From Psychrobacter submarinus (GTDB lineage: Bacteria > Pseudomonadota > Gammaproteobacteria > Pseudomonadales > Moraxellaceae): 64,000 nucleotides of DNA. The translations under genes and the position numbers were made by a program. Location of the stretch: positions 186,001-250,000 of the forward strand of contig NZ_CAJHBQ010000004.1 of NCBI RefSeq assembly GCF_904846685.1. The letters are read 5' to 3'. Shown here piece after piece: positions 1 through 64,000 of this stretch. Under the pieces are notes generated by a model. That model was given only the letters and a program-made list of their open reading frames with translations. It was not told the DNA's origin and ran no database searches. Within the stretch, counting starts at the first letter, position 1. Each line of letters opens with the position of its first letter.

Positions 1-2
1 TT

Positions 3-965
3 GCGCCCAAAGCACCCAAATACAGACGAGTGGTGCGCAAAGATTCCTTGGACGAGAGTGATATTGCCTATGACTTTTATGATGCGCATCCTATAGAACA
101 TTCAGAAAACTTAGAAAATGGTGAACTTGAACAAACGCCATTAATCGTTTTGTTCCACGGTATGGAAGGCAGTAGCGATAGCCATTATGCCCGCGCTTTG
201 GCTTATCAGATGCACGCGCAAGGGTGGCACTTTGTCGTCGCCCATTTCCGCAGCTGTGGTGGTATTCCAGCTAGTGGACGGGTGTTTTATAACGCGGGTG
301 ATACGGGCGAAGTGCACTACATGCTGCAAAACCTAAGCGAAAAATACGCCAATATGTATGCGGTCGGCGTCTCACTGGGTGGTAATGCCTTAGCTAAATA
401 CATGGGCGAATACGGCGAGAAAGCGCTCTGTAAAGGCGCGGCTGTCATCTCCGCCCCTGTCGATATGTCATCAGCGGCGCTGAGTATGCACAGCTTTTTG
501 AGTCATCGCATTTATACGCCGTATTTGCTTAATCCGATTATTAAAAAAGCCCTTGCCAACGACATCAGCAAAGAGGAGATCGACTCTATCAAAGCGGTCA
601 ATCGTATCAGCGACTTTGACGATATCTTTACCGCGCCGCGTCATGGCTACCGCTCTAACAACGACTACTATCATAGCGCCTCAGCCCTGCCCTACTTGCG
701 CGATGTCAAAAAACCCTTATTGTTGATTAGCGCCAAAGACGATCCGTTTTTGGGCTTTACCGCCACCGCGAACGATGTCTCCGACTGCGTCACTATTATC
801 GATACCAAGCACGGCGGGCACGTCGGCTACATTCGCTATCGCTCGGATAGCAAACAAGCTCAGGGCCGTGATAAAAAATCCAGATTCGATATCAATTGGC
901 TACCCGAAACCGTCAGCGCCTACTTTCAATCCATCGGTGTGGACGCTACCGTCAAGTCAAAATAA
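3..965 (+). CDS. yheT: YheT-family alpha/beta hydrolase, 5' end outside the window
   Basis: Putative serine hydrolase of the YheT/ABHD1-3 group; the physiological substrate is unknown. The reading frame is open to the left edge, and its first visible residues (APKAPKYRR) match the stretch that precedes the catalytic domain in YheT proteins, so the real start lies upstream. The oxyanion segment LFHGMEGSS and the nucleophile elbow GVSLGGN (Ser about residue 124 of the visible part) are present. An acid residue follows in SAKDDPF and the catalytic His in KHGGHVGY. The C-terminus looks complete. A thioesterase gene follows after 40 bases on the same strand. Family assignment is firm; function is not. 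Confidence 0.85.
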   Translation, partial: APKAPKYRRVVRKDSLDESDIAYDFYDAHPIEHSENLENGELEQTPLIVLFHGMEGSSDSHYARALAYQMHAQGWHFVVAHFRSCGGIPASGRVFYNAGDTGEVHYMLQNLSEKYANMYAVGVSLGGNALAKYMGEYGEKALCKGAAVISAPVDMSSAALSMHSFLSHRIYTPYLLNPIIKKALANDISKEEIDSIKAVNRISDFDDIFTAPRHGYRSNNDYYHSASALPYLRDVKKPLLLISAKDDPFLGFTATANDVSDCVTIIDTKHGGHVGYIRYRSDSKQAQGRDKKSRFDINWLPETVSAYFQSIGVDATVKSK

Positions 966-1005
966 GCGTATCACGAGCCTACCCTTAAACTTTTGAGACT
1001 CTATT

Positions 1006-1554
1006 ATGTATCCTTACTTGCGTTACACTAAGTCGATCGTTGATGCGTTTATCACTAATAAAAAAGCTCAACCGTTAGCGTTTGAACAGGTCAGCGAAGT
1101 CACTGTACGCTGTAGTATTACCGATATCGATCCGATGTTTGAGATGAATAATGGCCGTGTATTGACCGTCTATGATATTGGCCGTACAGATTTTATCATT
1201 CGCACGGGGCTTGCCAAGCAGCTGCTAAAGAACCGTTGGGGTATGGTAGTGGCAGGCAGCACCATTCAATACCGTAAGCGTATCCGCCTGTTTGATAAAG
1301 TGACCATTAAGACGCAGCTCGTCGGTATAGATGAGCGCTGGCTCTATCTTGAGCATTCGATGTGGGTTAAAGGCAAACCTTGTTCCTCGGTGCTATTACG
1401 CACGGGCGTCACCAAAGGCGGCAAAGTCATTGAAACCGCCAAAGTGTTAAAGGCGTTAGGTGAGCCTAATTTAGTCATGTCACCTGAGCCATGGGTGCAA
1501 GAGTGGATAGCGTCCAATAAGGATCATCGTTGGCCGCCGATGGCTAAGGACTAA
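1006..1554 (+). CDS. Thioesterase-like (hot-dog fold) protein
   Basis: A 182-residue protein of the 4HBT_2/THEM6-like thioesterase group, expected to hydrolyse acyl-CoA or acyl-ACP thioesters in the cytosol. The segment ITDIDPMFEMNNGRVLTVYDIGRTDF corresponds to the hot-dog active-site region, with D-x-N around residues 42-50. The strand-rich part GSTIQYRKRIRLFDKVTIKTQL follows. It lies 40 bases after the YheT-like gene and may share its transcript. A 5'-fragment of a second, closely related copy lies immediately downstream at 1618, so the gene was once duplicated in tandem. Substrate cannot be told from sequence. Confidence 0.8.
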   Translation: MYPYLRYTKSIVDAFITNKKAQPLAFEQVSEVTVRCSITDIDPMFEMNNGRVLTVYDIGRTDFIIRTGLAKQLLKNRWGMVVAGSTIQYRKRIRLFDKVTIKTQLVGIDERWLYLEHSMWVKGKPCSSVLLRTGVTKGGKVIETAKVLKALGEPNLVMSPEPWVQEWIASNKDHRWPPMAKD

Positions 1555-1617
1555 AATACTCTACGATAAGTCTCTGACTACCTTATCCTCCTTTACCTTA
1601 AGCTTTGAGAGCAGACC

Positions 1618-1761
1618 ATGTACCCCTTTATTCGTCATACCGTCTCACTTATACAAGCTGTTTCGCAAGTCAAAAAGGGTCAGAGGCTAGCCTTAAATGA
1701 GGTCAGTGAAATTGAGTTTCGCTGTCAGTTGACGGAATATCTTCTAAATCATATAGTCTAG
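1618..1761 (+). pseudogene. 5' fragment of a second thioesterase copy
   Basis: A 47-codon frame starting MYPFIRHTVSLIQAV and continuing to EIEFRCQLTE is clearly homologous to residues 1-40 of the intact neighbour (MYPYLRYTKSIVDAF ... EVTVRCSITD). Similarity stops near 1735-1740, and the frame then runs into an unrelated fragment carried on the opposite strand. The rest of the gene is missing. The junction therefore looks like a deletion or recombination point that fused a thioesterase paralogue to foreign DNA. Confidence 0.8.
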
Positions 1762-1861
1762 ACAAAAACGCGGTTTCATCTAATCTTCCAGCCCAATCAA
1801 TACCTTCTACCTGCATAGCATCGAATATATGACGTCGAGTGATTTGAGTTATTTTGTTCAT
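1703..1861 (-). pseudogene. N-terminal fragment of an AbiJ-type abortive infection protein
   Basis: On the minus strand a 52-codon frame begins MNKITQITRRHIFDAM, continues with WAGRLDETAFLSRLYDLEDIPSTDS, and then stops. This resembles the N-terminal domain placed before Abi C-terminal domains in AbiJ-type phage-defence proteins (pattern W-x-GRL-x(4)-FLSRLYDL-x(3)-PSTDS). Similarity ends where the truncated thioesterase copy begins, so only the first ~48 residues survive. It is read away from the structured repeat at 2057. The family match is from memory and should be confirmed by a profile search. Confidence 0.65.
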
Positions 1862-1917
1862 GAGATTCTAAATTCTTTCAAGTTTATAGGTTTAATTATA
1901 TCGGTTTGGAACACTCA

Positions 1918-1960
1918 ACTACAAAACCGTAGTCAAACATATTGACTACGGTTTTGTAGT
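1918..1960. repeat. Perfect 19-bp inverted repeat (hairpin)
   Basis: ACTACAAAACCGTAGTCAA at 1918-1936 is exactly repeated in inverse at 1942-1960, with a five-base loop. It has no T-tract and lies about 60 bases upstream of the AbiJ-type fragment, so it could be an operator or a recombinase site. A second small hairpin (AAAATTGC, 3-base loop, GCAATTTT) lies at 2021-2039 before the structured repeat. Confidence 0.85.
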
Positions 1961-2056
1961 CAAATTCTGTAAAAGTAGTAGAGGTTGACATGGGAAGCAG
2001 TTTAGCCTGAGCACCGTTAAAAAATTGCACTGCAATTTTAGGTGAACTTGGAGAGC

Positions 2057-2270
2057 GGTTTAGCCCCGATTGCAGCGGATATACTTGGCTGCACACTGTG
2101 TTGCGGGGACTTGGCTTTTCAGAAAATCATAGATTTTCTCTTGCGTCAGGGTAAGTGTCTCCCAGACACTTACTGTTTCCTTCCTCATATCGAGGCAACA
2201 GGAGCACGACTGCCTATTAGTCACCGCCACAGTGGCAGCTAAGATAGTAGCGTAAAGCGGGAATAGCTAC
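2057..2270 (+). repeat. Structured intergenic repeat, copy 1 (longest)
   Basis: Member of a four-copy family in this window. Conserved 5' end GTTTAGCCCCGATTGCAGCGG, internal box TTGCGGGGACTTGGC, apical-loop box ATCGAGGCAACAGGAGC and 3' end AGCGTAAAGCGGGAATAGCT. The 5' and 3' ends can pair (TAGC/GCTA and CCCG/CGGG). Two extra hairpins are embedded in this copy: an AGAAAATC/GATTTTCT stem near 2120 and GTAAGTGTCT/AGACACTTAC around 2151-2173. It abuts the stop codon of lip1. The AbiJ-type fragment is on its 5' side. Confidence 0.8.
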
Positions 2271-3214
2271 TATTTAATCCCCTCCCGAAACCCTTTATAA
2301 TCCTCAGCCGTTTGCTCTACTGCCTCTATCATCGGTACGTGACCGATATCTTCCATCATAATGACTTGCGCTTGCGGGATGATGTTTTTGATCACATTGA
2401 CCGTTTCAGGTTTGATGACTTGATCCTTCTCACCCCAAACCACGAGCGTTGGAATATTATAGTCCGCGATGATTTGAGCGCGCTCCTCGACATTATCAGT
2501 GACGATTTGCTCAAGGATTTTGGCGTCCAACTCCTTATTATTGATACGCTCTTGCGCGAATACCGCTTTGACTGACTTGGGCAAATAAGGCGGCTTATAC
2601 ATGACAAAATCGTACATCTTATAGAAGTCCTCTTTGCTATTGATCAGCAATGGGTTGTTCTCAAGGGTTGCGCCCTCAAGCGATTTTGGCACGCCTGCTG
2701 ACCAAAACCCTGCGCTATCGACAAGCCACAGACTCTTGACGTCTTTTGGGTACTTTGCGGCATAAGCCACACTGATCGCGCCGCCCATCGAGTTACCACC
2801 GATGTGAATATTGCTTGCTAAACCTTTAGCTTGTAGCAGCTCATGCAAGCGCGTGGCCTGTGCCTGTGAGCGATAGTCTGCGCTCATAGGTTTGCTCGAC
2901 TCACCAAAACCAAGCAGATCAGGAATGATCAGATGATAGTCCTCTAACTCGTCAGCGATACGGGTGAAGTTGTCCTTATTACCGCCAAAACCGTGAATAA
3001 GGAGTAAGGGCTCGCCTGTTAGGTTGGCGTTTTCGGCATAAACTAACTTGTCGCCAGAAGTTAGCGTAAATGATTTGACATCCAGATCAGACTTATTGCG
3101 CTCATATTGAATGATTTTTTGGGTGGTGTTAACGGCAAGCGTATTGGGCGCTGTGGTACAGCCTACGATAGAGAGACTAAATAGTGCGGCAAGGCCTAAG
3201 CGTTTAAATAGCAT
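2270..3214 (-). CDS. lip1: Lip1-type lipoprotein lipase/esterase
   Basis: A 314-residue alpha/beta hydrolase closely resembling the lipase Lip1 of Psychrobacter immobilis as I recall it; it hydrolyses carboxyl esters/triacylglycerols. The N-terminus MLFKRLGLAALFSLSIVGC is a lipoprotein signal with lipobox Cys19, so the enzyme should be membrane-anchored after export. Visible motifs: oxyanion HGFGG (~74-78), DLLGFGESSKP, nucleophile GNSMGG (Ser142), acid in WGEKD (~262) and His in IGHVPM (~290). Its stop codon lies at the 3' edge of structured repeat copy 1, and the C-terminus ends a few residues earlier than I recall for Lip1. Confidence 0.9.
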   Translation of the reverse strand: MLFKRLGLAALFSLSIVGCTTAPNTLAVNTTQKIIQYERNKSDLDVKSFTLTSGDKLVYAENANLTGEPLLLIHGFGGNKDNFTRIADELEDYHLIIPDLLGFGESSKPMSADYRSQAQATRLHELLQAKGLASNIHIGGNSMGGAISVAYAAKYPKDVKSLWLVDSAGFWSAGVPKSLEGATLENNPLLINSKEDFYKMYDFVMYKPPYLPKSVKAVFAQERINNKELDAKILEQIVTDNVEERAQIIADYNIPTLVVWGEKDQVIKPETVNVIKNIIPQAQVIMMEDIGHVPMIEAVEQTAEDYKGFREGIK

Positions 3215-3484
3215 GGAGGCATCCTTGTTTAGAATTAAGGTGGAAACAAAATCTGATTTTGATTTTAGCGCTAAACTTGTGCCTAGATTTTTTAATTTAT
3301 AACTTTCTAGTCAAACCCTTATCTTCTATGTACATATACAAGATTATCGTTAGCTTTTGTTTACCTTTCTAGCCCAGATAGCTTAGGCATTGTTATTTAT
3401 AATAGGAGCGTTTTATAGCAGTAGTGGTTATAACTACAACCCTAAGCTCACTATCTATTCTTAATTAAACCCAACTGACACTCA

Positions 3485-3823
3485 TCAAAGCCCAATCAAA
3501 GTGGCATAAAAGGATGCACCTTGAGCGACACGAGTACGCCCTCCAGTAAATCGCGTGACCTTACCAAAGGGTCTATCGCCAAAACGACGTTTGCCGCTAC
3601 TCGCTAATATCGTGCCCATCTGTGCCCACTCGCCTTTTGCTTGCAGCTCACCAATCGGCGCAAAGTCTAAGCTATGAATAAGCAGGTCCGCTGAATGCAG
3701 GCCACCTAACTCAGCCTTGACCCCTCCATTGATCAGTCGATAATAGCTCTCGGTACTCTCCCAACTCATGCCACCGATGATGCCTAATGTACGTTGTGGT
3801 CTAGCCTTATCGTTACTTTTCAT
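3485..3823 (-). pseudogene. Truncated aspartate/glutamate racemase (YgeA-like) with foreign tail
   Basis: Residues 1 to about 73 (TLGIIGGMSWESTESYYRLIN ... GGLHSADLLIHSLDF ... GEWAQMGTILA) match the N-terminal third of the Asp/Glu racemase superfamily (usual length ~230 residues). From about residue 75 the frame continues with an Arg/Gly/Phe-rich tail (KRRFGDRPFGKVTRFTGG ...) not belonging to that family, then stops. Both catalytic cysteine regions are missing, so no racemase activity is expected. I read it as a deletion or insertion relic, possibly a chimera still translated. Start ATG at 3823 fits the family N-terminus. Confidence 0.7.
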
Positions 3824-3971
3824 AGTCTATTCTTATTGATTGGTCTGGTTTATTTATGCTATCGATATCGTTAACATTTAAAGAACTTGGTGTTTGATAA
3901 TAACCAATTTACCTAGTTACATATAGGTTATATGATAGCTCTCTATAAAACCTTTAGGACAAAAATGCGTT

Positions 3972-4223
3972 ATGGCACTACCGAAACTAAGAATACGTAT
4001 GAGCCGCAAACTATATCGCCTAGTATTTACTGGACTGATGGCCATGATGATGTCGCTTATTATTTCAGCGGCGCTGATACTGGTCAAAGCAGGCTATAGT
4101 GATCATTTCTTCGCTGACCTACTTAGCTCATGGGGACTAGGCTTTGTATTTGCATGGCCAAGCGCCTATGTCTGCGCATACTTTATCCAAGAGCATGTAC
4201 TGAGCCGTATTGAGTTTTATTGA
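3972..4223 (+). CDS. DUF2798 family small membrane protein
   Basis: An 83-residue protein with two predicted membrane helices (about 16-40 and 50-70). The pattern RLVFTGLMAMMMSLIISAALIL ... WGLGFVFAWPSAYV is typical of DUF2798 proteins. Function unknown; expected in the inner membrane. It stands alone between divergent and unrelated neighbours. GGACAAAAATGCGTT lies upstream, giving a plausible though spaced Shine-Dalgarno sequence. Confidence 0.75.
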   Translation: MALPKLRIRMSRKLYRLVFTGLMAMMMSLIISAALILVKAGYSDHFFADLLSSWGLGFVFAWPSAYVCAYFIQEHVLSRIEFY

Positions 4224-4383
4224 ACAATAAATGAGGATACTTGTGCGCTTATATGACAACAACAAAAAACTAAAATTGTGTTTTTTATACCATAGAACTT
4301 GACGCCTAAAACACCATAAGTAACTAAATTAATATTGCGTCAAACAGGTGGCGCTTGTTACTGTGGCTCACAACTTAACGATG

Positions 4384-4428
4384 AATAGTACTTTTATAAA
4401 TAGTACTTTTATAAATAATACCTCCATA
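4384..4428. repeat. 15-bp tandem repeat, three units
   Basis: AATAGTACTTTTATA occurs twice in direct succession (4384-4398, 4399-4413), followed by a degenerate third unit. It lies 16 bases upstream of the first MDR oxidoreductase, just before its AAGGA Shine-Dalgarno sequence, so unit number could affect promoter spacing. Confidence 0.8.
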
Positions 4429-4444
4429 AATCAAGGAATATATT

Positions 4445-5422
4445 ATGCGCAGCGCAACTTATAACGAATTTGGCAAACCCACCGAAGTCCTCAGCCTCGG
4501 CGATCGCCCTATCCCTGAGCCACAGGCCAATGAAGTCCGTGTCAAAACGGTACTCGCCTCTATCCACAACCATGATCTGTTAACCATTCGCGGTCAGTAT
4601 GGCTTTAAGCCAGAGATGCCTGCTATTGCAGGCTCCGAGGCGGTCGGCGTGGTCGATGCTGTGGGTAGCGAGGTTAAAAATCTCAAAGTCGGTCAGCGCG
4701 TTGCTGCCGCTAGCGTGCAAGCGACTTGGGCGGAGTATTTTGTCGCTGACGAGGACATGGTGTTTGCCATCCCTGAGAGCTTGGATGATAAGATGGCCGC
4801 GCAGCTGATCGCTATGCCGCTTAGCGCGCTTATGCTGCTTGAGTTCTTAGAAGTAAAAAGCGGACAATGGATTATCCATAACGCGGCGAACGGCGCAGTC
4901 GGTAAATCGCTTGCGATGCTAGCAGCGGCGCGCGGCGTCAACACTATCAATGTGGTACGTAGCAGCGATGCCATAAAAGAGCTAGAAGCAATCGGCGCAG
5001 AAAATAACGTCAGCACTGATAATGAGGACTGGAAAGAGCAAGTCAAAGCCATCCTTGGCGAGAATAAAATCAGCGCAGCAGTCGATTCAGTCGGCGGCGA
5101 CGCCAGTGGCGACTTATTATCACTGCTCGGTCATGGTGGCACCTTGGCGTCCTTTGGCATCATGTCAGGCCAGCCCATGACGCTCAATCCGACGCATCTT
5201 ATCTTTAAACAAGCCATCGTAAAAGGATTTTGGGGCAGTAAAATCAGCCAAGAGATGAGTGTGGAGAATAAACAGCGCTTAATCGATGAGCTAATCGAAC
5301 GCGCGACCAGTGGCAAGCTCCATCTGCCCGTTGAAGCGACATTTGATCTAGCAGATATCACAAAGGCCGTCGATGGCAAATTACAATCAGGCAAAAATGG
5401 TAAGGTGCTGTTAAAGCCATAA
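4445..5422 (+). CDS. MDR zinc-free alcohol dehydrogenase/quinone reductase, paralogue A
   Basis: A 325-residue medium-chain dehydrogenase/reductase, probably NADPH-dependent and acting on quinones or 2-enoyl thioesters; the substrate is not evident. The N-terminal GroES-like domain carries SIHNHDLLTIRGQYG and GSEAVGVVDAVGSEV. The coenzyme domain shows NAANGAVGKSLAMLAAARG and AAVDSVGGDASGDLL. No catalytic or structural zinc-ligand cysteines are seen. It starts after CAAGGAATATATT. The gene at 5764 is a clear paralogue in the same orientation, implying tandem duplication. Confidence 0.8.
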   Translation: MRSATYNEFGKPTEVLSLGDRPIPEPQANEVRVKTVLASIHNHDLLTIRGQYGFKPEMPAIAGSEAVGVVDAVGSEVKNLKVGQRVAAASVQATWAEYFVADEDMVFAIPESLDDKMAAQLIAMPLSALMLLEFLEVKSGQWIIHNAANGAVGKSLAMLAAARGVNTINVVRSSDAIKELEAIGAENNVSTDNEDWKEQVKAILGENKISAAVDSVGGDASGDLLSLLGHGGTLASFGIMSGQPMTLNPTHLIFKQAIVKGFWGSKISQEMSVENKQRLIDELIERATSGKLHLPVEATFDLADITKAVDGKLQSGKNGKVLLKP

Positions 5423-5491
5423 GGGCTATTAAAACCATAAGAATTTGCTACGCGTAAATTACCTGATCTAAAGTCCTTTAACAGCTCACTC

Positions 5492-5528
5492 AAAACAGTG
5501 CTTCTTATGATAGAAGCGCTGTTTTTTT
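5492..5528 (+). terminator. Rho-independent terminator
   Basis: AAACAGTGCTTCT, a six-base loop, AGAAGCGCTGTTT with a long T-run. It ends transcription of paralogue A about 70 bases after its stop. The rest of the 341-base gap up to 5763 shows no gene; it presumably holds the promoter of paralogue B. Confidence 0.85.
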
Positions 5529-5763
5529 ATGCAGAATGTTAATTCTGGTGCAAAAGTAGCACTCGTTAAGAAAGCCTTATGCTTAATCTCGACTCCCTTA
5601 CAATTCTAAGTCAGCCACAACGTTAAGTAACCAAAATCAAGTTGAGAACGCTTAGTCTGAGTTGTTATCGTTTATAAAAAGCAAATTGTTAAACTTAATT
5701 TCTTTGAGTACTCAATAATCTCTTTAAGTGCTCAAACTGATAAATAATAAAAAGGATACTTCT

Positions 5764-6744
5764 ATGCGCACTGCAACTTACCATGAATGTGGCAAACCAT
5801 CTGACGTGCTTGGCGTGAGTGACAGCCCGACTCCAGACCCCAAAGACAACGAAGTCCGTATCAAGACTGTCTTATCTTCCATTCATAATCACGACCTTGT
5901 TACCATCAAAGGCGAGTACGGTAATAAACCTAAACTGCCTGCGACAGGCGGTAGTGAGGCGGTAGGGACTATTGATGCTTTAGGCAGTGAGGTCACAGGC
6001 TTTGAAAAAGGTCAGCGCGTCGTAGTCTCAGGCGTACAAGGCACGTGGGCGGAGTATTTTATCGCCCCAGTTTCAAGCCTAATCCCGATACCAGACGCTA
6101 TCGATGATGAGATGGCCGCTCAATTAATCGCTATGCCGATGAGCGCGCTGTTGCTCATTGAGTTTTTAAACATCAAGCCGGGGCAATGGATCATCCAAAA
6201 CGCTGCCAATGGCGCGGTTGGTGAATCTATGGCGATGCTCGCCCCTACTCGTAAAATCAATACCATTAATCTAGTACGCAGCAAAAAATCTGAGCAAGAG
6301 CTTATCGATTTAGGTATCACTGACAACAACGTCGTGACTGATAATGACGACTGGAAAGAGCAAGTCAAAAAAATCGTTGGCGATGCTCAAATTAGCGGCG
6401 CAGTCGATGCCGTTGGTGGTCAGCCAGGCGGCGAGCTAGTATCAATGCTAGGTAAACATGGCGTCATGGCGTCACTCGGCGCAATGTCAGGTAAACCGCT
6501 GATGCTGAATCCTAGCAATCTGATTTTTAATTTGGCGCAAGTTAAAGGCTTTTGGGCGAGCGATATGATGCAAACCATCAGTAAAGAAGATATGCAGCGC
6601 TTAACTGGTGAGCTAATCGAAAATGCTGCTAATGGCACTCTAAAACTACCGACTGGCGGTGTTTACGATTTAAACGATATCCAAAAAGCGGTCTCTGATG
6701 AGGTGCAATCAGACAAAAAAGGTAAGATACTCATTAAGCCTTAA
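5764..6744 (+). CDS. MDR zinc-free alcohol dehydrogenase/quinone reductase, paralogue B
   Basis: A 326-residue paralogue of the gene at 4445, sharing most motifs (SIHNHDLVTIKGEYG, GSEAVGTIDALGSEV, NAANGAVGESMAM, GAVDAVGGQPGGELV). An open frame extends to 5728, but I chose ATG 5764: it is preceded by AAAAAGGATACTTCT and aligns with the start of paralogue A (MRTATYHECG vs MRSATYNEFG). In the coenzyme-binding part AAARG is changed to APTRK, so cofactor or substrate preference may differ. Before the IS insertion this gene was directly upstream of acuI, another MDR enzyme. Confidence 0.8.
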   Translation: MRTATYHECGKPSDVLGVSDSPTPDPKDNEVRIKTVLSSIHNHDLVTIKGEYGNKPKLPATGGSEAVGTIDALGSEVTGFEKGQRVVVSGVQGTWAEYFIAPVSSLIPIPDAIDDEMAAQLIAMPMSALLLIEFLNIKPGQWIIQNAANGAVGESMAMLAPTRKINTINLVRSKKSEQELIDLGITDNNVVTDNDDWKEQVKKIVGDAQISGAVDAVGGQPGGELVSMLGKHGVMASLGAMSGKPLMLNPSNLIFNLAQVKGFWASDMMQTISKEDMQRLTGELIENAANGTLKLPTGGVYDLNDIQKAVSDEVQSDKKGKILIKP

Positions 6745-6772
6745 TGTATCGCCGTAAAGTTTATTTACCAAA

Positions 6773-6778
6773 AGAGGA
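6773..6778 (+). promoter_or_regulatory. Shine-Dalgarno sequence of acuI, displaced by the IS
   Basis: AGAGGA lies just left of the IS. If the IS and one TA duplicate are removed, it sits 8 bases upstream of the acuI ATG (AGAGGA-ATTAATATT-ATG), an ideal ribosome-binding site. The insertion has moved it about 870 bases away. Confidence 0.75.
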
Positions 6779-6781
6779 ATA

Positions 6782-7643
6782 GGGTGTGTATAGAATTCAA
6801 ATCAGGGGCAACCAGATAAAGACACAAGCGAGCATTACCGCCGCTGCATAGCTATCTTTGAGCTTATCATATCGCGTGGCAATGCCCCTAAAATGTTTCA
6901 ATCTAGCAAAAGCGTTTTCTACCAAATGACGGCAACGATACAAATACCAATCTAGTGTGTCGTTACAGCTTTTAGAGTTCGACTTAACAGGTATGACTGA
7001 CTGAGCACAGTGCGTGAAGATACACTCTCTAATATCGCTACTATCGTAGCCCCTGTCTGCAATCACCGCTTTAGTCTGGTTATTAATCGTGCTAAATATC
7101 AACGCCTTTGCCATCTTAGAGTCATGTACTTGCCCACCTGACAGCTCAACATGTATAGGGTTGCCACAAGCATCGACCACTAAGTGCAGTTTGCTGCTAT
7201 TACCTGCAACGCTTTTACCAATGGCCTCATCAAGATGACTGGCTGCGCCTGTACTATGCTGATGAGCTTTGACCACGCTACCGTCTATAAATAACCATTC
7301 ACTATCATAGTTTGCTGTGACTATCTTCATGAGCTTTTGCCATTTACCGGTTTTACGCCAGTAACGGTATTGATGATATATGCTAGACCAATGACCAAAA
7401 TAAGAAGGTAAGTCTCGCCATGGACAGCCTACTCGTATGCGGTACAACATGCCTTCAACGGTACGTCTTAGATTGGGCTTGTTATATACGTTAATTTGTC
7501 GCAATATAATAAATAGCTTGTGCCAATGTTCATCGTTGAGCTTGGTGCGAGCCATAAGTGACGCCTTGTTTCTTTGTTGTGGTAAACATTAGAGTAAGGC
7601 GTTGCTTATTTTTTTCAATGTTTTCTCAATTCTATACAGCCCC
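6782..7643 (-). mobile_element. IS5-family insertion sequence (862 bp, intact)
   Basis: Ends are imperfect inverted repeats: left GGGTGTGTATAGAATTC, right (read inward) GGGGCTGTATAGAATTG. The element is flanked by a TA duplication (6780-6781 and 7644-7645). It carries one full-length transposase on the minus strand. The TA target and ~860 bp length fit the IS5 family, IS427/IS1031-type groups. Intact frame and well-matched ends suggest a recent insertion. Confidence 0.85.
6797..7555 (-). CDS. IS5-family DDE transposase
   Basis: A 252-residue transposase catalysing cut-and-paste movement of its IS. An N-terminal DUF4096-like region (MLYRIRVGCPWRDLPSYFG, ~36-54) is followed by the DDE domain: Asp91 in LFIDGSVVKAHQH, Asp167 in VIADRGYDS and Glu213 in ENAFARLKHFRGIATRYDK. 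It spans nearly the whole element, has no frameshift and should be functional. Confidence 0.92.
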   Translation of the reverse strand: MARTKLNDEHWHKLFIILRQINVYNKPNLRRTVEGMLYRIRVGCPWRDLPSYFGHWSSIYHQYRYWRKTGKWQKLMKIVTANYDSEWLFIDGSVVKAHQHSTGAASHLDEAIGKSVAGNSSKLHLVVDACGNPIHVELSGGQVHDSKMAKALIFSTINNQTKAVIADRGYDSSDIRECIFTHCAQSVIPVKSNSKSCNDTLDWYLYRCRHLVENAFARLKHFRGIATRYDKLKDSYAAAVMLACVFIWLPLI

Positions 7644-7650
7644 TAATATT

Positions 7651-8670
7651 ATGTCCAATCAAACAAACTCTGATAATAAAACCTTTAAAGCCTTAGTGGT
7701 TGAAGAAACCAGCGAAGGCACGTTCGCAAAAAACATTCAAGAACACCACGTCAGCGACCTGCCTGATAATGATCTATTGATCGAAGTACATTACTCCTCG
7801 CTCAACTATAAAGATGCCATGTCGGCCTCAGGCAATAAGAGCATCACCAAAAACTATCCGCACACCCCTGGTATTGACGCGGCAGGCGTGGTGGTCAGCG
7901 ACAAGTCAGGCACTTTTAGCGAAGGTCAAGAAGTCGTGGTATTCGGCTATGACTTGGGGATGAACACCGCAGGCGGACTCGGGCAAATGATTGCCATCCC
8001 TGCCGACTGGGCATTGCCTTGCCCTGAAGCGCTGAGCCTAAAAGAAGCGATGATCTATGGTACAGGCGGCCTAACGGCGGCGCTAAGCATCCAAAAGCTG
8101 GAAAAAATGGGCGCAAAACCAAGCGATGGCCCCGTTGCTGTATCAGGCGCGACAGGCGGTGTGGGCACTATCAGTATCGCTATCCTCTCGCAGCTGGGCT
8201 ACGAGTCTATCGCCTTCTCTGGTAAGCCTGAGCAAAGCGAACACTTGAAAGAGTTGGGCGCCACCGAAGTGCGCCACCGTGACACCATCAATGAAGTCGG
8301 CAATCGCCCTGTTGGCCGTCCGCTATGGGCCAATGCCATTGATACCGTCGGCGGTGACTATCTTGCCAACCTACTCAAGCAAACCAAACCAGGTGGCGCA
8401 GTGACGACCTGTGGCCTTGCAGCATCAGCATCATTTTCGATGACCGTGTTGCCGTTTATCACGCGTGCGGTATCGCTACTGGGTATCGACTCGGTATTTA
8501 TCCCACTTGAGGACAAAAAAGCGATTTGGCAGCGCGTGGCAACGGATATGAAACTGCCCAATCTGGAGCAATACGCAGAAGAAATCACCCTTGAACAAAC
8601 CCCTGAATACCTAGAGCGCTTTATTGATGGTAAGGCTGTGGGACGTTATGTGGTGAATGTGCGGGGTTAG
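7651..8670 (+). CDS. acuI: Acryloyl-CoA reductase AcuI/YhdH-type oxidoreductase
   Basis: A 339-residue MDR protein of the AcuI/YhdH family, which reduces acryloyl-CoA to propionyl-CoA with NADPH and detoxifies acrylate. Motifs: SSLNYKDAMSASG, YPHTPGIDAAGVV, GTGGLTAALSIQKL, VSGATGGVGTISIA and ANAIDTVGGDYLANLL. ATG 7651 is the native start, as the family N-terminus begins there. An upstream in-frame GTG at 7558 lies inside the IS and is not native. The IS lies only 7 bases before the ATG and separates it from its Shine-Dalgarno and promoter, so expression should be reduced or depend on the IS end. Confidence 0.88.
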   Translation: MSNQTNSDNKTFKALVVEETSEGTFAKNIQEHHVSDLPDNDLLIEVHYSSLNYKDAMSASGNKSITKNYPHTPGIDAAGVVVSDKSGTFSEGQEVVVFGYDLGMNTAGGLGQMIAIPADWALPCPEALSLKEAMIYGTGGLTAALSIQKLEKMGAKPSDGPVAVSGATGGVGTISIAILSQLGYESIAFSGKPEQSEHLKELGATEVRHRDTINEVGNRPVGRPLWANAIDTVGGDYLANLLKQTKPGGAVTTCGLAASASFSMTVLPFITRAVSLLGIDSVFIPLEDKKAIWQRVATDMKLPNLEQYAEEITLEQTPEYLERFIDGKAVGRYVVNVRG

Positions 8671-8704
8671 GATTTGGTTTAAAGAATAGTTTTTAGATGA
8701 TGGT

Positions 8705-8734
8705 AGCGCTCCTTTTTGGGAGTGTTGCTTTTTT
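8705..8734 (+). terminator. Probable rho-independent terminator after acuI
   Basis: AGCGCTCC, a T-rich loop, GGGAGTGTT, then a six-T run (with one GC interruption). It ends acuI transcription and marks the left edge of the following AT-rich insert. Confidence 0.65.
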
Positions 8735-8836
8735 AGAATTCAACATCATAAATATTACTAAGATTTTTAAGGTTAATTTTTTCTATATAATACTATTATC
8801 TTTAAATAATACTTCAACTTTAGGCTTAAAGTAAGC

Positions 8837-9367
8837 ATGAGAAACTTTAGTAAGGAAGAAAAAAACATTTTAAACCAGTTAATTAACTCGAACACATTAA
8901 AAATTGAAGGTATGATTTTGTTTGAAGTTTTTTTGGAAGATTACTTTTTTGGAGATGAACACGATAGCAACATTTATGTTAATAGTGATACTCGGGAAGT
9001 ATTTTTATCTATAAAGTCAAATGATGTAGTAAAACGTAGAAAGGAAACTGTTCGCGTGATAGTGATGGTTAACTTGCTAATGGAACTCATGAATTTAGGA
9101 ATAATTTCTTTTATTGGCAAAGAAAACGAAATAAAAAAATGTAGTGGTCAGCAGTATAACAATGCTTTAGTCAAAATAGATCAACCCATATCAAGTTTTT
9201 TACTTGAAAAGCTAGGCAGTTTTATTCTCCCTAGTGAAGAGTTAAGAGTATTAGTAAATAATAATTTTAAAAACTCGGAAGAAATACGCCATCGTCAGAC
9301 GATGATTTTAGCGATAGTAGCTATAGCGGTTTCTTTATTGATTGGATTGTTAGGTATTTTCTTTTGA
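8837..9367 (+). CDS. Unknown protein with C-terminal membrane anchor, in AT-rich insert
   Basis: A 176-residue protein I do not recognise. It is Asn/Lys/Ile-rich and visibly more AT-rich than the housekeeping genes, suggesting transfer. Residues ~1-145 look soluble and alpha/beta mixed. Residues ~155-175 (ILAIVAIAVSLLIGLLGIFF) form a single tail-anchor helix. It is directly followed, 88 bases on, by the Abi_C-type gene on the same strand, with structured repeat copy 2 downstream. A two-gene defence unit with a membrane partner is possible, but this is inference. Confidence 0.6.
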   Translation: MRNFSKEEKNILNQLINSNTLKIEGMILFEVFLEDYFFGDEHDSNIYVNSDTREVFLSIKSNDVVKRRKETVRVIVMVNLLMELMNLGIISFIGKENEIKKCSGQQYNNALVKIDQPISSFLLEKLGSFILPSEELRVLVNNNFKNSEEIRHRQTMILAIVAIAVSLLIGLLGIFF

Positions 9368-9455
9368 CTAAAGAGTATCAGCAATATACTTACTAAAATT
9401 TTTGAAAACATAATATCCTCTCTTAATTCGAACTCATTAAAAATTGGAGTATTTC

Positions 9456-10319
9456 ATGCCACTTCAAATGGCTAGCGAGCTTAGGTTCCCTATGGGCACA
9501 ACAGAGTCTTTAAATGACAATATTGTAGATGATTTTATCTCATTGATTAGAAAAGTATCGGGTTCAATAGGGCATCAACAAATAGCAGAGATATTTAAAC
9601 GCCACTTTTGCAAAGTTTCCAACGATTATTACTCACGTAGTTCTTCTCTAGAATGGGCAGAGTCTGATATGGTTAGGCAGGCATATGATGCTGCAAAAGA
9701 TGCACCCAATTTTATAGCAGCTGTATATGAGGCTTTAGAAGAACTCGAACATCAAAAAGCTACTGTACCAACAGTGCAGCATATTAATCAGATACTGAAA
9801 AATAATAATACTAATTATGAAATCGTTGGAGATCAACTAATCCAAAATGCAGGAAGTGTGGCTACTCCAGAATTAAGTGAATCAGTATCAACTATAGTAA
9901 TGAGAGCCCTAGGTGATGCAAAAGCTTTAATAGGAACTGTAGACTCATCTAGCGCAATTGATCGTGCTCATACAGCGCTTCATGGTTACTTAGTACAACT
10001 CTGTACAGACAGTAGTATAGATCTACCAAATGATCCGACAGTATCTAAAGCTTTTAAAGAACTTAGGAAATATCATCCAGCATTAATAGCTTCTGGTAAT
10101 CGGTCTGAAGAGATTACTAGAGTTTTGAACTCTTTTGCTGCGTCAATTGACGCTTTTTCTACATTAAGAAATAAAGCAAGCCTTTCACATGTGAATGAGC
10201 TTTTGGATGTTCCAGAAGCAACAGCTACAGTTAATGCTATGAATACTATATTTAGATATGTACAGGACTCTATACAGAGAAAAAATAATCAATCTTTTCA
10301 ATCAAAAAATACTCGATAA
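9456..10319 (+). CDS. Abortive infection (Abi_C-like) protein
   Basis: A 287-residue protein. Its C-terminal half (MRALGDAKALIGTVDSSSAIDRAHTALHGYLVQLC ... IASGNRSEEITRVLNSFAASIDAFSTLRNKASLSH) fits the Abi C-terminal domain found in AbiJ-type phage-defence proteins, including the LRN-x(4)-SH motif. The N-terminal half (SGSIGHQQIAEIFKRH ... VPTVQHINQILKNNNTNYEI) resembles domains paired with it. Start ATG 9456 is chosen because TTGGAG lies six bases upstream; the frame is open a little further. AT-rich codon use indicates transfer. The membrane-anchored gene upstream is a likely partner. Mechanism unknown. Confidence 0.65.
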   Translation: MPLQMASELRFPMGTTESLNDNIVDDFISLIRKVSGSIGHQQIAEIFKRHFCKVSNDYYSRSSSLEWAESDMVRQAYDAAKDAPNFIAAVYEALEELEHQKATVPTVQHINQILKNNNTNYEIVGDQLIQNAGSVATPELSESVSTIVMRALGDAKALIGTVDSSSAIDRAHTALHGYLVQLCTDSSIDLPNDPTVSKAFKELRKYHPALIASGNRSEEITRVLNSFAASIDAFSTLRNKASLSHVNELLDVPEATATVNAMNTIFRYVQDSIQRKNNQSFQSKNTR

Positions 10320-10436
10320 GTTAAAGATTTTTGCCATTTTATCTAAAATTTAAATGAGCAATTACTTTTATTCAATTGTAGCAGGTGACTTACTCGAAAA
10401 ACTCGCTTACTATATTTTAATCTAAGACTTATGAAA

Positions 10437-10588
10437 CGTTTTAGCCTCGATTGCAGCGGTTATCCTTGTTGGATCACTAGATTGCAGCGACTTAGCCCGC
10501 TGTGGTATCGCGGTAGCAGAAACACAGCGGGCTTTAGTCGCGGCTCTAGTGGGCAGACAAGATAATAGCGGAAAGCGAGAATAGCTCC
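10437..10588 (+). repeat. Structured intergenic repeat, copy 2
   Basis: Shares CGTTTTAGCC, GATTGCAGCGGTTATCCT, apical box GGTATCGCGGTAGCAG and 3' end GATAATAGCGGAAAGCGAG + AATAGCTCC with the other copies. It folds into a long stem: GCGACTTAGCCCGCTGTG pairs with CACAGCGGGCTTTAGTCGC, flanked by CACTAGA/TCTAGTG. The Abi_C-type insert is on its 5' side. Confidence 0.85.
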
Positions 10589-10606
10589 AGAAACTCTAAA
10601 ACAAAA

Positions 10607-10633
10607 AAAACACCCAACAAGTTGAGTGTTTTA
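10607..10633. terminator. Bidirectional rho-independent terminator
   Basis: AAAACACCCAAC, two-base loop, GTTGAGTGTTTT, with an A-run on the left and T's on the right. It lies 35 bases beyond the stop of the minus-strand TPR gene and can serve both sides. Confidence 0.8.
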
Positions 10634-10668
10634 CTGTTTTAGCTAAAGAGAAGTACTACTAAAGCAAA

Positions 10669-11661
10669 TTATTTTTTCTTCTTTTTCTGCTTCTCGGCAC
10701 GTTTTTTCTCAATCAGGGTTTGAGCGGTAGTATTTTCTTCCCACCAATCGCCCATATCTTGCCAGTAGAGATAAGCCTGCTCTTTACCACCAATTTCGAT
10801 ACCATAACTATTGATACCCATACCGCGTGGTCTAGGATGACGCTTTTTAAGAATTTCATGCGCCACTTCAGGCAAGTTATCTTTTGCGATATCCCACTCT
10901 TTTTCAGCCTTATCTAATTTATCTTGATAACAGTAAGCCAGCACCTTACCGAAAGCGATATTTGCAAGCATATCCTCTGGATAGTTGCCGCAAATTCGAA
11001 TTATTTTCTGATACTCTTCGGTAAACATGTACCATTCTATCAGCGCTTCACGCATACCTAGGTTGTCATTAGGGCAAACTTGTAGCAGCCTTTCTCCCTG
11101 CTCGCAGGCTTCATCAAAGCTCATATTGTCAGCATAGACATTTGCCAGCTGAAACAGCGCTCGCAAAAAGGGACGGTTCTCCATGATGCCCCATGGCAGC
11201 TTACTTTTTTGCCAATTAAAGTTTTTGGGGAAATACTCTAAGTATAGGCGCATACATTCGCGGCTACTCAATAGTGCTAAAAAGCTGTCATCATGCTGCT
11301 CACACAAAAATGCTAAGTTAAAGTAAGCATCAGGGTCATTCATATTCTCTAATACTAAAAACTGAGCAATATCACGAGCCACTTCATAACCTTCTTTCTC
11401 CAGCGTCATCTGTATCACTTGGAATGAGGTTGGCGGCTGCTCATCAAAGTCTTGCACAATTTCATGCTGAAATTTGGTCATGACTTCATTCATAATATCG
11501 TTGATATCACGACCTCTTTTTACCTCGGCATCTACAAAGGCTTTTATTTTAAGATTAAGCGCTCTACCAGCGCCAAGCGCATTTGATCTATTGTCAGCCA
11601 ACTTATCGCTAACGTCATCTTCAAACATCCACTCGTTTTGTCCCACATGAACCAGTTTCAT
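10669..11661 (-). CDS. TPR-containing protein of unknown function
   Basis: A 330-residue, mostly helical soluble protein. Repeated A/L-rich helical pairs (NDPDAYFNLAFLCEQHDDSFLAL, RPFLRALFQLANVYADNMSFDEACEQGERLL, ANIAFGKVLAYCYQDKLDKAEKEW) suggest ST7/TPR-like repeats from ~100 to 265. A conserved-looking end (GGKEQAYLYWQDMGDWW) precedes a Lys-rich tail. It starts 48 bases after the end of guaA on the same strand, so it may be cotranscribed with it. No enzymatic motif seen. Confidence 0.6.
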   Translation of the reverse strand: MKLVHVGQNEWMFEDDVSDKLADNRSNALGAGRALNLKIKAFVDAEVKRGRDINDIMNEVMTKFQHEIVQDFDEQPPTSFQVIQMTLEKEGYEVARDIAQFLVLENMNDPDAYFNLAFLCEQHDDSFLALLSSRECMRLYLEYFPKNFNWQKSKLPWGIMENRPFLRALFQLANVYADNMSFDEACEQGERLLQVCPNDNLGMREALIEWYMFTEEYQKIIRICGNYPEDMLANIAFGKVLAYCYQDKLDKAEKEWDIAKDNLPEVAHEILKKRHPRPRGMGINSYGIEIGGKEQAYLYWQDMGDWWEENTTAQTLIEKKRAEKQKKKKK

Positions 11662-11709
11662 AGTCCATCACTCCTTTGCGTTGATATTACAATCATAGCA
11701 TATGAATAA

Positions 11710-13320
11710 TTATTCCCACTCAATCGTCGCAGGCGGCTTGCTCGACACATCATACGTCACGCGTGAGACATCAGCGATTTCATTCATGATGCGATTCGAT
11801 ACTGTCTCAATCAAATCATACGGCAGATGAGCAAAGCGCGCGGTCATAAAGTCTACGGTCTCAACCGCACGTAGCGCGATGACCCACGCATAACGGCGGC
11901 CATCACCGACCACGCCGACCGATTTGATTGGTTGGAATACCGCAAAGGCTTGCGCGGTCTTGTCATACCAGCCAGAGCGCTCCAGCTCTTGCATAAATAT
12001 CGCATCGGCAAGACGCAAGATATCAGCATATTCTTTTTTCACTTCACCAAGGATACGTACGCCTAGACCTGGGCCTGGGAACGGATGACGATAGATCATC
12101 TTCTCTGGCAGACCTAAAGTGATACCGAGTTTACGCACTTCATCTTTGAACAAATCACGTAACGGCTCAATCAATTTGAACGCCAAGTCATCTGGTAGAC
12201 CACCAACGTTATGATGGCTCTTAATGACGTGTGCTTTACCTTGATGTGACTTAGCAGATTCGATCACGTCTGGGTAAATCGTACCCTGTGCTAAGAACTC
12301 AATGGTTTTGCCATCTCTTTGTGCGCTGATTTCGCGGGCACTATTGGCAAACACATCGATAAAGGTTTTGCCGATGATTTTACGTTTGGCTTCTGGATCA
12401 GACTCGCCTGCTAGAGCGTCTAGGAACAAGTCTTCAGCATCGACACGGATGACTTTGACGCCCATGTTTTCAGCAAACACTTGCATGACCTGATCGCCTT
12501 CATGCAGACGCAAGAGGCCATTATCGACAAACACACAAGTCAGCTGATCGCCAATGGCTTTGTGCAATAGTGCTGCAACCACTGAGCTGTCCACGCCGCC
12601 TGAGAGACCGAGCAGTACTTGCTTGTCACCGATTTGCTCTTTGAGTTGCGCCACGCGCATATCGACAATGTTGTCTGGTGTCCACTCACCAGCACAATCG
12701 CAAATCTGATGGACAAAACGACCTAGCAGCGCCTGACCTTGTAAAGTGTGCGTCACTTCCGGATGGAACTGGAGACCATAGTATTGCTTGTCGTCATTGG
12801 CCATAATGGCAATCGGGCAGCTTGGTGTGCTGGCGATGATATCAAAGCCTTCAGGCGCTTCGATGACCTTATCACCGTGGCTCATCCATACATTCAGCTT
12901 AGCTGACTTCCCTTCCGTGCTGCTGTCTTCAATACCTTCAGTGAGCTGCGAGTGCCCGTTAACGTCAATCGTCGCCGCACCAAACTCATGAATATGACTG
13001 GCATGAACCTGCCCGCCAAAACGATCTGCCATCGCCTGCATACCGTAGCAAATGCCAAGTACTGGCACGCCTAGCTCAAACACAGCGTCATTGATACGTG
13101 GGCTGTTTTCCGCATGCACACTCTCAGGGCCGCCCGATAGGATGACACCTTTGGCACCAAAATCTTTGATACGGTCGCTGTCGATATCATAAGGGAACAT
13201 CTCACAAAAAACGCCAGAATCGCGCACACGGCGAGCGATGAGCTGGCTATATTGCGAGCCAAAATCAAGAATAAGAATACGGTCTTCTTTGATAGTAGGG
13301 ATAGCAGCGGCAGTGGTCAT
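11710..13320 (-). CDS. guaA: GMP synthase (glutamine-hydrolysing)
   Basis: A 536-residue enzyme making GMP from XMP, ATP and glutamine in purine synthesis. The N-terminal class I glutamine amidotransferase has [17 protein letters not shown], the nucleophile Cys in GICYGMQ and [10 protein letters not shown]. The ATP-pyrophosphatase carries the P-loop [10 protein letters not shown] at ~235. The C-terminal dimerisation domain ends [17 protein letters not shown]. Full length and uninterrupted. guaB is not adjacent in this window. Confidence 0.97.
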
Positions 13321-13491
13321 AAATCGATGTCCATCAATAAGTAAAATTATCAGCCTATTTTAACAAGTTTAAGCCAATCATGGGCGACTAGATAACGTGG
13401 ATTAGGTAAATAAACAAAAGCGTTTCATCTGCAAATAAATCATAAGCGTACCTACCCAATTAATTACATAAAGTCAAAAAATATTCGCTAC

Positions 13492-13652
13492 TATAGTTAA
13501 TTCACTTTAAAACCGATACCGTGCTACTGGAATACTTGTTTTGAATAACAGCTGCGTAGCATCGAAAAGTGCGAAGCGCACAGCAAGCAAGGAAAATTTG
13601 TACCAGTAGCACGGTATTATTAACGTATCGATTTTATTTCATATTGACTATA
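13492..13652. repeat. Palindromic intergenic element (nested inverted repeats)
   Basis: Outer arms TATAGTTAA and TTGACTATA; a middle pair around CGATAC/GTATCG; and a perfect 15-base inner pair ATACCGTGCTACTGG (13516-13530) / CCAGTAGCACGGTAT (13603-13617). The core contains a GTGCGAAGCGCAC palindrome and GCACAGCAAGCAAGGAAAATTT, shared with the element at 17976. MITE/REP-like. The rest of this 367-base gap (13321-13491) shows no feature. Confidence 0.8.
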
Positions 13653-13687
13653 TAAGCTTAAGTCTGAAAAAATAACGGAGATAAACC

Positions 13688-14191
13688 ATGACTAGCCTAC
13701 CCAAGCCCAAATTCGACGATCCAAAAGACTATATCCTAACTAAGTCCGATATCGCCGCGATTCCTGAAACCAAGCACGTGCATCAGTTTAACGACAACGC
13801 CATTCGTCATACGGTATCTCTAAGCGATATTGTTGGACTAAACGCCTTTGGCTTACACCTAGTACGCGTTGAGCCGGGCGATGAAACCACCCAGCACCAC
13901 TATCATGAAGAGTCAGATGAGTTTATTTACGTATTATCAGGCGAGCTATCACTGCGCTATGGCGATAAGACTTATCCTTTAAGTGCGGGCGATTTTGTAG
14001 CTTTCCCCGCTCACGGCGCCGCGCACTCGATGCGTAACGATAGCGATAACGACGCTACCTACCTCATGGGTGGTAGTCGACCACCGATTGATATTACCCT
14101 CTATCCAGATATCAAACGTAAAATGTATAAGATTCACGGCGAAAAAGAGTATGTAGATTTAAAGGATCTAAAAAAGGTTGAGCAGGGTTAA
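13688..14191 (+). CDS. Cupin-domain protein
   Basis: A 167-residue single cupin. Motif 1 is HHYHEESDEFIYVLSGE (metal ligands His, His, Glu at ~65-71), followed by SAGDFVAFPAHGAAHSMRN with the last His. A metal-binding sugar- or carbohydrate-related isomerase or a sensor is possible, but the reaction is not identifiable. ATG 13688 follows AACGGAGATAAACC, a good Shine-Dalgarno sequence. Monocistronic in appearance. Confidence 0.8.
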   Translation: MTSLPKPKFDDPKDYILTKSDIAAIPETKHVHQFNDNAIRHTVSLSDIVGLNAFGLHLVRVEPGDETTQHHYHEESDEFIYVLSGELSLRYGDKTYPLSAGDFVAFPAHGAAHSMRNDSDNDATYLMGGSRPPIDITLYPDIKRKMYKIHGEKEYVDLKDLKKVEQG

Positions 14192-14371
14192 AAACTGGTT
14201 CTTATCACCAATAGCTTTTTTACATTTTGACAATTTGAAGCGGTGAGTATGGCAGTCTAGATTATTAGCGTAAATGACTACCACCTTGACCCTGCGCGAA
14301 CAAAGCTGGAATATAAAACCATATATAGATGCCAAGCAAAAACACAATCATCATTCGACAGGTATGTCCCT

Positions 14372-16099
14372 ATGAGCACACTCAATGCCCTTCGCCGCAA
14401 AAATGCTAGTTCCGACAACGCCACATCTAACCATACGGACGCAACCCGTCTTGATATGACTGCAACCACTAATACCCCTATCGAGCAGACGCGCTGGAAT
14501 GGCTGGGGTAACGTCAATATTAATAAAAAAGTCTCCCCGCACGGTGCAAAGCTGATCAAATCGCATATCGGCAAAACCAAAAAGCTCAAGTCGGTCAGCC
14601 TACAACAAGTCCTTAAAACGGTGCCTAAATCACGCTTGCCTAAAGCTATTACCAAGCTAAACATAGTCTCGACCGATCAAGAGATCAGACTCAGACACGC
14701 CCGTGGGCAAAGCTTCCCCGATTGGATCGCCATGCACAGCGGCGACTTTGAAGTCTTCCCTGATGGCGTCGCTTTTCCCGAATCGACTAGTGATGTCGAG
14801 CAATTACTTAAGCTTGCCTGCGAGCACGATCTGATTGTTATTCCTTTTGGCGGTGGTACTTCCGTAGTCGGACATATCAATCCGCAACAGGGCGCGCGGC
14901 CTGTATTGACGGTAGCGATGAGTCAAATGGACCGACTTATTGACTTAGATGATGAGAGCCAAATTGCCACCTTTGGTGCAGGTACACAAGGGCCAGCGGT
15001 TGAGGCGCAACTGGACGAGCACGGTTATCGCTTGGGCCATTATCCGCAGTCGTGGGAGCTATCGACGCTTGGCGGCTGGATTGCCGCGCGCTCTAGTGGT
15101 CAGCAGTCCTTGGGCTACGGGCGCATCGAGCAGATGTTTGCCGGTGGCACTTTAGTGACCCCGCAAGGCGTGCTAGAGATTGCTGACATCCCTGCATCCT
15201 CAGCAGGGCCTGATTTGCGCGAGATGATGATGGGTACTGAGGGCCGCGCCGGTATCTTTACCGAAGTCAAAATGCGCGTGCAACCGCAACCTGAAGAAGA
15301 GCTGTTTAAAGTGGCGTTTTTGCCGAATTGGGAAGCGGGCAAAGCGGTACTCAAACAAGCGGTGCAAAACAATGTTCGCCTCTCTATGCTACGCCTAAGC
15401 AACGCGGTAGAGACTGATGCACATTTGCATCTAGGTACGACGCCAAGCCAGTTTTTAGCCATTAGCACTTATCTAAAAGCGCGCGGACTCAGCTCAGATA
15501 AAGTGATGCTCACTTATGGTTTCTCAGGCGATAAAGCGCAGAATAAACTAGCAGTGACGCAGTTCAATAAATTGTTAAAGCAAAATGGTAGTGTCACGGG
15601 TAAAATCACTAATATTATGGGTAGTGTTTGGGCGCACGGGCGTTTTAAATTCCCATATCTGCGCGGTACGCTTTGGGATAAAGGCATTATGGTCGATACC
15701 TTTGAGACTGCGACCAACTGGAGCCGTATTGACGAGCAAATGGCGCAAATGCAAGACGCGGTAAAAACCTCGCTCGCTGATGAAGGCGAGGAAGTCATGG
15801 CCTTTACCCATATCTCGCACGTCTATAAACAAGGCGCAAGTCTATACACCACTTATTTCTTCCGCGCCGCCAAAGATCATGCCGCGACGTTAAAACGCTG
15901 GCAAAAAATCAAACATGCTGCTAGTACTAGCCTTGCGCATGGCAAAGCGACGATATCACATCAGCATGGCGTTGGCCGTGATCATGCCCCGTACCTTGCC
16001 GCTGAAAAAGGCGCGCTGGGACTACAAGTGACTCATGATATGCTCAAAAGTCTAGATCCTGAGCAGCGTATGAACCCAGGTGTATTGCTTGAAGATTAA
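14372..16099 (+). CDS. FAD-binding oxidase similar to alkyl-DHAP synthase (AGPS)
   Basis: A 575-residue flavoenzyme. RWNGWG near residue 50 is the hallmark found before the FAD domain of alkyldihydroxyacetonephosphate synthases. The FAD_binding_4 region has PFGGGTSVVGHI and TLGGWIAARSSGQQSLGYGRIE. The C-terminus has TISHQHGVGRDHAPYL, matching the AGPS active-site His motif (HHGVG in eukaryotes, HQHGVG here). AGPS replaces the acyl chain of acyl-DHAP by an alkyl chain in ether-lipid synthesis; whether this bacterial member does so is unknown. glpD and an FGGY kinase follow on the same strand. Confidence 0.8.
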   Translation: MSTLNALRRKNASSDNATSNHTDATRLDMTATTNTPIEQTRWNGWGNVNINKKVSPHGAKLIKSHIGKTKKLKSVSLQQVLKTVPKSRLPKAITKLNIVSTDQEIRLRHARGQSFPDWIAMHSGDFEVFPDGVAFPESTSDVEQLLKLACEHDLIVIPFGGGTSVVGHINPQQGARPVLTVAMSQMDRLIDLDDESQIATFGAGTQGPAVEAQLDEHGYRLGHYPQSWELSTLGGWIAARSSGQQSLGYGRIEQMFAGGTLVTPQGVLEIADIPASSAGPDLREMMMGTEGRAGIFTEVKMRVQPQPEEELFKVAFLPNWEAGKAVLKQAVQNNVRLSMLRLSNAVETDAHLHLGTTPSQFLAISTYLKARGLSSDKVMLTYGFSGDKAQNKLAVTQFNKLLKQNGSVTGKITNIMGSVWAHGRFKFPYLRGTLWDKGIMVDTFETATNWSRIDEQMAQMQDAVKTSLADEGEEVMAFTHISHVYKQGASLYTTYFFRAAKDHAATLKRWQKIKHAASTSLAHGKATISHQHGVGRDHAPYLAAEKGALGLQVTHDMLKSLDPEQRMNPGVLLED

Positions 16100-16148
16100 T
16101 TCTAATTAAGAGCTTTTTTTATAGCCAGTTTAGTGGAAGAGCGCTACA

Positions 16149-16224
16149 GCGTGACTAATATTTGTTTTGCGCTGCCTCTGTCGGCGTAAGCACAGCACGC
16201 AAGAAAAATGAATATCAGTCGCGC
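16149..16224. repeat. Short palindromic intergenic element
   Basis: Imperfect arms GCGTGACTAATATT and AATATCAGTCGCGC enclose TTGCGCTGCCTCTGTCGGCGT and GCACAGCACGCAAG. The core resembles the element at 17976 although the arms differ. It lies between the AGPS-like gene and glpD. Confidence 0.6.
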
Positions 16225-16288
16225 GTCATTATTCAACGTATTTATTTCATTGGGTGTCAAAGTAAATTGTTATTAAGAAGAAAATCTT

Positions 16289-17935
16289 ATGAACCAAAGC
16301 AAACAACGCCAGCAAGCCCTTGCGCCCTTAACGAAATCTGAACCTTGGGATATGCTCATTATCGGCGGCGGTATCACGGGTGCCGGCATTGCCCGCGAGG
16401 CAGCAAGGCGCGGGCTAGCTGTATTATTAATTGAACAAAAAGACTTTGCTTGGGGCACCTCTAGCCGCTCAAGTAAAATGGTGCATGGTGGGCTGCGTTA
16501 TATTGCATCCGGTGACTACAAAACGACACTGCTTAGCGTACGCGAGCGCGAACGTATGCTTAACGAAGCAGACGGTCTAGTTAACGAGATGCACTATGTC
16601 ATGCCGCATTATAAAGGTAAGTTTCCGCCGCCGTGGATATTTAATACCTTGCTACGCGTCTATGACAAGATAGCGGGTAAGCGCTATTTTAAATACTTTA
16701 AGAAGGATGATTTTCTAAGTTTAAATCCTAATATCAAGCAAGATAAATTTTTGGGTGCCAGCCAGTTTAGCGATGCGATCACCGATGATTCGCGACTGGT
16801 CATGCGCGTACTTGACGAAGCCATTCATGACGGCGCGCACGCTATTAATTATCTTAAAGCCGAGTCGCTTATCACCAATGAGCAGGGCTTGGTGGTGGGT
16901 GCAACTTTAAAAGACACGGCGTCTAAAGACAGTGACAAGACTTTGGACGTTCACGCCAAAGTGGTGGTTAGTGCGACAGGCGCGTGGGCGGATAACTTGC
17001 GTATGCAAGCCAGTAATGAGCCCGAGCAAAGCTTTCATAAGCAAATTCGTCCTTCACGCGGCAGTCACTTAGTCGTCAGTCAAGAGCGCTTACCTACCTC
17101 GCAAGCCTATACCTTCTTGCATCCTGCTGATAAAAGAGCGGTGTTTGTCTATCCGTGGGAGAACCGTACGGTACTTGGCACCACTGACTTAGATCATCCG
17201 CCACTCAATGACGAAGAAGTCGGTATCACTAGCGCAGAGGTCGATTATCTACTAGCAGCGACTAACTCGTTATTTGATGATACCGATCTCAATCGAGAAG
17301 ATGTCATCAGCACGTGGGCAGGCGTACGACCGCTGATAGCAGATAGCGGCAATGGCAAACGCGTCAGCCCCAGTAAAGAAAAGCGCGATCATAGCGTTTG
17401 GCTTGATAATAACTTAGTGACTGTCAGCGGTGGTAAGCTCACCACCTTTCGCCTGATTGCCCTTGATGTGCTGGCAAAATGTCAAGAAGTGCTCGACCTT
17501 GATGACTCTGCTACTCAAAACTTAAACACGAATAGCGATCAAGTCTTTAACAATCCTACGCCGACTCATGCCAAGTTTGTAACACTACCTGCTGACTTAC
17601 AACAGCGCTTGCAAGGATTCTATGGTCTACAGCTCGATAACTTACTTGAGCTAGCACATGACGATGATCTCGCTTACGTCACCGATAGCAATACCCTTTG
17701 GGCGGAGATTCGCTTTGCCGCGCGCTATGAGCAGGTCATCCATTTAGATGATTTGCTGCTACGGCGTACACGCTTAGGCTTAATCCTACCGCACGGTGCG
17801 ATGACACCACTGATTAGCGCCAGACTGAAGCAAATCTGTCAGCAAGAGCTTGGCTGGGATGAGCAAAAATGGCAACAAGAAGTCGCTCGCTATACCGAGT
17901 TATGGCAGCTTTATTATCATTTGCCTGTGGTTTAG
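16289..17935 (+). CDS. glpD: Aerobic glycerol-3-phosphate dehydrogenase
   Basis: A 548-residue FAD enzyme oxidising sn-glycerol-3-phosphate to DHAP and feeding electrons to quinone at the inner membrane. The FAD-binding motif IIGGGITGAGIAREAARRG (~24-42) and SSRSSKMVHGGLRYI are typical, as are VVVSATGAWAD, GTTDLDHPP, WAGVRPLI and VSGGKLTTFR. It lies between the AGPS-like enzyme and an FGGY kinase; DHAP/G3P metabolism links the three. The gap to the kinase holds a repeat, so cotranscription is uncertain. Confidence 0.93.
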   Translation: MNQSKQRQQALAPLTKSEPWDMLIIGGGITGAGIAREAARRGLAVLLIEQKDFAWGTSSRSSKMVHGGLRYIASGDYKTTLLSVRERERMLNEADGLVNEMHYVMPHYKGKFPPPWIFNTLLRVYDKIAGKRYFKYFKKDDFLSLNPNIKQDKFLGASQFSDAITDDSRLVMRVLDEAIHDGAHAINYLKAESLITNEQGLVVGATLKDTASKDSDKTLDVHAKVVVSATGAWADNLRMQASNEPEQSFHKQIRPSRGSHLVVSQERLPTSQAYTFLHPADKRAVFVYPWENRTVLGTTDLDHPPLNDEEVGITSAEVDYLLAATNSLFDDTDLNREDVISTWAGVRPLIADSGNGKRVSPSKEKRDHSVWLDNNLVTVSGGKLTTFRLIALDVLAKCQEVLDLDDSATQNLNTNSDQVFNNPTPTHAKFVTLPADLQQRLQGFYGLQLDNLLELAHDDDLAYVTDSNTLWAEIRFAARYEQVIHLDDLLLRRTRLGLILPHGAMTPLISARLKQICQQELGWDEQKWQQEVARYTELWQLYYHLPVV

Positions 17936-17975
17936 AGTTTCTTCGAACTATTATAGGAATCAGTGTTAAGGATTA

Positions 17976-18055
17976 GTGCTATTGGTGCAAATTTTGCGCA
18001 GCCTCTGGAGTGACGGAGTCGCACAGCAAGCAAGGAAAATTTATACCAGTAGCAC
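17976..18055. repeat. Palindromic intergenic element, inner-core type
   Basis: GTGCTATTGGTGCAAATTTT and AAAATTTATACCAGTAGCAC are inverted with 17 of 20 positions matching. Core GCGCAGCCTCTGGAGTGACG then GTCGCACAGCAAGCAAGG. Shares its right half with the element at 13492. Confidence 0.8.
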
Positions 18056-18096
18056 GTTCTAATGTTGATAAACATCTCACATAGTTAAGGACAACT

Positions 18097-19662
18097 ATGA
18101 CCACCTCTAACGACTCGATTTATTTCTTAGCCATCGACAATGGCACGCAAAGCGTCAGAGCGCTTATCTTTGATCAATTTGGTACTGAGATCGCTAAAGC
18201 CCGCGTACCTATCGAGCCGTATTTCTCTGAACAGCCCAATTATGCCGAGCAGCACGCCGACTACTATTGGCAAAAGCTATGTGAGGCCTACCAAAAGCTC
18301 TGGCAGACCTGCGAGATTAAACCTGAACAAATCGCTGGCGTCAGTCTCGCTACCCAGCGCTATACCATGATTTGCCTTGATAAAGACAAGCAGCCGCTAC
18401 GTCCCGCTATCGTCTGGATGGATTTGCGCCGTGCTGAGACTGGTGATATCGGCTTTCTTGGCCCGCTTACCAAAATCATCGGCATGGGCGAATTAGTCAA
18501 GGACGCCCAACAAAAAGCGCGCTGTAATTGGCTCGCGCAAAACGAGCCTGAGATATGGGCAAAGACTGCGCACTACGTTAATCTCTCCGCCTACCTTACC
18601 TATCAGCTCACAGGCGAATTAATTGACTCAAACGGTCATGCCGTCGGCTATCTGCCTTACGACTACAAAGCGCAAACATGGCTCAAACCCAACACCCTGA
18701 AATGGCGACTGTTTAGCTGTACCCCCGAGCAAATGCCCAAAATCATCCCACCAAGCCAAACTCTTGGTGAGATAAGCGCCAAAGCTGCCAAAGTCACAGG
18801 TATCCCAGAGGGCACGCCGATGATTGCCGCCGCCAGTGATAAAGCCTGCGAAGCCCTAGGCGCAGCGGGACTGTCCGCCGATACTGCGTGTCTTAGCTTT
18901 GGCACCACCGCCACCATCAACACCATCTCCCCCGATTATGTCGAGATACTCAAACACATGCCCGCCTATACCGCCGCCGCCCCGCATTACTACAATCACG
19001 AGTACATGATTTATCGCGGCTTTTGGATGGTCAGCTGGTTTAAAGAGCAATTCGCCCATTTTGAGGCGCAACTTGCCAAAACCCAAGGCATCGACACCGA
19101 AAAGCTCCTTGACGCAGCCGTCAAAGGCATTCCAGCCGGCAGCATGGGACTTATCATGCAGCCCTATTGGTCACCGGGCGTGCGTCATCCGGGGCTTGAT
19201 GGCAAAGGCGCCCTCATCGGTTTTGGCGATGTGCACACCCGCGCACACGTCTACCGCGCTATCTTAGAAGGGCTGGCTTATGAGCTTAAGCTTGGCTTTG
19301 ATACGATTGAAAAGCGCACCGGCAAACCCATCAAACACCTGCGCGTCTCAGGCGGCGGCTCCCAAAGCGACGCCGCTATGCAGCTCACCGCCGACATCTT
19401 TGCCATGCCCGCCTACCGCCCGCACACTTTTGAAGCCACTGGCCTCGGCGCGGCCATCAACTGCGCGGTGGGTCTCGGCGTCTATCCTGACCACGCTGCT
19501 GCCAGCGACGCCATGACCCATTTAGGCGACGAATTCTTACCTATTGAAGCCAACGTGCAACTCTACAAGCGCCTGTATAACGAGGTCTATCTGAAGATGT
19601 ACGAGCGCCTAAAACCCTTATACCAAAGCATTCAAGACATCACGGGATATCCCGCTAAGTAA
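18097..19662 (+). CDS. FGGY-family carbohydrate kinase
   Basis: A 521-residue sugar/polyol kinase. The N-terminal actin-like domain starts FLAIDNGTQSVRALIFDQFG (phosphate 1 motif) and has WMDLRRAETG. The C-terminal domain has AAASDKACEALGAAGLSADTACLSFGTTATI and LRVSGGGSQSDAAMQLTADIF with AxGLGAAI. It is not a classical GlpK, so the substrate is open. Position after glpD suggests a glycerol-like or C3 substrate. ATG 18097 follows AAGGACAACT. The 3' half is notably GC-rich relative to neighbours. Confidence 0.85.
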   Translation: MTTSNDSIYFLAIDNGTQSVRALIFDQFGTEIAKARVPIEPYFSEQPNYAEQHADYYWQKLCEAYQKLWQTCEIKPEQIAGVSLATQRYTMICLDKDKQPLRPAIVWMDLRRAETGDIGFLGPLTKIIGMGELVKDAQQKARCNWLAQNEPEIWAKTAHYVNLSAYLTYQLTGELIDSNGHAVGYLPYDYKAQTWLKPNTLKWRLFSCTPEQMPKIIPPSQTLGEISAKAAKVTGIPEGTPMIAAASDKACEALGAAGLSADTACLSFGTTATINTISPDYVEILKHMPAYTAAAPHYYNHEYMIYRGFWMVSWFKEQFAHFEAQLAKTQGIDTEKLLDAAVKGIPAGSMGLIMQPYWSPGVRHPGLDGKGALIGFGDVHTRAHVYRAILEGLAYELKLGFDTIEKRTGKPIKHLRVSGGGSQSDAAMQLTADIFAMPAYRPHTFEATGLGAAINCAVGLGVYPDHAAASDAMTHLGDEFLPIEANVQLYKRLYNEVYLKMYERLKPLYQSIQDITGYPAK

Positions 19663-19733
19663 TCGCGCAAGTTTGAGGTGTGGATGTATTGGGAGTGGCC
19701 AAAAGGTGGGAGTATTGTGGCTGATAATATTGG

Positions 19734-19884
19734 GGAGCTAATCGCGCCTTCTGCTTGTCTCTGTACCCCTAAGCGTGGCGGGCACTAAAGCTAGAGGCGT
19801 TCCAACATTCGAGCGACCCCCTCTAGCCAAGTGCCCGCAACCCGCTTAGTCGCACAGGATACCGCGTCAGTCACGGCTAAAACG
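19734..19884 (-). repeat. Structured intergenic repeat, copy 3
   Basis: Read on the minus strand: CGTTTTAGCCGTGACTGACG and CGGTATCCTG, internal box GGTTGCGGGCACTTGGC, a GGCTAGAGG.../CCTCTAGC stem, and 3' end GGCGCGATTAGCTCC. The apical loop is the most divergent of the four (GGTCGCTCGAATGTTGGAAC). GCGGGCAC/GTGCCCGC and GACTAAGCG/CGCTTAG pairs support a long stem. The YobI-like gene lies on its 5' side. Confidence 0.75.
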
Positions 19885-19903
19885 CGCCCCGAGGCGACTA
19901 TTG

Positions 19904-22900
19904 TTAGTTTCCTAGAACATGCAATTGTAATCTTGTAGTAAGCACTTTTTGTCCCATTAGACTGCCTTTCGGCTTTTTAGCTTTCGGAACTTTTACTATC
20001 TGTACATTATTCAAGGCTTTTAATAAAGTCCGATTTTCTTCACTATTGTTAAACTCAACATCTTCACCTTTAGCTAATTTTTGATAAGGAACTTCTAATA
20101 GTTCCAGCACTTTTAGAATTTCATATTTATCTAAATACTTAATTTGTCTTAACAATAATTCTCTTAACTCCTTAAAGTTAGCATGTTTAAGAAGCTGCTC
20201 GTAAACAGGTAAAGACATTCTCTCATTTTCGTATATTTCAATAATTTTCTTACGAACAGTCTCATTACTTTCTATAAGATTAATAGCTTTAGACTCAGCT
20301 AAGACTTTTTTGTGTGCGTTACTAACTTCATTAGAGCAAAATAATTCTTCGATATCTTCTGGACGAAGCTCGATAGTATCCAAATCATGTATTAATGTAT
20401 AATGATATTTAACTAAAAAAGCCAGCACAACCTCTTTAGATGCGTGTTCTTTGACTTGTTCCCAGTTTTCAGAAGTTAAACTTAGCTTTCCTAGAGATAT
20501 TAGAGTCTGAACTTTCTCTTGACTGATATCCTCTAAGTTTGAGTTGTCCCAATTGTTGTCAGTGATATCGATTAGCTTTTTGTATGCTTCATCACTTAAC
20601 TCACTACATAAAAAAAGATTTTTATCGAACTCAGCCTTAGTATCTTCCCAGTCTTCGATGTCTATAACAACTGACTCTGTATAATCAACTATTTGTAAGT
20701 AGTCTTGTCCATTTTCCAAGAATTTGATAAGCGAACCGTCTATCTCCCGATAAGCACCTTGATCATCCTGATCTTCATAAGACTCAGAAAAATACTTAAA
20801 AACGTTTGACCATGAGTATTGGACTTTTAAGCTGCCGATGAGATATTGTTGAATTTGATAGTTTTTGACTGCACCTATATCTTTGATCTTAGTAGAATTG
20901 AGGTCAATAAATTTTTCTGTTATCGAATTGCGACTATCAAGACCGTTGAGAGCTTTAATATAGATATCTTCATCTTCATGATATGAAGTATTATCATCCG
21001 CGTCTAATAAAATAACTCTTATATATTCTGATAGATTTTCAGACCAAATATCTTCAACTAAATAGTTGATTTCAGAATCACATATTGTTGTTAATGGTGC
21101 GTTTTTAAGCCTATTATCTAGTTCATCTGGTGATAGTGATAAATTACCCATCAAGGCAGCCTTGATTACATCCAACTCGACAGAAAAAAATCCTTGTTCA
21201 CCAAGCCAGTTGAATAAATCAAGGTTTGTAGCATCTAGGCGAGAGAACTTAGGTTGTATGGAAAGACTGAGCTGTTTGAATTTTCCTTCATTCTTTGAAA
21301 GGGAGTTCATTACAAAATCAATATAATCGTTCCTTTGTGATAAAAATATATTAATTTTTTCAGATAGATAGCTAGACGTATCTAGAATATCAATACCATA
21401 TCTGATAATTTTTGAGTAATTATTAGTTGTCTGTTCGTCTTCAATATCATCTAGTATCTCATCAAAAACAGTATCATCTTGCTTTATAAGTATAGGAATG
21501 AGTAAGCTTAGATAACTGACGTCCTTATTGAACAAAATAGCTAAAAACTCAATTGAGATATCTGATTTATCACATATTTTTTGTATGGAATTTTGCTTAT
21601 GCTTTATAAAACTAGTAGTTTCTAACAAATATCCCAACATGCTAATATTTAAAACACTAGATGTACTCATCTCATCTTCTGATAAGTAACTTAATAACAG
21701 TTCGCCTTGATGAGTTAACTCTAGTTCAAACTTAGGCATTTGACGTCCATTGACAACCATCGCATAGTTCTTATCTGATCTCGATATAGAAGACTCAAAA
21801 AACAAAGAAATATAATCAGGATAGTTCTCGTTAATATAGCCATTTATAATAAAAAACATCAACTGTTCAGGAATATCTGGTATTTCTTCATCTTGAAGTA
21901 ACTGCTTTATATCTATATCTTGAAGCAGTCTTTTTATCGTCTTATTTTTAATAGTGTAAAGCTCATCCTTGAGTCTGCTTAAATTATTAGATATCTGTTT
22001 TTTCTCCTCGTTGGTTTTAGCTCTTATAATAGCTAATCGCTCACTATAGATAAGCTGCGAATTAATTGAATCCTCAACATCCGAAAAAGACACACCACTA
22101 GAATCAAACCAGTAATGGCTACTATTTTCGGCGCTAAATTCAATTTTTTTATTTTTTAAACTTTCAAGCTTTAAAAATAAATCTTCGTCATATTTGTCAA
22201 TATCAACCGGCTCACCATCTACCTTTATGTATTTAACCACATCATGTTTCTTGCGAATCAAACTATTTAAATAGTAGCTATAAACAGCATTAAGCTCATC
22301 AATAGACAATAGCATCTCATTTGAAAGCTCTAACTTTCTTCGTTCTAGTTCATGGATCTTTTCAGTAATTCCCGCTATCTTTTTATCTATTAAACTGTTT
22401 TTTACATTATTAAATATATCGTATATCAGACCTCTGTTTGAATTCAGTTTTGAAAAATCATTTGGATAGTAGTTTTTATATACAATTATAGCAAAAACTT
22501 GGTTCTTATCTAGCTGTAAATATTTTAAATGATTATCATAATCTTGATACTCATTTAAAATGTTTTTCACCAGTCTCATATCATCAAAATATAAACAAGT
22601 ATTCCTTAAAAAACGTTTATCTATATCTTTTACCACTTCTTTATAGTTCTTTTGGATTAAGTCATACGCATTTGTTGGATTAATGATCGGAATAATAGGT
22701 ATAATATATTCAAAGAATTTACTTCTTTCATTGTCAGTAAACATATCGTCTTTAATAGCATATATAAAAACCACTCTATCCTCACAATACTTGTTTATCA
22801 TAGAGTTGAGTTCGCGTAGCCTTACAAAAATTTCGTTATTATTGAACCGATCTAAATCTTCGATAATGACAACATTTTTTCCAGTAGCCTCAAAAAAATA

Positions 22901-23740
22901 TAAAATTTCATCTAAATGATCGTTAAGAATAGACTTATCTTTTTCATTCTTTATATTAAATTCTGAGTTATGAAAGCTAAGCTTAATCTCAGATAATTCA
23001 AAAGAGATATTCAACAGCTTGTAAAGTAATAGTATAGAACATACTAAAAAAAACCAAAATGCCAATTCTGGTAGCCAAGTAGGTAGAGAGTATATAGCTT
23101 CAATATAACCAACCTTATCAAAAACTATTAATCCACTTATAACTAGTATTATCACTGATAAGGCTGTAATCCTGTTGGTTAAGGCATTACCAGTAATTCT
23201 TTTAAATCTTGATAAGGGAATTTTATTTTGAGGTACAGCATAAAAGAACTGTTGTAGTATGCTTCTTTCTATAAGCTGAATCTGCTCAGGCGTTAAATCC
23301 TCTTTTATTTTTATATTATTATCGTTTTCATCAATAGTATTTAAGTCTTTGTTATCCGATAAGGTATCCTTATTAACCTGAAAAGAAGAAAGAGAAATAT
23401 CTAAAAATTCCCATTGACTATTTTCTTTATATTTTTTCTTAAAGGTATTTAAGACACTACTTTTCCCTGAACCATATATTCCTGTTACAGCTATATTGAA
23501 GACACTTTCTTCATTCAGTGCAGATATTAATCTATTTTCATACCTTTCATAGCTCTCTTTTCCTTCTCCTTCATCTAAGTTATTTAAAGGAGATAGAGAA
23601 TGAATTTGATGTTCATTCTCTACTTTAGAATTACTGATTTTTTCTAATTTTACTCTATGGTTGAGTATTATTTTTTCCACTAATTGAATTTCCTTTTTCA
23701 GGGGTTTGCTATAGAATTTCAAAGAAAGGTTTAATTTCAC
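19904..23740 (-). CDS. Giant YobI-like/KAP P-loop NTPase with membrane helices
   Basis: A 1278-residue STAND/KAP-type NTPase resembling the YobI-like P-loop domain. SLSPLNNLDEGEG precedes the Walker A GIYGSGKSS (87-95). Two membrane helices follow (~190-245), then Walker B VVIIEDLDRF (~285) and sensor-like VVFIYAIKDD. The remaining ~900 residues are helical and repeat-like, a probable sensor. Such proteins are suspected anti-phage effectors; function here is inferred. Start GTG 23740 lacks a well-spaced Shine-Dalgarno; an in-frame GTG 20 codons on has AAGGAA in good position. AT-rich; only 35 bases from patB. Confidence 0.7.
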   Translation of the reverse strand: MKLNLSLKFYSKPLKKEIQLVEKIILNHRVKLEKISNSKVENEHQIHSLSPLNNLDEGEGKESYERYENRLISALNEESVFNIAVTGIYGSGKSSVLNTFKKKYKENSQWEFLDISLSSFQVNKDTLSDNKDLNTIDENDNNIKIKEDLTPEQIQLIERSILQQFFYAVPQNKIPLSRFKRITGNALTNRITALSVIILVISGLIVFDKVGYIEAIYSLPTWLPELAFWFFLVCSILLLYKLLNISFELSEIKLSFHNSEFNIKNEKDKSILNDHLDEILYFFEATGKNVVIIEDLDRFNNNEIFVRLRELNSMINKYCEDRVVFIYAIKDDMFTDNERSKFFEYIIPIIPIINPTNAYDLIQKNYKEVVKDIDKRFLRNTCLYFDDMRLVKNILNEYQDYDNHLKYLQLDKNQVFAIIVYKNYYPNDFSKLNSNRGLIYDIFNNVKNSLIDKKIAGITEKIHELERRKLELSNEMLLSIDELNAVYSYYLNSLIRKKHDVVKYIKVDGEPVDIDKYDEDLFLKLESLKNKKIEFSAENSSHYWFDSSGVSFSDVEDSINSQLIYSERLAIIRAKTNEEKKQISNNLSRLKDELYTIKNKTIKRLLQDIDIKQLLQDEEIPDIPEQLMFFIINGYINENYPDYISLFFESSISRSDKNYAMVVNGRQMPKFELELTHQGELLLSYLSEDEMSTSSVLNISMLGYLLETTSFIKHKQNSIQKICDKSDISIEFLAILFNKDVSYLSLLIPILIKQDDTVFDEILDDIEDEQTTNNYSKIIRYGIDILDTSSYLSEKINIFLSQRNDYIDFVMNSLSKNEGKFKQLSLSIQPKFSRLDATNLDLFNWLGEQGFFSVELDVIKAALMGNLSLSPDELDNRLKNAPLTTICDSEINYLVEDIWSENLSEYIRVILLDADDNTSYHEDEDIYIKALNGLDSRNSITEKFIDLNSTKIKDIGAVKNYQIQQYLIGSLKVQYSWSNVFKYFSESYEDQDDQGAYREIDGSLIKFLENGQDYLQIVDYTESVVIDIEDWEDTKAEFDKNLFLCSELSDEAYKKLIDITDNNWDNSNLEDISQEKVQTLISLGKLSLTSENWEQVKEHASKEVVLAFLVKYHYTLIHDLDTIELRPEDIEELFCSNEVSNAHKKVLAESKAINLIESNETVRKKIIEIYENERMSLPVYEQLLKHANFKELRELLLRQIKYLDKYEILKVLELLEVPYQKLAKGEDVEFNNSEENRTLLKALNNVQIVKVPKAKKPKGSLMGQKVLTTRLQLHVLGN

Positions 23741-23775
23741 TGCGTTACAAACTTAGCCTTATAAAAACAGTAAGA

Positions 23776-24939
23776 CTAAACCCCACCCGCAAACGCTGCA
23801 TAAACCCGATTTAATCCCTCACGCAGCAGCGTTTTCGGACACGCCACATTAATACGCATTTTTAGACGTCCCTCGCTACCGTATTTAATACCCGCGTTTA
23901 GCTCAACTTTGGCGTCACGCAGTTTGTCATAAAGCGCCTGATTGTCCTCACCGTATGCCGAGCAATCGAGCCAAATCAAATACGACGCCTCAGGACGCAT
24001 GACCTTGATATCCGGCAAATGCCCTGCTAAAAAGTCTATTGTGATCTCGATATTGTTCTCAATATAAGCCAGCACCTGTTCCAGCCACTCTCCGCCTTCT
24101 TCATAAGCGCTTTGCATCACCGTATAAGCAAATAGATTTAACTCGTATTCATCATTTAGCTGCTGCTGCTGACTGATCTTTTTGATTAAAGCGTCATCTT
24201 TGGCGAAGATTATTGAACCTTTGATACCCGCCACGTTAAAGGTTTTGGTCATCGAGGTTAGACTGACGACGTTATGCGCGTAATTTTCGGCTTCTGCTAG
24301 CTTTAATAAAGGCGTAAAGGTATGACCAGTCAAGGTTAAATCTTGATGAATCTCATCACTGACGATGGCGACATTGTACTTTTTACATAGCGCAAGTAGT
24401 GCTTTAAGCTCGCCTGCAGTCCAAACGCGCCCGCCCGGATTATGCGGATTACAGAATAAAAACAGCTTTACATTATGCTCGATAATTTTAGCTTCGATAT
24501 CTTTTAGATCGAGTTGGTATTTACCCTCAACTTCCTTTAGCGCTGATGTCACAAGCGTGCGCTTATTTTGCTGCACCTTAGTCATAAACGGCGTATAAAT
24601 GGGATCATTGACCAGTACTGCATCGCCTACTTCGGTAAATATCTGCATCATCAGCGCAAGACTTGGCACCACGCCTGGCGAAAATAAGATGTTATCCTGT
24701 GTCAAATCCAAGCCATAACGATTGCTATGCCAGTTGATAATCGCATCATACAAAGCGTCGGTAGGTTTGGTATAACCCAAAATACCGTGATCGGCCGCGC
24801 GCTGTACGCTAGCCAAGATAGGCGGCGCGGCTCTAAAGTCCATATCGGCGACCCATAGCGGAATGGTATCGTCACTATAGTGCCACTTAAGTGATCCCGT
24901 CCCGCGTCTATCGATGATTTCGTCGAAGTTATATTGCAC
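23776..24939 (-). CDS. patB: PatB/MalY-type PLP C-S lyase (cystathionine beta-lyase)
   Basis: A 387-residue class I/II aminotransferase-fold enzyme, likely cleaving C-S bonds (cystathionine or cysteine conjugates). Family signature at the start: MQYNFDEIIDRRGTGSLKW and IPLWVADMDF. The PLP site is SLTSMTKTFNVAGIKGS (Lys ~232); CNPHNPGGRVWT and SDEIHQDL bind the cofactor. Full length. A crotonase gene lies 67 bases upstream on the same strand. Confidence 0.88.
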   Translation of the reverse strand: MQYNFDEIIDRRGTGSLKWHYSDDTIPLWVADMDFRAAPPILASVQRAADHGILGYTKPTDALYDAIINWHSNRYGLDLTQDNILFSPGVVPSLALMMQIFTEVGDAVLVNDPIYTPFMTKVQQNKRTLVTSALKEVEGKYQLDLKDIEAKIIEHNVKLFLFCNPHNPGGRVWTAGELKALLALCKKYNVAIVSDEIHQDLTLTGHTFTPLLKLAEAENYAHNVVSLTSMTKTFNVAGIKGSIIFAKDDALIKKISQQQQLNDEYELNLFAYTVMQSAYEEGGEWLEQVLAYIENNIEITIDFLAGHLPDIKVMRPEASYLIWLDCSAYGEDNQALYDKLRDAKVELNAGIKYGSEGRLKMRINVACPKTLLREGLNRVYAAFAGGV

Positions 24940-25006
24940 TGGTATTGTCCTTGGTCGTACGGTTAAAGAAAGCTTTACATCATGCGTTCGGTAGCGTTAC
25001 GAGTCT

Positions 25007-25804
25007 CTACCTACCCTTAAACTCAGGCTCGCGGCGCTCAACCATCGCCATCGCACCCTCCTTTGCGTCTTCTGAATGAAATAAATGCGGCAGATAACCA
25101 TGAATATTAGCCAGCGCTGACTTTGCGCCATTACGACTGGCATCTTGCGCAGAGGATAGCAGCCCTTGCACGCCAAGCGGGGCGGAGGTGCTGATCTCTT
25201 TGGCAATCGTTAGCGCGCGCTCATACTCCTCACCATTGGGTACGACTTCACTGACTAGGTTTAGTCTATCGGCGGTTTGCGCGTCAAAGTTTTTACCTGT
25301 CAGCAAGTATGGCATGGCTTTTTGCCAGCCTGCCGCCGCGACAAAGCGTACCGTCGCCCCGCCAAACGGCATGATACCGCGCTGCACTTCCATTTGGGCA
25401 AAGTTGCAATTGTCGCTTGCGATAACCACGTCACTGTTAAGCATCAACTCAATTCCCGCGGTAAAGCAGGTGCCTTGTATCGCCACCACGACAGGTTTGG
25501 TGCGCAGCTTACCGCCGATACCCCATGGATCGATTTTATCGTCACTAAATTCAAACGCGCCTTTATTCCATTTATCTTGTAGCTCCATCAGATCAAGACC
25601 AGCGGTAAAGTGCTCGCCATGTGCGAAGATGAGCGCACAACGTAGATTATTGTCGTTCTCATAATCTGTTAACGCCTCGGATAACTGTTTGATCATATGG
25701 CTGTCAAAGGCATTGCGTTTGTCGGCGCGATTAAGCCCGATGAGACAAATGTAGCCGTCAGTTTCATAAGTGATGCGATTGCTTGTATCGTTTTGGGTGG
25801 TCAT
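25007..25804 (-). CDS. Enoyl-CoA hydratase/isomerase family (crotonase)
   Basis: A 265-residue crotonase. Both oxyanion segments are visible (HFTAGLDLMEL and IQGTCFTAGIELML), and Glu residues in GIELML and FAQMEVQRGIMPFGG sit where the two catalytic glutamates of hydratases fall. It should act on enoyl-CoA esters in fatty-acid or amino-acid breakdown; exact substrate unknown. It may be cotranscribed with the lyase at 23776. Confidence 0.85.
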   Translation of the reverse strand: MTTQNDTSNRITYETDGYICLIGLNRADKRNAFDSHMIKQLSEALTDYENDNNLRCALIFAHGEHFTAGLDLMELQDKWNKGAFEFSDDKIDPWGIGGKLRTKPVVVAIQGTCFTAGIELMLNSDVVIASDNCNFAQMEVQRGIMPFGGATVRFVAAAGWQKAMPYLLTGKNFDAQTADRLNLVSEVVPNGEEYERALTIAKEISTSAPLGVQGLLSSAQDASRNGAKSALANIHGYLPHLFHSEDAKEGAMAMVERREPEFKGR

Positions 25805-26011
25805 TGTTCAGTCCTTTTTATGTTTGCCGTTGTGTTAGAGTATGATCTCATTTTTTAAAATGACGCTACTGACTTTTAATATAGACAGCCTATCGCAATT
25901 ACACAAGTGGCCGTACTAAACGCCGTACAAAATGAATAGCAGTTGACCGCGATTCTAATAACTGCCACCATCATGAGACTGTCGACAAAAATGACAATTT
26001 ACGAGTATCTT

Positions 26012-26674
26012 ATGGAATTTTGGCACGGCTTTTTACTGATCACCAGCGTTCACTTACTGGCGGCTGCCTCCCCTGGCCCTGACTTTGTTTTAGTTTCACG
26101 TGAAACGTTAACCAAAGGTCGACGTACAGGTCTGATTTGTAGTTTGGGTATTACCTTAGGTTTAGCTGTCCATATTATTTATTCGGTGCTAGGACTAGCG
26201 GCAGTGATAGCGCACTCACAGCCACTATTAACTGCTATCAAATGGTTAGGCGGCGCGTATCTGATTTATCTAGGTTGGCAAGGAATTGGCGCTAAACCTA
26301 AACAACCTGTAGACCTGGTTGATCAGTCAGCAAATCAAACTATTGATAGACAATCCCTAACTACAAGCCAAAGCGAATCTACCTTTACCATTCTGCGCCG
26401 TGGTTTTTTTTGCAACGTTTTTAATCCCAAAGCGCCAGTCTACTTTGTCGCTATATTTACCTTGGTATTGTCGCCTGATATTCCGCTTTGGCAGCTCTCT
26501 ATTTACGGCGTATGGATGATGGTATTACAGATGGCCTGGTTTAGCACCGTGGTGATGCTATTGTCGACTCTTGTCATCTTCAAACGTTTTCAGCGTTTTG
26601 AGCATTGGATAGATCGCGTACTCGGTACAGCAATGATTGTATTGGGCTTAAACCTGATCTTCCGTAGCCGATAA
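26012..26674 (+). CDS. LysE/RhtB-family amino-acid exporter
   Basis: A 220-residue inner-membrane exporter with six predicted helices. The family start is MEFWHGFLLITSVHLLAAASPGPDFVLV, with the PGPD motif about 20 residues from the Met; this decided the start over longer in-frame options. NPKAPVYFVAIF matches the second conserved NPK motif. Substrate probably a neutral amino acid or homoserine lactone-like compound. A perfect parS-like palindrome lies within its coding sequence at 26093. Confidence 0.82.
   Translation: MEFWHGFLLITSVHLLAAASPGPDFVLVSRETLTKGRRTGLICSLGITLGLAVHIIYSVLGLAAVIAHSQPLLTAIKWLGGAYLIYLGWQGIGAKPKQPVDLVDQSANQTIDRQSLTTSQSESTFTILRRGFFCNVFNPKAPVYFVAIFTLVLSPDIPLWQLSIYGVWMMVLQMAWFSTVVMLLSTLVIFKRFQRFEHWIDRVLGTAMIVLGLNLIFRSR
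26093..26106. promoter_or_regulatory. parS-like site (perfect)
   Basis: GTTTCACGTGAAAC, the core of the bacterial ParB-binding parS consensus, inside the LysE-type gene 10 kb left of oriC. Confidence 0.75.
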
Positions 26675-26739
26675 ACCATTTAGCGTTGATGAAATCTGCT
26701 AAACTAGACGGTTATCTTCAGACTTTATAGCCTACTACT

Positions 26740-27771
26740 ATGACTAATCCCTCTTCTAGAAATAACCGTCCAAAACATAGAAATAGATCTCCAGCAACCG
26801 CGAAAAAACTTGGCAAGCTGCATCCGCGTAATCCGCATCAAGGTCGCTATGATTTTGAGCTATTGACCCGCGCGCTACCTGAACTTGCCGATTACACAAT
26901 TACCAACCCGAAAGGCGAGCCAACGATTAATTTCTCCGACGCCAAGGCCGTACGCGTGCTTAATCAAGCACTACTCGCACACTATTATGGCGTCAAGTTT
27001 TGGGATATCCCTGAAGGTTATTTGTGCCCGCCGATTCCTGGACGCGCCGATTACATTCATTATATTGCCGACTTGTTGGCGCAGACTACTCATGTGAGCG
27101 AAGACAATACGCCGCCTACAGGCAAAGATATTCATGCACTTGATATCGGTACTGGTGCCAGTGCTATCTACCCTATTGTTGGCAGCCAAAGCTATGGCTG
27201 GCGCTTTACCGCGAGCGACATCGATCCAGTCTCAGTGAATACGGCGACGGTAATTAGCCAAGCCAATCCTAAGCTTAAAGGCGCGATTAAGGTCAAACTG
27301 CAACCTGAACCTAAGCATATCTTTAAAAATATTATCGGTCGTCAAGACTATTTTGACGTCGTCATATGTAACCCACCTTTTCATGCCTCATTAGAAGAAG
27401 CGATGCAGGCCAATAGCCGTAAACAGCACAACTTGCAGCGCCATCGCGGCAAAAACGAAAGCGCGCAAATCAGTCGTCACTCTACAAAGTCAGGCAATGC
27501 CGCGCAAAACTTAAACTTTGGCGGTCAACATAAAGAATTATGGAGTGAGGGCGGTGAGATTGCTTTTTTAAGTAATATGATAAGAGAAAGCCAGCAGTTT
27601 GCTGCACATGTAGGCTGGTTTACCAGCTTAGTGTCTAAGTCTGAAAACGTGAAACCGCTACAACTACTACTAAAAGATCTTGATGTGGCGCAAATGCGTA
27701 TTATCGAGATGAGCCAAGGTCAAAAGAGCACGCGGGTCTTAGCTTGGCGTTTTGATACTGACGAAGCGTAA
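26740..27771 (+). CDS. rlmF: 23S rRNA (adenine-1618-N6)-methyltransferase
   Basis: A 343-residue AdoMet-dependent enzyme methylating A1618 of 23S rRNA. After a basic N-terminus ([15 protein letters not shown]), [13 protein letters not shown] (~130) binds AdoMet and [12 protein letters not shown] (~210) is the NPPF catalytic motif of N6-adenine methyltransferases. The stretch after it ([17 protein letters not shown]) is longer than in E. coli YbiN as I recall. Length and order fit RlmF. Confidence 0.9.
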
Positions 27772-27795
27772 TTATTGCTAAAGCGTACCTTTAGC

Positions 27796-27809
27796 GTTTC
27801 ACGTGAAAC
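27796..27809. promoter_or_regulatory. parS-like site (perfect)
   Basis: GTTTCACGTGAAAC in the 3' intergenic region of rlmF, directly in front of the terminator hairpin. Confidence 0.8.
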
Positions 27810-27844
27810 AAAAAACCGCTTTGGCTATCAAAGCAGTTTTTTTT
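27810..27844. terminator. Bidirectional terminator between rlmF and mntP
   Basis: AAAAAACCGCTTTG, five-base loop, CAAAGCAGTTTTTTTT. Strong stem with A- and T-runs on either side; it serves the convergent rlmF and mntP genes. Confidence 0.85.
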
Positions 27845-27886
27845 AATCCATTTAGATAACTATATAGATTGAATTGAGGGCATACC

Positions 27887-28495
27887 CTAGCCAACAAACA
27901 TGACCTTTAAGCCAATGAGTATAAGTACAAAGCCGCCGAGCGCTTCTGCCTTATCCTCAAGATACGTACCTGATTTTTTGCCCAAGTAGATGCCGATAGC
28001 GCTAAAAACAGCTGTGACAATCGCGATGATTACACAAGCAAGCCACGCATTGAGAGCGAGTAAGTTTAAGGTAAAACCAGCGGCCATCGCATCGATGCTG
28101 GTGGCAATCGCTAGGGTAAACATGGTGCGATGACTGATGTTTTTCTTTCGGCTATCGTTTATAGAAGCCGCTTCATTATTTACTTGCAGCCCCTTATCTA
28201 CGCTCTCTTCCTCATCTGCCAAAAAGACTTCATAGAGCATCTTGCTACCCAGTCCGATAAGAATAAATCCACCGATCCAAGGCGCAGCAGTGGCGAGCCA
28301 ACCTAACAGTGCCGCGCCCAGCAAATAGCCGATAAGTGGCATCACACCTTGCGCCGCGCCAAAATATAACGCCGCATAAATAGCCAAACGCAAGATATAG
28401 CGCGGGCTCTGTTGTTGCGACTTAGCGCCCAGTCCTATCGACACCGCAAAAGCATCCATCGCTAGCGCAATAGCGAGTAACAGCACTTCGATCAT
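27887..28495 (-). CDS. mntP: Manganese efflux pump MntP
   Basis: A 202-residue inner-membrane protein with six predicted helices in two three-helix halves. Helix 1 has [17 protein letters not shown] and helix 4 [16 protein letters not shown], the paired Asp motifs that define the MntP (YebN) family. It exports Mn2+. A hydrophilic loop (~90-120) separates the halves. I see no Mn-responsive (yybP-ykoY) riboswitch in the short leader. Confidence 0.9.
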
Positions 28496-28545
28496 CTGAT
28501 GTCCATCAATTATAATTGCCAGCTTATGACAATTTACTTATAAAA

Positions 28546-28559
28546 GTTTCACGTGAAAC
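28546..28559. promoter_or_regulatory. parS-like site (perfect)
   Basis: GTTTCACGTGAAAC between the mntP start and the gyrB terminator. Confidence 0.8.
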
Positions 28560-28571
28560 AAACTTATTATT

Positions 28572-28608
28572 AAAAAAATACCGCAATGTGTATCAAAGCG
28601 GTATTTTA
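28572..28608 (-). terminator. gyrB terminator
   Basis: Read on the minus strand, AAATACCGC and GCGGTATTT enclose a 13-base region and are followed by seven T's. It lies just past the gyrB stop codon. Confidence 0.85.
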
Positions 28609-28630
28609 TATTTAATGTAAACGCTAAACC

Positions 28631-31267
<2,637 letters not shown>

Positions 31268-31670
31268 TTAATCAAGCCGTGATCAGCTAATAATCGTGCG
31301 TCAGCTTTATACAAATCAGAATAAAGCCAGCATCTTTACAATATGTCTTAGATTTCAATTTTTAACTGTAGGAATTGACTTCCACGGTCTTATTACCAGT
31401 AATTTAGCACCTTATTGGTAATAAAAATTATGAAATAAAAGCTATAGAATAGTCGCTGAAAATAGGGCAAATATAAAGCCTTATTTTAACATTTTTTTGG
31501 CTGTAAGTCACTGTTTACTGGTGATTTATAGCACCTTTAGCAGTGTCTTTGACAGCAGCTTTGTCTGTAATTGAGTGATTAGGATTATAATCTACAATTA
31601 GTAGTTACTAGCAGGCTGTATAGTTATAAAAACAAGACAATAAACAGATCAAATGAGTAAAGCTCAATTA

Positions 31671-31946
31671 GGGCGTGTTGAACATTCGACCATGGCACTG
31701 ACAGAGACTATTTTTTAGGCGATTTGCAGATAAAAATGGTAAGTTTAGTCGTTCTAAGCGTCTATTTTTATCAATAAAGCGGCAAAAAATAGTCCTGTCC
31801 CTGTTGTTGTCGTGAGGGCTGATGCTAAAATCGCCCTAGTCGTTGTGAAAATCTATCCAATGCAATAAGCATTATCTGCAATTTTCACTTAGACTAGAAC
31901 TATTTTAGCGATCAGCAGTGCGCATTTGTGAATGTCCAACACTCCC
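31671..31946. mobile_element. MITE-like non-coding element (276 bp)
   Basis: Terminal inverted repeats GGGCGTGTTGAACATTC (left) and, read inward, GGGAGTGTTGGACATTC (right), 15 of 17 matching, flanked by a TA duplication (31669-31670, 31947-31948). An internal inverted pair GACTATTTTTT / AAAAAATAGTC lies near the left end. No transposase frame. Probably mobilised in trans by an IS with the same ends. It accounts for much of the unusually long 716-base gyrB-recF gap; the remaining 31265-31668 is AT-rich and shows only presumed gyrB promoter sequence. Confidence 0.75.
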
Positions 31947-31974
31947 TAGATCTGTAATTAATAAAACCCATAAG

Positions 31975-33222
31975 TCATTCAAAAGGTGTCAACTCACCTT
32001 GTTTCATGTGAAACATATTAGGAGACGACCAATATTGATCGACTATCGGTAACACATCCGCCGTCAAGCTAGTCATAAACACCTGACAAGGCAGCTTAGC
32101 CAAAGTGGATAACAAAATATCTATCGCTCTATCGTCTAGTTCAGCGGTGATATCATCTAATAGTACAACTGGTGTAGTTATGGCTTGGTTATCAGTTTGC
32201 AGGTTTTGACTGGCCGATTGTTCAGCAGAGTCATCGTTGAGCAATAGTGGTAATTGCGACAAGCGTAATGCGGTAATAAGTAGCTTCTTTTCGCCGCGAG
32301 ATAAGACGTTCGCAGCTTGCTCTTTTAACGTAGGTAGCTTTTGCTCTTTTAACGCAGACAGCTCAGTTGTGCTCGTCTGATACTCCGTTACTGATTTAGA
32401 CTTCTCATCTTTTACACCCATCTCACTCTGGGAGCGCCAATGCACATGAATATCGGCACGGTGGCTACCGATACGAGTATAGCCAAGCTGTAGATCTTGG
32501 GCAAGACGCTCGTCTAACTGTAAATCTAGTGGTATCGCGACATCGTAGCCTGCATGGTAGCTTAGACTGATTTGCTGAGCATAAGACGGTAGCAGCTGCG
32601 CAATGCTTTTCTCAAAATAAGGCTGCCAAGCTAGAAATACTTGCTCACGATAATGATGAATAAGTGCCGCATGGTTAGCTAGAGCTTTATTCCAGGACTT
32701 AATTTCTGCTAATTGCACTTGGGTTAGACTTCTACTTTGCTTAAGTAAACTGTTACGCTGTTTTAATAAGCGCTGATAAGCTATCCACTGGGGATGAAAA
32801 CTTTGTTTCATGTGAAACACTAACCAATCGAGTAGCTGACGACGACTCGCACTGCCCTGCTCGAGCATGTCCATCGATGAGGGGTCTATCAGTAATGTAG
32901 GTAGTTGTTCGGTGAGGATACTTTGGTTATAAACGGTATTTTGATTGAGGCGCAGGACGGTAGTAGCGTCAGTCTGCTTTTGAATCGCTAAACTAGCGCC
33001 GTCGGTTAAGACAGCATGGACAATGGCCGATGGCCTATGGTGCTGAACATAGCGTTTAGGCTGACTATGACGAAAGCTCTTACCGCGTGACAATAAGAAT
33101 ATCGCCTCTAACAGCGACGTTTTGCCACTACCGTTTTTTCCGATGATGACATTGCATACTGCTGCTTGCAGTTTGACTTGTTGAAGGTTACGTAAGTCTG
33201 TCGCTTGTAAACGTTCAATCAT
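31975..33222 (-). CDS. recF: DNA repair/replication protein RecF
   Basis: A 415-residue SMC-like ATPase that helps load RecA at gaps. Walker A GKNGSGKTS (~30), the signature LSRGEKKLL (~310) and Walker B VVLLDDITAELDD (~350) are present. Upstream in-frame codons overlap dnaN, so I chose ATG 33222, where the conserved MIERLQATDLRNL begins. A linker before the signature (KDEKSKSVTEYQTSTTE...) is longer than usual. Lies 25 bases after dnaN, in the dnaA-dnaN-recF-gyrB order. Confidence 0.95.
   Translation of the reverse strand: MIERLQATDLRNLQQVKLQAAVCNVIIGKNGSGKTSLLEAIFLLSRGKSFRHSQPKRYVQHHRPSAIVHAVLTDGASLAIQKQTDATTVLRLNQNTVYNQSILTEQLPTLLIDPSSMDMLEQGSASRRQLLDWLVFHMKQSFHPQWIAYQRLLKQRNSLLKQSRSLTQVQLAEIKSWNKALANHAALIHHYREQVFLAWQPYFEKSIAQLLPSYAQQISLSYHAGYDVAIPLDLQLDERLAQDLQLGYTRIGSHRADIHVHWRSQSEMGVKDEKSKSVTEYQTSTTELSALKEQKLPTLKEQAANVLSRGEKKLLITALRLSQLPLLLNDDSAEQSASQNLQTDNQAITTPVVLLDDITAELDDRAIDILLSTLAKLPCQVFMTSLTADVLPIVDQYWSSPNMFHMKQGELTPFE
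32001..32014. promoter_or_regulatory. parS-like variant in recF
   Basis: GTTTCATGTGAAAC; differs from the perfect site by one central base (CATGTG). Confidence 0.5.
32805..32818. promoter_or_regulatory. parS-like variant in recF
   Basis: GTTTCATGTGAAAC, second CATGTG-type site within recF. Confidence 0.5.
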
Positions 33223-33247
33223 AATGATTACGAAAACCTTATCAAGC

Positions 33248-34423
33248 TTAGATACGCATCGGCATAATAACGTATTGATGGAACTCATCGCCTAGCTGGT
33301 TGACTAGCACCGAGGCGTTAGATTGGCTCATATGCATCTGTACATCGCCTTGTACCACGCCGAGCACATCTTGCAAGTAAGCGGCGTTAAAAGACAGCTC
33401 CATAGGCTCGCCTTGATACTTAGCTTGTACCATCTCCACCGCTTCGTCTTGTTCGGCATTGTTAGCTCGTATCTCAACCATACCATCGCTAGCAAAGTTA
33501 AATACTACTCCGCGTGACTTCTCATTACTCAAAATCGCCACTCGGCGCAGTACGTCAGTCATCTTTTCTTTACTAAACAAAGCCAGCTTATCAGTATTAC
33601 TAGGCATAACTCGGCGATAGTCAGGAAACTTACCATCAATCAGACGCGCGGTAAAAGTGACCATCAAGTCCGTGCTAACTTGTCCGGTGCTATCAACCTC
33701 ACCGAACGGTAGACTAACTTGCAAAAACTCACGACCGAAACTTAAGGTAACATTATTGTCCTTATCTCCTAGCATCTTACCCAGCTCAGTAGCCAAACGC
33801 TCAAGCTCAATCACTGCCTTACGCGGCAAAATTGCCTGCATATTCAAATCGCTATCGATATCGATCACACTACGCGCTAGCGCTAACCGGTGACCATCAG
33901 TCGCTACGGTGGTTAGCTGCTGCTGCGACACATCAAAAAGCATACCAGTCAAATAGTAGCGAACATCCTGAATCGCCATCGCAAACTGAGTCTTATGAAT
34001 AAGATCTATCAGTCGGCTACGGCTAATCGTCAAGGCAGTGATATTCTCAGGATTCCCTAAGCTCGGATAGTCCTCGCTTGGTAGAGTCCCTAAAGTAAAG
34101 CGGCTTTTACCACTCGTGAGTAAGCAGCGCTCGTTTTCTTGCGTCGTCAGATTGATCTGCGCTTGTGCGGGTAACGATTTGCAGATATCTTTTAGCTTTA
34201 TCGCTGGCAAAGTCGTTGTACCCGCTTCAATACAAGCACCAGCAGGCAGCTTAAGTTTGGAAGTCAGCTCAACTTCTAGATCCGAAGCGGTCAGTATCAG
34301 CTCAGACTCAGAGAGTTGCAGTTTTATATTACCCAAAATCACCATATTATGGCGCTTATCAGCGGCCTTAGCGATTAAGTTAATAGCTTTTAATAACGAC
34401 TCACGATTAATCGATAATTGCAT
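33248..34423 (-). CDS. dnaN: DNA polymerase III beta subunit (sliding clamp)
   Basis: A 391-residue clamp with three repeated domains; it tethers polymerase III to DNA. Begins MQLSINRESLLKAINLIAKAADKRHNMVILGN and ends YVIMPMRI, the canonical clamp C-terminus (MPMR-[IL]). KFPDYRRVMP at about 250 is a family hallmark. Lies between dnaA and recF on the minus strand, leading away from oriC. Confidence 0.97.
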   Translation of the reverse strand: MQLSINRESLLKAINLIAKAADKRHNMVILGNIKLQLSESELILTASDLEVELTSKLKLPAGACIEAGTTTLPAIKLKDICKSLPAQAQINLTTQENERCLLTSGKSRFTLGTLPSEDYPSLGNPENITALTISRSRLIDLIHKTQFAMAIQDVRYYLTGMLFDVSQQQLTTVATDGHRLALARSVIDIDSDLNMQAILPRKAVIELERLATELGKMLGDKDNNVTLSFGREFLQVSLPFGEVDSTGQVSTDLMVTFTARLIDGKFPDYRRVMPSNTDKLALFSKEKMTDVLRRVAILSNEKSRGVVFNFASDGMVEIRANNAEQDEAVEMVQAKYQGEPMELSFNAAYLQDVLGVVQGDVQMHMSQSNASVLVNQLGDEFHQYVIMPMRI

Positions 34424-34618
34424 GCTAGGTACTCTTATTTTAGAAAATCTGTTTTTTAGGAGTTTAGGCTCAAAGTGATATCGCTAAGACATCTATCCTT
34501 AGAATGACCTTAAGTTTAAGTGATTAAATAGTACTCATTATAAACTATATTTAGTCGCTAAAATACCGCGCTACTGTTTTGCCTGTTCCTGCTTATTGTG
34601 TTATCTAACTCATTCACG

Positions 34619-36118
34619 TTATCCGGCTTGTAGCATCAGCGCTAGCGCCTTGTAGTCTTTGTCTACCGTAGGATCCTCAGCGCGTAACTGCGCTACTTTT
34701 TCGCAGCCATGCATAACCGTTGTATGATCGCGGCCACCAAAAGACTGACCTATATCTGGGTAACTATCACCTGTCAACTCCCGAGACAGTGCCATCGCTA
34801 TTTGCCGTGGTCTGGCGATACTACGAGTACGTTTGCGGCCCATTAGATCTTTGACGCTGATATCGTAGTATTCAGCGACTACTTTGCGGATATTATCCAT
34901 ATTGACCGCTTGTACGCGCATAGCCACGATATCTTTGAGCGCATACTGTACCATCTCAAGCGTCACTGGAGCTCCAGTCAAATTAGAGTTGGCAAATACC
35001 TGATTGAGTGCGCCTTCCAACCTTCTCACATTAGAGACTACATTCTGTGCGATAAACAAAGCGCATTCTTTGGGTAGTATCATCCCAAAAGAAGCAGCCT
35101 TTCTTTGTAATATTTGTACGCGAGTATCAATCTCAGGAGGCTCGACAGCGACTGTCAGTCCCCAAGAGAACCTCGAGCGAAAGCGTTCATCAAATTCAGT
35201 CATTTGTGACGGATGACGATCCGAGGCCAGAATAAGCTGTTTATCGCCACTAGTGAAATCTGCAAATAATGTCAAAAACTCATTACTACTTTTTGTCTTT
35301 CCAGCTAATACATGAATATCATCAACAATTAATAAATCCACTTTTTTTATTTTCTTTTTAAAATCTTCTATTTTATTATTTCTTAAAGAATATACTAATT
35401 GATTAATAAACTTCTCAGAAGTGAAATAATAAAAACTTCTATTATTTTTCACATAGCGCTGAGCAACAGAATGCATTAAATGTGTTTTTCCCAGACCTGA
35501 AGGGCCATATATGAATAAAGGATTATGCCTATTTTTTGATTGACGCTTGCTCAGCTCGTAGCAAGCCTTGTAGGCGAGGTTATTCGACTTGCCGGTGACA
35601 AAGGTTTCAAAGGTGAATTCAGGGTTTAGATAGCTAAGAGACTTTGCATCAGCAGAGTCATTGGACGCTGCATATTGTTGGTTATTTCCAGCATCTACTT
35701 TAGGGTCAGAACCAAAGTTACTAGTATTATTTTTTGATGACGCTGGGGTAGGGGAGGGGAGATGAGGGTCGTTATTAAACGAAGTATCTTGAGAGTTGGC
35801 ATGTTCGCTAGAGTTGATATCTGTAGCGCCTTGTGCATGGTTCTGATCTTCGACTTGAGTGCTCTGGTTGGCATTATCGACACGGACTACCACATCTGAA
35901 ATACTACCTTGGCTGTGTTTAGCGACCAGTTGACGAATGTCTTCTAAGTGGTTTTTTTTAATATAAGAAACAAAATAATCGTTAGGCGCTCTAATAACAA
36001 GGGTTTGCGCTTCCTCATGCGCAGACAAAGGTCTTAACCACATCGTAAAGACGTTATCTTTGACATGATAACGTAAATCGTCCAAGCATTTATCCCAAAG
36101 TGTCGCCGTGTCTATCAT
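34619..36118 (-). CDS. dnaA: Chromosomal replication initiator DnaA
   Basis: A 499-residue AAA+ initiator. Domain I (~1-85) has WLRPLSAHEE. Domain II (~90-165) is a long Ser/Asn/Asp-rich linker. Domain III has Walker A GPSGLGKTH and Walker B LLIVDDIHVLAGK. Domain IV ends with the box-binding helix GGRDHTTVMHGCEKV. The gene faces away from the DnaA-box-rich region at 36.3-36.6 kb, probably autoregulated from there. The linker DNA is low-complexity and may vary among strains. Confidence 0.97.
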   Translation of the reverse strand: MIDTATLWDKCLDDLRYHVKDNVFTMWLRPLSAHEEAQTLVIRAPNDYFVSYIKKNHLEDIRQLVAKHSQGSISDVVVRVDNANQSTQVEDQNHAQGATDINSSEHANSQDTSFNNDPHLPSPTPASSKNNTSNFGSDPKVDAGNNQQYAASNDSADAKSLSYLNPEFTFETFVTGKSNNLAYKACYELSKRQSKNRHNPLFIYGPSGLGKTHLMHSVAQRYVKNNRSFYYFTSEKFINQLVYSLRNNKIEDFKKKIKKVDLLIVDDIHVLAGKTKSSNEFLTLFADFTSGDKQLILASDRHPSQMTEFDERFRSRFSWGLTVAVEPPEIDTRVQILQRKAASFGMILPKECALFIAQNVVSNVRRLEGALNQVFANSNLTGAPVTLEMVQYALKDIVAMRVQAVNMDNIRKVVAEYYDISVKDLMGRKRTRSIARPRQIAMALSRELTGDSYPDIGQSFGGRDHTTVMHGCEKVAQLRAEDPTVDKDYKALALMLQAG

Positions 36119-36317
36119 AAAAAACCAACCTCATTAGCTTGTACTCAACAAGTACCTTAGCGCTTATATTTAAAATAATAGCAGTATTCACAGCCAAAAA
36201 TCCTAGCTACCACTTCTTGATAAGGACTGATATCTGCAAGCTTAGTAATAACAATTTAAATAGATCTCTTGCTAGAAACCTCGGTAGCCTAAGACGGCTA
36301 ATTTACCATAAACGGCC

Positions 36318-36552
36318 TGTGGATAACATCCCATATTTTGGGGATAACTCTGTGGACAGTTTTGGGGATAACTCACAACCTTAACTTACCCACATTTCAC
36401 CCACAGCTTATCCACAGGGTTACCCATAGCCTATCGTTTTGATAAATAACATTATAGTAGAGTTATCCTCAGAAAAACCGGCTCCCAATAACAACAATAC
36501 TTATATATATTAATAGTTAATTATTATAGAGAACGCTGAAATCTGTGGATAA
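36318..36552. other. Probable oriC: DnaA-box region between dnaA and rpmH
   Basis: Perfect DnaA boxes (TTATCCACA or complement) at 36318-36326, 36408-36416 and 36544-36552, with near matches at 36351-36359 (TGTGGACAG) and 36463-36471 (TTATCCTCA) plus several GGATAA remnants. A strongly AT-rich stretch at ~36490-36535 is a candidate unwinding element. Genes on both sides read away from it. The whole dnaA-rpmH gap (36119-36800) holds no convincing gene; the rpmH promoter should lie in 36700-36790. Confidence 0.8.
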
Positions 36553-36800
36553 CTTTTTAAAACAGTGACAAAAGTAACTGTAATAATAACGACTAGAACG
36601 ACGCAGATAACTAGCAAAGTCTCTTTTGTTAACGTCTTTAACGACACTAAAAGAGCGCTTTGAGCTCTATTGGAATCTATCAACAGCGTAACGATCAAAA
36701 GCGCTAGGAAAACAATGCATTAGTTCGTTGACCTGAATTTGTGACAATGGTATAATCTTGCATTATTTTGAATTTAGTCCATTATTTTGATAGGTGAGTT

Positions 36801-36935
36801 ATGAAACGTACATTCCAACCCAGCGTGATCAAGCGTAAACGTACTCACGGTTTCCGTGCACGTATGGCCACGAAAAAAGGCCGTCAAGTATTGGCACGTC
36901 GCCGCGCTAAAGGACGTCATCGTCTTACTGTGTAA
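36801..36935 (+). CDS. rpmH: 50S ribosomal protein L34
   Basis: A 44-residue ribosomal protein: [20 protein letters not shown], then [20 protein letters not shown] and end RLTV. Complete and canonical for gammaproteobacteria. AGGTGAGTT precedes the ATG. First gene to the right of oriC; a hairpin terminator/attenuator separates it from rnpA. Confidence 0.98.
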
Positions 36936-36985
36936 TTGGCAGATAATCTCAGCAGATAACTATAACTGAGAGATAGCCATCTATT

Positions 36986-37013
36986 AAAAGCGCCTATATT
37001 GGCGCTTTTTTTG
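36986..37013 (+). terminator. Terminator/attenuator between rpmH and rnpA
   Basis: AAAAGCGCC, a loop TATATT, GGCGCTTTTTTT. A perfect intrinsic terminator; rnpA is presumably transcribed by partial read-through or its own promoter. Confidence 0.88.
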
Positions 37014-37114
37014 TCTCTATATTTCGTATCTAATTTATACTTAAGACCCTCATCAAACGCTGCGGTAGTTGCTCATTTCATAACTATCGTAGAGCTCTCA
37101 TTTTAGGCCTTACT

Positions 37115-37486
37115 ATGTCCAACCCTATTTTAGCTACCGAGACCTTCTGCTTTACTAAAGAGCAGCGCCTACGCACTCCAGCGGCTTTTCGTGAGGTGTT
37201 CGATGCTCCTGAGCGTAAACTCCATCAAAGTCATCTTATGGCTTTTGTACGCAGCAACACTCTTGAGCAGCCTCGGGTTGGGATGGCGATTACTAAGCGT
37301 AAAGTACCTACTGCGGTGAGTCGTAATCTAGTCAAACGTTTAATTCGAGAAAATTTTCGTAAGCAAGCGGATAACCTAGAAAATAAAGATATCGTTTTCA
37401 TCGTTAAAAAATCTATAAAAGGATTGGAAAATAAAGAGTTGATAAAAGAGATAAATAATATATTTAAAAAAATCGAAAAAAAATAA
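37115..37486 (+). CDS. rnpA: Ribonuclease P protein component
   Basis: A 123-residue basic protein that binds the RNase P RNA for tRNA 5' processing. RLRTPAAFREVFD at the start and the RNR-type motif AITKRKVPTAVSRNLVKRLIRENFR (~70-95) mark the family. The 3' part is AT-rich with a Lys-rich end. The stop codon is two bases before the yidD start. Confidence 0.96.
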   Translation: MSNPILATETFCFTKEQRLRTPAAFREVFDAPERKLHQSHLMAFVRSNTLEQPRVGMAITKRKVPTAVSRNLVKRLIRENFRKQADNLENKDIVFIVKKSIKGLENKELIKEINNIFKKIEKK

Positions 37487-37487
37487 A

Positions 37488-37886
37488 ATGATTTGTTTAA
37501 AGATTTTAGTTAATAGGGTTTTTTATTTGATTTTATTCAATTTTATTAATATCTATCAAAAAATAATAAGTCCGATGCTACCAGCACGCTGCCGCTATTA
37601 CCCTACTTGTTCGAATTATGGCAAGCAGGCGCTCGCTTGGCATGGCGTTTGGAAAGGAGGTTGGCTGTTACTAAAACGCCTTGGCCGCTGTCAGCCTTGG
37701 GGTGGGCATGGCGTTGATTTTGTTCCTATTCCCTTAGCTAGCTATCACTACAAGCCTCTATGTTCAGCTGTGACAGGAACAGATGAGAAAAATGAGTTAA
37801 ATGACGCTAATAGTCGTCGACTAACTAGTAGCGTCTATCGCGATAACAGTAGCTATGTCGCACGGCTAAACTACCTTATGCGCTAA
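37488..37886 (+). CDS. yidD: Membrane protein insertion efficiency factor YidD
   Basis: A 132-residue protein. Conserved core: IYQKIISPMLPARCRYYPTCSNYGKQAL ... WKGGWLLLKRLGRCQPWGGHGVDFVP, with the three Cys. It assists YidC-dependent insertion at the inner membrane. About 45 extra residues follow the usual end (SAVTGTDEKNELNDAN...), hydrophilic and of unknown role. Translationally coupled to rnpA by a one-base gap between stop and start. Confidence 0.94.
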   Translation: MICLKILVNRVFYLILFNFINIYQKIISPMLPARCRYYPTCSNYGKQALAWHGVWKGGWLLLKRLGRCQPWGGHGVDFVPIPLASYHYKPLCSAVTGTDEKNELNDANSRRLTSSVYRDNSSYVARLNYLMR

Positions 37887-37899
37887 AAAAGTCTTAGAT

Positions 37900-38033
37900 A
37901 TGGATAACTTTTCATCTCAATAACTTGTTATAGTTATCCACAGCTTATCCCAGAGATACTCATATCTCGATAGTTATCCACAATTTATCCAAGTTACTCC
38001 CAGTTATGCTCAGTTATCCCCAGCCTATCCACA
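37900..38033. other. Second DnaA-box cluster, yidD-yidC gap
   Basis: Perfect TTATCCACA at 37934-37942 and 37974-37982, with near matches at 37900 (reverse), 37946, 37986, 38014 and 38025 (CTATCCACA). Seven box-like sites in 134 bases, about 1.5 kb from the main origin region. The rest of this 300-base gap should carry the yidC promoter. Confidence 0.7.
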
Positions 38034-38186
38034 CTCTTGGTATCATTTAGGCTTAATTTTTAGTAAAATAATTCACATTTTATGTTAATGATTGCTAACA
38101 CTGCTATTGCTAGCATCACGATTTAGTGAGTAATCGTGATGCGTGCTTTAATTTTAGTTCCCTAATATTTAATCTAGGACAGGTTT

Positions 38187-39869
38187 ATGCAAAAGATATT
38201 ACGGGTAATGATCATCATTGCGATGCTAATTACCGCTTATCTGCTGATTTTGGCATGGCGAGATGATTATGCTGATGCGCCAGCTGTAGAAACGACGCCG
38301 AACGCGGCGACTACAGTAGGAGGTGATATCCCCTCTACCACTGGCGCTGCAGGTGACATTCCGGCACAGACGATACCGGTTGACAATGGTCTTGCGACCA
38401 CTACTCCGGCGCAAGACACCAATCTTATCTCTGTGACCACCGATCGTTATGATCTCAAGATCAATCCTGAAGGCGGCGACATTGTTTATGCTGCACTAAA
38501 GCAATACGATGCGACGCTCGATAGCGATGAGCCTTTTGTGTTACTAGAGAATAATAGTAATCGTGTCTATGTTGCTCAGTCAGGCTTAATCGGTCCAAAC
38601 GGTATCGATACTGCTGATGGCCGAGCCAGTTATCGTTCTACAGCTGATAGCTATACGATGAAAGAGGGGCAACAGACCTTATCAGTACCGTTAACTTATC
38701 AACAAGATGGCGTCACGGTAACGAAAACGTATACTTTCACTCATGGCAAATATCCCATCGATGTTAGCTATCAGATTCAAAACAGATCAGAGCAGCCGTG
38801 GCAAGGGCAGATGTTTGCTCAGCTCAAACGTGATGATAGCAAAGATCCTGGAATGTCTGATAAAGGCGCGCTGAGTATGGCGACTTATCTAGGCGGTGCT
38901 TGGGGTACGCCGGATGATCCGTACAATAAGCTTAAGTTCAACAAGTTTAGTAATGATGAGCTCAATGTTGCTAGTGATGAGGGCTGGGTTGGTATCGTCC
39001 AGCATTACTTTGTATCGGCTTGGACACCGGATAACTTCACCGGTCAATTCTTCAGCCGCGAGACAGGTAACGACTATTTCATCGGTTTTAATAGTCAGCC
39101 TGTCAATATTGCTGCAAATAAGCAGCTAACTTTAGACGCCACTTTATATGCCGGTCCGAAAGTACAGTCTGAGCTCAAAGAAGTTGCGGTTGGTCTGAAT
39201 CAAACTGTCGATTATGGTTTATTGTGGCCGATATCGAAGATACTTTTTGCTATTCTTGATGGTATTCATAAAGTATTAGGCAACTGGGGTTGGTCTATTA
39301 TTGTACTGACTATCTTAGTGAAGATATCGCTGATGTGGTTCTCTAATAAGAGCTACTATTCAATGGCGAAGATGCGCTCGTTGGCACCGCGCTTAGCGGC
39401 TCTAAAAGAAGAGCATGGCGACGATCGGATGAAGATGTCGCAAGAGATGATGAGTATTTATAAGGAAGAGAAAGTCAATCCGATGGCGGGTTGCCTGCCG
39501 ATTTTGATGCAGATGCCTATCTTCTTAGCGCTATATTGGGTACTGGTTGAGAGTGTTGAGCTGCGTCACGCGCCGTGGATTTTATGGATTCAAGATTTAT
39601 CTGCAATGGATCCTTGGTTCATCTTACCGTTATTAATGGGCGTCTCGATGTACATCCAGCAGCAGTTAAATCCGCAGCCTGCTGATCCAATGCAAGCTAA
39701 GGTGATGAAGTTTTTACCCATTATCTTTACCGCCTTTATGTTGTTCTTCCCAGCGGGTCTAGTACTGTACTGGACAGTGAACAACTTGTTTAGTATGACG
39801 CAGCAATATATCGTCAATAAGAAAGTGGAAGAAGAACAAAAACGTCGTACCGTTAAGGTGCTAAGTTAA
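38187..39869 (+). CDS. yidC: Membrane protein insertase YidC
   Basis: A 560-residue inner-membrane insertase/chaperone. N-terminal helix (~5-23), a large periplasmic beta-sandwich (~60-340), then the conserved five-helix insertase core (GNWGWSIIVLTILVKISLMW, NPMAGCLPILMQMPIFLALYWVL, FFPAGLVLYWTVNNLFSMTQQ). The periplasmic N-region is Thr/Pro/Ala-rich. Complete, ending KRRTVKVLS. Lies in the usual rpmH-rnpA-yidD-yidC-mnmE order. Confidence 0.97.
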   Translation: MQKILRVMIIIAMLITAYLLILAWRDDYADAPAVETTPNAATTVGGDIPSTTGAAGDIPAQTIPVDNGLATTTPAQDTNLISVTTDRYDLKINPEGGDIVYAALKQYDATLDSDEPFVLLENNSNRVYVAQSGLIGPNGIDTADGRASYRSTADSYTMKEGQQTLSVPLTYQQDGVTVTKTYTFTHGKYPIDVSYQIQNRSEQPWQGQMFAQLKRDDSKDPGMSDKGALSMATYLGGAWGTPDDPYNKLKFNKFSNDELNVASDEGWVGIVQHYFVSAWTPDNFTGQFFSRETGNDYFIGFNSQPVNIAANKQLTLDATLYAGPKVQSELKEVAVGLNQTVDYGLLWPISKILFAILDGIHKVLGNWGWSIIVLTILVKISLMWFSNKSYYSMAKMRSLAPRLAALKEEHGDDRMKMSQEMMSIYKEEKVNPMAGCLPILMQMPIFLALYWVLVESVELRHAPWILWIQDLSAMDPWFILPLLMGVSMYIQQQLNPQPADPMQAKVMKFLPIIFTAFMLFFPAGLVLYWTVNNLFSMTQQYIVNKKVEEEQKRRTVKVLS

Positions 39870-39895
39870 TTAAGTTCTGATGATGTAGTCATCTA

Positions 39896-39923
39896 AAACC
39901 ATCGCTTAGGCGGTGGTTTTTTT
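39896..39923 (+). terminator. yidC terminator
   Basis: AAACCATCGC, loop TTAG, GCGGTGGTTTTTTT. It ends the rnpA-yidD-yidC block before mnmE. Confidence 0.85.
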
Positions 39924-40057
39924 ATAGCTGAGTTTATTATGATTGTTTACTAAGCAAAGCGAGAGTACCGAGACGGCCTATTTCAACTTTACTTTGTCAG
40001 TATTAGATAAGGCGTCTATAATAGAGGTTTTGGTTATTGAGAGTGGTTGTGAATGCT

Positions 40058-41476
40058 ATGCAAATGCCAGTAAAAGCTCAATCAGGGTTGACTACGATTG
40101 CGGCTATCGCTACGCCATTAGGGCGCGGCGGTGTCGGTATTATTCGTCTATCTGGAGCAAAAGCTTATGATATCGCTTGTCAATTAACCGGTAAAAGTAG
40201 TTTTACACCGCGTCTAGCGAGTTTTTGCCGCTTTTATCAGGCTGACGGTACTATCATCGATGAAGGCTTGGTCTTATATTTTAAAGCTCCGCACTCATTT
40301 ACGGGCGAAGATGTCATTGAGCTTCAAGGCCATGGCGGGGTAATACTACAGAGTCTGCTATTAGCTCGAGTGTTTGAGCTAGGCGCTAAGCAGGCGACGG
40401 CAGGAGAATTCTCTTACCGCGCTTTTGATAATGATAAGCTAGATTTGGTGCAAGCCGAAGCCATCGCTGACGCTATCGATGCTACTAGTGCTGCCGCTGC
40501 AAGCAGCGCTATTCGCTCATTGAGTGGTGAGTTTTCAGGTAAAATCAATCAGCTATTAGAGCAGCTTATTCACCTGCGTCTACACGTCGAGGCGGCGATA
40601 GACTTTCCTGATGAAGAGGACGTTGATTTCTTATCTGACGGTGTCATCCAAGACAAGCTTGAACAAACCCAAGCTCAAATACAGCAAGTACTAGCGACCG
40701 CTAAGCAAGGCCAAATGCTGCGAGATGGTATTCACGTAGTGTTAGCGGGCAGACCTAATGCCGGTAAATCAAGCCTGCTCAATCGCCTTGCTGGTCAAGA
40801 GCGCGCTATCGTCACCGAAGTCGCAGGCACTACGCGTGACACGCTAAGTGAGACTGTAGTACTTAATGGCTTAACCTTGCATTTGACTGATACTGCTGGT
40901 CTACGTGACACTGAAGATACGGTCGAGCGTATCGGTATTGAGCGTGCCCGTACGGCTATCATGCAAGCTGATATTTTGCTACTGGTCTATGATGTGACTC
41001 GTGATATTGAAGGCGAGAGCACGCCATTACAACTTGCAGAGCAACTGTTCGGCGAGTTACCAGAAGCTAAGCGTCTGTTGATTATTGCTAATAAAAGCGA
41101 CTTATTAGCGACGTCTAGCAGCGATAGGCTATTAACAGCTGCACAAATTAAGATGCAGGATAAAGGCTATGAGCAGATCGAGGTTTCATGTGAAACAGGT
41201 GCGGGTATCGAAGACTTAGTAGACGCGTTATGTGCTAAAGTGGGCTTTCATCCACCTGAGAATAGTCTTATCGCCCGTACTCGGCATCTAGACGCTTTAA
41301 GACGTACTGCTAGCTATTTATCAGAAGCTCATGAGCAACTAATAGTATTTAAGGCAGGAGAGTTAGTGGCTGAGAGCCTACGACAAGCACAAGGCAGCTT
41401 AGGTGAGATCACCGGTGAGTTTAGCGCCGATGATCTTTTGGGTAAGATATTCGGCAGCTTTTGTATTGGTAAATAA
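40058..41476 (+). CDS. mnmE: tRNA uridine-5-carboxymethylaminomethyl modification GTPase
   Basis: A 472-residue GTPase that with MnmG modifies U34 of tRNAs. N-terminal folate-binding domain begins [21 protein letters not shown]. The G domain has P-loop [32 protein letters not shown] and NKSD. The C-terminal motif FGSFCIGK with the catalytic Cys is intact. The frame is open upstream to a TTG, but ATG 40058 fits the family N-terminus. mnmG and the parAB genes often found nearby are not in this window. Confidence 0.96.
41183..41196. promoter_or_regulatory. parS-like variant in mnmE
   Basis: GTTTCATGTGAAAC within the mnmE coding sequence. Confidence 0.5.
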
Positions 41477-41603
41477 ATCCGCATGGGCAGATAAGTTAAC
41501 GTAACAACCATACCAGTAGCACACCATTATAATCATACTCTTTTGTGTGAAGTCGCTGTAGCTTTCAAGCAAATATAATGGCTAGAATTGGAGAGGATAA
41601 ATT

Positions 41604-42068
41604 ATGCATTGCCCTTATTGTAACGCCTCAGAGACCAAGGTGATGGACTCACGCTTAGCTGCAGAAGGGGCGCAGGTGCGTCGCCGTAGGCTCTGTAGTA
41701 GCTGTCAAGAGCGGTTTACTACCTTTGAGATGGTAGAAGTGGTGATGCCGCGTATTATCAAATCTAGTGGCAAAATAGAGCCCTATGACAATGAAAAACT
41801 ACGTCGCTCTATTTTATTGCCACTGCAGAAGCGTCCGATTACCACTGATGAGCAAGAGGCGATGATTAGCCGTATCGAAAAGCGCGTCAGACAGATGGGT
41901 GAGCGTGAAATCAGTAGTAAAGTGTTGGGCGAGATTATCATGAGTGAGCTAAAAGTTTTAGACGACGTCGCTTATGTGCGTTTCGCTAGTGTCTATCGTG
42001 ATTTTCAAGACATCGATGCTTTTCAGCAAGAACTGGCTAATATACGTCCTGCTGATAAAAACGATTAG
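41604..42068 (+). CDS. nrdR: Transcriptional repressor NrdR
   Basis: A 154-residue repressor of ribonucleotide reductase genes. A zinc ribbon (MHCPYCNASETKVMDSR ... RRRLCSSCQERFTTFE, four Cys) is followed by an ATP-cone (VMPRIIKSSGKIEPYDNEKLRRSI) that senses ATP/dATP. Full length. Precedes ribD as in many gammaproteobacteria (nrdR-ribD-ribE). Confidence 0.97.
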   Translation: MHCPYCNASETKVMDSRLAAEGAQVRRRRLCSSCQERFTTFEMVEVVMPRIIKSSGKIEPYDNEKLRRSILLPLQKRPITTDEQEAMISRIEKRVRQMGEREISSKVLGEIIMSELKVLDDVAYVRFASVYRDFQDIDAFQQELANIRPADKND

Positions 42069-42223
42069 TTAGCTGCTATTCTGTGACTGGCTTTACTATC
42101 AGCTTCATGTGCTTTATTTACGTGAAACACTTTTATAGGTTTAACAGCGTCATTATTTATTAACAAACTTATCAACAAGCTTGCCAATACCTTTACCCAC
42201 TCCAATCACACTAAGCTTTTATT

Positions 42224-43279
42224 ATGTCTATATCCGATCATGCGCAGCATGCCCAAGATAACTACTTTATGATGTTGGCTATTGAACAGGCTAAACAAGG
42301 ACTGTACACCACTAGGCCTAACCCTGCAGTAGGCTGCATTATAGTGCAGTCAAGGGAGATTGTTGGACAAGGCTTTCACCCAAAAGCTGGCGAGCCGCAT
42401 GCCGAAGTATTCGCCTTAAGAGCAGCAGGATCGCAGGCAAAAGCAGCAACTGCTTACGTCACTTTAGAGCCTTGTAGTCATACCGGGCTTACGCCGCCTT
42501 GTGCGCTTGCGTTGATAAATGCCGGACTCAAGCGTGTCGTCATCGCCGGTCTCGATCCCAATCCTCAAGTGGCGGGACGCGGAGTAGCACTGTTAGAGCA
42601 GGCAGGCATAGAGGTCACAATAGGCATATTAGAGGAGCAAGCAGAGCAGCTAAACCTTGGATTCTTAAAAGCGATGCGCACGCAACTGCCTTATGTCCGG
42701 CTAAAAATAGCGACGAGCTTAGATGGCCGTACTGCGATGGCAGATGGAGAGTCGAAATGGATAACGGGTGCTGCTGCTCGCGAAGACGTGCAAAGACTTA
42801 GAGCGCGAAGCGGCGCCATCATTACCGGTAGTCAAACTATCATCGCCGATAACCCGAAGCTCAATGTGCGCTCATCGCAGTTAGGAGTTGATATCGGGCA
42901 AGTTCCTCAGCCTTTAGTTGTCGTGCTCGATAGGCGTCAGCGCTTAATATATGCTGCTGACTCCGCTTATGAGTTATGTCAGCAGCAACAAACGCTATAT
43001 TGGCGCGAGGATGATCTACTGAATCTGCTTAAGCATTTAGTTAGCGAATATCAGTGCTACGAAGTGTTAGTAGAAGCAGGGGCTAGTGTGGCTGGTAGTT
43101 TTCTTAATCAGCGATTGGTCGATGAGTTAGTTGTTTATCAAGCTCCTTGTGTCTTAGGGTCGCAAGCACGAGCTATGGTTGAAGTGAACCCATTGTCCTT
43201 GGCTCAGCAGCTACGCTTTCAATATACTGAGTCTAAATTAGTTGGCAGCGACTTAAAGCTGACTTTACAACCTTTATAG
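42224..43279 (+). CDS. ribD: Bifunctional riboflavin deaminase/reductase
   Basis: A 351-residue enzyme for steps two and three of riboflavin synthesis. The deaminase domain has the zinc motifs HAEVFAL and PCSHTGLTPPCA. The reductase domain starts at about 150 (LPYVRLKIATSLDGRTAMADGESKWITG) with GSQTIIADNPKLNVR. Full length and in frame. The next pathway gene, ribE, is separated by an unusually long 382-base gap. Confidence 0.95.
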   Translation: MSISDHAQHAQDNYFMMLAIEQAKQGLYTTRPNPAVGCIIVQSREIVGQGFHPKAGEPHAEVFALRAAGSQAKAATAYVTLEPCSHTGLTPPCALALINAGLKRVVIAGLDPNPQVAGRGVALLEQAGIEVTIGILEEQAEQLNLGFLKAMRTQLPYVRLKIATSLDGRTAMADGESKWITGAAAREDVQRLRARSGAIITGSQTIIADNPKLNVRSSQLGVDIGQVPQPLVVVLDRRQRLIYAADSAYELCQQQQTLYWREDDLLNLLKHLVSEYQCYEVLVEAGASVAGSFLNQRLVDELVVYQAPCVLGSQARAMVEVNPLSLAQQLRFQYTESKLVGSDLKLTLQPL

Positions 43280-43321
43280 CAGCCCCTTAATAAGATGGGG
43301 ATAAATACTACCAGCCTCACT

Positions 43322-43335
43322 GTTTCACATGAAAC
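43322..43335. promoter_or_regulatory. parS-like variant (CACATG)
   Basis: GTTTCACATGAAAC, first of a group of three in the ribD-ribE gap. Confidence 0.45.
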
Positions 43336-43367
43336 TGATGTAAAGTGTGGATAACTTATGCTGGTTT

Positions 43368-43381
43368 GTTTCATATGAAAC
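43368..43381. promoter_or_regulatory. parS-like variant (CATATG)
   Basis: GTTTCATATGAAAC in the ribD-ribE gap. Confidence 0.4.
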
Positions 43382-43513
43382 ATTGTTTATTAAAAAATGA
43401 TCATTATTTTGAAAAAATACTAGCTAAATCAATTGGTTGAATACAACTAAAAACGGTTAGAAGTAAATTAAAAAACAGCGCCTTTATTGTGGATAACTTC
43501 TTAAATATGCTTA

Positions 43514-43527
43514 GTTTCACGTGAAAA
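43514..43527. promoter_or_regulatory. parS-like site, one end base off
   Basis: GTTTCACGTGAAAA in the ribD-ribE gap; perfect centre, last base A instead of C. Confidence 0.55.
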
Positions 43528-43661
43528 TAGCTGTAACCTTATTAAGTTATCCACAGCTTAGCCTTGTTATCCACAGTATTGAAAATGATATTATTTGCTC
43601 AATTAAGGATAACTAAGTCAGTTCTATTTAATGTCATAAACTTATAGAGAAAGAGGGTCAT

Positions 43662-44336
43662 ATGTTTACAGGAATTATCGAAAGTGTTGGTCATGTCAAA
43701 TCTATGCAACCTGTAGGTGGTGACATTCGCCTGACTATAGAGTCTGATGACTTAGACTTCAGTGATGTGAAATTAGGCGATTCTATAGCTTCGAACGGCA
43801 TTTGTCTGACAGTAGTCGCTATGGGCAGTAATTATTATTCGGTAGATGTTTCACGTGAAACTATCGCTCGTACCGCATTAGAGTCCCTAAAACCCGGTCA
43901 TATTGTCAATCTAGAAAAGGCTATGCTACCGACAACACGGTTCGGTGGTCATATTGTCGCAGGGCACGTGGATGGTGTTGGCGTCATTAGTAAAGTAGAA
44001 AAGGACGCGCGCTCCATCTACATTGAGATCGAGATTCCAAAGGAGCTGGCGCATTATACGGCAACCAAAGGCTCAATTACGGTAGATGGTATTAGCTTAA
44101 CCACTAATTTAGTCCGCGATAATATCGTCAGTTTAAACATCATTCCGCATACCGCACAAGTGACAAATATTGGCAAACATTGGCTGTTAGGGAATAAAGT
44201 AAACATCGAGGTCGATATCGTGGCACGCTATCTAGAGCGCTTAATAAACAAAGACAACCGCTCAGCGAATACTATCTCTAACCCGCAAACGGATATCACT
44301 GAGGCTTTTTTGGCAGATAATGGCTTTATGAAATAA
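43662..44336 (+). CDS. ribE: Riboflavin synthase alpha subunit
   Basis: A 224-residue enzyme that dismutates two lumazines into riboflavin. Two repeated lumazine-binding domains: MFTGIIESVGHVKSM ... NGICLTVV and TRFGGHIVAGHVDGVG ... VDGISLT. ATG follows AGAGGGTCAT. A perfect parS-like site lies inside at 43848. The 3' end overlaps the convergent kinase gene by 11 bases, so no terminator fits between them. Confidence 0.95.
   Translation: MFTGIIESVGHVKSMQPVGGDIRLTIESDDLDFSDVKLGDSIASNGICLTVVAMGSNYYSVDVSRETIARTALESLKPGHIVNLEKAMLPTTRFGGHIVAGHVDGVGVISKVEKDARSIYIEIEIPKELAHYTATKGSITVDGISLTTNLVRDNIVSLNIIPHTAQVTNIGKHWLLGNKVNIEVDIVARYLERLINKDNRSANTISNPQTDITEAFLADNGFMK
43848..43861. promoter_or_regulatory. 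parS-like site (perfect) in ribE
   Basis: GTTTCACGTGAAAC within the coding sequence (VSRETI codons). Confidence 0.7.
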
Positions 44337-47331
44337 ATCGTTGCAGTACGTCTTGGAGTTTGTCTCTTTGCACCGGCTTAGTCAAAAACTCGTTCATACC
44401 TACTTGTTGGCAGTTCACTCTATCCTCGGCGCTGTCATTAGCAGTTAAGGCGATAATAGCAATATCATCGCCTGCATCTCTGATAGCTTGGGTCGCTTCT
44501 AATCCATCCATCACCGGCATACGGCAGTCCATCAAAATAAGCGCAACCTCTTGACGATGCGTCTTTAATAAAGCGAGTGCCTGCTCACCGTTTTCTGCAA
44601 CCACACTGCGATAGTTGAGCTTAGATAAAAGCTTGCAAGTGACTTTTTGATTGATTGGATTGTCTTCTACGACTAGTATCAGCGGGGTAGTAGCCTTCCT
44701 TTCAGCAAGTGTTTGTTTAACCCTTTCAGCGTTAGCTTGTTGGTCTTTAGTTGCTAAATTTTCGCTGGCGGAATTTGTTTTCTCTATTTGTAATCCTGTT
44801 GGCGCTGGCTCTGATATTTGCGGCGCTGCTGACTGAGACTGAGACTGAGACTGAGACTGAGACTGAGACAAGCGTATCAGCTCAGAGAGCATTAAGGTAA
44901 TATTGATAGGTTTGTCTAAGAAGCCATCAAACTTTTCTAGCAACGCTGCAGGTATGCCGCGCTCGGGCTTCCTACTTAGCAGAATCTTGGTTGCAGTGCT
45001 ATTATTAATGATTGCATCTAGGGCATTGCTAGCATCAGACGATGCTTCAGATAAGGCATCAGGCAGTGTATCATCAGGGTCAGTGTCTGAGCGATCGTCG
45101 CCAGGTATATCCTCGATTGTCTTTGAAGAGGAGCGTCGCGTAGCATTATATTCTTCATAAAACTCATAATCTAACAAGAGTATAGGCATCAAGCTTGGCT
45201 CACTGGGCGTAAGCTCCTGCTCTAGATGAGCTAGCGTTGCTGCATTTAATTCGTTATAAACACTGATAGTCATCGACAAATAATCGCCGATACGCTGCAA
45301 GTAAGTCTCGCGTAGCGCTTGATCGACAACTGCGATTAGATGAATGCTAAGCAGGCTATGATGAAAATGATAGACCGGCTGATAAATAGGCGTATGACAA
45401 GGGATATACAGATCAAAAGTACTGCCGCATGCCGCTGCGCTCTCAACATCAATGAAACCACCAAGCAGCTGCGCAAAGCTTTTCGAGATAGCCAAACCTA
45501 ACCCGGTACCGCCAAACGTTTTTGTGATCTGGGGATTGGCTTGATTAAAATAGGCGAATAATTGCTGTTGCTCCGTCGCTGTCATGCCGATGCCCGTATC
45601 TTTAACCCTAAAACGAATCCACCCACAATCGCAATCCTGAGTACTAACGCGGCTACTAACACGAGTACTATCTTGAGTATGAGGCAAAGCGTTAGACGTA
45701 GACGTTTTAGACGCGGAGTCTGGCGCGCTGATAGCAGCGTTTGCGGTGCTGAGCTTATTCAACGGGGCTAGGTCAAGCTCAGCCACTTCTTGCGTCGTTA
45801 CCGCTTCTACAATGAGCGCCACATAACCACTATCGGTAAACTTAACGGCATTGTCCATAAGGTTCAATAGTATCTGGCATAGGCGCTGGCCATCGGTCGT
45901 GATATAGCGAGGACAATGAGGCTCAAAATAGTACAACATATCGATATCTCGACGACGGCTGTTGCCTATCATCAGATCGTTAACCTGCTGTCCAAGCTTA
46001 AAGATATCAGTAGATTCGTTAAGGATATCTACTTTTCCGGCCTCTATCTTGGCCATATCGAGCATATCATTCAGCATAGTCAGCATAGAGTGACTAGACT
46101 GAGTGAGAATGGCTAAAGTCTCGCGCTGCGCGGTGGTCAAACTGTCCTTGTCTACCATGTCTAATGTACTGATAATAGCGTTTAGCGGTGTACGTAGCTC
46201 ATGGCCGATGACAGATCTAAGCTCAGTAGATGATTTGGCTTGACTCTCAAGGGTGTGATTTTTTAGACGTAGATCTTCGCATTTCTTGACAAAGGAATTA
46301 ACATTATTCAGCAGCGCCGTAAATCCGCGAACTTGACCATGCGCGCCGAACCAAGGAGAGAGATGCAGCTGATAAGGCTGGTTGTTCTCTAGACCATAAA
46401 CCAGTAGTGTACGCGTGACGCGCTCAGCGCTAAGATCTAATAATAGTTGCTGCGTGGCTTTGTCACTACCTGTCAAAAAGTCGCTTAAACTATAACTGAC
46501 TTCATTTTGAAAAACGGTAGCAAAAACCTGCTCAAAACGCGGGTTAAAAAAACTGATTTGTCCTTGCCGGGTGATCGTAAACATAGGTAGCGGCGCGCCA
46601 TCCACCAAACGCTCCAAGCGGTGTCTTAGGGTGTTGATGCGCCGATGGTCAAGATGCAGCTGATACTTAATACGGCTAAGCGCATGCCCTAAGCGTAAAA
46701 ATTCAGAGGTAGTCTTCTCTAATGGAAAAGGTGCTGGGGTATAGGCTTCCTTAGCATCCTCACTTAGAGTGTCAGTATAAAGTAGCAGCTGCTGCCAGTT
46801 CGCTTGACGGCGAAGCATATAAAGTAGCGCTATTATAAAAAGTACAAGAGCGGCTATCAACGGTAGCCAATAGCGGTAAGATGTCCAGTTGACATCCGGT
46901 ATATGATGGCGCAACACAAGGTAGAGCTGATACCCTCCTTTAAGACTAATATCCGCTCTGAGCGTTTGGTTGTCTAGTTGATACAAGTTTTTTGCATTGA
47001 AGGTAGTCGCTGGAAAACTAACAGCAACAAGCGCAGTCTCATTTGGGCGCGTGTGATTATAGATATATGTCTGACCTGAGGGCAGCATAAAAATCAGCTG
47101 ATAACTGATGTCTTGGAAATAAGGCTTTTTTAGTATGTTTTCGACATCGTCATTGGTTATCGCTGCATGTTCAGTCACGTCATACTGCAAATTATTAAAA
47201 ATATCCAGACTACGTCTCTCGCTATGATGCCTAAGCTCCATATAAAGCGCTGCATAATACGAAGACAATAGGATCACTAAGGTCAAAGTATAAAAGAGCA
47301 GTAGGCGTTTTAGAGACTGAAAACGTTGCAT
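44326..47331 (-). CDS. Hybrid sensor histidine kinase/response regulator
   Basis: A 1001-residue inner-membrane kinase. Helices at ~9-31 and ~155-173 enclose a ~120-residue periplasmic sensor. A PAS-like domain (~245-345) precedes HisKA (VIGHELRTPLNAI, His377) and the HATPase (LLNLMDNAVKFTDSGYV, VKDTGIGMT, FGGTGLGLAIS). A Ser/Thr/Asp-rich linker with a degenerate receiver-like part follows, then a full receiver (LILVVEDNPINQKV, LILMDCRMPVMDG with the phospho-Asp). BarA-like architecture, but no Hpt domain and no HAMP seen. No partner regulator adjacent. The signal is unknown. Confidence 0.88.
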   Translation of the reverse strand: MQRFQSLKRLLLFYTLTLVILLSSYYAALYMELRHHSERRSLDIFNNLQYDVTEHAAITNDDVENILKKPYFQDISYQLIFMLPSGQTYIYNHTRPNETALVAVSFPATTFNAKNLYQLDNQTLRADISLKGGYQLYLVLRHHIPDVNWTSYRYWLPLIAALVLFIIALLYMLRRQANWQQLLLYTDTLSEDAKEAYTPAPFPLEKTTSEFLRLGHALSRIKYQLHLDHRRINTLRHRLERLVDGAPLPMFTITRQGQISFFNPRFEQVFATVFQNEVSYSLSDFLTGSDKATQQLLLDLSAERVTRTLLVYGLENNQPYQLHLSPWFGAHGQVRGFTALLNNVNSFVKKCEDLRLKNHTLESQAKSSTELRSVIGHELRTPLNAIISTLDMVDKDSLTTAQRETLAILTQSSHSMLTMLNDMLDMAKIEAGKVDILNESTDIFKLGQQVNDLMIGNSRRRDIDMLYYFEPHCPRYITTDGQRLCQILLNLMDNAVKFTDSGYVALIVEAVTTQEVAELDLAPLNKLSTANAAISAPDSASKTSTSNALPHTQDSTRVSSRVSTQDCDCGWIRFRVKDTGIGMTATEQQQLFAYFNQANPQITKTFGGTGLGLAISKSFAQLLGGFIDVESAAACGSTFDLYIPCHTPIYQPVYHFHHSLLSIHLIAVVDQALRETYLQRIGDYLSMTISVYNELNAATLAHLEQELTPSEPSLMPILLLDYEFYEEYNATRRSSSKTIEDIPGDDRSDTDPDDTLPDALSEASSDASNALDAIINNSTATKILLSRKPERGIPAALLEKFDGFLDKPINITLMLSELIRLSQSQSQSQSQSQSAAPQISEPAPTGLQIEKTNSASENLATKDQQANAERVKQTLAERKATTPLILVVEDNPINQKVTCKLLSKLNYRSVVAENGEQALALLKTHRQEVALILMDCRMPVMDGLEATQAIRDAGDDIAIIALTANDSAEDRVNCQQVGMNEFLTKPVQRDKLQDVLQRFIS
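44831..44869. repeat. Hexanucleotide microsatellite in the kinase linker
   Basis: Six and a half units of GACTGA, encoding a Ser-Gln run on the minus strand. Units of six keep the frame, so slippage changes linker length by two residues without knocking out the gene. Confidence 0.95.
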
Positions 47332-47670
47332 AAGATTATAATCCTATGCTTGCAAAGAAAGGCAAGCGGATACAGTGATCACTAGAGTCTGAGAGTTAGA
47401 GCGGGCTACAAATTTGCAGCATGTTTTTTGCGTTAAAACCTTAGGGTTATTATTTGCTATGCTAAGACCACTATTATAATAGCAAGAAATTTGTAGATAA
47501 CCTCATCTTAATCATCAGCATGACGCTCAAGGTGCTTAGTCCCTTGCTAACAGACATGGCACAAGCCCTCAAACTCACTTATAATATGACAAACTATAAT
47601 ATCATGTTTACCAGTAGCCGATAGTTAGGGCTTAGTACTGGCAAAAGCTATAAGAATTATAAGGAAAAGA
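47332..47670. other. Intergenic gap between divergent kinase and fmt genes
   Basis: 339 bases without a credible gene or hairpin terminator. AT-rich; it should carry the two divergent promoters. AAGGAAAAGA immediately before 47671 is the fmt ribosome-binding site. Confidence 0.6.
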
Positions 47671-48741
47671 ATGACTGCTACTGACGATACATTGATGAAT
47701 GACGCTGATACTGATACTGGTTTACCACTCTCTACAGCTAAAAGACGTGTGGTGTTTGCTGGCACCCCTGAATTTGCAGCGACTAGCCTACAGGCGCTTA
47801 TTGCACAGCAAGAGTCGCTAGGTATAGAGATTGTTGCGGTCTATACTCAGCCCGATCGCAAAGCAGGACGCGGTCAAAAACTCAGTACTTCGGCAGTCAA
47901 GCAAGTGGCTATAGATAACGATATCGTAGTTGAGCAGCCTGCTACTTTCAAGAAGTCTAGCGCCGAGGGCATGGCCGCTCGGCAAACCCTGCGTACCTAC
48001 CAGCCTGATGTAATGATTGTCGCCGCTTATGGACTTATTTTACCGATTGGTGTGTTAAAAACGCCGGCTTTAGGCTGCTTAAATATTCATGCGTCATTGC
48101 TGCCACGATGGCGCGGGGCTGCGCCCATTCATCGCGCGCTACTCGCTGGGGATGAAGAGACAGGCATTACCATTATGCAGATGGACAAGGGACTTGATAC
48201 CGGTGATATGCTCTATAAAGTGAGCACTGAGATTACTGAAGACGATAGCGCGGCAAGCTTACACGACAAGCTGGCAGACTTAGGCGCTCAGGCGATCATC
48301 ACCGTCATGCAAGACTTAGAGAGTTATCAGGCCAAAGCCATCAAGCAAAATGATGCCGAGGCCAATTATGCCGAAAAATTAGTCAAGTCAGAAGGTGAGA
48401 TTGATTGGGCGCAGTCGGCGGCGACTATTGAGCGGCAGATACGCGGGTTAAATCCTTGGCCAGGTACTTATACCTTTTTGCAGGGTCAGCGAGTCAAGAT
48501 TCTAGCCAGTTTGCCTGTCAATGAGACGCAGCCTACAGATAAACCTGCTGGTACTGTCATTAGTGTTGGCCGCAAGGCTATCTTAGTCGCTTGTGGAAAA
48601 CAGGATGATCAAACACAAGCAGGGACTCTAGCGATTACTCAGCTACAGTTTGCCGGTAGCAAGCCTGTCAGCGCCGAGCAAGTCTGCCATGGCAATCAAT
48701 TAGACGATGGTGATCGATTCACCGCCAATCCTGATCAGTGA
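47671..48741 (+). CDS. fmt: Methionyl-tRNA formyltransferase
   Basis: A 356-residue enzyme that formylates initiator Met-tRNA. After a ~22-residue acidic extension the domain begins RVVFAGTPEFAATSLQAL. The catalytic segment NIHASLLPRWRGAAPIHRALLAGDEETGITIMQMDKGLDTGD includes the Asn/His/Asp triad. The C-terminal OB-like domain follows. Followed by rsmB as usual, but def, often the upstream neighbour, is absent here. Confidence 0.95.
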   Translation: MTATDDTLMNDADTDTGLPLSTAKRRVVFAGTPEFAATSLQALIAQQESLGIEIVAVYTQPDRKAGRGQKLSTSAVKQVAIDNDIVVEQPATFKKSSAEGMAARQTLRTYQPDVMIVAAYGLILPIGVLKTPALGCLNIHASLLPRWRGAAPIHRALLAGDEETGITIMQMDKGLDTGDMLYKVSTEITEDDSAASLHDKLADLGAQAIITVMQDLESYQAKAIKQNDAEANYAEKLVKSEGEIDWAQSAATIERQIRGLNPWPGTYTFLQGQRVKILASLPVNETQPTDKPAGTVISVGRKAILVACGKQDDQTQAGTLAITQLQFAGSKPVSAEQVCHGNQLDDGDRFTANPDQ

Positions 48742-48839
48742 TAACAGCTGAACAGTAATAACAGCTAGTCAATAACAAAGATCGGCAAACTCTAGCCAAA
48801 CATGACGCTACTAATCAAACGTCAAGGAAATAAAACTTA

Positions 48840-50396
48840 ATGAGACAACCGTCAACAGCGTCTAACCCTAATAGTAAAACTCCCAAACCTTCAAGTAATC
48901 TAAAAATGGTCGGTAGCGTGCGCGTACGTGTCATTCGTACTTTGCTTGCCATCCAAAACGGTCAGTCACTCTCAAGCGTACTCGACCCTCTACTGAACAG
49001 CTTGCACGAAGGCGATAAAGGCTTTGCCCATGCACTACTATTGACCACTTTGCGCCAGTGGTTTGCGCTTGAGCGTCTGCTCGATAGCCTAGCGGATAAT
49101 CCTATCGATGAGATAGAGGTGCGTACGACTATCCTAGTGGGGCTGACGCAGCTGCTGTATCTAGAAGTCGCTGATCATGCCGCTATCCACGAAACGGTTG
49201 AATCGGTTAAGGAGATTGAGTTTGCGCACGCAAGCGGCCTGACCAATGCTATCTTGCGCAAAGTCGCTAAGAACCCGAGCAAGTTCCGTAAAAAATGTAA
49301 TAAAAAACACAGCCTGCCAAACTGGCTCGCCTATCAGCTTAAGCAAGATTGGTCTGAGCATTACGATGAGCTGATGCAAGGTCTACGCCAGCCTGCACCG
49401 ATGTTCTTGCGAGTAAATACGGTTGATGCTTCAGTAAGTGACTACCAAAAAACGCTACAGCAAGCCGATATCAGCGCTGAATGGGTTGAGGTTAAAACAG
49501 GTCTGTCACTATCACAAGCTACTGATAATAAGGATAGAGTAAACACAGTCATTGATCATCAAGCGCTGCGCTTAGAGCAGAGCAGAGCAGTCAGCGGCTT
49601 ACCTAGTTTTGCTGAAGGCGGCTTGAGTATTCAAGATCTATACGCTCAGCTAGCCGCGCCTATTATCCAACAAGCGCTTGTGCATAAAGAAGCTACTGAG
49701 GCGAGTGTAGGCGAGGACAGGGCGGTGTCTAAGCTTACGCTATTAGATGCTTGCGCCGCTCCCGGTGGTAAGCTGGCCCACTGGCTTGAGCTATTAAATA
49801 GTGAAGATGGGTCAGCATTGTTTCATGTGAAACAAGATAAGGCTGACGATGCTAATATCAAGCTAGTCGCTATTGATAATGAAGCACCGCGTATAGAGCG
49901 CATTCACGATAACTTGCAGCGCTTAAATCTTGAGCAAGCCAATAATAGTATCGATCTAGATATTGTCTGTGCGGATGCGACGCGTTGGCAATTGGCTGAA
50001 AAGGGCTCTGATAAGTTAGCAGTATTTGACGCTATTCTTTTAGACGCGCCGTGCACTGCGACTGGGGTCATCCGTCGCCATCCTGATATCAGTATTTTGC
50101 GTAGTGAAGAAGACATCGAACAAACTGCTGCCTTGCAGGCAGATATTTTGCATAATCTGTGGCCACAGCTCAAAGTCGGTGGTTATTTACTTTATGTGAC
50201 TTGCTCTATATTGAAGCAAGAAAACACGCTACAAATGCAGGATTTTTTAAGCAAGAATAACGATGCGACAGCTATCGAGTTTACCGATGACAGCAATTGG
50301 GGTATTGAGCAGGACATCGGCCGTCAGTGCTTGCCGATAGATAGCACAGGCGGGGATGGCTTTTATTATGCGTTATTGCAAAAGACTGCTGAATAA
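48840..50396 (+). CDS. rsmB: 16S rRNA (cytosine-967-C5)-methyltransferase
   Basis: A 518-residue RNA methyltransferase. The N-terminal NusB-like domain (~25-160) has LLTTLRQWFALERLLD and ADHAAIHETVE. The AdoMet domain has DACAAPGGKLAHWLEL, LLDAPCTATGVIRRHPDI (motif IV Cys) and YVTCSILKQEN (catalytic Cys). The stretch 200-265 is longer than in E. coli RsmB. Starts 98 bases after fmt on the same strand. A CATGTG-type parS variant lies within. Confidence 0.95.
   Translation: MRQPSTASNPNSKTPKPSSNLKMVGSVRVRVIRTLLAIQNGQSLSSVLDPLLNSLHEGDKGFAHALLLTTLRQWFALERLLDSLADNPIDEIEVRTTILVGLTQLLYLEVADHAAIHETVESVKEIEFAHASGLTNAILRKVAKNPSKFRKKCNKKHSLPNWLAYQLKQDWSEHYDELMQGLRQPAPMFLRVNTVDASVSDYQKTLQQADISAEWVEVKTGLSLSQATDNKDRVNTVIDHQALRLEQSRAVSGLPSFAEGGLSIQDLYAQLAAPIIQQALVHKEATEASVGEDRAVSKLTLLDACAAPGGKLAHWLELLNSEDGSALFHVKQDKADDANIKLVAIDNEAPRIERIHDNLQRLNLEQANNSIDLDIVCADATRWQLAEKGSDKLAVFDAILLDAPCTATGVIRRHPDISILRSEEDIEQTAALQADILHNLWPQLKVGGYLLYVTCSILKQENTLQMQDFLSKNNDATAIEFTDDSNWGIEQDIGRQCLPIDSTGGDGFYYALLQKTAE
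49820..49833. promoter_or_regulatory. parS-like variant in rsmB
   Basis: GTTTCATGTGAAAC within the rsmB coding sequence. Confidence 0.5.
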
Positions 50397-50476
50397 ACCG
50401 TAGCGCAGCAAAGAGCTAATATGAGTGATATTCTAATTTAATAGAATTTTTGTATTAAGACTTTAAGGATGAGGCA

Positions 50477-51823
50477 ATGGAGTTAAGAAGACATAATGTC
50501 GAAGTTAATGATGCTGACCCTTTTGCAAATGATTGGTTGGAACGCAAGGGGTTTGCTGACCAACTAACGAATATCGTTGAGAATAATAAACAAGGTGAAG
50601 TAGTTATAGGTCTTAGCGGACAGTGGGGTGAAGGTAAAACGACTTTTGTTAAAATGTGGCAAAAGCATATGGAGAACAAAGACATTGCCTCCATTTATTT
50701 TGATGCGTTTGAATATGACTATATAGAAGATGTGTTTCTATCTTTAGCTATTGAGATATACAACTATGCCGAGGTAAATGGTCTTACTGCACAAGAGGAT
50801 TATCTAAACAAGTCTAAGAACACTTATCACCTTCTACAAGCTATGATAGCAAAAACCTCACCTATCAATATAGACTCAAGTCTTCAGGAAAAGCTAGTAG
50901 ATAACGAGAATCAACCATTTGATATTGCTAAAATTATTAAGGATAATTTAAACTTTTCATTAGATAATGCTTTTGAACAAGCATTGAAAAAGAAAGAAGT
51001 GTTTAGAGATTTTAAAAAGTCCCTATCACAACTTGCAACTCAAGCTTCGAATCAAGATATACCTTTTATTATCATAATTGATGAACTAGATAGATGTAAG
51101 CCTAGCTTCGCTGTTGAGATATTAGAAAAGATAAAGCATTTATTTTTAGTAGAAGGGGTCGTTTTTGTTCTATCTATGCATCATGAACAGTTAGAAGAAT
51201 CTATTAAAAAGGTATACGGTCAGAACATAGATGCTCACACCTATTTACAAAAATTCATCGACTATCCGACTAGACTGCCAAAAGCTGATTTATCTAATAA
51301 TAGTAACCGTAGAAAATACTTTTATAATCAAGTAGATTTTATAGGACTACCTACACGTCCGTCTAGTTCTATGAATAGTTCATATGAACTGTTTCTACTA
51401 CTTTCGATTCGTTACGACCTGTCCTATAGACAGTTAAATAAAGCTTTACAGAATTATAAGTATCTTTTAGCTAGCTTAGATACTAATTTTGATAACTTGT
51501 ATCCTAAAATGTTTTTAATGGTTTTTATAAGCATACTTAAAGTAAAAAATGGGCATTTAATTTCTAAAATAAGAAACAACACTGCTACCTATACAGACTT
51601 AGTTGAGAATGCTTTAGAAGTTAGAGGGCAGGGTGACTTTAATATTGAAACGCTTCAGAACTTTCTTAAGCTTAGTTTCCTTACCATTGATGGCTTTCAA
51701 GAATCTGAGCATGGTTCTCAAGAAGCAAGTTTCTATAATAACTTTGCTGGCTTAATAGGACGAAATCAAAACAAAGTCCTAATGAGTTTGGTTCAACGTT
51801 TAGAGTCTTTCGAAGACTATTAG
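50477..51823 (+). CDS. KAP-family P-loop NTPase
   Basis: A 448-residue KAP NTPase. Walker A is GLSGQWGEGKTTF (45-57), Walker B FIIIIDELDRC (197-207), and the region before it has YFDAFEYDYIEDVF. Unlike many KAP proteins it shows no obvious membrane helices between the Walker motifs. KAP proteins occur in phage-defence loci and may act with partner effectors; the role here is inferred. AT-rich against its neighbours. ATG 50477 follows AAGGATGAGGCA. Ends two bases before the convergent gene at 51826. Confidence 0.8.
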   Translation: MELRRHNVEVNDADPFANDWLERKGFADQLTNIVENNKQGEVVIGLSGQWGEGKTTFVKMWQKHMENKDIASIYFDAFEYDYIEDVFLSLAIEIYNYAEVNGLTAQEDYLNKSKNTYHLLQAMIAKTSPINIDSSLQEKLVDNENQPFDIAKIIKDNLNFSLDNAFEQALKKKEVFRDFKKSLSQLATQASNQDIPFIIIIDELDRCKPSFAVEILEKIKHLFLVEGVVFVLSMHHEQLEESIKKVYGQNIDAHTYLQKFIDYPTRLPKADLSNNSNRRKYFYNQVDFIGLPTRPSSSMNSSYELFLLLSIRYDLSYRQLNKALQNYKYLLASLDTNFDNLYPKMFLMVFISILKVKNGHLISKIRNNTATYTDLVENALEVRGQGDFNIETLQNFLKLSFLTIDGFQESEHGSQEASFYNNFAGLIGRNQNKVLMSLVQRLESFEDY

Positions 51824-51825
51824 AT

Positions 51826-52401
51826 TTAGCTAAAAAATTTGACGGCTTCCGCAGCTGTCACTCCCAAAATGCTTGCAATAGTCCCGTTATTAAGAAGATC
51901 AAGCAGTTTGCTTTTTGCTTCTGGGTCACCGCTTTTTTCAATCTCATTGATTAAGGTCTGTAGATTGATATTAATATCAGTGGCGTTATGAGTATTGGTT
52001 TGACTGTTGTTATTGCCAAATTGAGCATTTCCACTAACATTATAATTTGTAGTCATTGCTTCTTCCTTATTATTGGTAATAGCGGTATCTATAGTATTAA
52101 TTAAATTTTGAGCATTGCATAGAATGCTATCATCAATTGAGAGATTATTATCTTGATTTCTAGTAAATAGGTTGAAAGCTTCTATAACTTCTCTATCGTA
52201 CGCATTGTTTCTCAGTAGAGCAGAATGACCATGCACAAAAGCTATAAACTCAGTCTGAGTCTCTTCTAAAGCTTGAGCCGTTATAGGATTTGGTTCTGTT
52301 AGATGCATACTTAACTTTGTTTTAAAATGTGCAAGTATTGCCAACCAATTTGATTTATAAGACATTTTGTGACCTATGCTATTCTTGAGAGCTACGTTCA
52401 T
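51826..52401 (-). CDS. Unknown protein paired with the KAP NTPase
   Basis: A 191-residue protein I do not recognise. Residues ~1-110 are helical. An Asn-rich segment (VSGNAQFGNNNSQTNTHN, ~124-141) resembles the glycine/asparagine hinge seen before effector tails in some defence proteins. The end (SKLLDLLNNGTIASILGVTAAEAVKFFS) is amphipathic and could bind membranes. Convergent with the KAP gene and lying between it and structured repeat copy 4. A shorter start at 52365 (MSYKSNW) is possible. Low-G+C; function unknown. Confidence 0.55.
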   Translation of the reverse strand: MNVALKNSIGHKMSYKSNWLAILAHFKTKLSMHLTEPNPITAQALEETQTEFIAFVHGHSALLRNNAYDREVIEAFNLFTRNQDNNLSIDDSILCNAQNLINTIDTAITNNKEEAMTTNYNVSGNAQFGNNNSQTNTHNATDININLQTLINEIEKSGDPEAKSKLLDLLNNGTIASILGVTAAEAVKFFS

Positions 52402-52472
52402 ATTACCTTATACAGGTATATAAAAACTACGATTCAGATGGTGATTTTCGCTACAGTTTTGCCTTAGGTGCT

Positions 52473-52623
52473 GTTTAGCCCTGACATGAGCGGTTATCCT
52501 GACGGGCTGGGCGAGTTGCGGGCGTGTCGTTTTGAGAGGGTATCGAGGCAACAGGAGCCTCTCAAACGACAGAGCCCGCCTTGCCCAGACTGGCAGATAA
52601 TAGCGGGTGGCAGGAATAGCTAC
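52473..52623 (+). repeat. Structured intergenic repeat, copy 4
   Basis: Conserved ends GTTTAGCCCTGACATGAGCG + GTTATCCTG and GATAATAGCGGGTGGCAGG + AATAGCTAC; internal box GAGTTGCGGGC; apical box GGTATCGAGGCAACAGGAGC, identical to copy 1 over ATCGAGGCAACAGGAGC. Long stems: TGTCGTTTTGAGAGG with CCTCTCAAACGACA, and GGGCTGGGCGAG with CTTGCCCAG. The KAP pair is on its 5' side and thrC on its 3' side. Confidence 0.85.
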
Positions 52624-52750
52624 AAAACCTACCTTAAGAACCAATAAGCCGTTTATTTGAGAGCGTCTTGGCTTAAAAATATGCTACTCTTTCGCTATTT
52701 CTCATCTTATATTTAATAGACAAACCATACGATCAAAAACAGGATAAAAC

Positions 52751-54169
52751 ATGAAATATATCAGTACCCGTGGTCAGACTGAGCCGATGGATTTTAGTGA
52801 TGTACTCCTTATGGGGCTTGCACCTGACGGCGGTTTGATGCTGCCTGAGCATTACCCAACCGTTGCCAGCGATGTGTTAGAAGAGTGGCGTCATCTTAGC
52901 TATACCGATCTAGCACTAGCGATTATGCAGCGCTTTGCTACGGACATTCCTTATGCGGATCTAAAAGACATTATTGATCGCACTTATACGGCTGATATAT
53001 TTGGCTCTGATGACATTGTTCCTGTCCGCAAGCTCGAAGACAACTTATATATTTTAGGCTTATCAAACGGTCCGACTTTGGCGTTTAAAGATGTCGCGAT
53101 GCAGTTCTTGGGTAATGCCTTTGAGTACGTGCTTAAGCGTCAGGACGCGCGTATCACCATCATCGGTGCGACCAGTGGTGACACGGGTAGTGCTGCCGAA
53201 TACGCCCTGCGCGGTAAAGAAAACGTCGAAGTCTTTATGCTGTCACCACATGGCAAAATGAGTGAGTTTCAGCGCGCGCAGATGTATAGCTTAACCGACG
53301 ACAATATCCACAATATCGCCATCAAAGGTATGTTTGATGATTGCCAAGATATCGTCAAAGCGCTGCAACAAGACGCTGAGTTTAAGGCAAAATATAACCT
53401 AGGAACGGTCAACTCGATCAACTGGGGACGGATACTCGCGCAGATTGTTTATTACTTTAAAGCATATTTCGCAGTGACGGATAGCAATGAGGAGACCGTT
53501 AGCTTCAGTGTGCCCTCAGGTAACTTTGGCAATATTTGCGCCGGCCACATTGCGCGTGAGATGGGACTACCGATTGAGCGGCTCATCGTTGCGACCAACG
53601 AGAATGATGTGCTCAATGACTTCTTTAACCAAGGCGCGTATCAGCCGCGCACCACGGACAAAACTTACGTCACCTCAAGTCCATCGATGGACATCTCTAA
53701 AGCTTCCAACTTTGAGCGTTTTGTTTATCTATTATTAGAAAAAGATAGTGCGCGTGTTCATGAGCTGTTTGAAGGGGTGAAATCAGGGCAAGGTTTTGAT
53801 TTGTCTGAGGTGATGGAACAGGTCAATAACCGTTATGGCTTCGCGGCAGGCAAGTCCACTCATGCCGATCGTCTGCACACGATCAAAGAAGTATATGAGC
53901 AATACGGAGAGCTGGTTGATCCGCATACCGCTGACGGTATTAAAGTCGCTAAAGAATTGCAGCAAGAAGGGGAAGTGATTATCTGCGCCGAGACGGCATT
54001 GCCTGTGAAATTCGCTGAGACCATTATTGAAGCGGTTGGGCCGATAGAGATTGCTCGTCCTAAGCATACTGAAGGTCTAGAGGACTTAGAGCAGCATGTA
54101 ACGGTATTGGATAATAAAGCTGAACTAGTCGCTGAACAAATTCGCCAGCATGTTGCGTCAAATGTCTAG
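52751..54169 (+). CDS. thrC: Threonine synthase
   Basis: A 472-residue PLP enzyme converting O-phosphohomoserine to threonine. N-terminal MKYISTRGQTEPMDFSDVLLMGLAPDGGLMLPEHYP is typical of the long ThrC class. The PLP Lys is in PTLAFKDVAMQFLG (~113). IIGATSGDTGSAAEYAL and VNSINWGRILAQIVYYFKAY follow. Full length. Its native upstream region has been altered by the KAP insert and repeat copy 4. Confidence 0.95.
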   Translation: MKYISTRGQTEPMDFSDVLLMGLAPDGGLMLPEHYPTVASDVLEEWRHLSYTDLALAIMQRFATDIPYADLKDIIDRTYTADIFGSDDIVPVRKLEDNLYILGLSNGPTLAFKDVAMQFLGNAFEYVLKRQDARITIIGATSGDTGSAAEYALRGKENVEVFMLSPHGKMSEFQRAQMYSLTDDNIHNIAIKGMFDDCQDIVKALQQDAEFKAKYNLGTVNSINWGRILAQIVYYFKAYFAVTDSNEETVSFSVPSGNFGNICAGHIAREMGLPIERLIVATNENDVLNDFFNQGAYQPRTTDKTYVTSSPSMDISKASNFERFVYLLLEKDSARVHELFEGVKSGQGFDLSEVMEQVNNRYGFAAGKSTHADRLHTIKEVYEQYGELVDPHTADGIKVAKELQQEGEVIICAETALPVKFAETIIEAVGPIEIARPKHTEGLEDLEQHVTVLDNKAELVAEQIRQHVASNV

Positions 54170-54176
54170 TTGATTA

Positions 54177-54190
54177 GTTTCACGTGAAAC
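54177..54190. promoter_or_regulatory. parS-like site (perfect)
   Basis: GTTTCACGTGAAAC just after the thrC stop, about 18 kb right of oriC. Confidence 0.8.
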
Positions 54191-54381
54191 TACGTAATAA
54201 GGTTTTAGCCATAAAAGTTATGTTTTTGTAAGTTTGTGTCGCGTATTGTGCTATGGTGCATATCATTGTAAACTGAATTGTCGCAAAAGTTGGCAGTAAG
54301 CCTCTGAGATATCTTTAAGAAGGCTTGACTACAGTTGAATAAAGTTATGCCTGTGATTTAATTATACCTTGTGGATATCGC

Positions 54382-55476
54382 ATGAATACCAGTTTAAAAA
54401 CGATAACAAAGATGCTCGTTGCTACTATGTTTAGTAGCGCTTTACTGATGACTACGGCTCACGCCAATAATCCTGCGCCTGCCATCAAGGCAGATGCTCC
54501 CAACCGCTATATCGTCAAAAAAGGCGATACATTATGGGACATCTCCGGACGTTACTTGGAGAGCCCATGGCGCTGGAAAGAGATTTGGGCGACCAATAAG
54601 CAAATCAAAAACCCTAACCTTATCTATCCTGATGACATTCTTATTTTATGTATCATTCAAGGCAAGACCTTAGTTGGTATCGATACCGGTGAGGGCTGCG
54701 CTGGTATTGAAAAGCAATTGATGGGTAAGGTGGAGCAAGAAGTCGTTGTGACCTCAGTCGCCAATAGTATCCCTGCGATTCCTTTGAGCTCTATTCAGCA
54801 CTGGTTAGATCGCTATACCGTCGTGCGACCAGAGGATTTTAATAGTACTCCTTATATTTTAGCTTCCAAAAACCGCAATTTGATTACCGCGAGCGGCGAT
54901 AAAGTCTATGCCAAAGGCGTACCGCTTATCGTAGGTCAGCGCTATGGTATCTACCGTGAAGGCGAACGCTATGTCGAACCTAAAACCCAAAAGGTCATCG
55001 GTTTAGAGACCATGCAAGTGGCGAGCGGCATAGTTACTAGTGTCGCTGAAAACGGTATCAGTAGTCTGCAGTTGTCCGAATCTTATGGTAAAGAAGTGCG
55101 TGAAGGTGACAGAGTATTCGTTGAGCTAGATAACTCTATTCCGCCAGTGTTTTATCCAGCGCCCGCGCAAGTGAGCCGCGGCGGTATGATTGTACGAGTG
55201 ATGGACTCTATCAGCTCAGCGGCGCGCGGCAGTGTCGTGGCTATTAACTTAGGTACGGCCCAAGGCGCTAAGCCTGGCGATGTATTGACCGTCTATCAAA
55301 AAGGCCCACTAGTACGCGATACTTTAGATAATGATAATGCTGTACGCCTGCCTAGTGAAGAGAGCGGCATGGTGATGGTGTTCAATAGCTTTGATGACAT
55401 CAGTTATGCTTATGTACTGAGCTCAGAGCTGCCACTGAGTGTCGGTGATCAATTACTACCACCGCCTTACTTATAA
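54382..55476 (+). CDS. LysM-domain periplasmic protein
   Basis: A 364-residue exported protein with a signal peptide (cleavage near THA-NN, ~28). One LysM domain (RYIVKKGDTLWDISGRYLESPWRWKEIWATNKQIKNPNLIYPDDIL) binds peptidoglycan; the remaining ~260 residues form a domain common in proteins encoded next to dprA in gammaproteobacteria. Role in the envelope not defined. The next gene, dprA, starts 91 bases later on the same strand. Confidence 0.85.
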   Translation: MNTSLKTITKMLVATMFSSALLMTTAHANNPAPAIKADAPNRYIVKKGDTLWDISGRYLESPWRWKEIWATNKQIKNPNLIYPDDILILCIIQGKTLVGIDTGEGCAGIEKQLMGKVEQEVVVTSVANSIPAIPLSSIQHWLDRYTVVRPEDFNSTPYILASKNRNLITASGDKVYAKGVPLIVGQRYGIYREGERYVEPKTQKVIGLETMQVASGIVTSVAENGISSLQLSESYGKEVREGDRVFVELDNSIPPVFYPAPAQVSRGGMIVRVMDSISSAARGSVVAINLGTAQGAKPGDVLTVYQKGPLVRDTLDNDNAVRLPSEESGMVMVFNSFDDISYAYVLSSELPLSVGDQLLPPPYL

Positions 55477-55567
55477 AGGCAAATTAGCTAGTTTATGAGC
55501 CGAAGGTCAGTAGTTAAATTCAGTTTCTTATTTGCACAAGCACTTCTCTTGTATGAGCTAGACGACT

Positions 55568-56791
55568 ATGACGCCACCGCCTTCATCTCATTTAGATTCT
55601 AATCAGTGTGCAATATTAGCGCTGTGGTATGAGGTGAATGCCTCCTTATCCGCCTATCATAAGCTACTTAGTGCTTTTGGCGGTGCTCAGCAAGCTTGGG
55701 AAGCTGGCTTTGAGGCTTGGCAAGCATTAGGGATACATGCCGCTCATTTAGCACGTCATAAAAATAAAGAGCAGACATCCGCTAGTATCGATAGGATTGA
55801 GCAAGCGCTTACCGCTGGACAGTATCAGCTAATTTTTGCCGATCAAAGCGAGTTTCCAGCCCAGCTACTACAGATTTACGATCCGCCGCCGCTACTGTTC
55901 TGCCGAGGTAATATCAACCGCTTGCAGCAAGCACAAATCGCTATAGTAGGAAGCCGAAAGCCAACCGCTCATGCCCAAAAAACCACATTTGATATTGCTC
56001 AGTATCTAGCGCAAACCGGCTATGTCGTCACTAGCGGTTTGGCTATGGGAGTAGATAAACAAGCACACTTAGGAGCGCTTGCGCAAACCGATAGCGACTA
56101 TCAAGGGCGTACGGTAGGCGTGATGGGTACAGGAATTGAGGTCTTCTATCCTAATCATCACGATAAGCTATTTAGTCAAATTATCGAGCAAGGCGGTTGT
56201 ATCATCAGCGAGCTATTGCCGCATACTCAGCCCCATAAGCACACTTTTCCGCGTCGCAATCGGTTAGTTGCTGGCCTAAGTCTAGCGACGATAGTGACCG
56301 AAGCTACTATCAAGAGTGGCTCGCTAATCACTGCCAGACTCACCTCCGAACAAGGCAAGCAAGTCTTTGCGCTGCCAAGTCACATCGATAATAAAAATGC
56401 TGAAGGCTGTCATCATCTGATTCGTGAAGGCGCGACGCTGATTTATCATCCCGATCAGGTGCTAAGCGATGTAAACGTCCAGCTTGATTTTTCAACCAAT
56501 CAATCATCACTTACTGCACCCTCTAAACCATCGACATCGCGCCGTTCATCGCCGCAATCAGCGGCTGATAAGACATCGTCAACTCATAGCATGCCAGCCC
56601 ATACCTCTTCACCAATCAAAGTGCCTGAGCACCTGTCATCCATTTATGGGCTACTCGACTGGCATGGACAGGATTTAGATGCTTTGTTGATAGCTTCGAA
56701 GCTGACAGCGCCTCAGCTTATTAGTCAGCTCATGGAGCTAGAGCTACTCGGCGCTATCGACGTCCAAGGTGGCCGCTATCTACGGTTATAA
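55568..56791 (+). CDS. dprA: DNA processing protein DprA
   Basis: A 407-residue protein that loads RecA on incoming single-stranded DNA in natural transformation. The Rossmann-like core has AIVGSRKPTAHAQ, VTSGLAMGVDKQAHLGAL, GTGIEVFYPN and FPRRNRLVAGLSLATIVTEATIKSGSLITA. A Ser/Thr/Pro-rich linker (~305-345) leads to a C-terminal winged helix (LDALLIASKLTAPQLISQLMELELLGAI). Intact, consistent with a competent organism. Confidence 0.94.
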   Translation: MTPPPSSHLDSNQCAILALWYEVNASLSAYHKLLSAFGGAQQAWEAGFEAWQALGIHAAHLARHKNKEQTSASIDRIEQALTAGQYQLIFADQSEFPAQLLQIYDPPPLLFCRGNINRLQQAQIAIVGSRKPTAHAQKTTFDIAQYLAQTGYVVTSGLAMGVDKQAHLGALAQTDSDYQGRTVGVMGTGIEVFYPNHHDKLFSQIIEQGGCIISELLPHTQPHKHTFPRRNRLVAGLSLATIVTEATIKSGSLITARLTSEQGKQVFALPSHIDNKNAEGCHHLIREGATLIYHPDQVLSDVNVQLDFSTNQSSLTAPSKPSTSRRSSPQSAADKTSSTHSMPAHTSSPIKVPEHLSSIYGLLDWHGQDLDALLIASKLTAPQLISQLMELELLGAIDVQGGRYLRL

Positions 56792-56875
56792 GATGTGTTT
56801 TTGACCTTCTTTTGACGTTGTTAACTTCTTAATCGTTATTAATACACGCACACTTTTATTTAGAGCGTTTAGTTT

Positions 56876-57517
56876 ATGTCTTCCTCTGCACCCTTTGTTA
56901 CTGATTCAGTCGTACAAGCTGCCCATTGGCTAAACCAAGGCCAGCTATTAGCCTATCCGACCGAAAGTGTCTGGGGGATCGGCTGCGATCCATTCGATAA
57001 AAGCGCTGTGCAGCAGCTATTAACCATCAAGCAGCGCCCGCAAGACAAAGGCATGATCGTCGTCACCGACAGTATTGAGCGCATTACGCCGCTACTTGCG
57101 CCTCTCAGCCCCGAGCAGCGACAGACGGTACTTGCCAGTTGGCAGCCTAGTGCCGATGTCCTTGTGCAGCAAGCGCATACTTGGTTATTGCCCATCCCAG
57201 ACTCACTTACCACTCCCATACCGGAGTGGATAACAGGTGCACATGATAGCATCGCCGTACGCGTCATCACTCACCCCTTAGTACAGAATCTTTGTGCGCA
57301 GCTAGTATCAGCAAATAATCCCTATGGATTTCTTGTCTCTACGAGCTGTAATCCGTCAGGGCAGACGCCGGCGTTGACGCTTGCTGAAGCTCAAAGCTAT
57401 TTTTTAAGTGAGAGTAGCCAGTTGCTCAAGCAAGTGGGCTATCTACGCGGTGCGACTTTAGGCTATCAGTTACCCAGTCAAATTGGCGACGCGCGTAGCG
57501 GCCAGATTATCCGCTAA
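56876..57517 (+). CDS. tsaC: Threonylcarbamoyl-AMP synthase
   Basis: A 213-residue YrdC/Sua5-family enzyme for the first step of t6A modification of tRNA. AYPTESVWGIGCDPFD, LLTIKQRPQDKGMIVV, HDSIAVRVITHPLV and FLVSTSCNPSGQTPAL match the family. Length fits TsaC rather than the longer Sua5. The dprA-tsaC order is common in gammaproteobacteria. Confidence 0.93.
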   Translation: MSSSAPFVTDSVVQAAHWLNQGQLLAYPTESVWGIGCDPFDKSAVQQLLTIKQRPQDKGMIVVTDSIERITPLLAPLSPEQRQTVLASWQPSADVLVQQAHTWLLPIPDSLTTPIPEWITGAHDSIAVRVITHPLVQNLCAQLVSANNPYGFLVSTSCNPSGQTPALTLAEAQSYFLSESSQLLKQVGYLRGATLGYQLPSQIGDARSGQIIR

Positions 57518-57581
57518 ATCTTTCTTTTTATAGTTACCAAATAAGCTGAGTTGTTAATTATAGTCTACAAAGATAACGTTT

Positions 57582-57688
57582 TATAGTCGAACCACTATTA
57601 AAGTGTTACGGCGTTAGACTCGTTTAGCCTACTACTGTAGTACTTGCACTCGTCTGCCTTGTACCACTTTTAATATTGATTGACTATA
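57582..57688. repeat. Palindromic intergenic element, outer-arm type
   Basis: TATAGTCGAACCACTATTAAAGTG at the left matches the inverse of the right end (CACTTTTAATATTGATTGACTATA) at most positions; the core contains GTTACGGCGTTAGACTCG and GTAGTACTTGCACTCGTCTG. The outer TATAGTC arms resemble the element at 13492. Otherwise the 331-base gap before 57849 holds only presumed promoter sequence. Confidence 0.75.
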
Positions 57689-57848
57689 TCTACTGATTTC
57701 TGTGTTGACAGAAATAAAAGAAAAGCGCAGTATGGCTTATAAGCTGTTTATTTCTCGATAATAAAAGCTATGAGTTACATATTTTAGGGCACTACAAGTA
57801 TCAATGATAAGCATCAATAAAAAATAATATAAATAAGTGTGAGCCAAT

Positions 57849-58367
57849 ATGAAGCTTAATCCTGTCACCGAAAAATTCGTCTTACACTGGGGTGAGATGG
57901 GCCCTAAATGGGGCGTGAACCGCACTATGTCGCAGATACATGCGCTGCTATATATCATCGGTAAACCACTAAATGCCGAAGAGATCACTGAGACGCTAGG
58001 CGTGGCGCGCTCTAATGTCTCAAATAGTATCAAAGAGCTACAGAATTGGGGCCTAATCCAAAAAGTCTCTATCTTAGGCGACCGGCGGGATCACTTCACG
58101 ACCAACACTGATGTTTGGGAGCTGGCACGTATCATCGTCGTTGAGCGCCAAAAGCGCGAGCTAGAACCTACCGTACAGTTTTTACAAGATTTGATGGATA
58201 GTCCTGAGTTTGAGTATGAAAACAGCGAAGTTAGAACGCGGATAAGTGACACGCAAGACTTCGTAAACACATTAACCACTTGGTCGTCCGAGATGCTTAA
58301 ACTCCCAACGAGTATGCTCAAAAAGGTGCTCAAACTCGGCGCTAGTATTAAAAAGTTTTTGAGTTAA
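57849..58367 (+). CDS. GbsR/MarR-family transcriptional regulator
   Basis: A 172-residue winged-helix regulator. WGEMGPKWGVNRTMSQIHALLYI and LGVARSNVSNSIKELQNWGLI (recognition helix) with the wing GDRRDHFTT are typical of GbsR-type MarR proteins. The C-terminal half is helical and probably dimerises. It starts a cluster with an SDR39U1 protein (50 bases on) and a DUF393 gene, a combination I recall from several gammaproteobacteria, and may control them. Confidence 0.85.
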   Translation: MKLNPVTEKFVLHWGEMGPKWGVNRTMSQIHALLYIIGKPLNAEEITETLGVARSNVSNSIKELQNWGLIQKVSILGDRRDHFTTNTDVWELARIIVVERQKRELEPTVQFLQDLMDSPEFEYENSEVRTRISDTQDFVNTLTTWSSEMLKLPTSMLKKVLKLGASIKKFLS

Positions 58368-58416
58368 TGATGACTCAGAACAATACAAGCAATAAGCTCA
58401 CAACAAGGATAGAGAT

Positions 58417-59382
58417 ATGAATATTTTAATCAGCGGTGGCTCAGGGTTCTTAGGTAGTGCGTTTAGCAAGGAGATCATAAGTCGCTATGAGAATAAAAAA
58501 GAGCAGATAAAGATCACGTGGCTGACGCGCGATAAATCTCAGCAGCACCCTGCTGACGTCAACATGATGACTTATGATGAGCTTGCAACGAGTGATAAAA
58601 GCTTCGATGTGATTATAAATTTAGCAGGGGCGGGGATTGCCGATTCGCGCTGGAGCGATGAGCGTAAAGAGCAACTGATGGCAAGCCGAGTAAAACCAAC
58701 AGAGTCGCTGCTTGAGTTCATCGCTCGCAGTCGTGTGAAACCTAAGCTTATGCTAAGTGGTTCGGCTATCGGCTGGTATGGTACCCAAGGCGATACCCCA
58801 TTGACTGAGCGTAGCGATTACGAGACAGATTTTTCGCATAAGTTATGTGATGAGTGGGAGAAGCTTGCGCTCAAAGCGGCAGATTACGGCGTGCCTGTTG
58901 CCATCGTACGCACTGGGGTGGTGATGCATCCTGAGGGCGGGATGATTGGTAAATTGTTATTACCTTTTAAGTTCGGCGTAGGTGGTCAGCTGGCCGATGG
59001 CAAGCAAATTATGAGCTGGATCAGCCGTGAGGACTGGGTCGGGGCGGCGATTTTTATTATTCAAAAGCATTTGGCTGAGACGAGCGAAAAGCAAGTTACG
59101 CCCAATAACGAGCTGAAAACTACTAACGATACTCCAGCAGTGGTTTATAACTTAACAGCGCCCAATCCGGTAACCAATCACAAATTTACCAAAGCTATGG
59201 GCGCTTGGCTACATCGTCCCACTATTTTTACTTTGCCAGAGTTTTTACTCAAATTGATGTTCGGTGAGATGTCGACTTTACTTATCGATGGACAAAAGGT
59301 GCTACCAGAAGCTTTATTAGAAGCAGGCTATGAGTTTAAGTACACTGACATTCAACAAGCCTTAGAAGAGCAAAGCACCTGA
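58417..59382 (+). CDS. TIGR01777/SDR39U1-family NAD(P)-binding epimerase-like protein
   Basis: A 321-residue atypical extended SDR. Nucleotide motif ILISGGSGFLGSAF (GxxGxxG), VIINLAGAGIADSRW, and SGSAIGWYGTQGDTPLTE where the catalytic Tyr falls. A DUF1731 C-terminal domain (PEFLLKLMFGEMSTLLIDGQKVLPEALLEAGYEFKY) completes the family. Reaction unknown. Starts 50 bases after the GbsR-type gene with AAGGATAGAGAT upstream. Confidence 0.9.
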   Translation: MNILISGGSGFLGSAFSKEIISRYENKKEQIKITWLTRDKSQQHPADVNMMTYDELATSDKSFDVIINLAGAGIADSRWSDERKEQLMASRVKPTESLLEFIARSRVKPKLMLSGSAIGWYGTQGDTPLTERSDYETDFSHKLCDEWEKLALKAADYGVPVAIVRTGVVMHPEGGMIGKLLLPFKFGVGGQLADGKQIMSWISREDWVGAAIFIIQKHLAETSEKQVTPNNELKTTNDTPAVVYNLTAPNPVTNHKFTKAMGAWLHRPTIFTLPEFLLKLMFGEMSTLLIDGQKVLPEALLEAGYEFKYTDIQQALEEQST

Positions 59383-59395
59383 TATTTCCATACTT

Positions 59396-59409
59396 GTTTC
59401 ATGTGAAAC
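59396..59409. promoter_or_regulatory. parS-like variant
   Basis: GTTTCATGTGAAAC between the SDR gene and the DUF393 gene; the right-most site found. Confidence 0.5.
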
Positions 59410-59424
59410 AGCCGTAGCGATGCT

Positions 59425-59688
59425 ATGACTTATTTGTGTGTACAAGACTGGTATGGCGGTTGGCATACCCATATGGATGCAGTGCGATTACTGTATAGAA
59501 CTAGTGGTCTCAAAGGCTCTACGCTTCTGTATCTACCAATTGTCAGACAGCTTGGCGATTTGGCTTATCCTTATGTGGCGCGTAACCGTTACCGAATCCC
59601 AAATTGGGTGACTAAACTGATTTATGGCAAAGCGGTGACGCAGGCCTGCGCAAATGGCGTTTGTAACATGCCGCCAAATAAGCGTTAA
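59425..59688 (+). CDS. Truncated DUF393 (DCC1-like) protein
   Basis: An 87-residue protein matching the C-terminal two thirds of DUF393 thiol-disulfide oxidoreductase-like proteins (GGWHTHMDAVRLLYRTSGL ... LAYPYVARNRYRIPNW). The N-terminal strand with the DxxCxxC motif is missing and the sequence before the ATG does not encode it. No clear Shine-Dalgarno. Either a decayed gene or a reduced variant; a CANGVC motif at the C-terminus provides two Cys of unknown relevance. Confidence 0.6.
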   Translation: MTYLCVQDWYGGWHTHMDAVRLLYRTSGLKGSTLLYLPIVRQLGDLAYPYVARNRYRIPNWVTKLIYGKAVTQACANGVCNMPPNKR

Positions 59689-59822
59689 TTAAATTCAAAC
59701 GCATACTATTTTAAGTACCAGTAGAAAAGCTCTTCGTTGTTTTAACCATGTTCTCTACTGTATCGCTTAACCTTCTCAAGTCATTCGTTTACCTAATACT
59801 AAACCTCTCTTTAGGATCCTAG

Positions 59823-60959
59823 ATGCGTTACGCCTTTTTTATTACTATCATTGCTCTATTAGAGCTGTTTAGCCTTGGCGCTGCGCTATCTCTTCAGTGG
59901 TGGCTGCAGCCTTGGCTGACATCGAGCTTAACTACCGCCGTTTGGGTTTTAGTGTTTGTTGTGACTAATGCTCTGCTAGCGGTGACCTTTAGCAAGCGCT
60001 TTAATAATAGCTATCGCTGGATGAGCGCTTGGATGCTCGTTATGCATTATCTGATACTCACGGCATTATTAATGAGTTTGTTTTATGGCGGGTATCTACT
60101 TTTAGTTTCATCGATTTCTATAGAGGGGTATAGCGCTGAGACAGTAGGTTTTGGCTTACGCGTACTGGCGGGGGTTATATTTATAGCGCTGTTTATTTAT
60201 AGTTTATATAGTGCCTACATGCCTGTGGTGCGCCGATTATCTATCACGATTAATAAACCCTTAGCAAACTCATTGCGTATCGCAGTAGCGAGTGATTTGC
60301 ATTTAGGTCAGCTGTTCGGTAATAAAGCGATAGATAAGCTACATCATCTGATCCAAGAAAATAAAGCGGATATATTGCTGATGCCAGGCGATATTATGGA
60401 TGACAATATAAAAGCTTATACCGCTCACAATATGGCGGCTAAATTGACCAAGCTTTGTAGTAGCTTACCCTACGGTGTCTATGCCACTTTAGGCAACCAT
60501 GACTTATATGGTCATGAGCAGCCGATCAGTAACGCCTTGCAGGATGCTGGCGTGCAACTGTTAAATGATAAAGTACTGAAGCTTGATTATAAAGGCGAGA
60601 TAATTTGGCTGATAGGCCGGTTCGATAATCATAAACACGAGCGCGTCGCTACTACTGATTTGTTGCAGCAAGTTGATACCAGTAAGCCGGTTATACTGCT
60701 CGATCATCGGCCAAGCGATATTGATAAGCATAGTCAGCTGCCGATAGACTTACAGGTCTCTGGTCATACTCACAACGGGCAGATATTCCCAGCTAATTTT
60801 ATCGTCAGAGCGATCAATCGCTTGGGCTATGGTTATAAACCCATAGGCAAAGGACACTTTGTTGTCTCCTCAGGCTACGGCTTTTGGGGTATTCCTTTTC
60901 GCTTGGGGTCGCGCTCTGAGATTTGGCTGATTGAGATGACAGGTCAGTACATAGCGTAA
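59823..60959 (+). CDS. Membrane-anchored metallophosphoesterase
   Basis: A 378-residue calcineurin-like phosphoesterase. Four N-terminal membrane helices (~5-25, 33-55, 70-95, 108-130) precede a domain with all metal motifs: DLHLGQ (~155), PGDIMDDN, GNHDLYGH, and GHTHNGQIFP. Similar to YkuE/YaeI-type enzymes that act on UDP-sugars or lipids; substrate here unknown. The stop codon is 7 bases from the end of the convergent hydrolase. Confidence 0.88.
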   Translation: MRYAFFITIIALLELFSLGAALSLQWWLQPWLTSSLTTAVWVLVFVVTNALLAVTFSKRFNNSYRWMSAWMLVMHYLILTALLMSLFYGGYLLLVSSISIEGYSAETVGFGLRVLAGVIFIALFIYSLYSAYMPVVRRLSITINKPLANSLRIAVASDLHLGQLFGNKAIDKLHHLIQENKADILLMPGDIMDDNIKAYTAHNMAAKLTKLCSSLPYGVYATLGNHDLYGHEQPISNALQDAGVQLLNDKVLKLDYKGEIIWLIGRFDNHKHERVATTDLLQQVDTSKPVILLDHRPSDIDKHSQLPIDLQVSGHTHNGQIFPANFIVRAINRLGYGYKPIGKGHFVVSSGYGFWGIPFRLGSRSEIWLIEMTGQYIA

Positions 60960-60966
60960 ACACTTG

Positions 60967-62385
60967 CTAAGCGACCAATAATGATTGGGCACTGATGACC
61001 TCACGGACAAAACGTGCAAAGTCATTGATAATATATCGCGTTTCTTGCTCTAAGCCATCGTGGACACTCATCAGATGCATAAAGCCGTGCGGCGCACCTA
61101 GTACCGTATAAGTCTCAACCGCTATATCAGCAGCCTTTAACTGATCTGCATAAGCAAAGGCTTCATCGCGTAGCACGTCAAGCTCAGAGGCAACGATATA
61201 AGTCGGACATACTTTACTATTATCACCAATCATAGGTGAGATCAGCACATGCTCACGTGGTAGCGGGCAGTTCTGCATAAATGCTGCATCAAATACGGCT
61301 ACGTCAGCATGATCTAATAGCAGGCCTTCGCCGTATAGCTCCCAGCTTGGATAGTCGGTCTCAATATCAGTAACTGGATACAGCGGCATCTGTGCAAGCG
61401 GCGCAGGTAGAGTCTGGAGCAGCTTATACATCTGCTGACCGGCCACTCCCAAGTCTGACCATGCCGCCTTAGTTGGGTGAGTCAGCTGCTGCGCAAGTAA
61501 CGTCGATAAACCGCCACCAGCACTATCTCCTGCTAGAACAATACGTGACGGCGACGCGCCAAGGCTACGACTATTATCAGCCAACCAAGCATAAGCTTTG
61601 ATCGCATCTTCTAAGGCGGCGGGCGCTGCATGCTCAGGTGCTAAGCGATAGTCCACACTGACCACTGCCCAGCCAGTCTGCGCGCAGACGCGGTGACAAA
61701 ACTCGTGATGAGTGTCAATATCACCAATACAAAAACCACCACCATGAAAGAACAGCATCACTGTCTCATCAGGATTGTGATTGGTTTTTGCGTGGACGCC
61801 CGCCTGATAGCAGCGAATCGTCATATCACCCTCATCAGCATTGGCTATGGTTTTATCTTGCCAATTAACAGCCGCCTCACTGCTTTTGTTAATGAGCTTC
61901 AAAGTAGCAAGCTTATTGCTACTTGCTTGTTGCCAGACTTTTGGGTCTTGCATAGCGACCGCATCGGCTGCAAACCTCTTACGCAGCTCTTGCATTTTAG
62001 AGAGCTGTAAAGGGGTTTTAAGTTTACCATTGACCGCGATAATCAAGCGTAGATGCGCATTAGCGTTTGGATACTGCTCAGCCGTTGGCCCCTCTAGATA
62101 GCTTACTAATGCCTCTAGCATGGTATCAGGTAAGTAGCCTAGACCTTTTAGTACATAGTGCAGGGCATGCTGCTGATAGTCGGTCGCTGGCAGCAAGCTT
62201 GCAAGCTTTTTACCGGCGAGTCTATATTTATTGTCCCCTTCGTTCAGGTGCTCAGCCTCAGCTTGGTTTTCGTGCGCTTGATAGCGTTTAACGCCTTCTA
62301 GAGGAGCTAATGTCGGCTTAGAGTTTAAGCTCGCCGCCGCTTTATTTATCAAAGCATTAAGCGATGTGATAGAAGAGCTTGGCAT
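60967..62385 (-). CDS. HSL-family alpha/beta hydrolase (esterase)
   Basis: A 472-residue carboxylesterase of the hormone-sensitive-lipase family. The HGGG oxyanion motif (FFHGGGFCIGD, ~216), nucleophile GDSAGGG (~295), acid in ASELDVLRDEA (~405) and His in GAPHGFMHL (~440) are present. A ~190-residue N-terminal cap/extension precedes the catalytic domain. The ATG at 62397 overlaps the GAGGA sequence, so ATG 62385, six bases after it, is preferred. Probably cytosolic; no signal peptide. Confidence 0.88.
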   Translation of the reverse strand: MPSSSITSLNALINKAAASLNSKPTLAPLEGVKRYQAHENQAEAEHLNEGDNKYRLAGKKLASLLPATDYQQHALHYVLKGLGYLPDTMLEALVSYLEGPTAEQYPNANAHLRLIIAVNGKLKTPLQLSKMQELRKRFAADAVAMQDPKVWQQASSNKLATLKLINKSSEAAVNWQDKTIANADEGDMTIRCYQAGVHAKTNHNPDETVMLFFHGGGFCIGDIDTHHEFCHRVCAQTGWAVVSVDYRLAPEHAAPAALEDAIKAYAWLADNSRSLGASPSRIVLAGDSAGGGLSTLLAQQLTHPTKAAWSDLGVAGQQMYKLLQTLPAPLAQMPLYPVTDIETDYPSWELYGEGLLLDHADVAVFDAAFMQNCPLPREHVLISPMIGDNSKVCPTYIVASELDVLRDEAFAYADQLKAADIAVETYTVLGAPHGFMHLMSVHDGLEQETRYIINDFARFVREVISAQSLLVA

Positions 62386-62820
62386 GGTGTTCCTCATTAT
62401 TGAGTACCGGTCTTTATGACTTTTTATAGCCTTTTATGGTTTGGATTTATGGTTTCGATACTTTATATCGTTTACTATCATTTAGTTTATAGTTCAGTAT
62501 TTTTTATAAGTAATAGTTGGTAAATAGTCAGTGAGGTCATCATAAATCAATCAAAAGTGAATTTAAGTATCGTTTGGTAATCGTTTACGAGCGAAAAGTA
62601 AACTATAAATAATGAGTTAGCTTTAAATGCGGTTTGAGTTGTCCTAGTTTGGTTTATAGAGGTTAAACCTCAAAATTAAAAAAATCCTCGGTTTTAAGCT
62701 TGAAATATGGCCTCATAACCTTTATCAATCAGCTATTGAATATGGTTTATAGCGAAGACATTAAAAAGACACTAAACCCTAAATGCATTACAAAATTATC
62801 ATAAATAATCAGGAGTTATC
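62386..62820. other. Gap before grpE, no gene seen
   Basis: 435 AT-rich bases between divergent hydrolase and grpE genes. It contains a GAGGTTAAACCTC palindrome near 62660 and a CTTGAAA (62699) that could be part of a heat-shock promoter, but its -10 is poor. AGGAGT before 62821 is the grpE ribosome-binding site. Confidence 0.5.
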
Positions 62821-63426
62821 ATGAGCGAACAAAACCCAAACCTACAAGCTGATGACAATAGCGCGAAAGCTGCACACAGTAACCTTGAGCGCAATGAGAG
62901 CGTCCTACAAGAAACGATGGATGAGTTTGACCCGCAAAACAACTCAGGCGATGACGCCACTATCGATAACGAGATCGATATCAGTGTTTATGAAGCGCGC
63001 ATTGCTGAGCTTGAAGGCGAAGTCAAGCAGGCCCGTGAGACCACTGCCCGTGCTAATGCTGAGACTTATAATGCGCAAAAGCGTATGGAGCAAGAGGCCG
63101 ATAAGAGCAAAAGATTTGCGCTACAAAAGTTTGCCAAAGAGTTATTAGAAGTCGTTGATAACTTAGAGCGCGCTATCGAAAACGCCACTTCAGACGACCC
63201 TGTTACCGAAGGGGTACGCTTAACGCACAAAGCGCTATTAGATGTACTAAACAGAAACGGCGTAGAGGTTGTCGAACCACAAGGTGAGACATTCAATGCA
63301 GATCTGCATGAAGCAGTCGGTATCGATGAAAATGCCGAGCCTGATACGGTTGGTACGGTATTACAAAAAGGCTATAGCCTAAATGGTCGTCTGCTGCGTC
63401 CTGCTATGGTTCGCGTCGGCCAATAA
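62821..63426 (+). CDS. grpE: Nucleotide exchange factor GrpE
   Basis: A 201-residue co-chaperone that exchanges ADP for ATP on DnaK. An acidic N-terminus (~1-55), a long coiled coil (EARIAELEGEVKQARETTARANAETYNAQKRMEQEADKS, ~58-98) and the beta-wing domain (GVEVVEPQGETFNADLHEAVG ... VLQKGYSLNGRLLRPAMVRV) are all present. Lies 298 bases upstream of dnaK on the same strand. Confidence 0.97.
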   Translation: MSEQNPNLQADDNSAKAAHSNLERNESVLQETMDEFDPQNNSGDDATIDNEIDISVYEARIAELEGEVKQARETTARANAETYNAQKRMEQEADKSKRFALQKFAKELLEVVDNLERAIENATSDDPVTEGVRLTHKALLDVLNRNGVEVVEPQGETFNADLHEAVGIDENAEPDTVGTVLQKGYSLNGRLLRPAMVRVGQ

Positions 63427-63542
63427 GCTTATAAGCTTAGCTAATAAGTGAGAGTAGTAAAGAAAACAAGCGAATAAACCTTATTAAATGTAAGGGTATT
63501 CACAAAAAATCACACAAAAGCAAATTTTTGCGCTGTTATTGA

Positions 63543-63571
63543 CTTGAAAAAATACTAGCGCAAACCGATAT
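63543..63571 (+). promoter_or_regulatory. Candidate sigma-32 promoter of dnaK
   Basis: CTTGAAA at 63543-63549 and CCGATAT at 63565-63571, spaced by 15 bases, resemble the heat-shock consensus (CTTGAAA / CCCCATNT). dnaK starts 154 bases further on, so a long leader would be made. No other feature is visible in the grpE-dnaK gap. Confidence 0.5.
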
Positions 63572-63703
63572 AAAGCAACAAGTGACTATATATGGTCTGA
63601 TAGTTTGATTTTAGCTTGAGTTTTTGACAGTTTTTTTTGATAGTTTGAACGCAAAAATAGTTTGAACGCACAAAAACGGCAAGCAACCCCAATATAAATT
63701 TAA

Positions 63704-64000
<297 letters not shown>

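What the first reader, a model, noticed from the sequence alone, without database searches (positions are those of the whole stretch)
2057..2270. Repeat family keeps its loop and ends but exchanges its stems: a sign of selected fold
Stems differ completely in sequence among copies yet remain paired: TGTCGTTTTGAGAGG/CCTCTCAAACGACA in copy 4, GCGACTTAGCCCGCTGTG with its complement in copy 2, GCGGGCAC/GTGCCCGC in copy 3, extra hairpins in copy 1. The unpaired parts (apical ATCGAGGCAACAGGAGC, TTGCGGG box, TAGCC/GCTA ends) are conserved. Such compensatory change suggests a functional folded RNA or folded single-stranded DNA rather than a decaying MITE. I recall similar intergenic hairpins with TAGCCC...GGGATAGCTCC ends in distant phyla but cannot name a described family.
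Basis: partly seen in the sequence, partly recalled or inferred. Interest (0 to 1): 0.75.

Follow-up and report, generated by a model that had tools for sequence, protein, structure and literature searches.

The report
Foldable border element of defence-gene slots
A repeated, tightly folded 150-letter sequence, known so far only as the unexplained "Flavo-1" motif of Bacteroidetes, also lives in the bacterium Psychrobacter, where it usually marks one edge of genome slots whose contents, often anti-virus genes, differ from strain to strain.

Summary
The repeat is real and belongs to a described family: Rfam RF01705 "Flavo-1" (E2 51.4 bits, E1 43.5, cut-off 42), of unknown role, listed for Bacteroidetes (PMC2864571). 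The window holds four copies. The fold is selected: 685 cells with double changes vs 211 shuffled (68 elements); G.T pairs outnumber A.C 151:59, so the + strand folds as a single strand. Stems are partly exchanged en bloc: at the E4 site outer arms are 95-97% alike, the apical hairpin 56%.

New: within its family only Psychrobacter has it (57 of 66 genomes; 0 of 133 others). Its 3' end mostly faces core genes, its 5' side a slot of changing content (134 pairs with similar right flank, 11 with similar left), often anti-phage: window Abi_C, KAP/QatA-like, Tmn.

Best reading: border or attachment hairpin for exchangeable defence modules, read as folded single strand in trans. Not attC, not an IS200 end. 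RAYT transposases have their own REPs, but Flavo-1's minus strand begins with the GGAG/GTAG tag in 59 of 68 and copy number is higher where RAYT genes occur, so a RAYT-type enzyme stays open. How cargo moves is inferred.

The parts
2059..2270 (+). E1, Flavo-1 element with a ~63-nt insert (about 2117-2187)
   Evidence: cmscan 43.5 bits; profile hits 2059-2116 and 2188-2270; ortholog L027 is 149 nt
1711..1861 (-). 50-codon gene fragment left of E1 (MNKITQITRRHIFDAMQVEG...), perhaps a relic of a defence cargo gene
   Evidence: translation; likeness to AbiJ N-terminal domains is recalled, not tested
1006..1554 (+). nearest intact gene left of E1: thioesterase-like (4HBT_2), not a defence gene
   Evidence: Pfam 1.2e-19 for the same gene in L001
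2270..3214 (-). gene to the right of E1; the L027 ortholog is an alpha/beta hydrolase
   Evidence: Pfam of the L027 ortholog
10440..10588 (+). E2, Flavo-1 element
   Evidence: cmscan 51.4 bits
9444..10319 (+). E2 cargo: Abi_C (abortive infection C-terminus) protein, 291 aa
   Evidence: Pfam 1.3e-13; no PADLOC match
8837..9367 (+). E2 cargo: 176-aa protein without family match
10669..11661 (-). gene to the right of E2 (330 aa), then a guaA-like gene; absent between element and guaA in L023 and L379
   Evidence: guaA name recalled
19734..19881 (-). E4, Flavo-1 element below the Rfam cut-off
   Evidence: profile hit 6.2e-25; sequence
19904..23740 (-). E4 cargo: 1278-aa YobI-like P-loop NTPase (Tmn)
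   Evidence: Pfam 4.1e-102; PADLOC Tmn 1.8e-65
18097..19662 (+). core kinase gene (glycerol-kinase-like, name recalled) right of E4
   Evidence: orthologs flank empty and filled sites
52474..52623 (+). E3, Flavo-1 element below the Rfam cut-off
   Evidence: profile hit 8.4e-26
50477..51823 (+). E3 cargo: KAP P-loop NTPase (PDC-S20 / QatA-like)
   Evidence: Pfam 5e-41; PADLOC 1.2e-88
51826..52401 (-). E3 cargo: 191-aa protein without family match
52751..54169 (+). core gene right of E3 (threonine-synthase-like, name recalled)

Best explanation
The element is the Psychrobacter branch of the Flavo-1 family: a ~150-nt sequence whose + strand folds into one long, internally looped hairpin. It usually stands with its 3' end towards core genes and its 5' end towards a slot that holds exchangeable cargo, often one to three anti-phage genes. 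Most likely it is a border or attachment hairpin: during replication or DNA uptake a strand of it folds as single-stranded DNA and is recognised in trans by an enzyme not encoded in the slot, which lets cargo be inserted or swapped on its 5' side while the hairpin stays with the core flank. A RAYT-type (HUH, single-strand) transposase is the first candidate enzyme. Shown: family identity, selection on a strand-specific fold, block-wise difference of inner hairpins at orthologous sites, conserved right flank with variable left content, empty sites in relatives. Inferred: that the folded form is DNA rather than RNA, that a dedicated enzyme reads it, and that it causes rather than merely borders the exchange.
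For: Rfam RF01705 at gathering score for E1 and E2 and in 9 of 20 Psychrobacter loci that I chose (one of the 20, L003, is E3's own and misses). Fold: 89.8% of cells paired vs 70.8 shuffled, covariation score 0.513 vs 0.182. Strand: G.T 151 vs A.C 59 at the 46 pairs common to folds derived from either strand, p 1.7e-10. Slot: 21 right-flank site clusters; in 16 no pair has a similar left flank, in 3 some, in 2 all; 134 pairs with similar right flank, 11 with similar left too. E4 site: in four genomes element plus right flank are 87-92% alike and no similarity was found between the cargoes in the five comparisons printed: Tmn, an McrB-like restriction protein, a UG17-like reverse transcriptase, a 1346-aa protein without match. 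Site D: of twelve loci, the slot is complete in eleven; 1.2-4.0 kb between an nrdA-like gene and the element, with nine kinds of cargo. Empty sites: 15 of 30 loci read at E4 have 10-79 bp between the same two genes, 20 of 29 at E3 have 41-58 bp. Cargo: PADLOC at 1e-10 in 7 of 20 random left genes vs 1 of 20 right genes (Fisher p 0.044); at 1e-5 the 93 left representatives together hit 333 families, the 70 right ones 63. DNA rather than RNA: PMC9723704. Candidate enzyme: the minus strand begins GGAG or GTAG in 59 of 68 elements, and Flavo-1 counts are higher in the 34 genomes with a RAYT-type PF01797 match (median 3.5 vs 1.5 in 66 without, p 7e-4).
Against: No enzyme was shown. Homology at site D begins anywhere from 10 to 67 nt left of the element, compared with one reference: no fixed crossover point. 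Of the 20 sampled left genes, the 9 from the copy-rich genomes G083 and G104 have no PADLOC match (7 of the other 11 do), so many copies there seem to be without defence cargo. Slots can hold other DNA without the element (L348; 1.1 kb in L302). Cargo also occurs on the 3' side: in 3 of 12 site D loci (L226, L234, L235) ~0.6 kb with a toxin-antitoxin-like gene pair (recalled likeness) lies right of the element, and the gene right of E2 is absent in L023 and L379. No bias with respect to GC skew (48 of 104). In Bacteroidota the enrichment is weak (10 families on the left, 1 on the right) and convergent placing is rare (5 of 68). Similar copies (85-96%) within G083 share homology left to -184 and right to +85, so the unit that moves is not clearly the element. 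The RAYT tag is on the strand that the wobble count does not favour, RAYT genes have their own REPs in 13 of 13 loci, and G083 (42 copies), G011 (17) and G081 (7) lack a RAYT-type match.
Confidence: 0.38

Rival explanations
1. Passive border: Flavo-1 is an old hairpin-ended repeat that came in with some cargo and was left behind; later cargo swaps are ordinary homologous or homology-facilitated illegitimate recombination between strains, and the repeat is merely the last conserved stretch before the slot.
For: Scattered left junctions; slots with other DNA but no element; solo copies; cargo on the other side in some loci.
Against: Strong, strand-specific conservation of the fold over 68 elements below 90% identity is not expected of a leftover; in 16 of 21 site clusters only the right flank is shared.
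Confidence: 0.27
2. Selfish repeat: Flavo-1 is an elaborate GGAG/GTAG-tagged hairpin moved by RAYT-type transposases; the link with defence slots is secondary, both favouring 3' ends of core genes.
For: Minus strand starts GGAG (35) or GTAG (24) in 68; 32 of 42 elements from L064 on as well; copy number higher with RAYT-type genes, 9 of 12 genomes with at least 7 copies have one; Flavo-1 lies within 2 kb of a RAYT gene in 4 of 14 RAYT loci; inverted pairs about 250-860 bp apart in G083.
Against: RAYT genes carry their own, different GTAG REPs in 13 of 13 loci; three copy-rich genomes have no RAYT-type match (PF01797 at 1e-5 may miss some); the tag is on the strand less favoured by wobble; the AG of the tag is itself paired in the model; genome relatedness was not corrected for.
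Confidence: 0.17
3. Functional RNA: a structured non-coding RNA or 3' UTR element read from the + strand, carried with defence modules.
For: Covariation and G.T wobble fit RNA as well as single-stranded DNA; rated probably RNA in PMC2864571 (table passage); genes within 6 kb on the left lie 227:130 on its strand (orthologous sites counted repeatedly).
Against: F. psychrophilum: many hits not in mapped transcribed regions, either strand (PMC9723704); no sigma-70-type promoter found in the 79-174 nt before E2, E3 or E4; 37 of 93 left representatives run the other way.
Confidence: 0.1
4. Insulator or terminator: the hairpin shields core genes from read-through of the cargo.
For: It sits at 3' ends: right gene convergent in 52 of 66; one weak terminator-like site lies inside E3.
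Against: 1, 1 and 0 terminator-like sites around E2, E3 and E4, near what shuffles give (0.5, 0.4, 0.3); such a role does not need invariant internal loops; convergent placing is rare in Bacteroidota.
Confidence: 0.08

Closest known systems
Flavo-1 RNA motif, Rfam RF01705 (Weinberg et al. 2010, PMC2864571)
   Same: Same ends, same outer pairing, passes the curated cut-off
   Different: Psychrobacter copies are mostly 148-151 nt with further inner helices and a set of apical loops; Bacteroidota copies listed are mostly 60-156 nt with one inner hairpin of free sequence. Slot association not described in the passages read
REP/RAYT systems
   Same: Dispersed intergenic hairpins; minus strand begins GGAG/GTAG in 59 of 68; counts rise with RAYT-type genes
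   Different: RAYT genes in Psychrobacter are flanked by other, simpler GTAG REPs (13 of 13 loci); the strand favoured by wobble is the other one; 150 nt with nested helices
Integron gene cassettes with attC
   Same: Variable genes with a foldable site on one side; strand-specific single-strand fold
   Different: No RYYYAAC/GTTRRRY boxes near the ends (0 of 68), integrase over cut-off in 2 of 100 genomes, hairpin stays with the core flank instead of travelling with the gene
Rhs/CDI toxin-tip exchange and other defence hotspots
   Same: Conserved flank, exchangeable tip or cargo; one Rhs-like array carries four Flavo-1 elements
   Different: There the homology is the Rhs core; here a foldable element that differs widely between sites

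Membership tests
Flavo-1 (RF01705) | covariance-model score at or above 42 bits | tested here: met
   E2 51.4, E1 43.5; 9 of 20 chosen Psychrobacter loci. E3 and E4 give no match at E<=1 but match a Psychrobacter profile at 8e-26 and 6e-25
Flavo-1 (RF01705) | listed taxon: Bacteroidetes | tested here: not met
   84 of 100 Psychrobacter genomes have the 3' motif, 0 of 133 genomes of 15 other genera of the family. A matter of distribution, not of structure
REP elements of RAYT transposases | GTAG/GGAG tag at the 5' foot of the hairpin | tested here: inconclusive
   0 of 68 on the + strand, but 59 of 68 on the minus strand, which is not the strand favoured by wobble. That GGAG counts as a REP tag is recalled
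REP elements of RAYT transposases | flank the RAYT gene | tested here: not met
   13 of 13 RAYT loci read have other, GTAG REPs (by eye); Flavo-1 within 2 kb in 4 of 14, two of them orthologous
REP elements of RAYT transposases | repeats occur where a RAYT gene is present | tested here: inconclusive
   medians 3.5 vs 1.5 copies, p 7e-4, but G083, G011 and G081 are copy-rich without a RAYT-type match at 1e-5
Integron attC | R'' RYYYAAC and R' GTTRRRY boxes at the ends | tested here: not met
   0, 0 and 0 of 68, + strand, first and last 25 nt
Integron attC | integron integrase in the genome | tested here: not met
   over cut-off in 2 of 100
IS200/IS605 transposon ends | found at the ends of Y1 transposase elements | tested here: not met
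   no profile hit at E<=0.001 in the 20 loci L184-L203 around the best PF01797 matches
Phage-borne element | common in viral contigs | tested here: not met
   5 stretches in the IMG/VR scan with the exact 5' motif; the INPHARED phages were not searched
Intrinsic terminator | GC stem followed by a T run | tested here: inconclusive
   one site beside E2 (10632-10607), one weak 6-pair site inside E3 (52591-52573), none at E4, close to shuffles
Discrete small RNA | transcribed product | not testable with these tools
   published F. psychrophilum data argue against it; no Psychrobacter RNA data at hand

The most novel reading that the evidence does not exclude
Flavo-1 is the foldable attachment site of an undescribed cassette system, shared by Bacteroidota and Psychrobacter, that loads and swaps anti-phage genes at many chromosomal slots using an enzyme encoded elsewhere, perhaps a RAYT-type single-strand transposase, and that diversifies its own hairpins by swapping whole arms between copies.
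Probability: 0.22. Interest if true: 0.88.

Novelty: new variant of a known kind. Interest (0 to 1): 0.62.

Why it matters
Flavo-1 is a widespread structured family without a known function: one paper says its data gave no real clue, another lists none. Tying it to the border of exchangeable defence-gene slots gives a first testable role, offers a sequence handle for finding new anti-phage genes next to core genes in Psychrobacter, and, if the hairpin is read by an enzyme, points to a cassette system outside integrons. The block-wise arm differences also warn that covariation counts alone can overstate independent compensatory changes.

Tried and rejected
Searching whole genomes with the Rfam family itself gave 0 matches even in the window's own genome, probably because the inner part is long; patterns and a profile built here were used instead. 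attC/integron: boxes and, nearly, integrase absent. IS200/IS605 ends: no hit. Phages and plasmids: 5 viral stretches and one weak partial plasmid match to E1. Replication-strand bias: none by GC skew. Fixed crossover point: none. Own promoter or terminator: none convincing. I had first set REP/RAYT aside because RAYT genes have their own REPs; on checking, the minus strand of Flavo-1 carries the GGAG/GTAG tag and copy number rises with RAYT-type genes, so I made it a rival of its own and lowered the best reading from 0.40 to 0.38, the passive border from 0.35 to 0.27, RNA from 0.15 to 0.10 and insulator from 0.10 to 0.08. Paper searches for the slot idea held nothing; and one search were seen as listings only. 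The scan at 3 mismatches was about as rich in the reversed control outside the genus and was not used for distribution.

Rows dropped before counts: for the fold alignment only elements that span the profile and are longer than 135 and shorter than 165 nt were kept (112 distinct, 68 below 90% identity), so E1 and other elements with inserts are left out; only the 127 elements with both flanks of at least 350 nt were compared, some from one genome (the G083 repeats and the L219 array are among them) and named and unnamed copies of one genome may both be in. In one search, 67 of 81 right representatives were given. The 34 RAYT-type genomes were sorted by eye from the PF01797 list (full-length IS200-type matches and fragments left out), and the copy counts were typed.

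Full report
What is there. The window lies in a genome of the genus Psychrobacter (named by hits; the genome itself is unnamed). It holds four copies of one element: E1 2059-2270 (+), E2 10440-10588 (+), E3 52474-52623 (+) and E4 19881-19734 (-). Rfam's covariance models name E1 and E2 as Flavo-1, RF01705 (43.5 and 51.4 bits, cut-off 42). E3 and E4 fall below, but match a profile built from 46 Psychrobacter elements at 8e-26 and 6e-25. Of 20 Psychrobacter loci that I chose, 9 contain an element above Rfam's cut-off (L003, E3's own, does not).

Family and spread. Flavo-1 is listed for Bacteroidetes, as probably RNA and probably not cis-regulatory (PMC2864571, table passage read). The 3' motif occurs in 84 of 100 Psychrobacter genomes with no hit of the reversed pattern, and in a family-wide sample in 57 of 66 genomes of the genus and 0 of 133 genomes of 15 other genera (counted from its rows; the family name Moraxellaceae is recalled). 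By this motif the copy number is usually under ten and reaches 42 in G083. Viral contigs hold 5 stretches with the exact 5' motif.

Fold. On 68 elements below 90% identity, a 51-pair structure has 89.8% of cells paired, 685 cells with both sides changed and a covariation score of 0.513, against 70.8%, 211 and 0.182 in shuffles and at most 43.2%, 157 and 0.124 when partners are slid; pairs with a double change are 37 against 33.4 (13 of 500 shuffles reach 37). The structure was derived from these sequences, which favours it over the slid versions. At 46 pairs present in folds derived from either strand, G.T pairs number 151 and A.C 59 (p 1.7e-10): the + strand folds as a single strand. That does not tell RNA from DNA. 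Outer arms are nearly invariant, including internal loops; inner helices vary; the apical loop comes in several types.

How the stems differ. At orthologous sites the inner hairpin can differ as a block. At E4, genome G099 differs from three others by 3-5% in the outer part and 44% in the apical hairpin. At site D, two groups of genomes differ by 4-12% outside and 40-50% in the apical hairpin. At site C one pair of types shows 10-13% and 40-43%. In L370 at site B almost the whole inside is different between identical ends. So part of the covariation comes, it seems, from exchange of whole hairpins between copies. Selection on the fold is still needed to explain why well-paired hairpins are found, but the number of independent compensations is lower than the count.

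Surroundings. In Psychrobacter the gene to the right of the element is convergent in 52 of 66 cases (p 2.8e-6). Right flanks are shared between genomes and left flanks mostly not: 21 right-flank site clusters, of which 16 have no pair with similar left flank, 3 some and 2 all; 134 pairs of elements with similar right flank, 11 with similar left flank as well, and 26 pairs with similar left flank only, which are the G083 repeats (11), one cargo family at two neighbouring sites (12) and three single pairs. At site D (nrdA-like gene, slot, element, nrdB-like gene; names recalled) the slot is complete in eleven of twelve loci and holds 1.2-4.0 kb; two cargo types occur in two genomes each, the others once. 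In three of the twelve, ~0.6 kb with a toxin-antitoxin-like pair (recalled likeness) lies on the right side of the element instead or as well. At E4, four genomes with 87-92% identical element and right flank carry a Tmn NTPase, an McrB-like restriction protein, a UG17-like reverse transcriptase and a 1346-aa protein without family match. The E4 site is empty in 15 of 30 loci read (10-79 bp between the same genes) and the E3 site in 20 of 29 (41-58 bp). The window's other cargo is an Abi_C protein at E2 and a KAP NTPase at E3; left of E1 there is a thioesterase-like gene and a gene fragment, no intact defence gene.

Defence enrichment. In a random sample of 20 of 93 left and 20 of 70 right representative genes, 7 left and 1 right gene match PADLOC at 1e-10; the right one matches only a methyltransferase-like model, mad2 (Fisher two-sided p 0.044). 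All 7 come from the 11 sampled genes outside G083 and G104; 0 of 9 from those two copy-rich genomes match (L169 counted with G104 because contig lengths agree). At 1e-5 the left representatives together hit 333 PADLOC families, among the 25 shown Cas3f, Hachiman HamB, AriAB, Gabija GajB, Lamassu, type I and II methyltransferases and NucC; the right ones 63, the 25 shown being one Cas1, two candidate families and mad2. The Pfam families shown for right genes are mostly housekeeping; the left list also holds metabolic enzymes. In Bacteroidota the contrast is weak: 10 families among 67 left representatives, 1 among 67 of 81 right ones, and genes are mostly in tandem around the element (51 of 68).

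Other arrangements. In G104 an Rhs-like array (by recalled likeness) has four Flavo-1 elements, three of them with the next 1 kb about 90% alike. In G083, two elements can face each other by their 5' ends with about 250-860 bp between them, once holding a dehydrogenase-like gene; in the metagenome genome of L081 and L152 a second inverted element is seen by eye. L110 and L371 have one and two large genes between such a pair. So cargo mostly meets the 5' end and core genes the 3' end.

What it is not, and what stays open. attC boxes are absent (0 of 68) and integron integrases rare (2 of 100 over cut-off). IS200-type loci do not carry it (20 loci). Terminators and promoters are not evident. RAYT genes of Psychrobacter have their own GTAG REPs (13 of 13 loci read by eye), but the minus strand of Flavo-1 begins GGAG or GTAG in 59 of 68 Psychrobacter elements and in 32 of 42 elements from L064 on, and the 34 genomes with RAYT-type matches have more copies (median 3.5, mean 5.3) than the 66 without (1.5, 2.6; p 7e-4, relatedness not corrected); still G083, G011 and G081 are copy-rich without one. 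A RAYT-type enzyme is therefore a real candidate for whatever reads Flavo-1.

RNA or DNA. In Flavobacterium psychrophilum, Flavo-1 hits seemed indistinctly sense or antisense of the mapped transcribed regions, and many were not in them (PMC9723704, passages read). This speaks against a dedicated RNA and, with the strand-specific fold, for single-stranded DNA; it is one species and not Psychrobacter.

Mechanism. I commit to a border or attachment hairpin read as folded single strand in trans (0.38). Against it: no enzyme shown, scattered left junctions, slots without the element, cargo on the wrong side in some loci, no replication bias. A passive border with ordinary recombination (0.27) and a RAYT-moved selfish repeat (0.17) follow. 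In print I found no account of the slot association: searches, of which PMC2864571, PMC9723704, PMC9029176 and PMC3765529 were opened, for passages only.

Noticed in passing
L219 (G104) 4099-16826: Rhs-like array (recalled likeness): core fragment, several tip and neighbour-gene pairs, four Flavo-1 elements, three of them about 90% alike together with the next 1 kb
   Followed up: partly
L204-L213, L220, L222, L223: Two RAYT subtypes in Psychrobacter, flanked by classic GTAG REPs (GTAGGTTGGGTGGAGCTTGCGACACCCAACA and GTAGGCTGGGCTTTTAGCCCAGCA types)
   Followed up: partly
minus strand of 59 of 68 Flavo-1 elements: Begins with the GGAG/GTAG tag of REP elements, although the fold favours the other strand
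   Followed up: partly
L081, L102, L108, L152, L166 (Bacteroidota): A high-copy module ending in Flavo-1; in L081 and L152 a second, inverted Flavo-1 stands at its other side, and several copies lie at contig ends
   Followed up: partly
window 2016-2040; L047, L056, L265: Another small Psychrobacter repeat (GCCGTTAAAAAATTGCACTGCAATTTTAGG...) lies upstream of E1 and inside some Flavo-1 elements
   Followed up: no
L226, L234, L235 right of the element: A toxin-antitoxin-like gene pair (recalled likeness) on the 3' side of Flavo-1 at site D
   Followed up: no
L216 8356-9862 and window 10669-13320: The gene beside E2 stands between the element and a guaA-like gene; in L216 a guaA-like C-terminal fragment precedes it (duplication suspected, not checked); L023 and L379 lack it
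   Followed up: no
L050 1774-2619: Slot cargo with a type VI retron reverse transcriptase (PADLOC 8.9e-71)
   Followed up: no
L345 1755-5795: 1346-aa slot protein with a P-loop-like start and no Pfam (1e-3) or PADLOC (1e-5) match: candidate new defence protein
   Followed up: no
window 37921-37990 and 43534-43563: Repeats holding TTATCCACA, like DnaA boxes (recalled): possibly the replication origin
   Followed up: no
L093, L138: Bacteroidota Flavo-1 elements with another hairpin-like repeat (CTTCGACT..GCTCAG) inside their variable part, seen by eye
   Followed up: no
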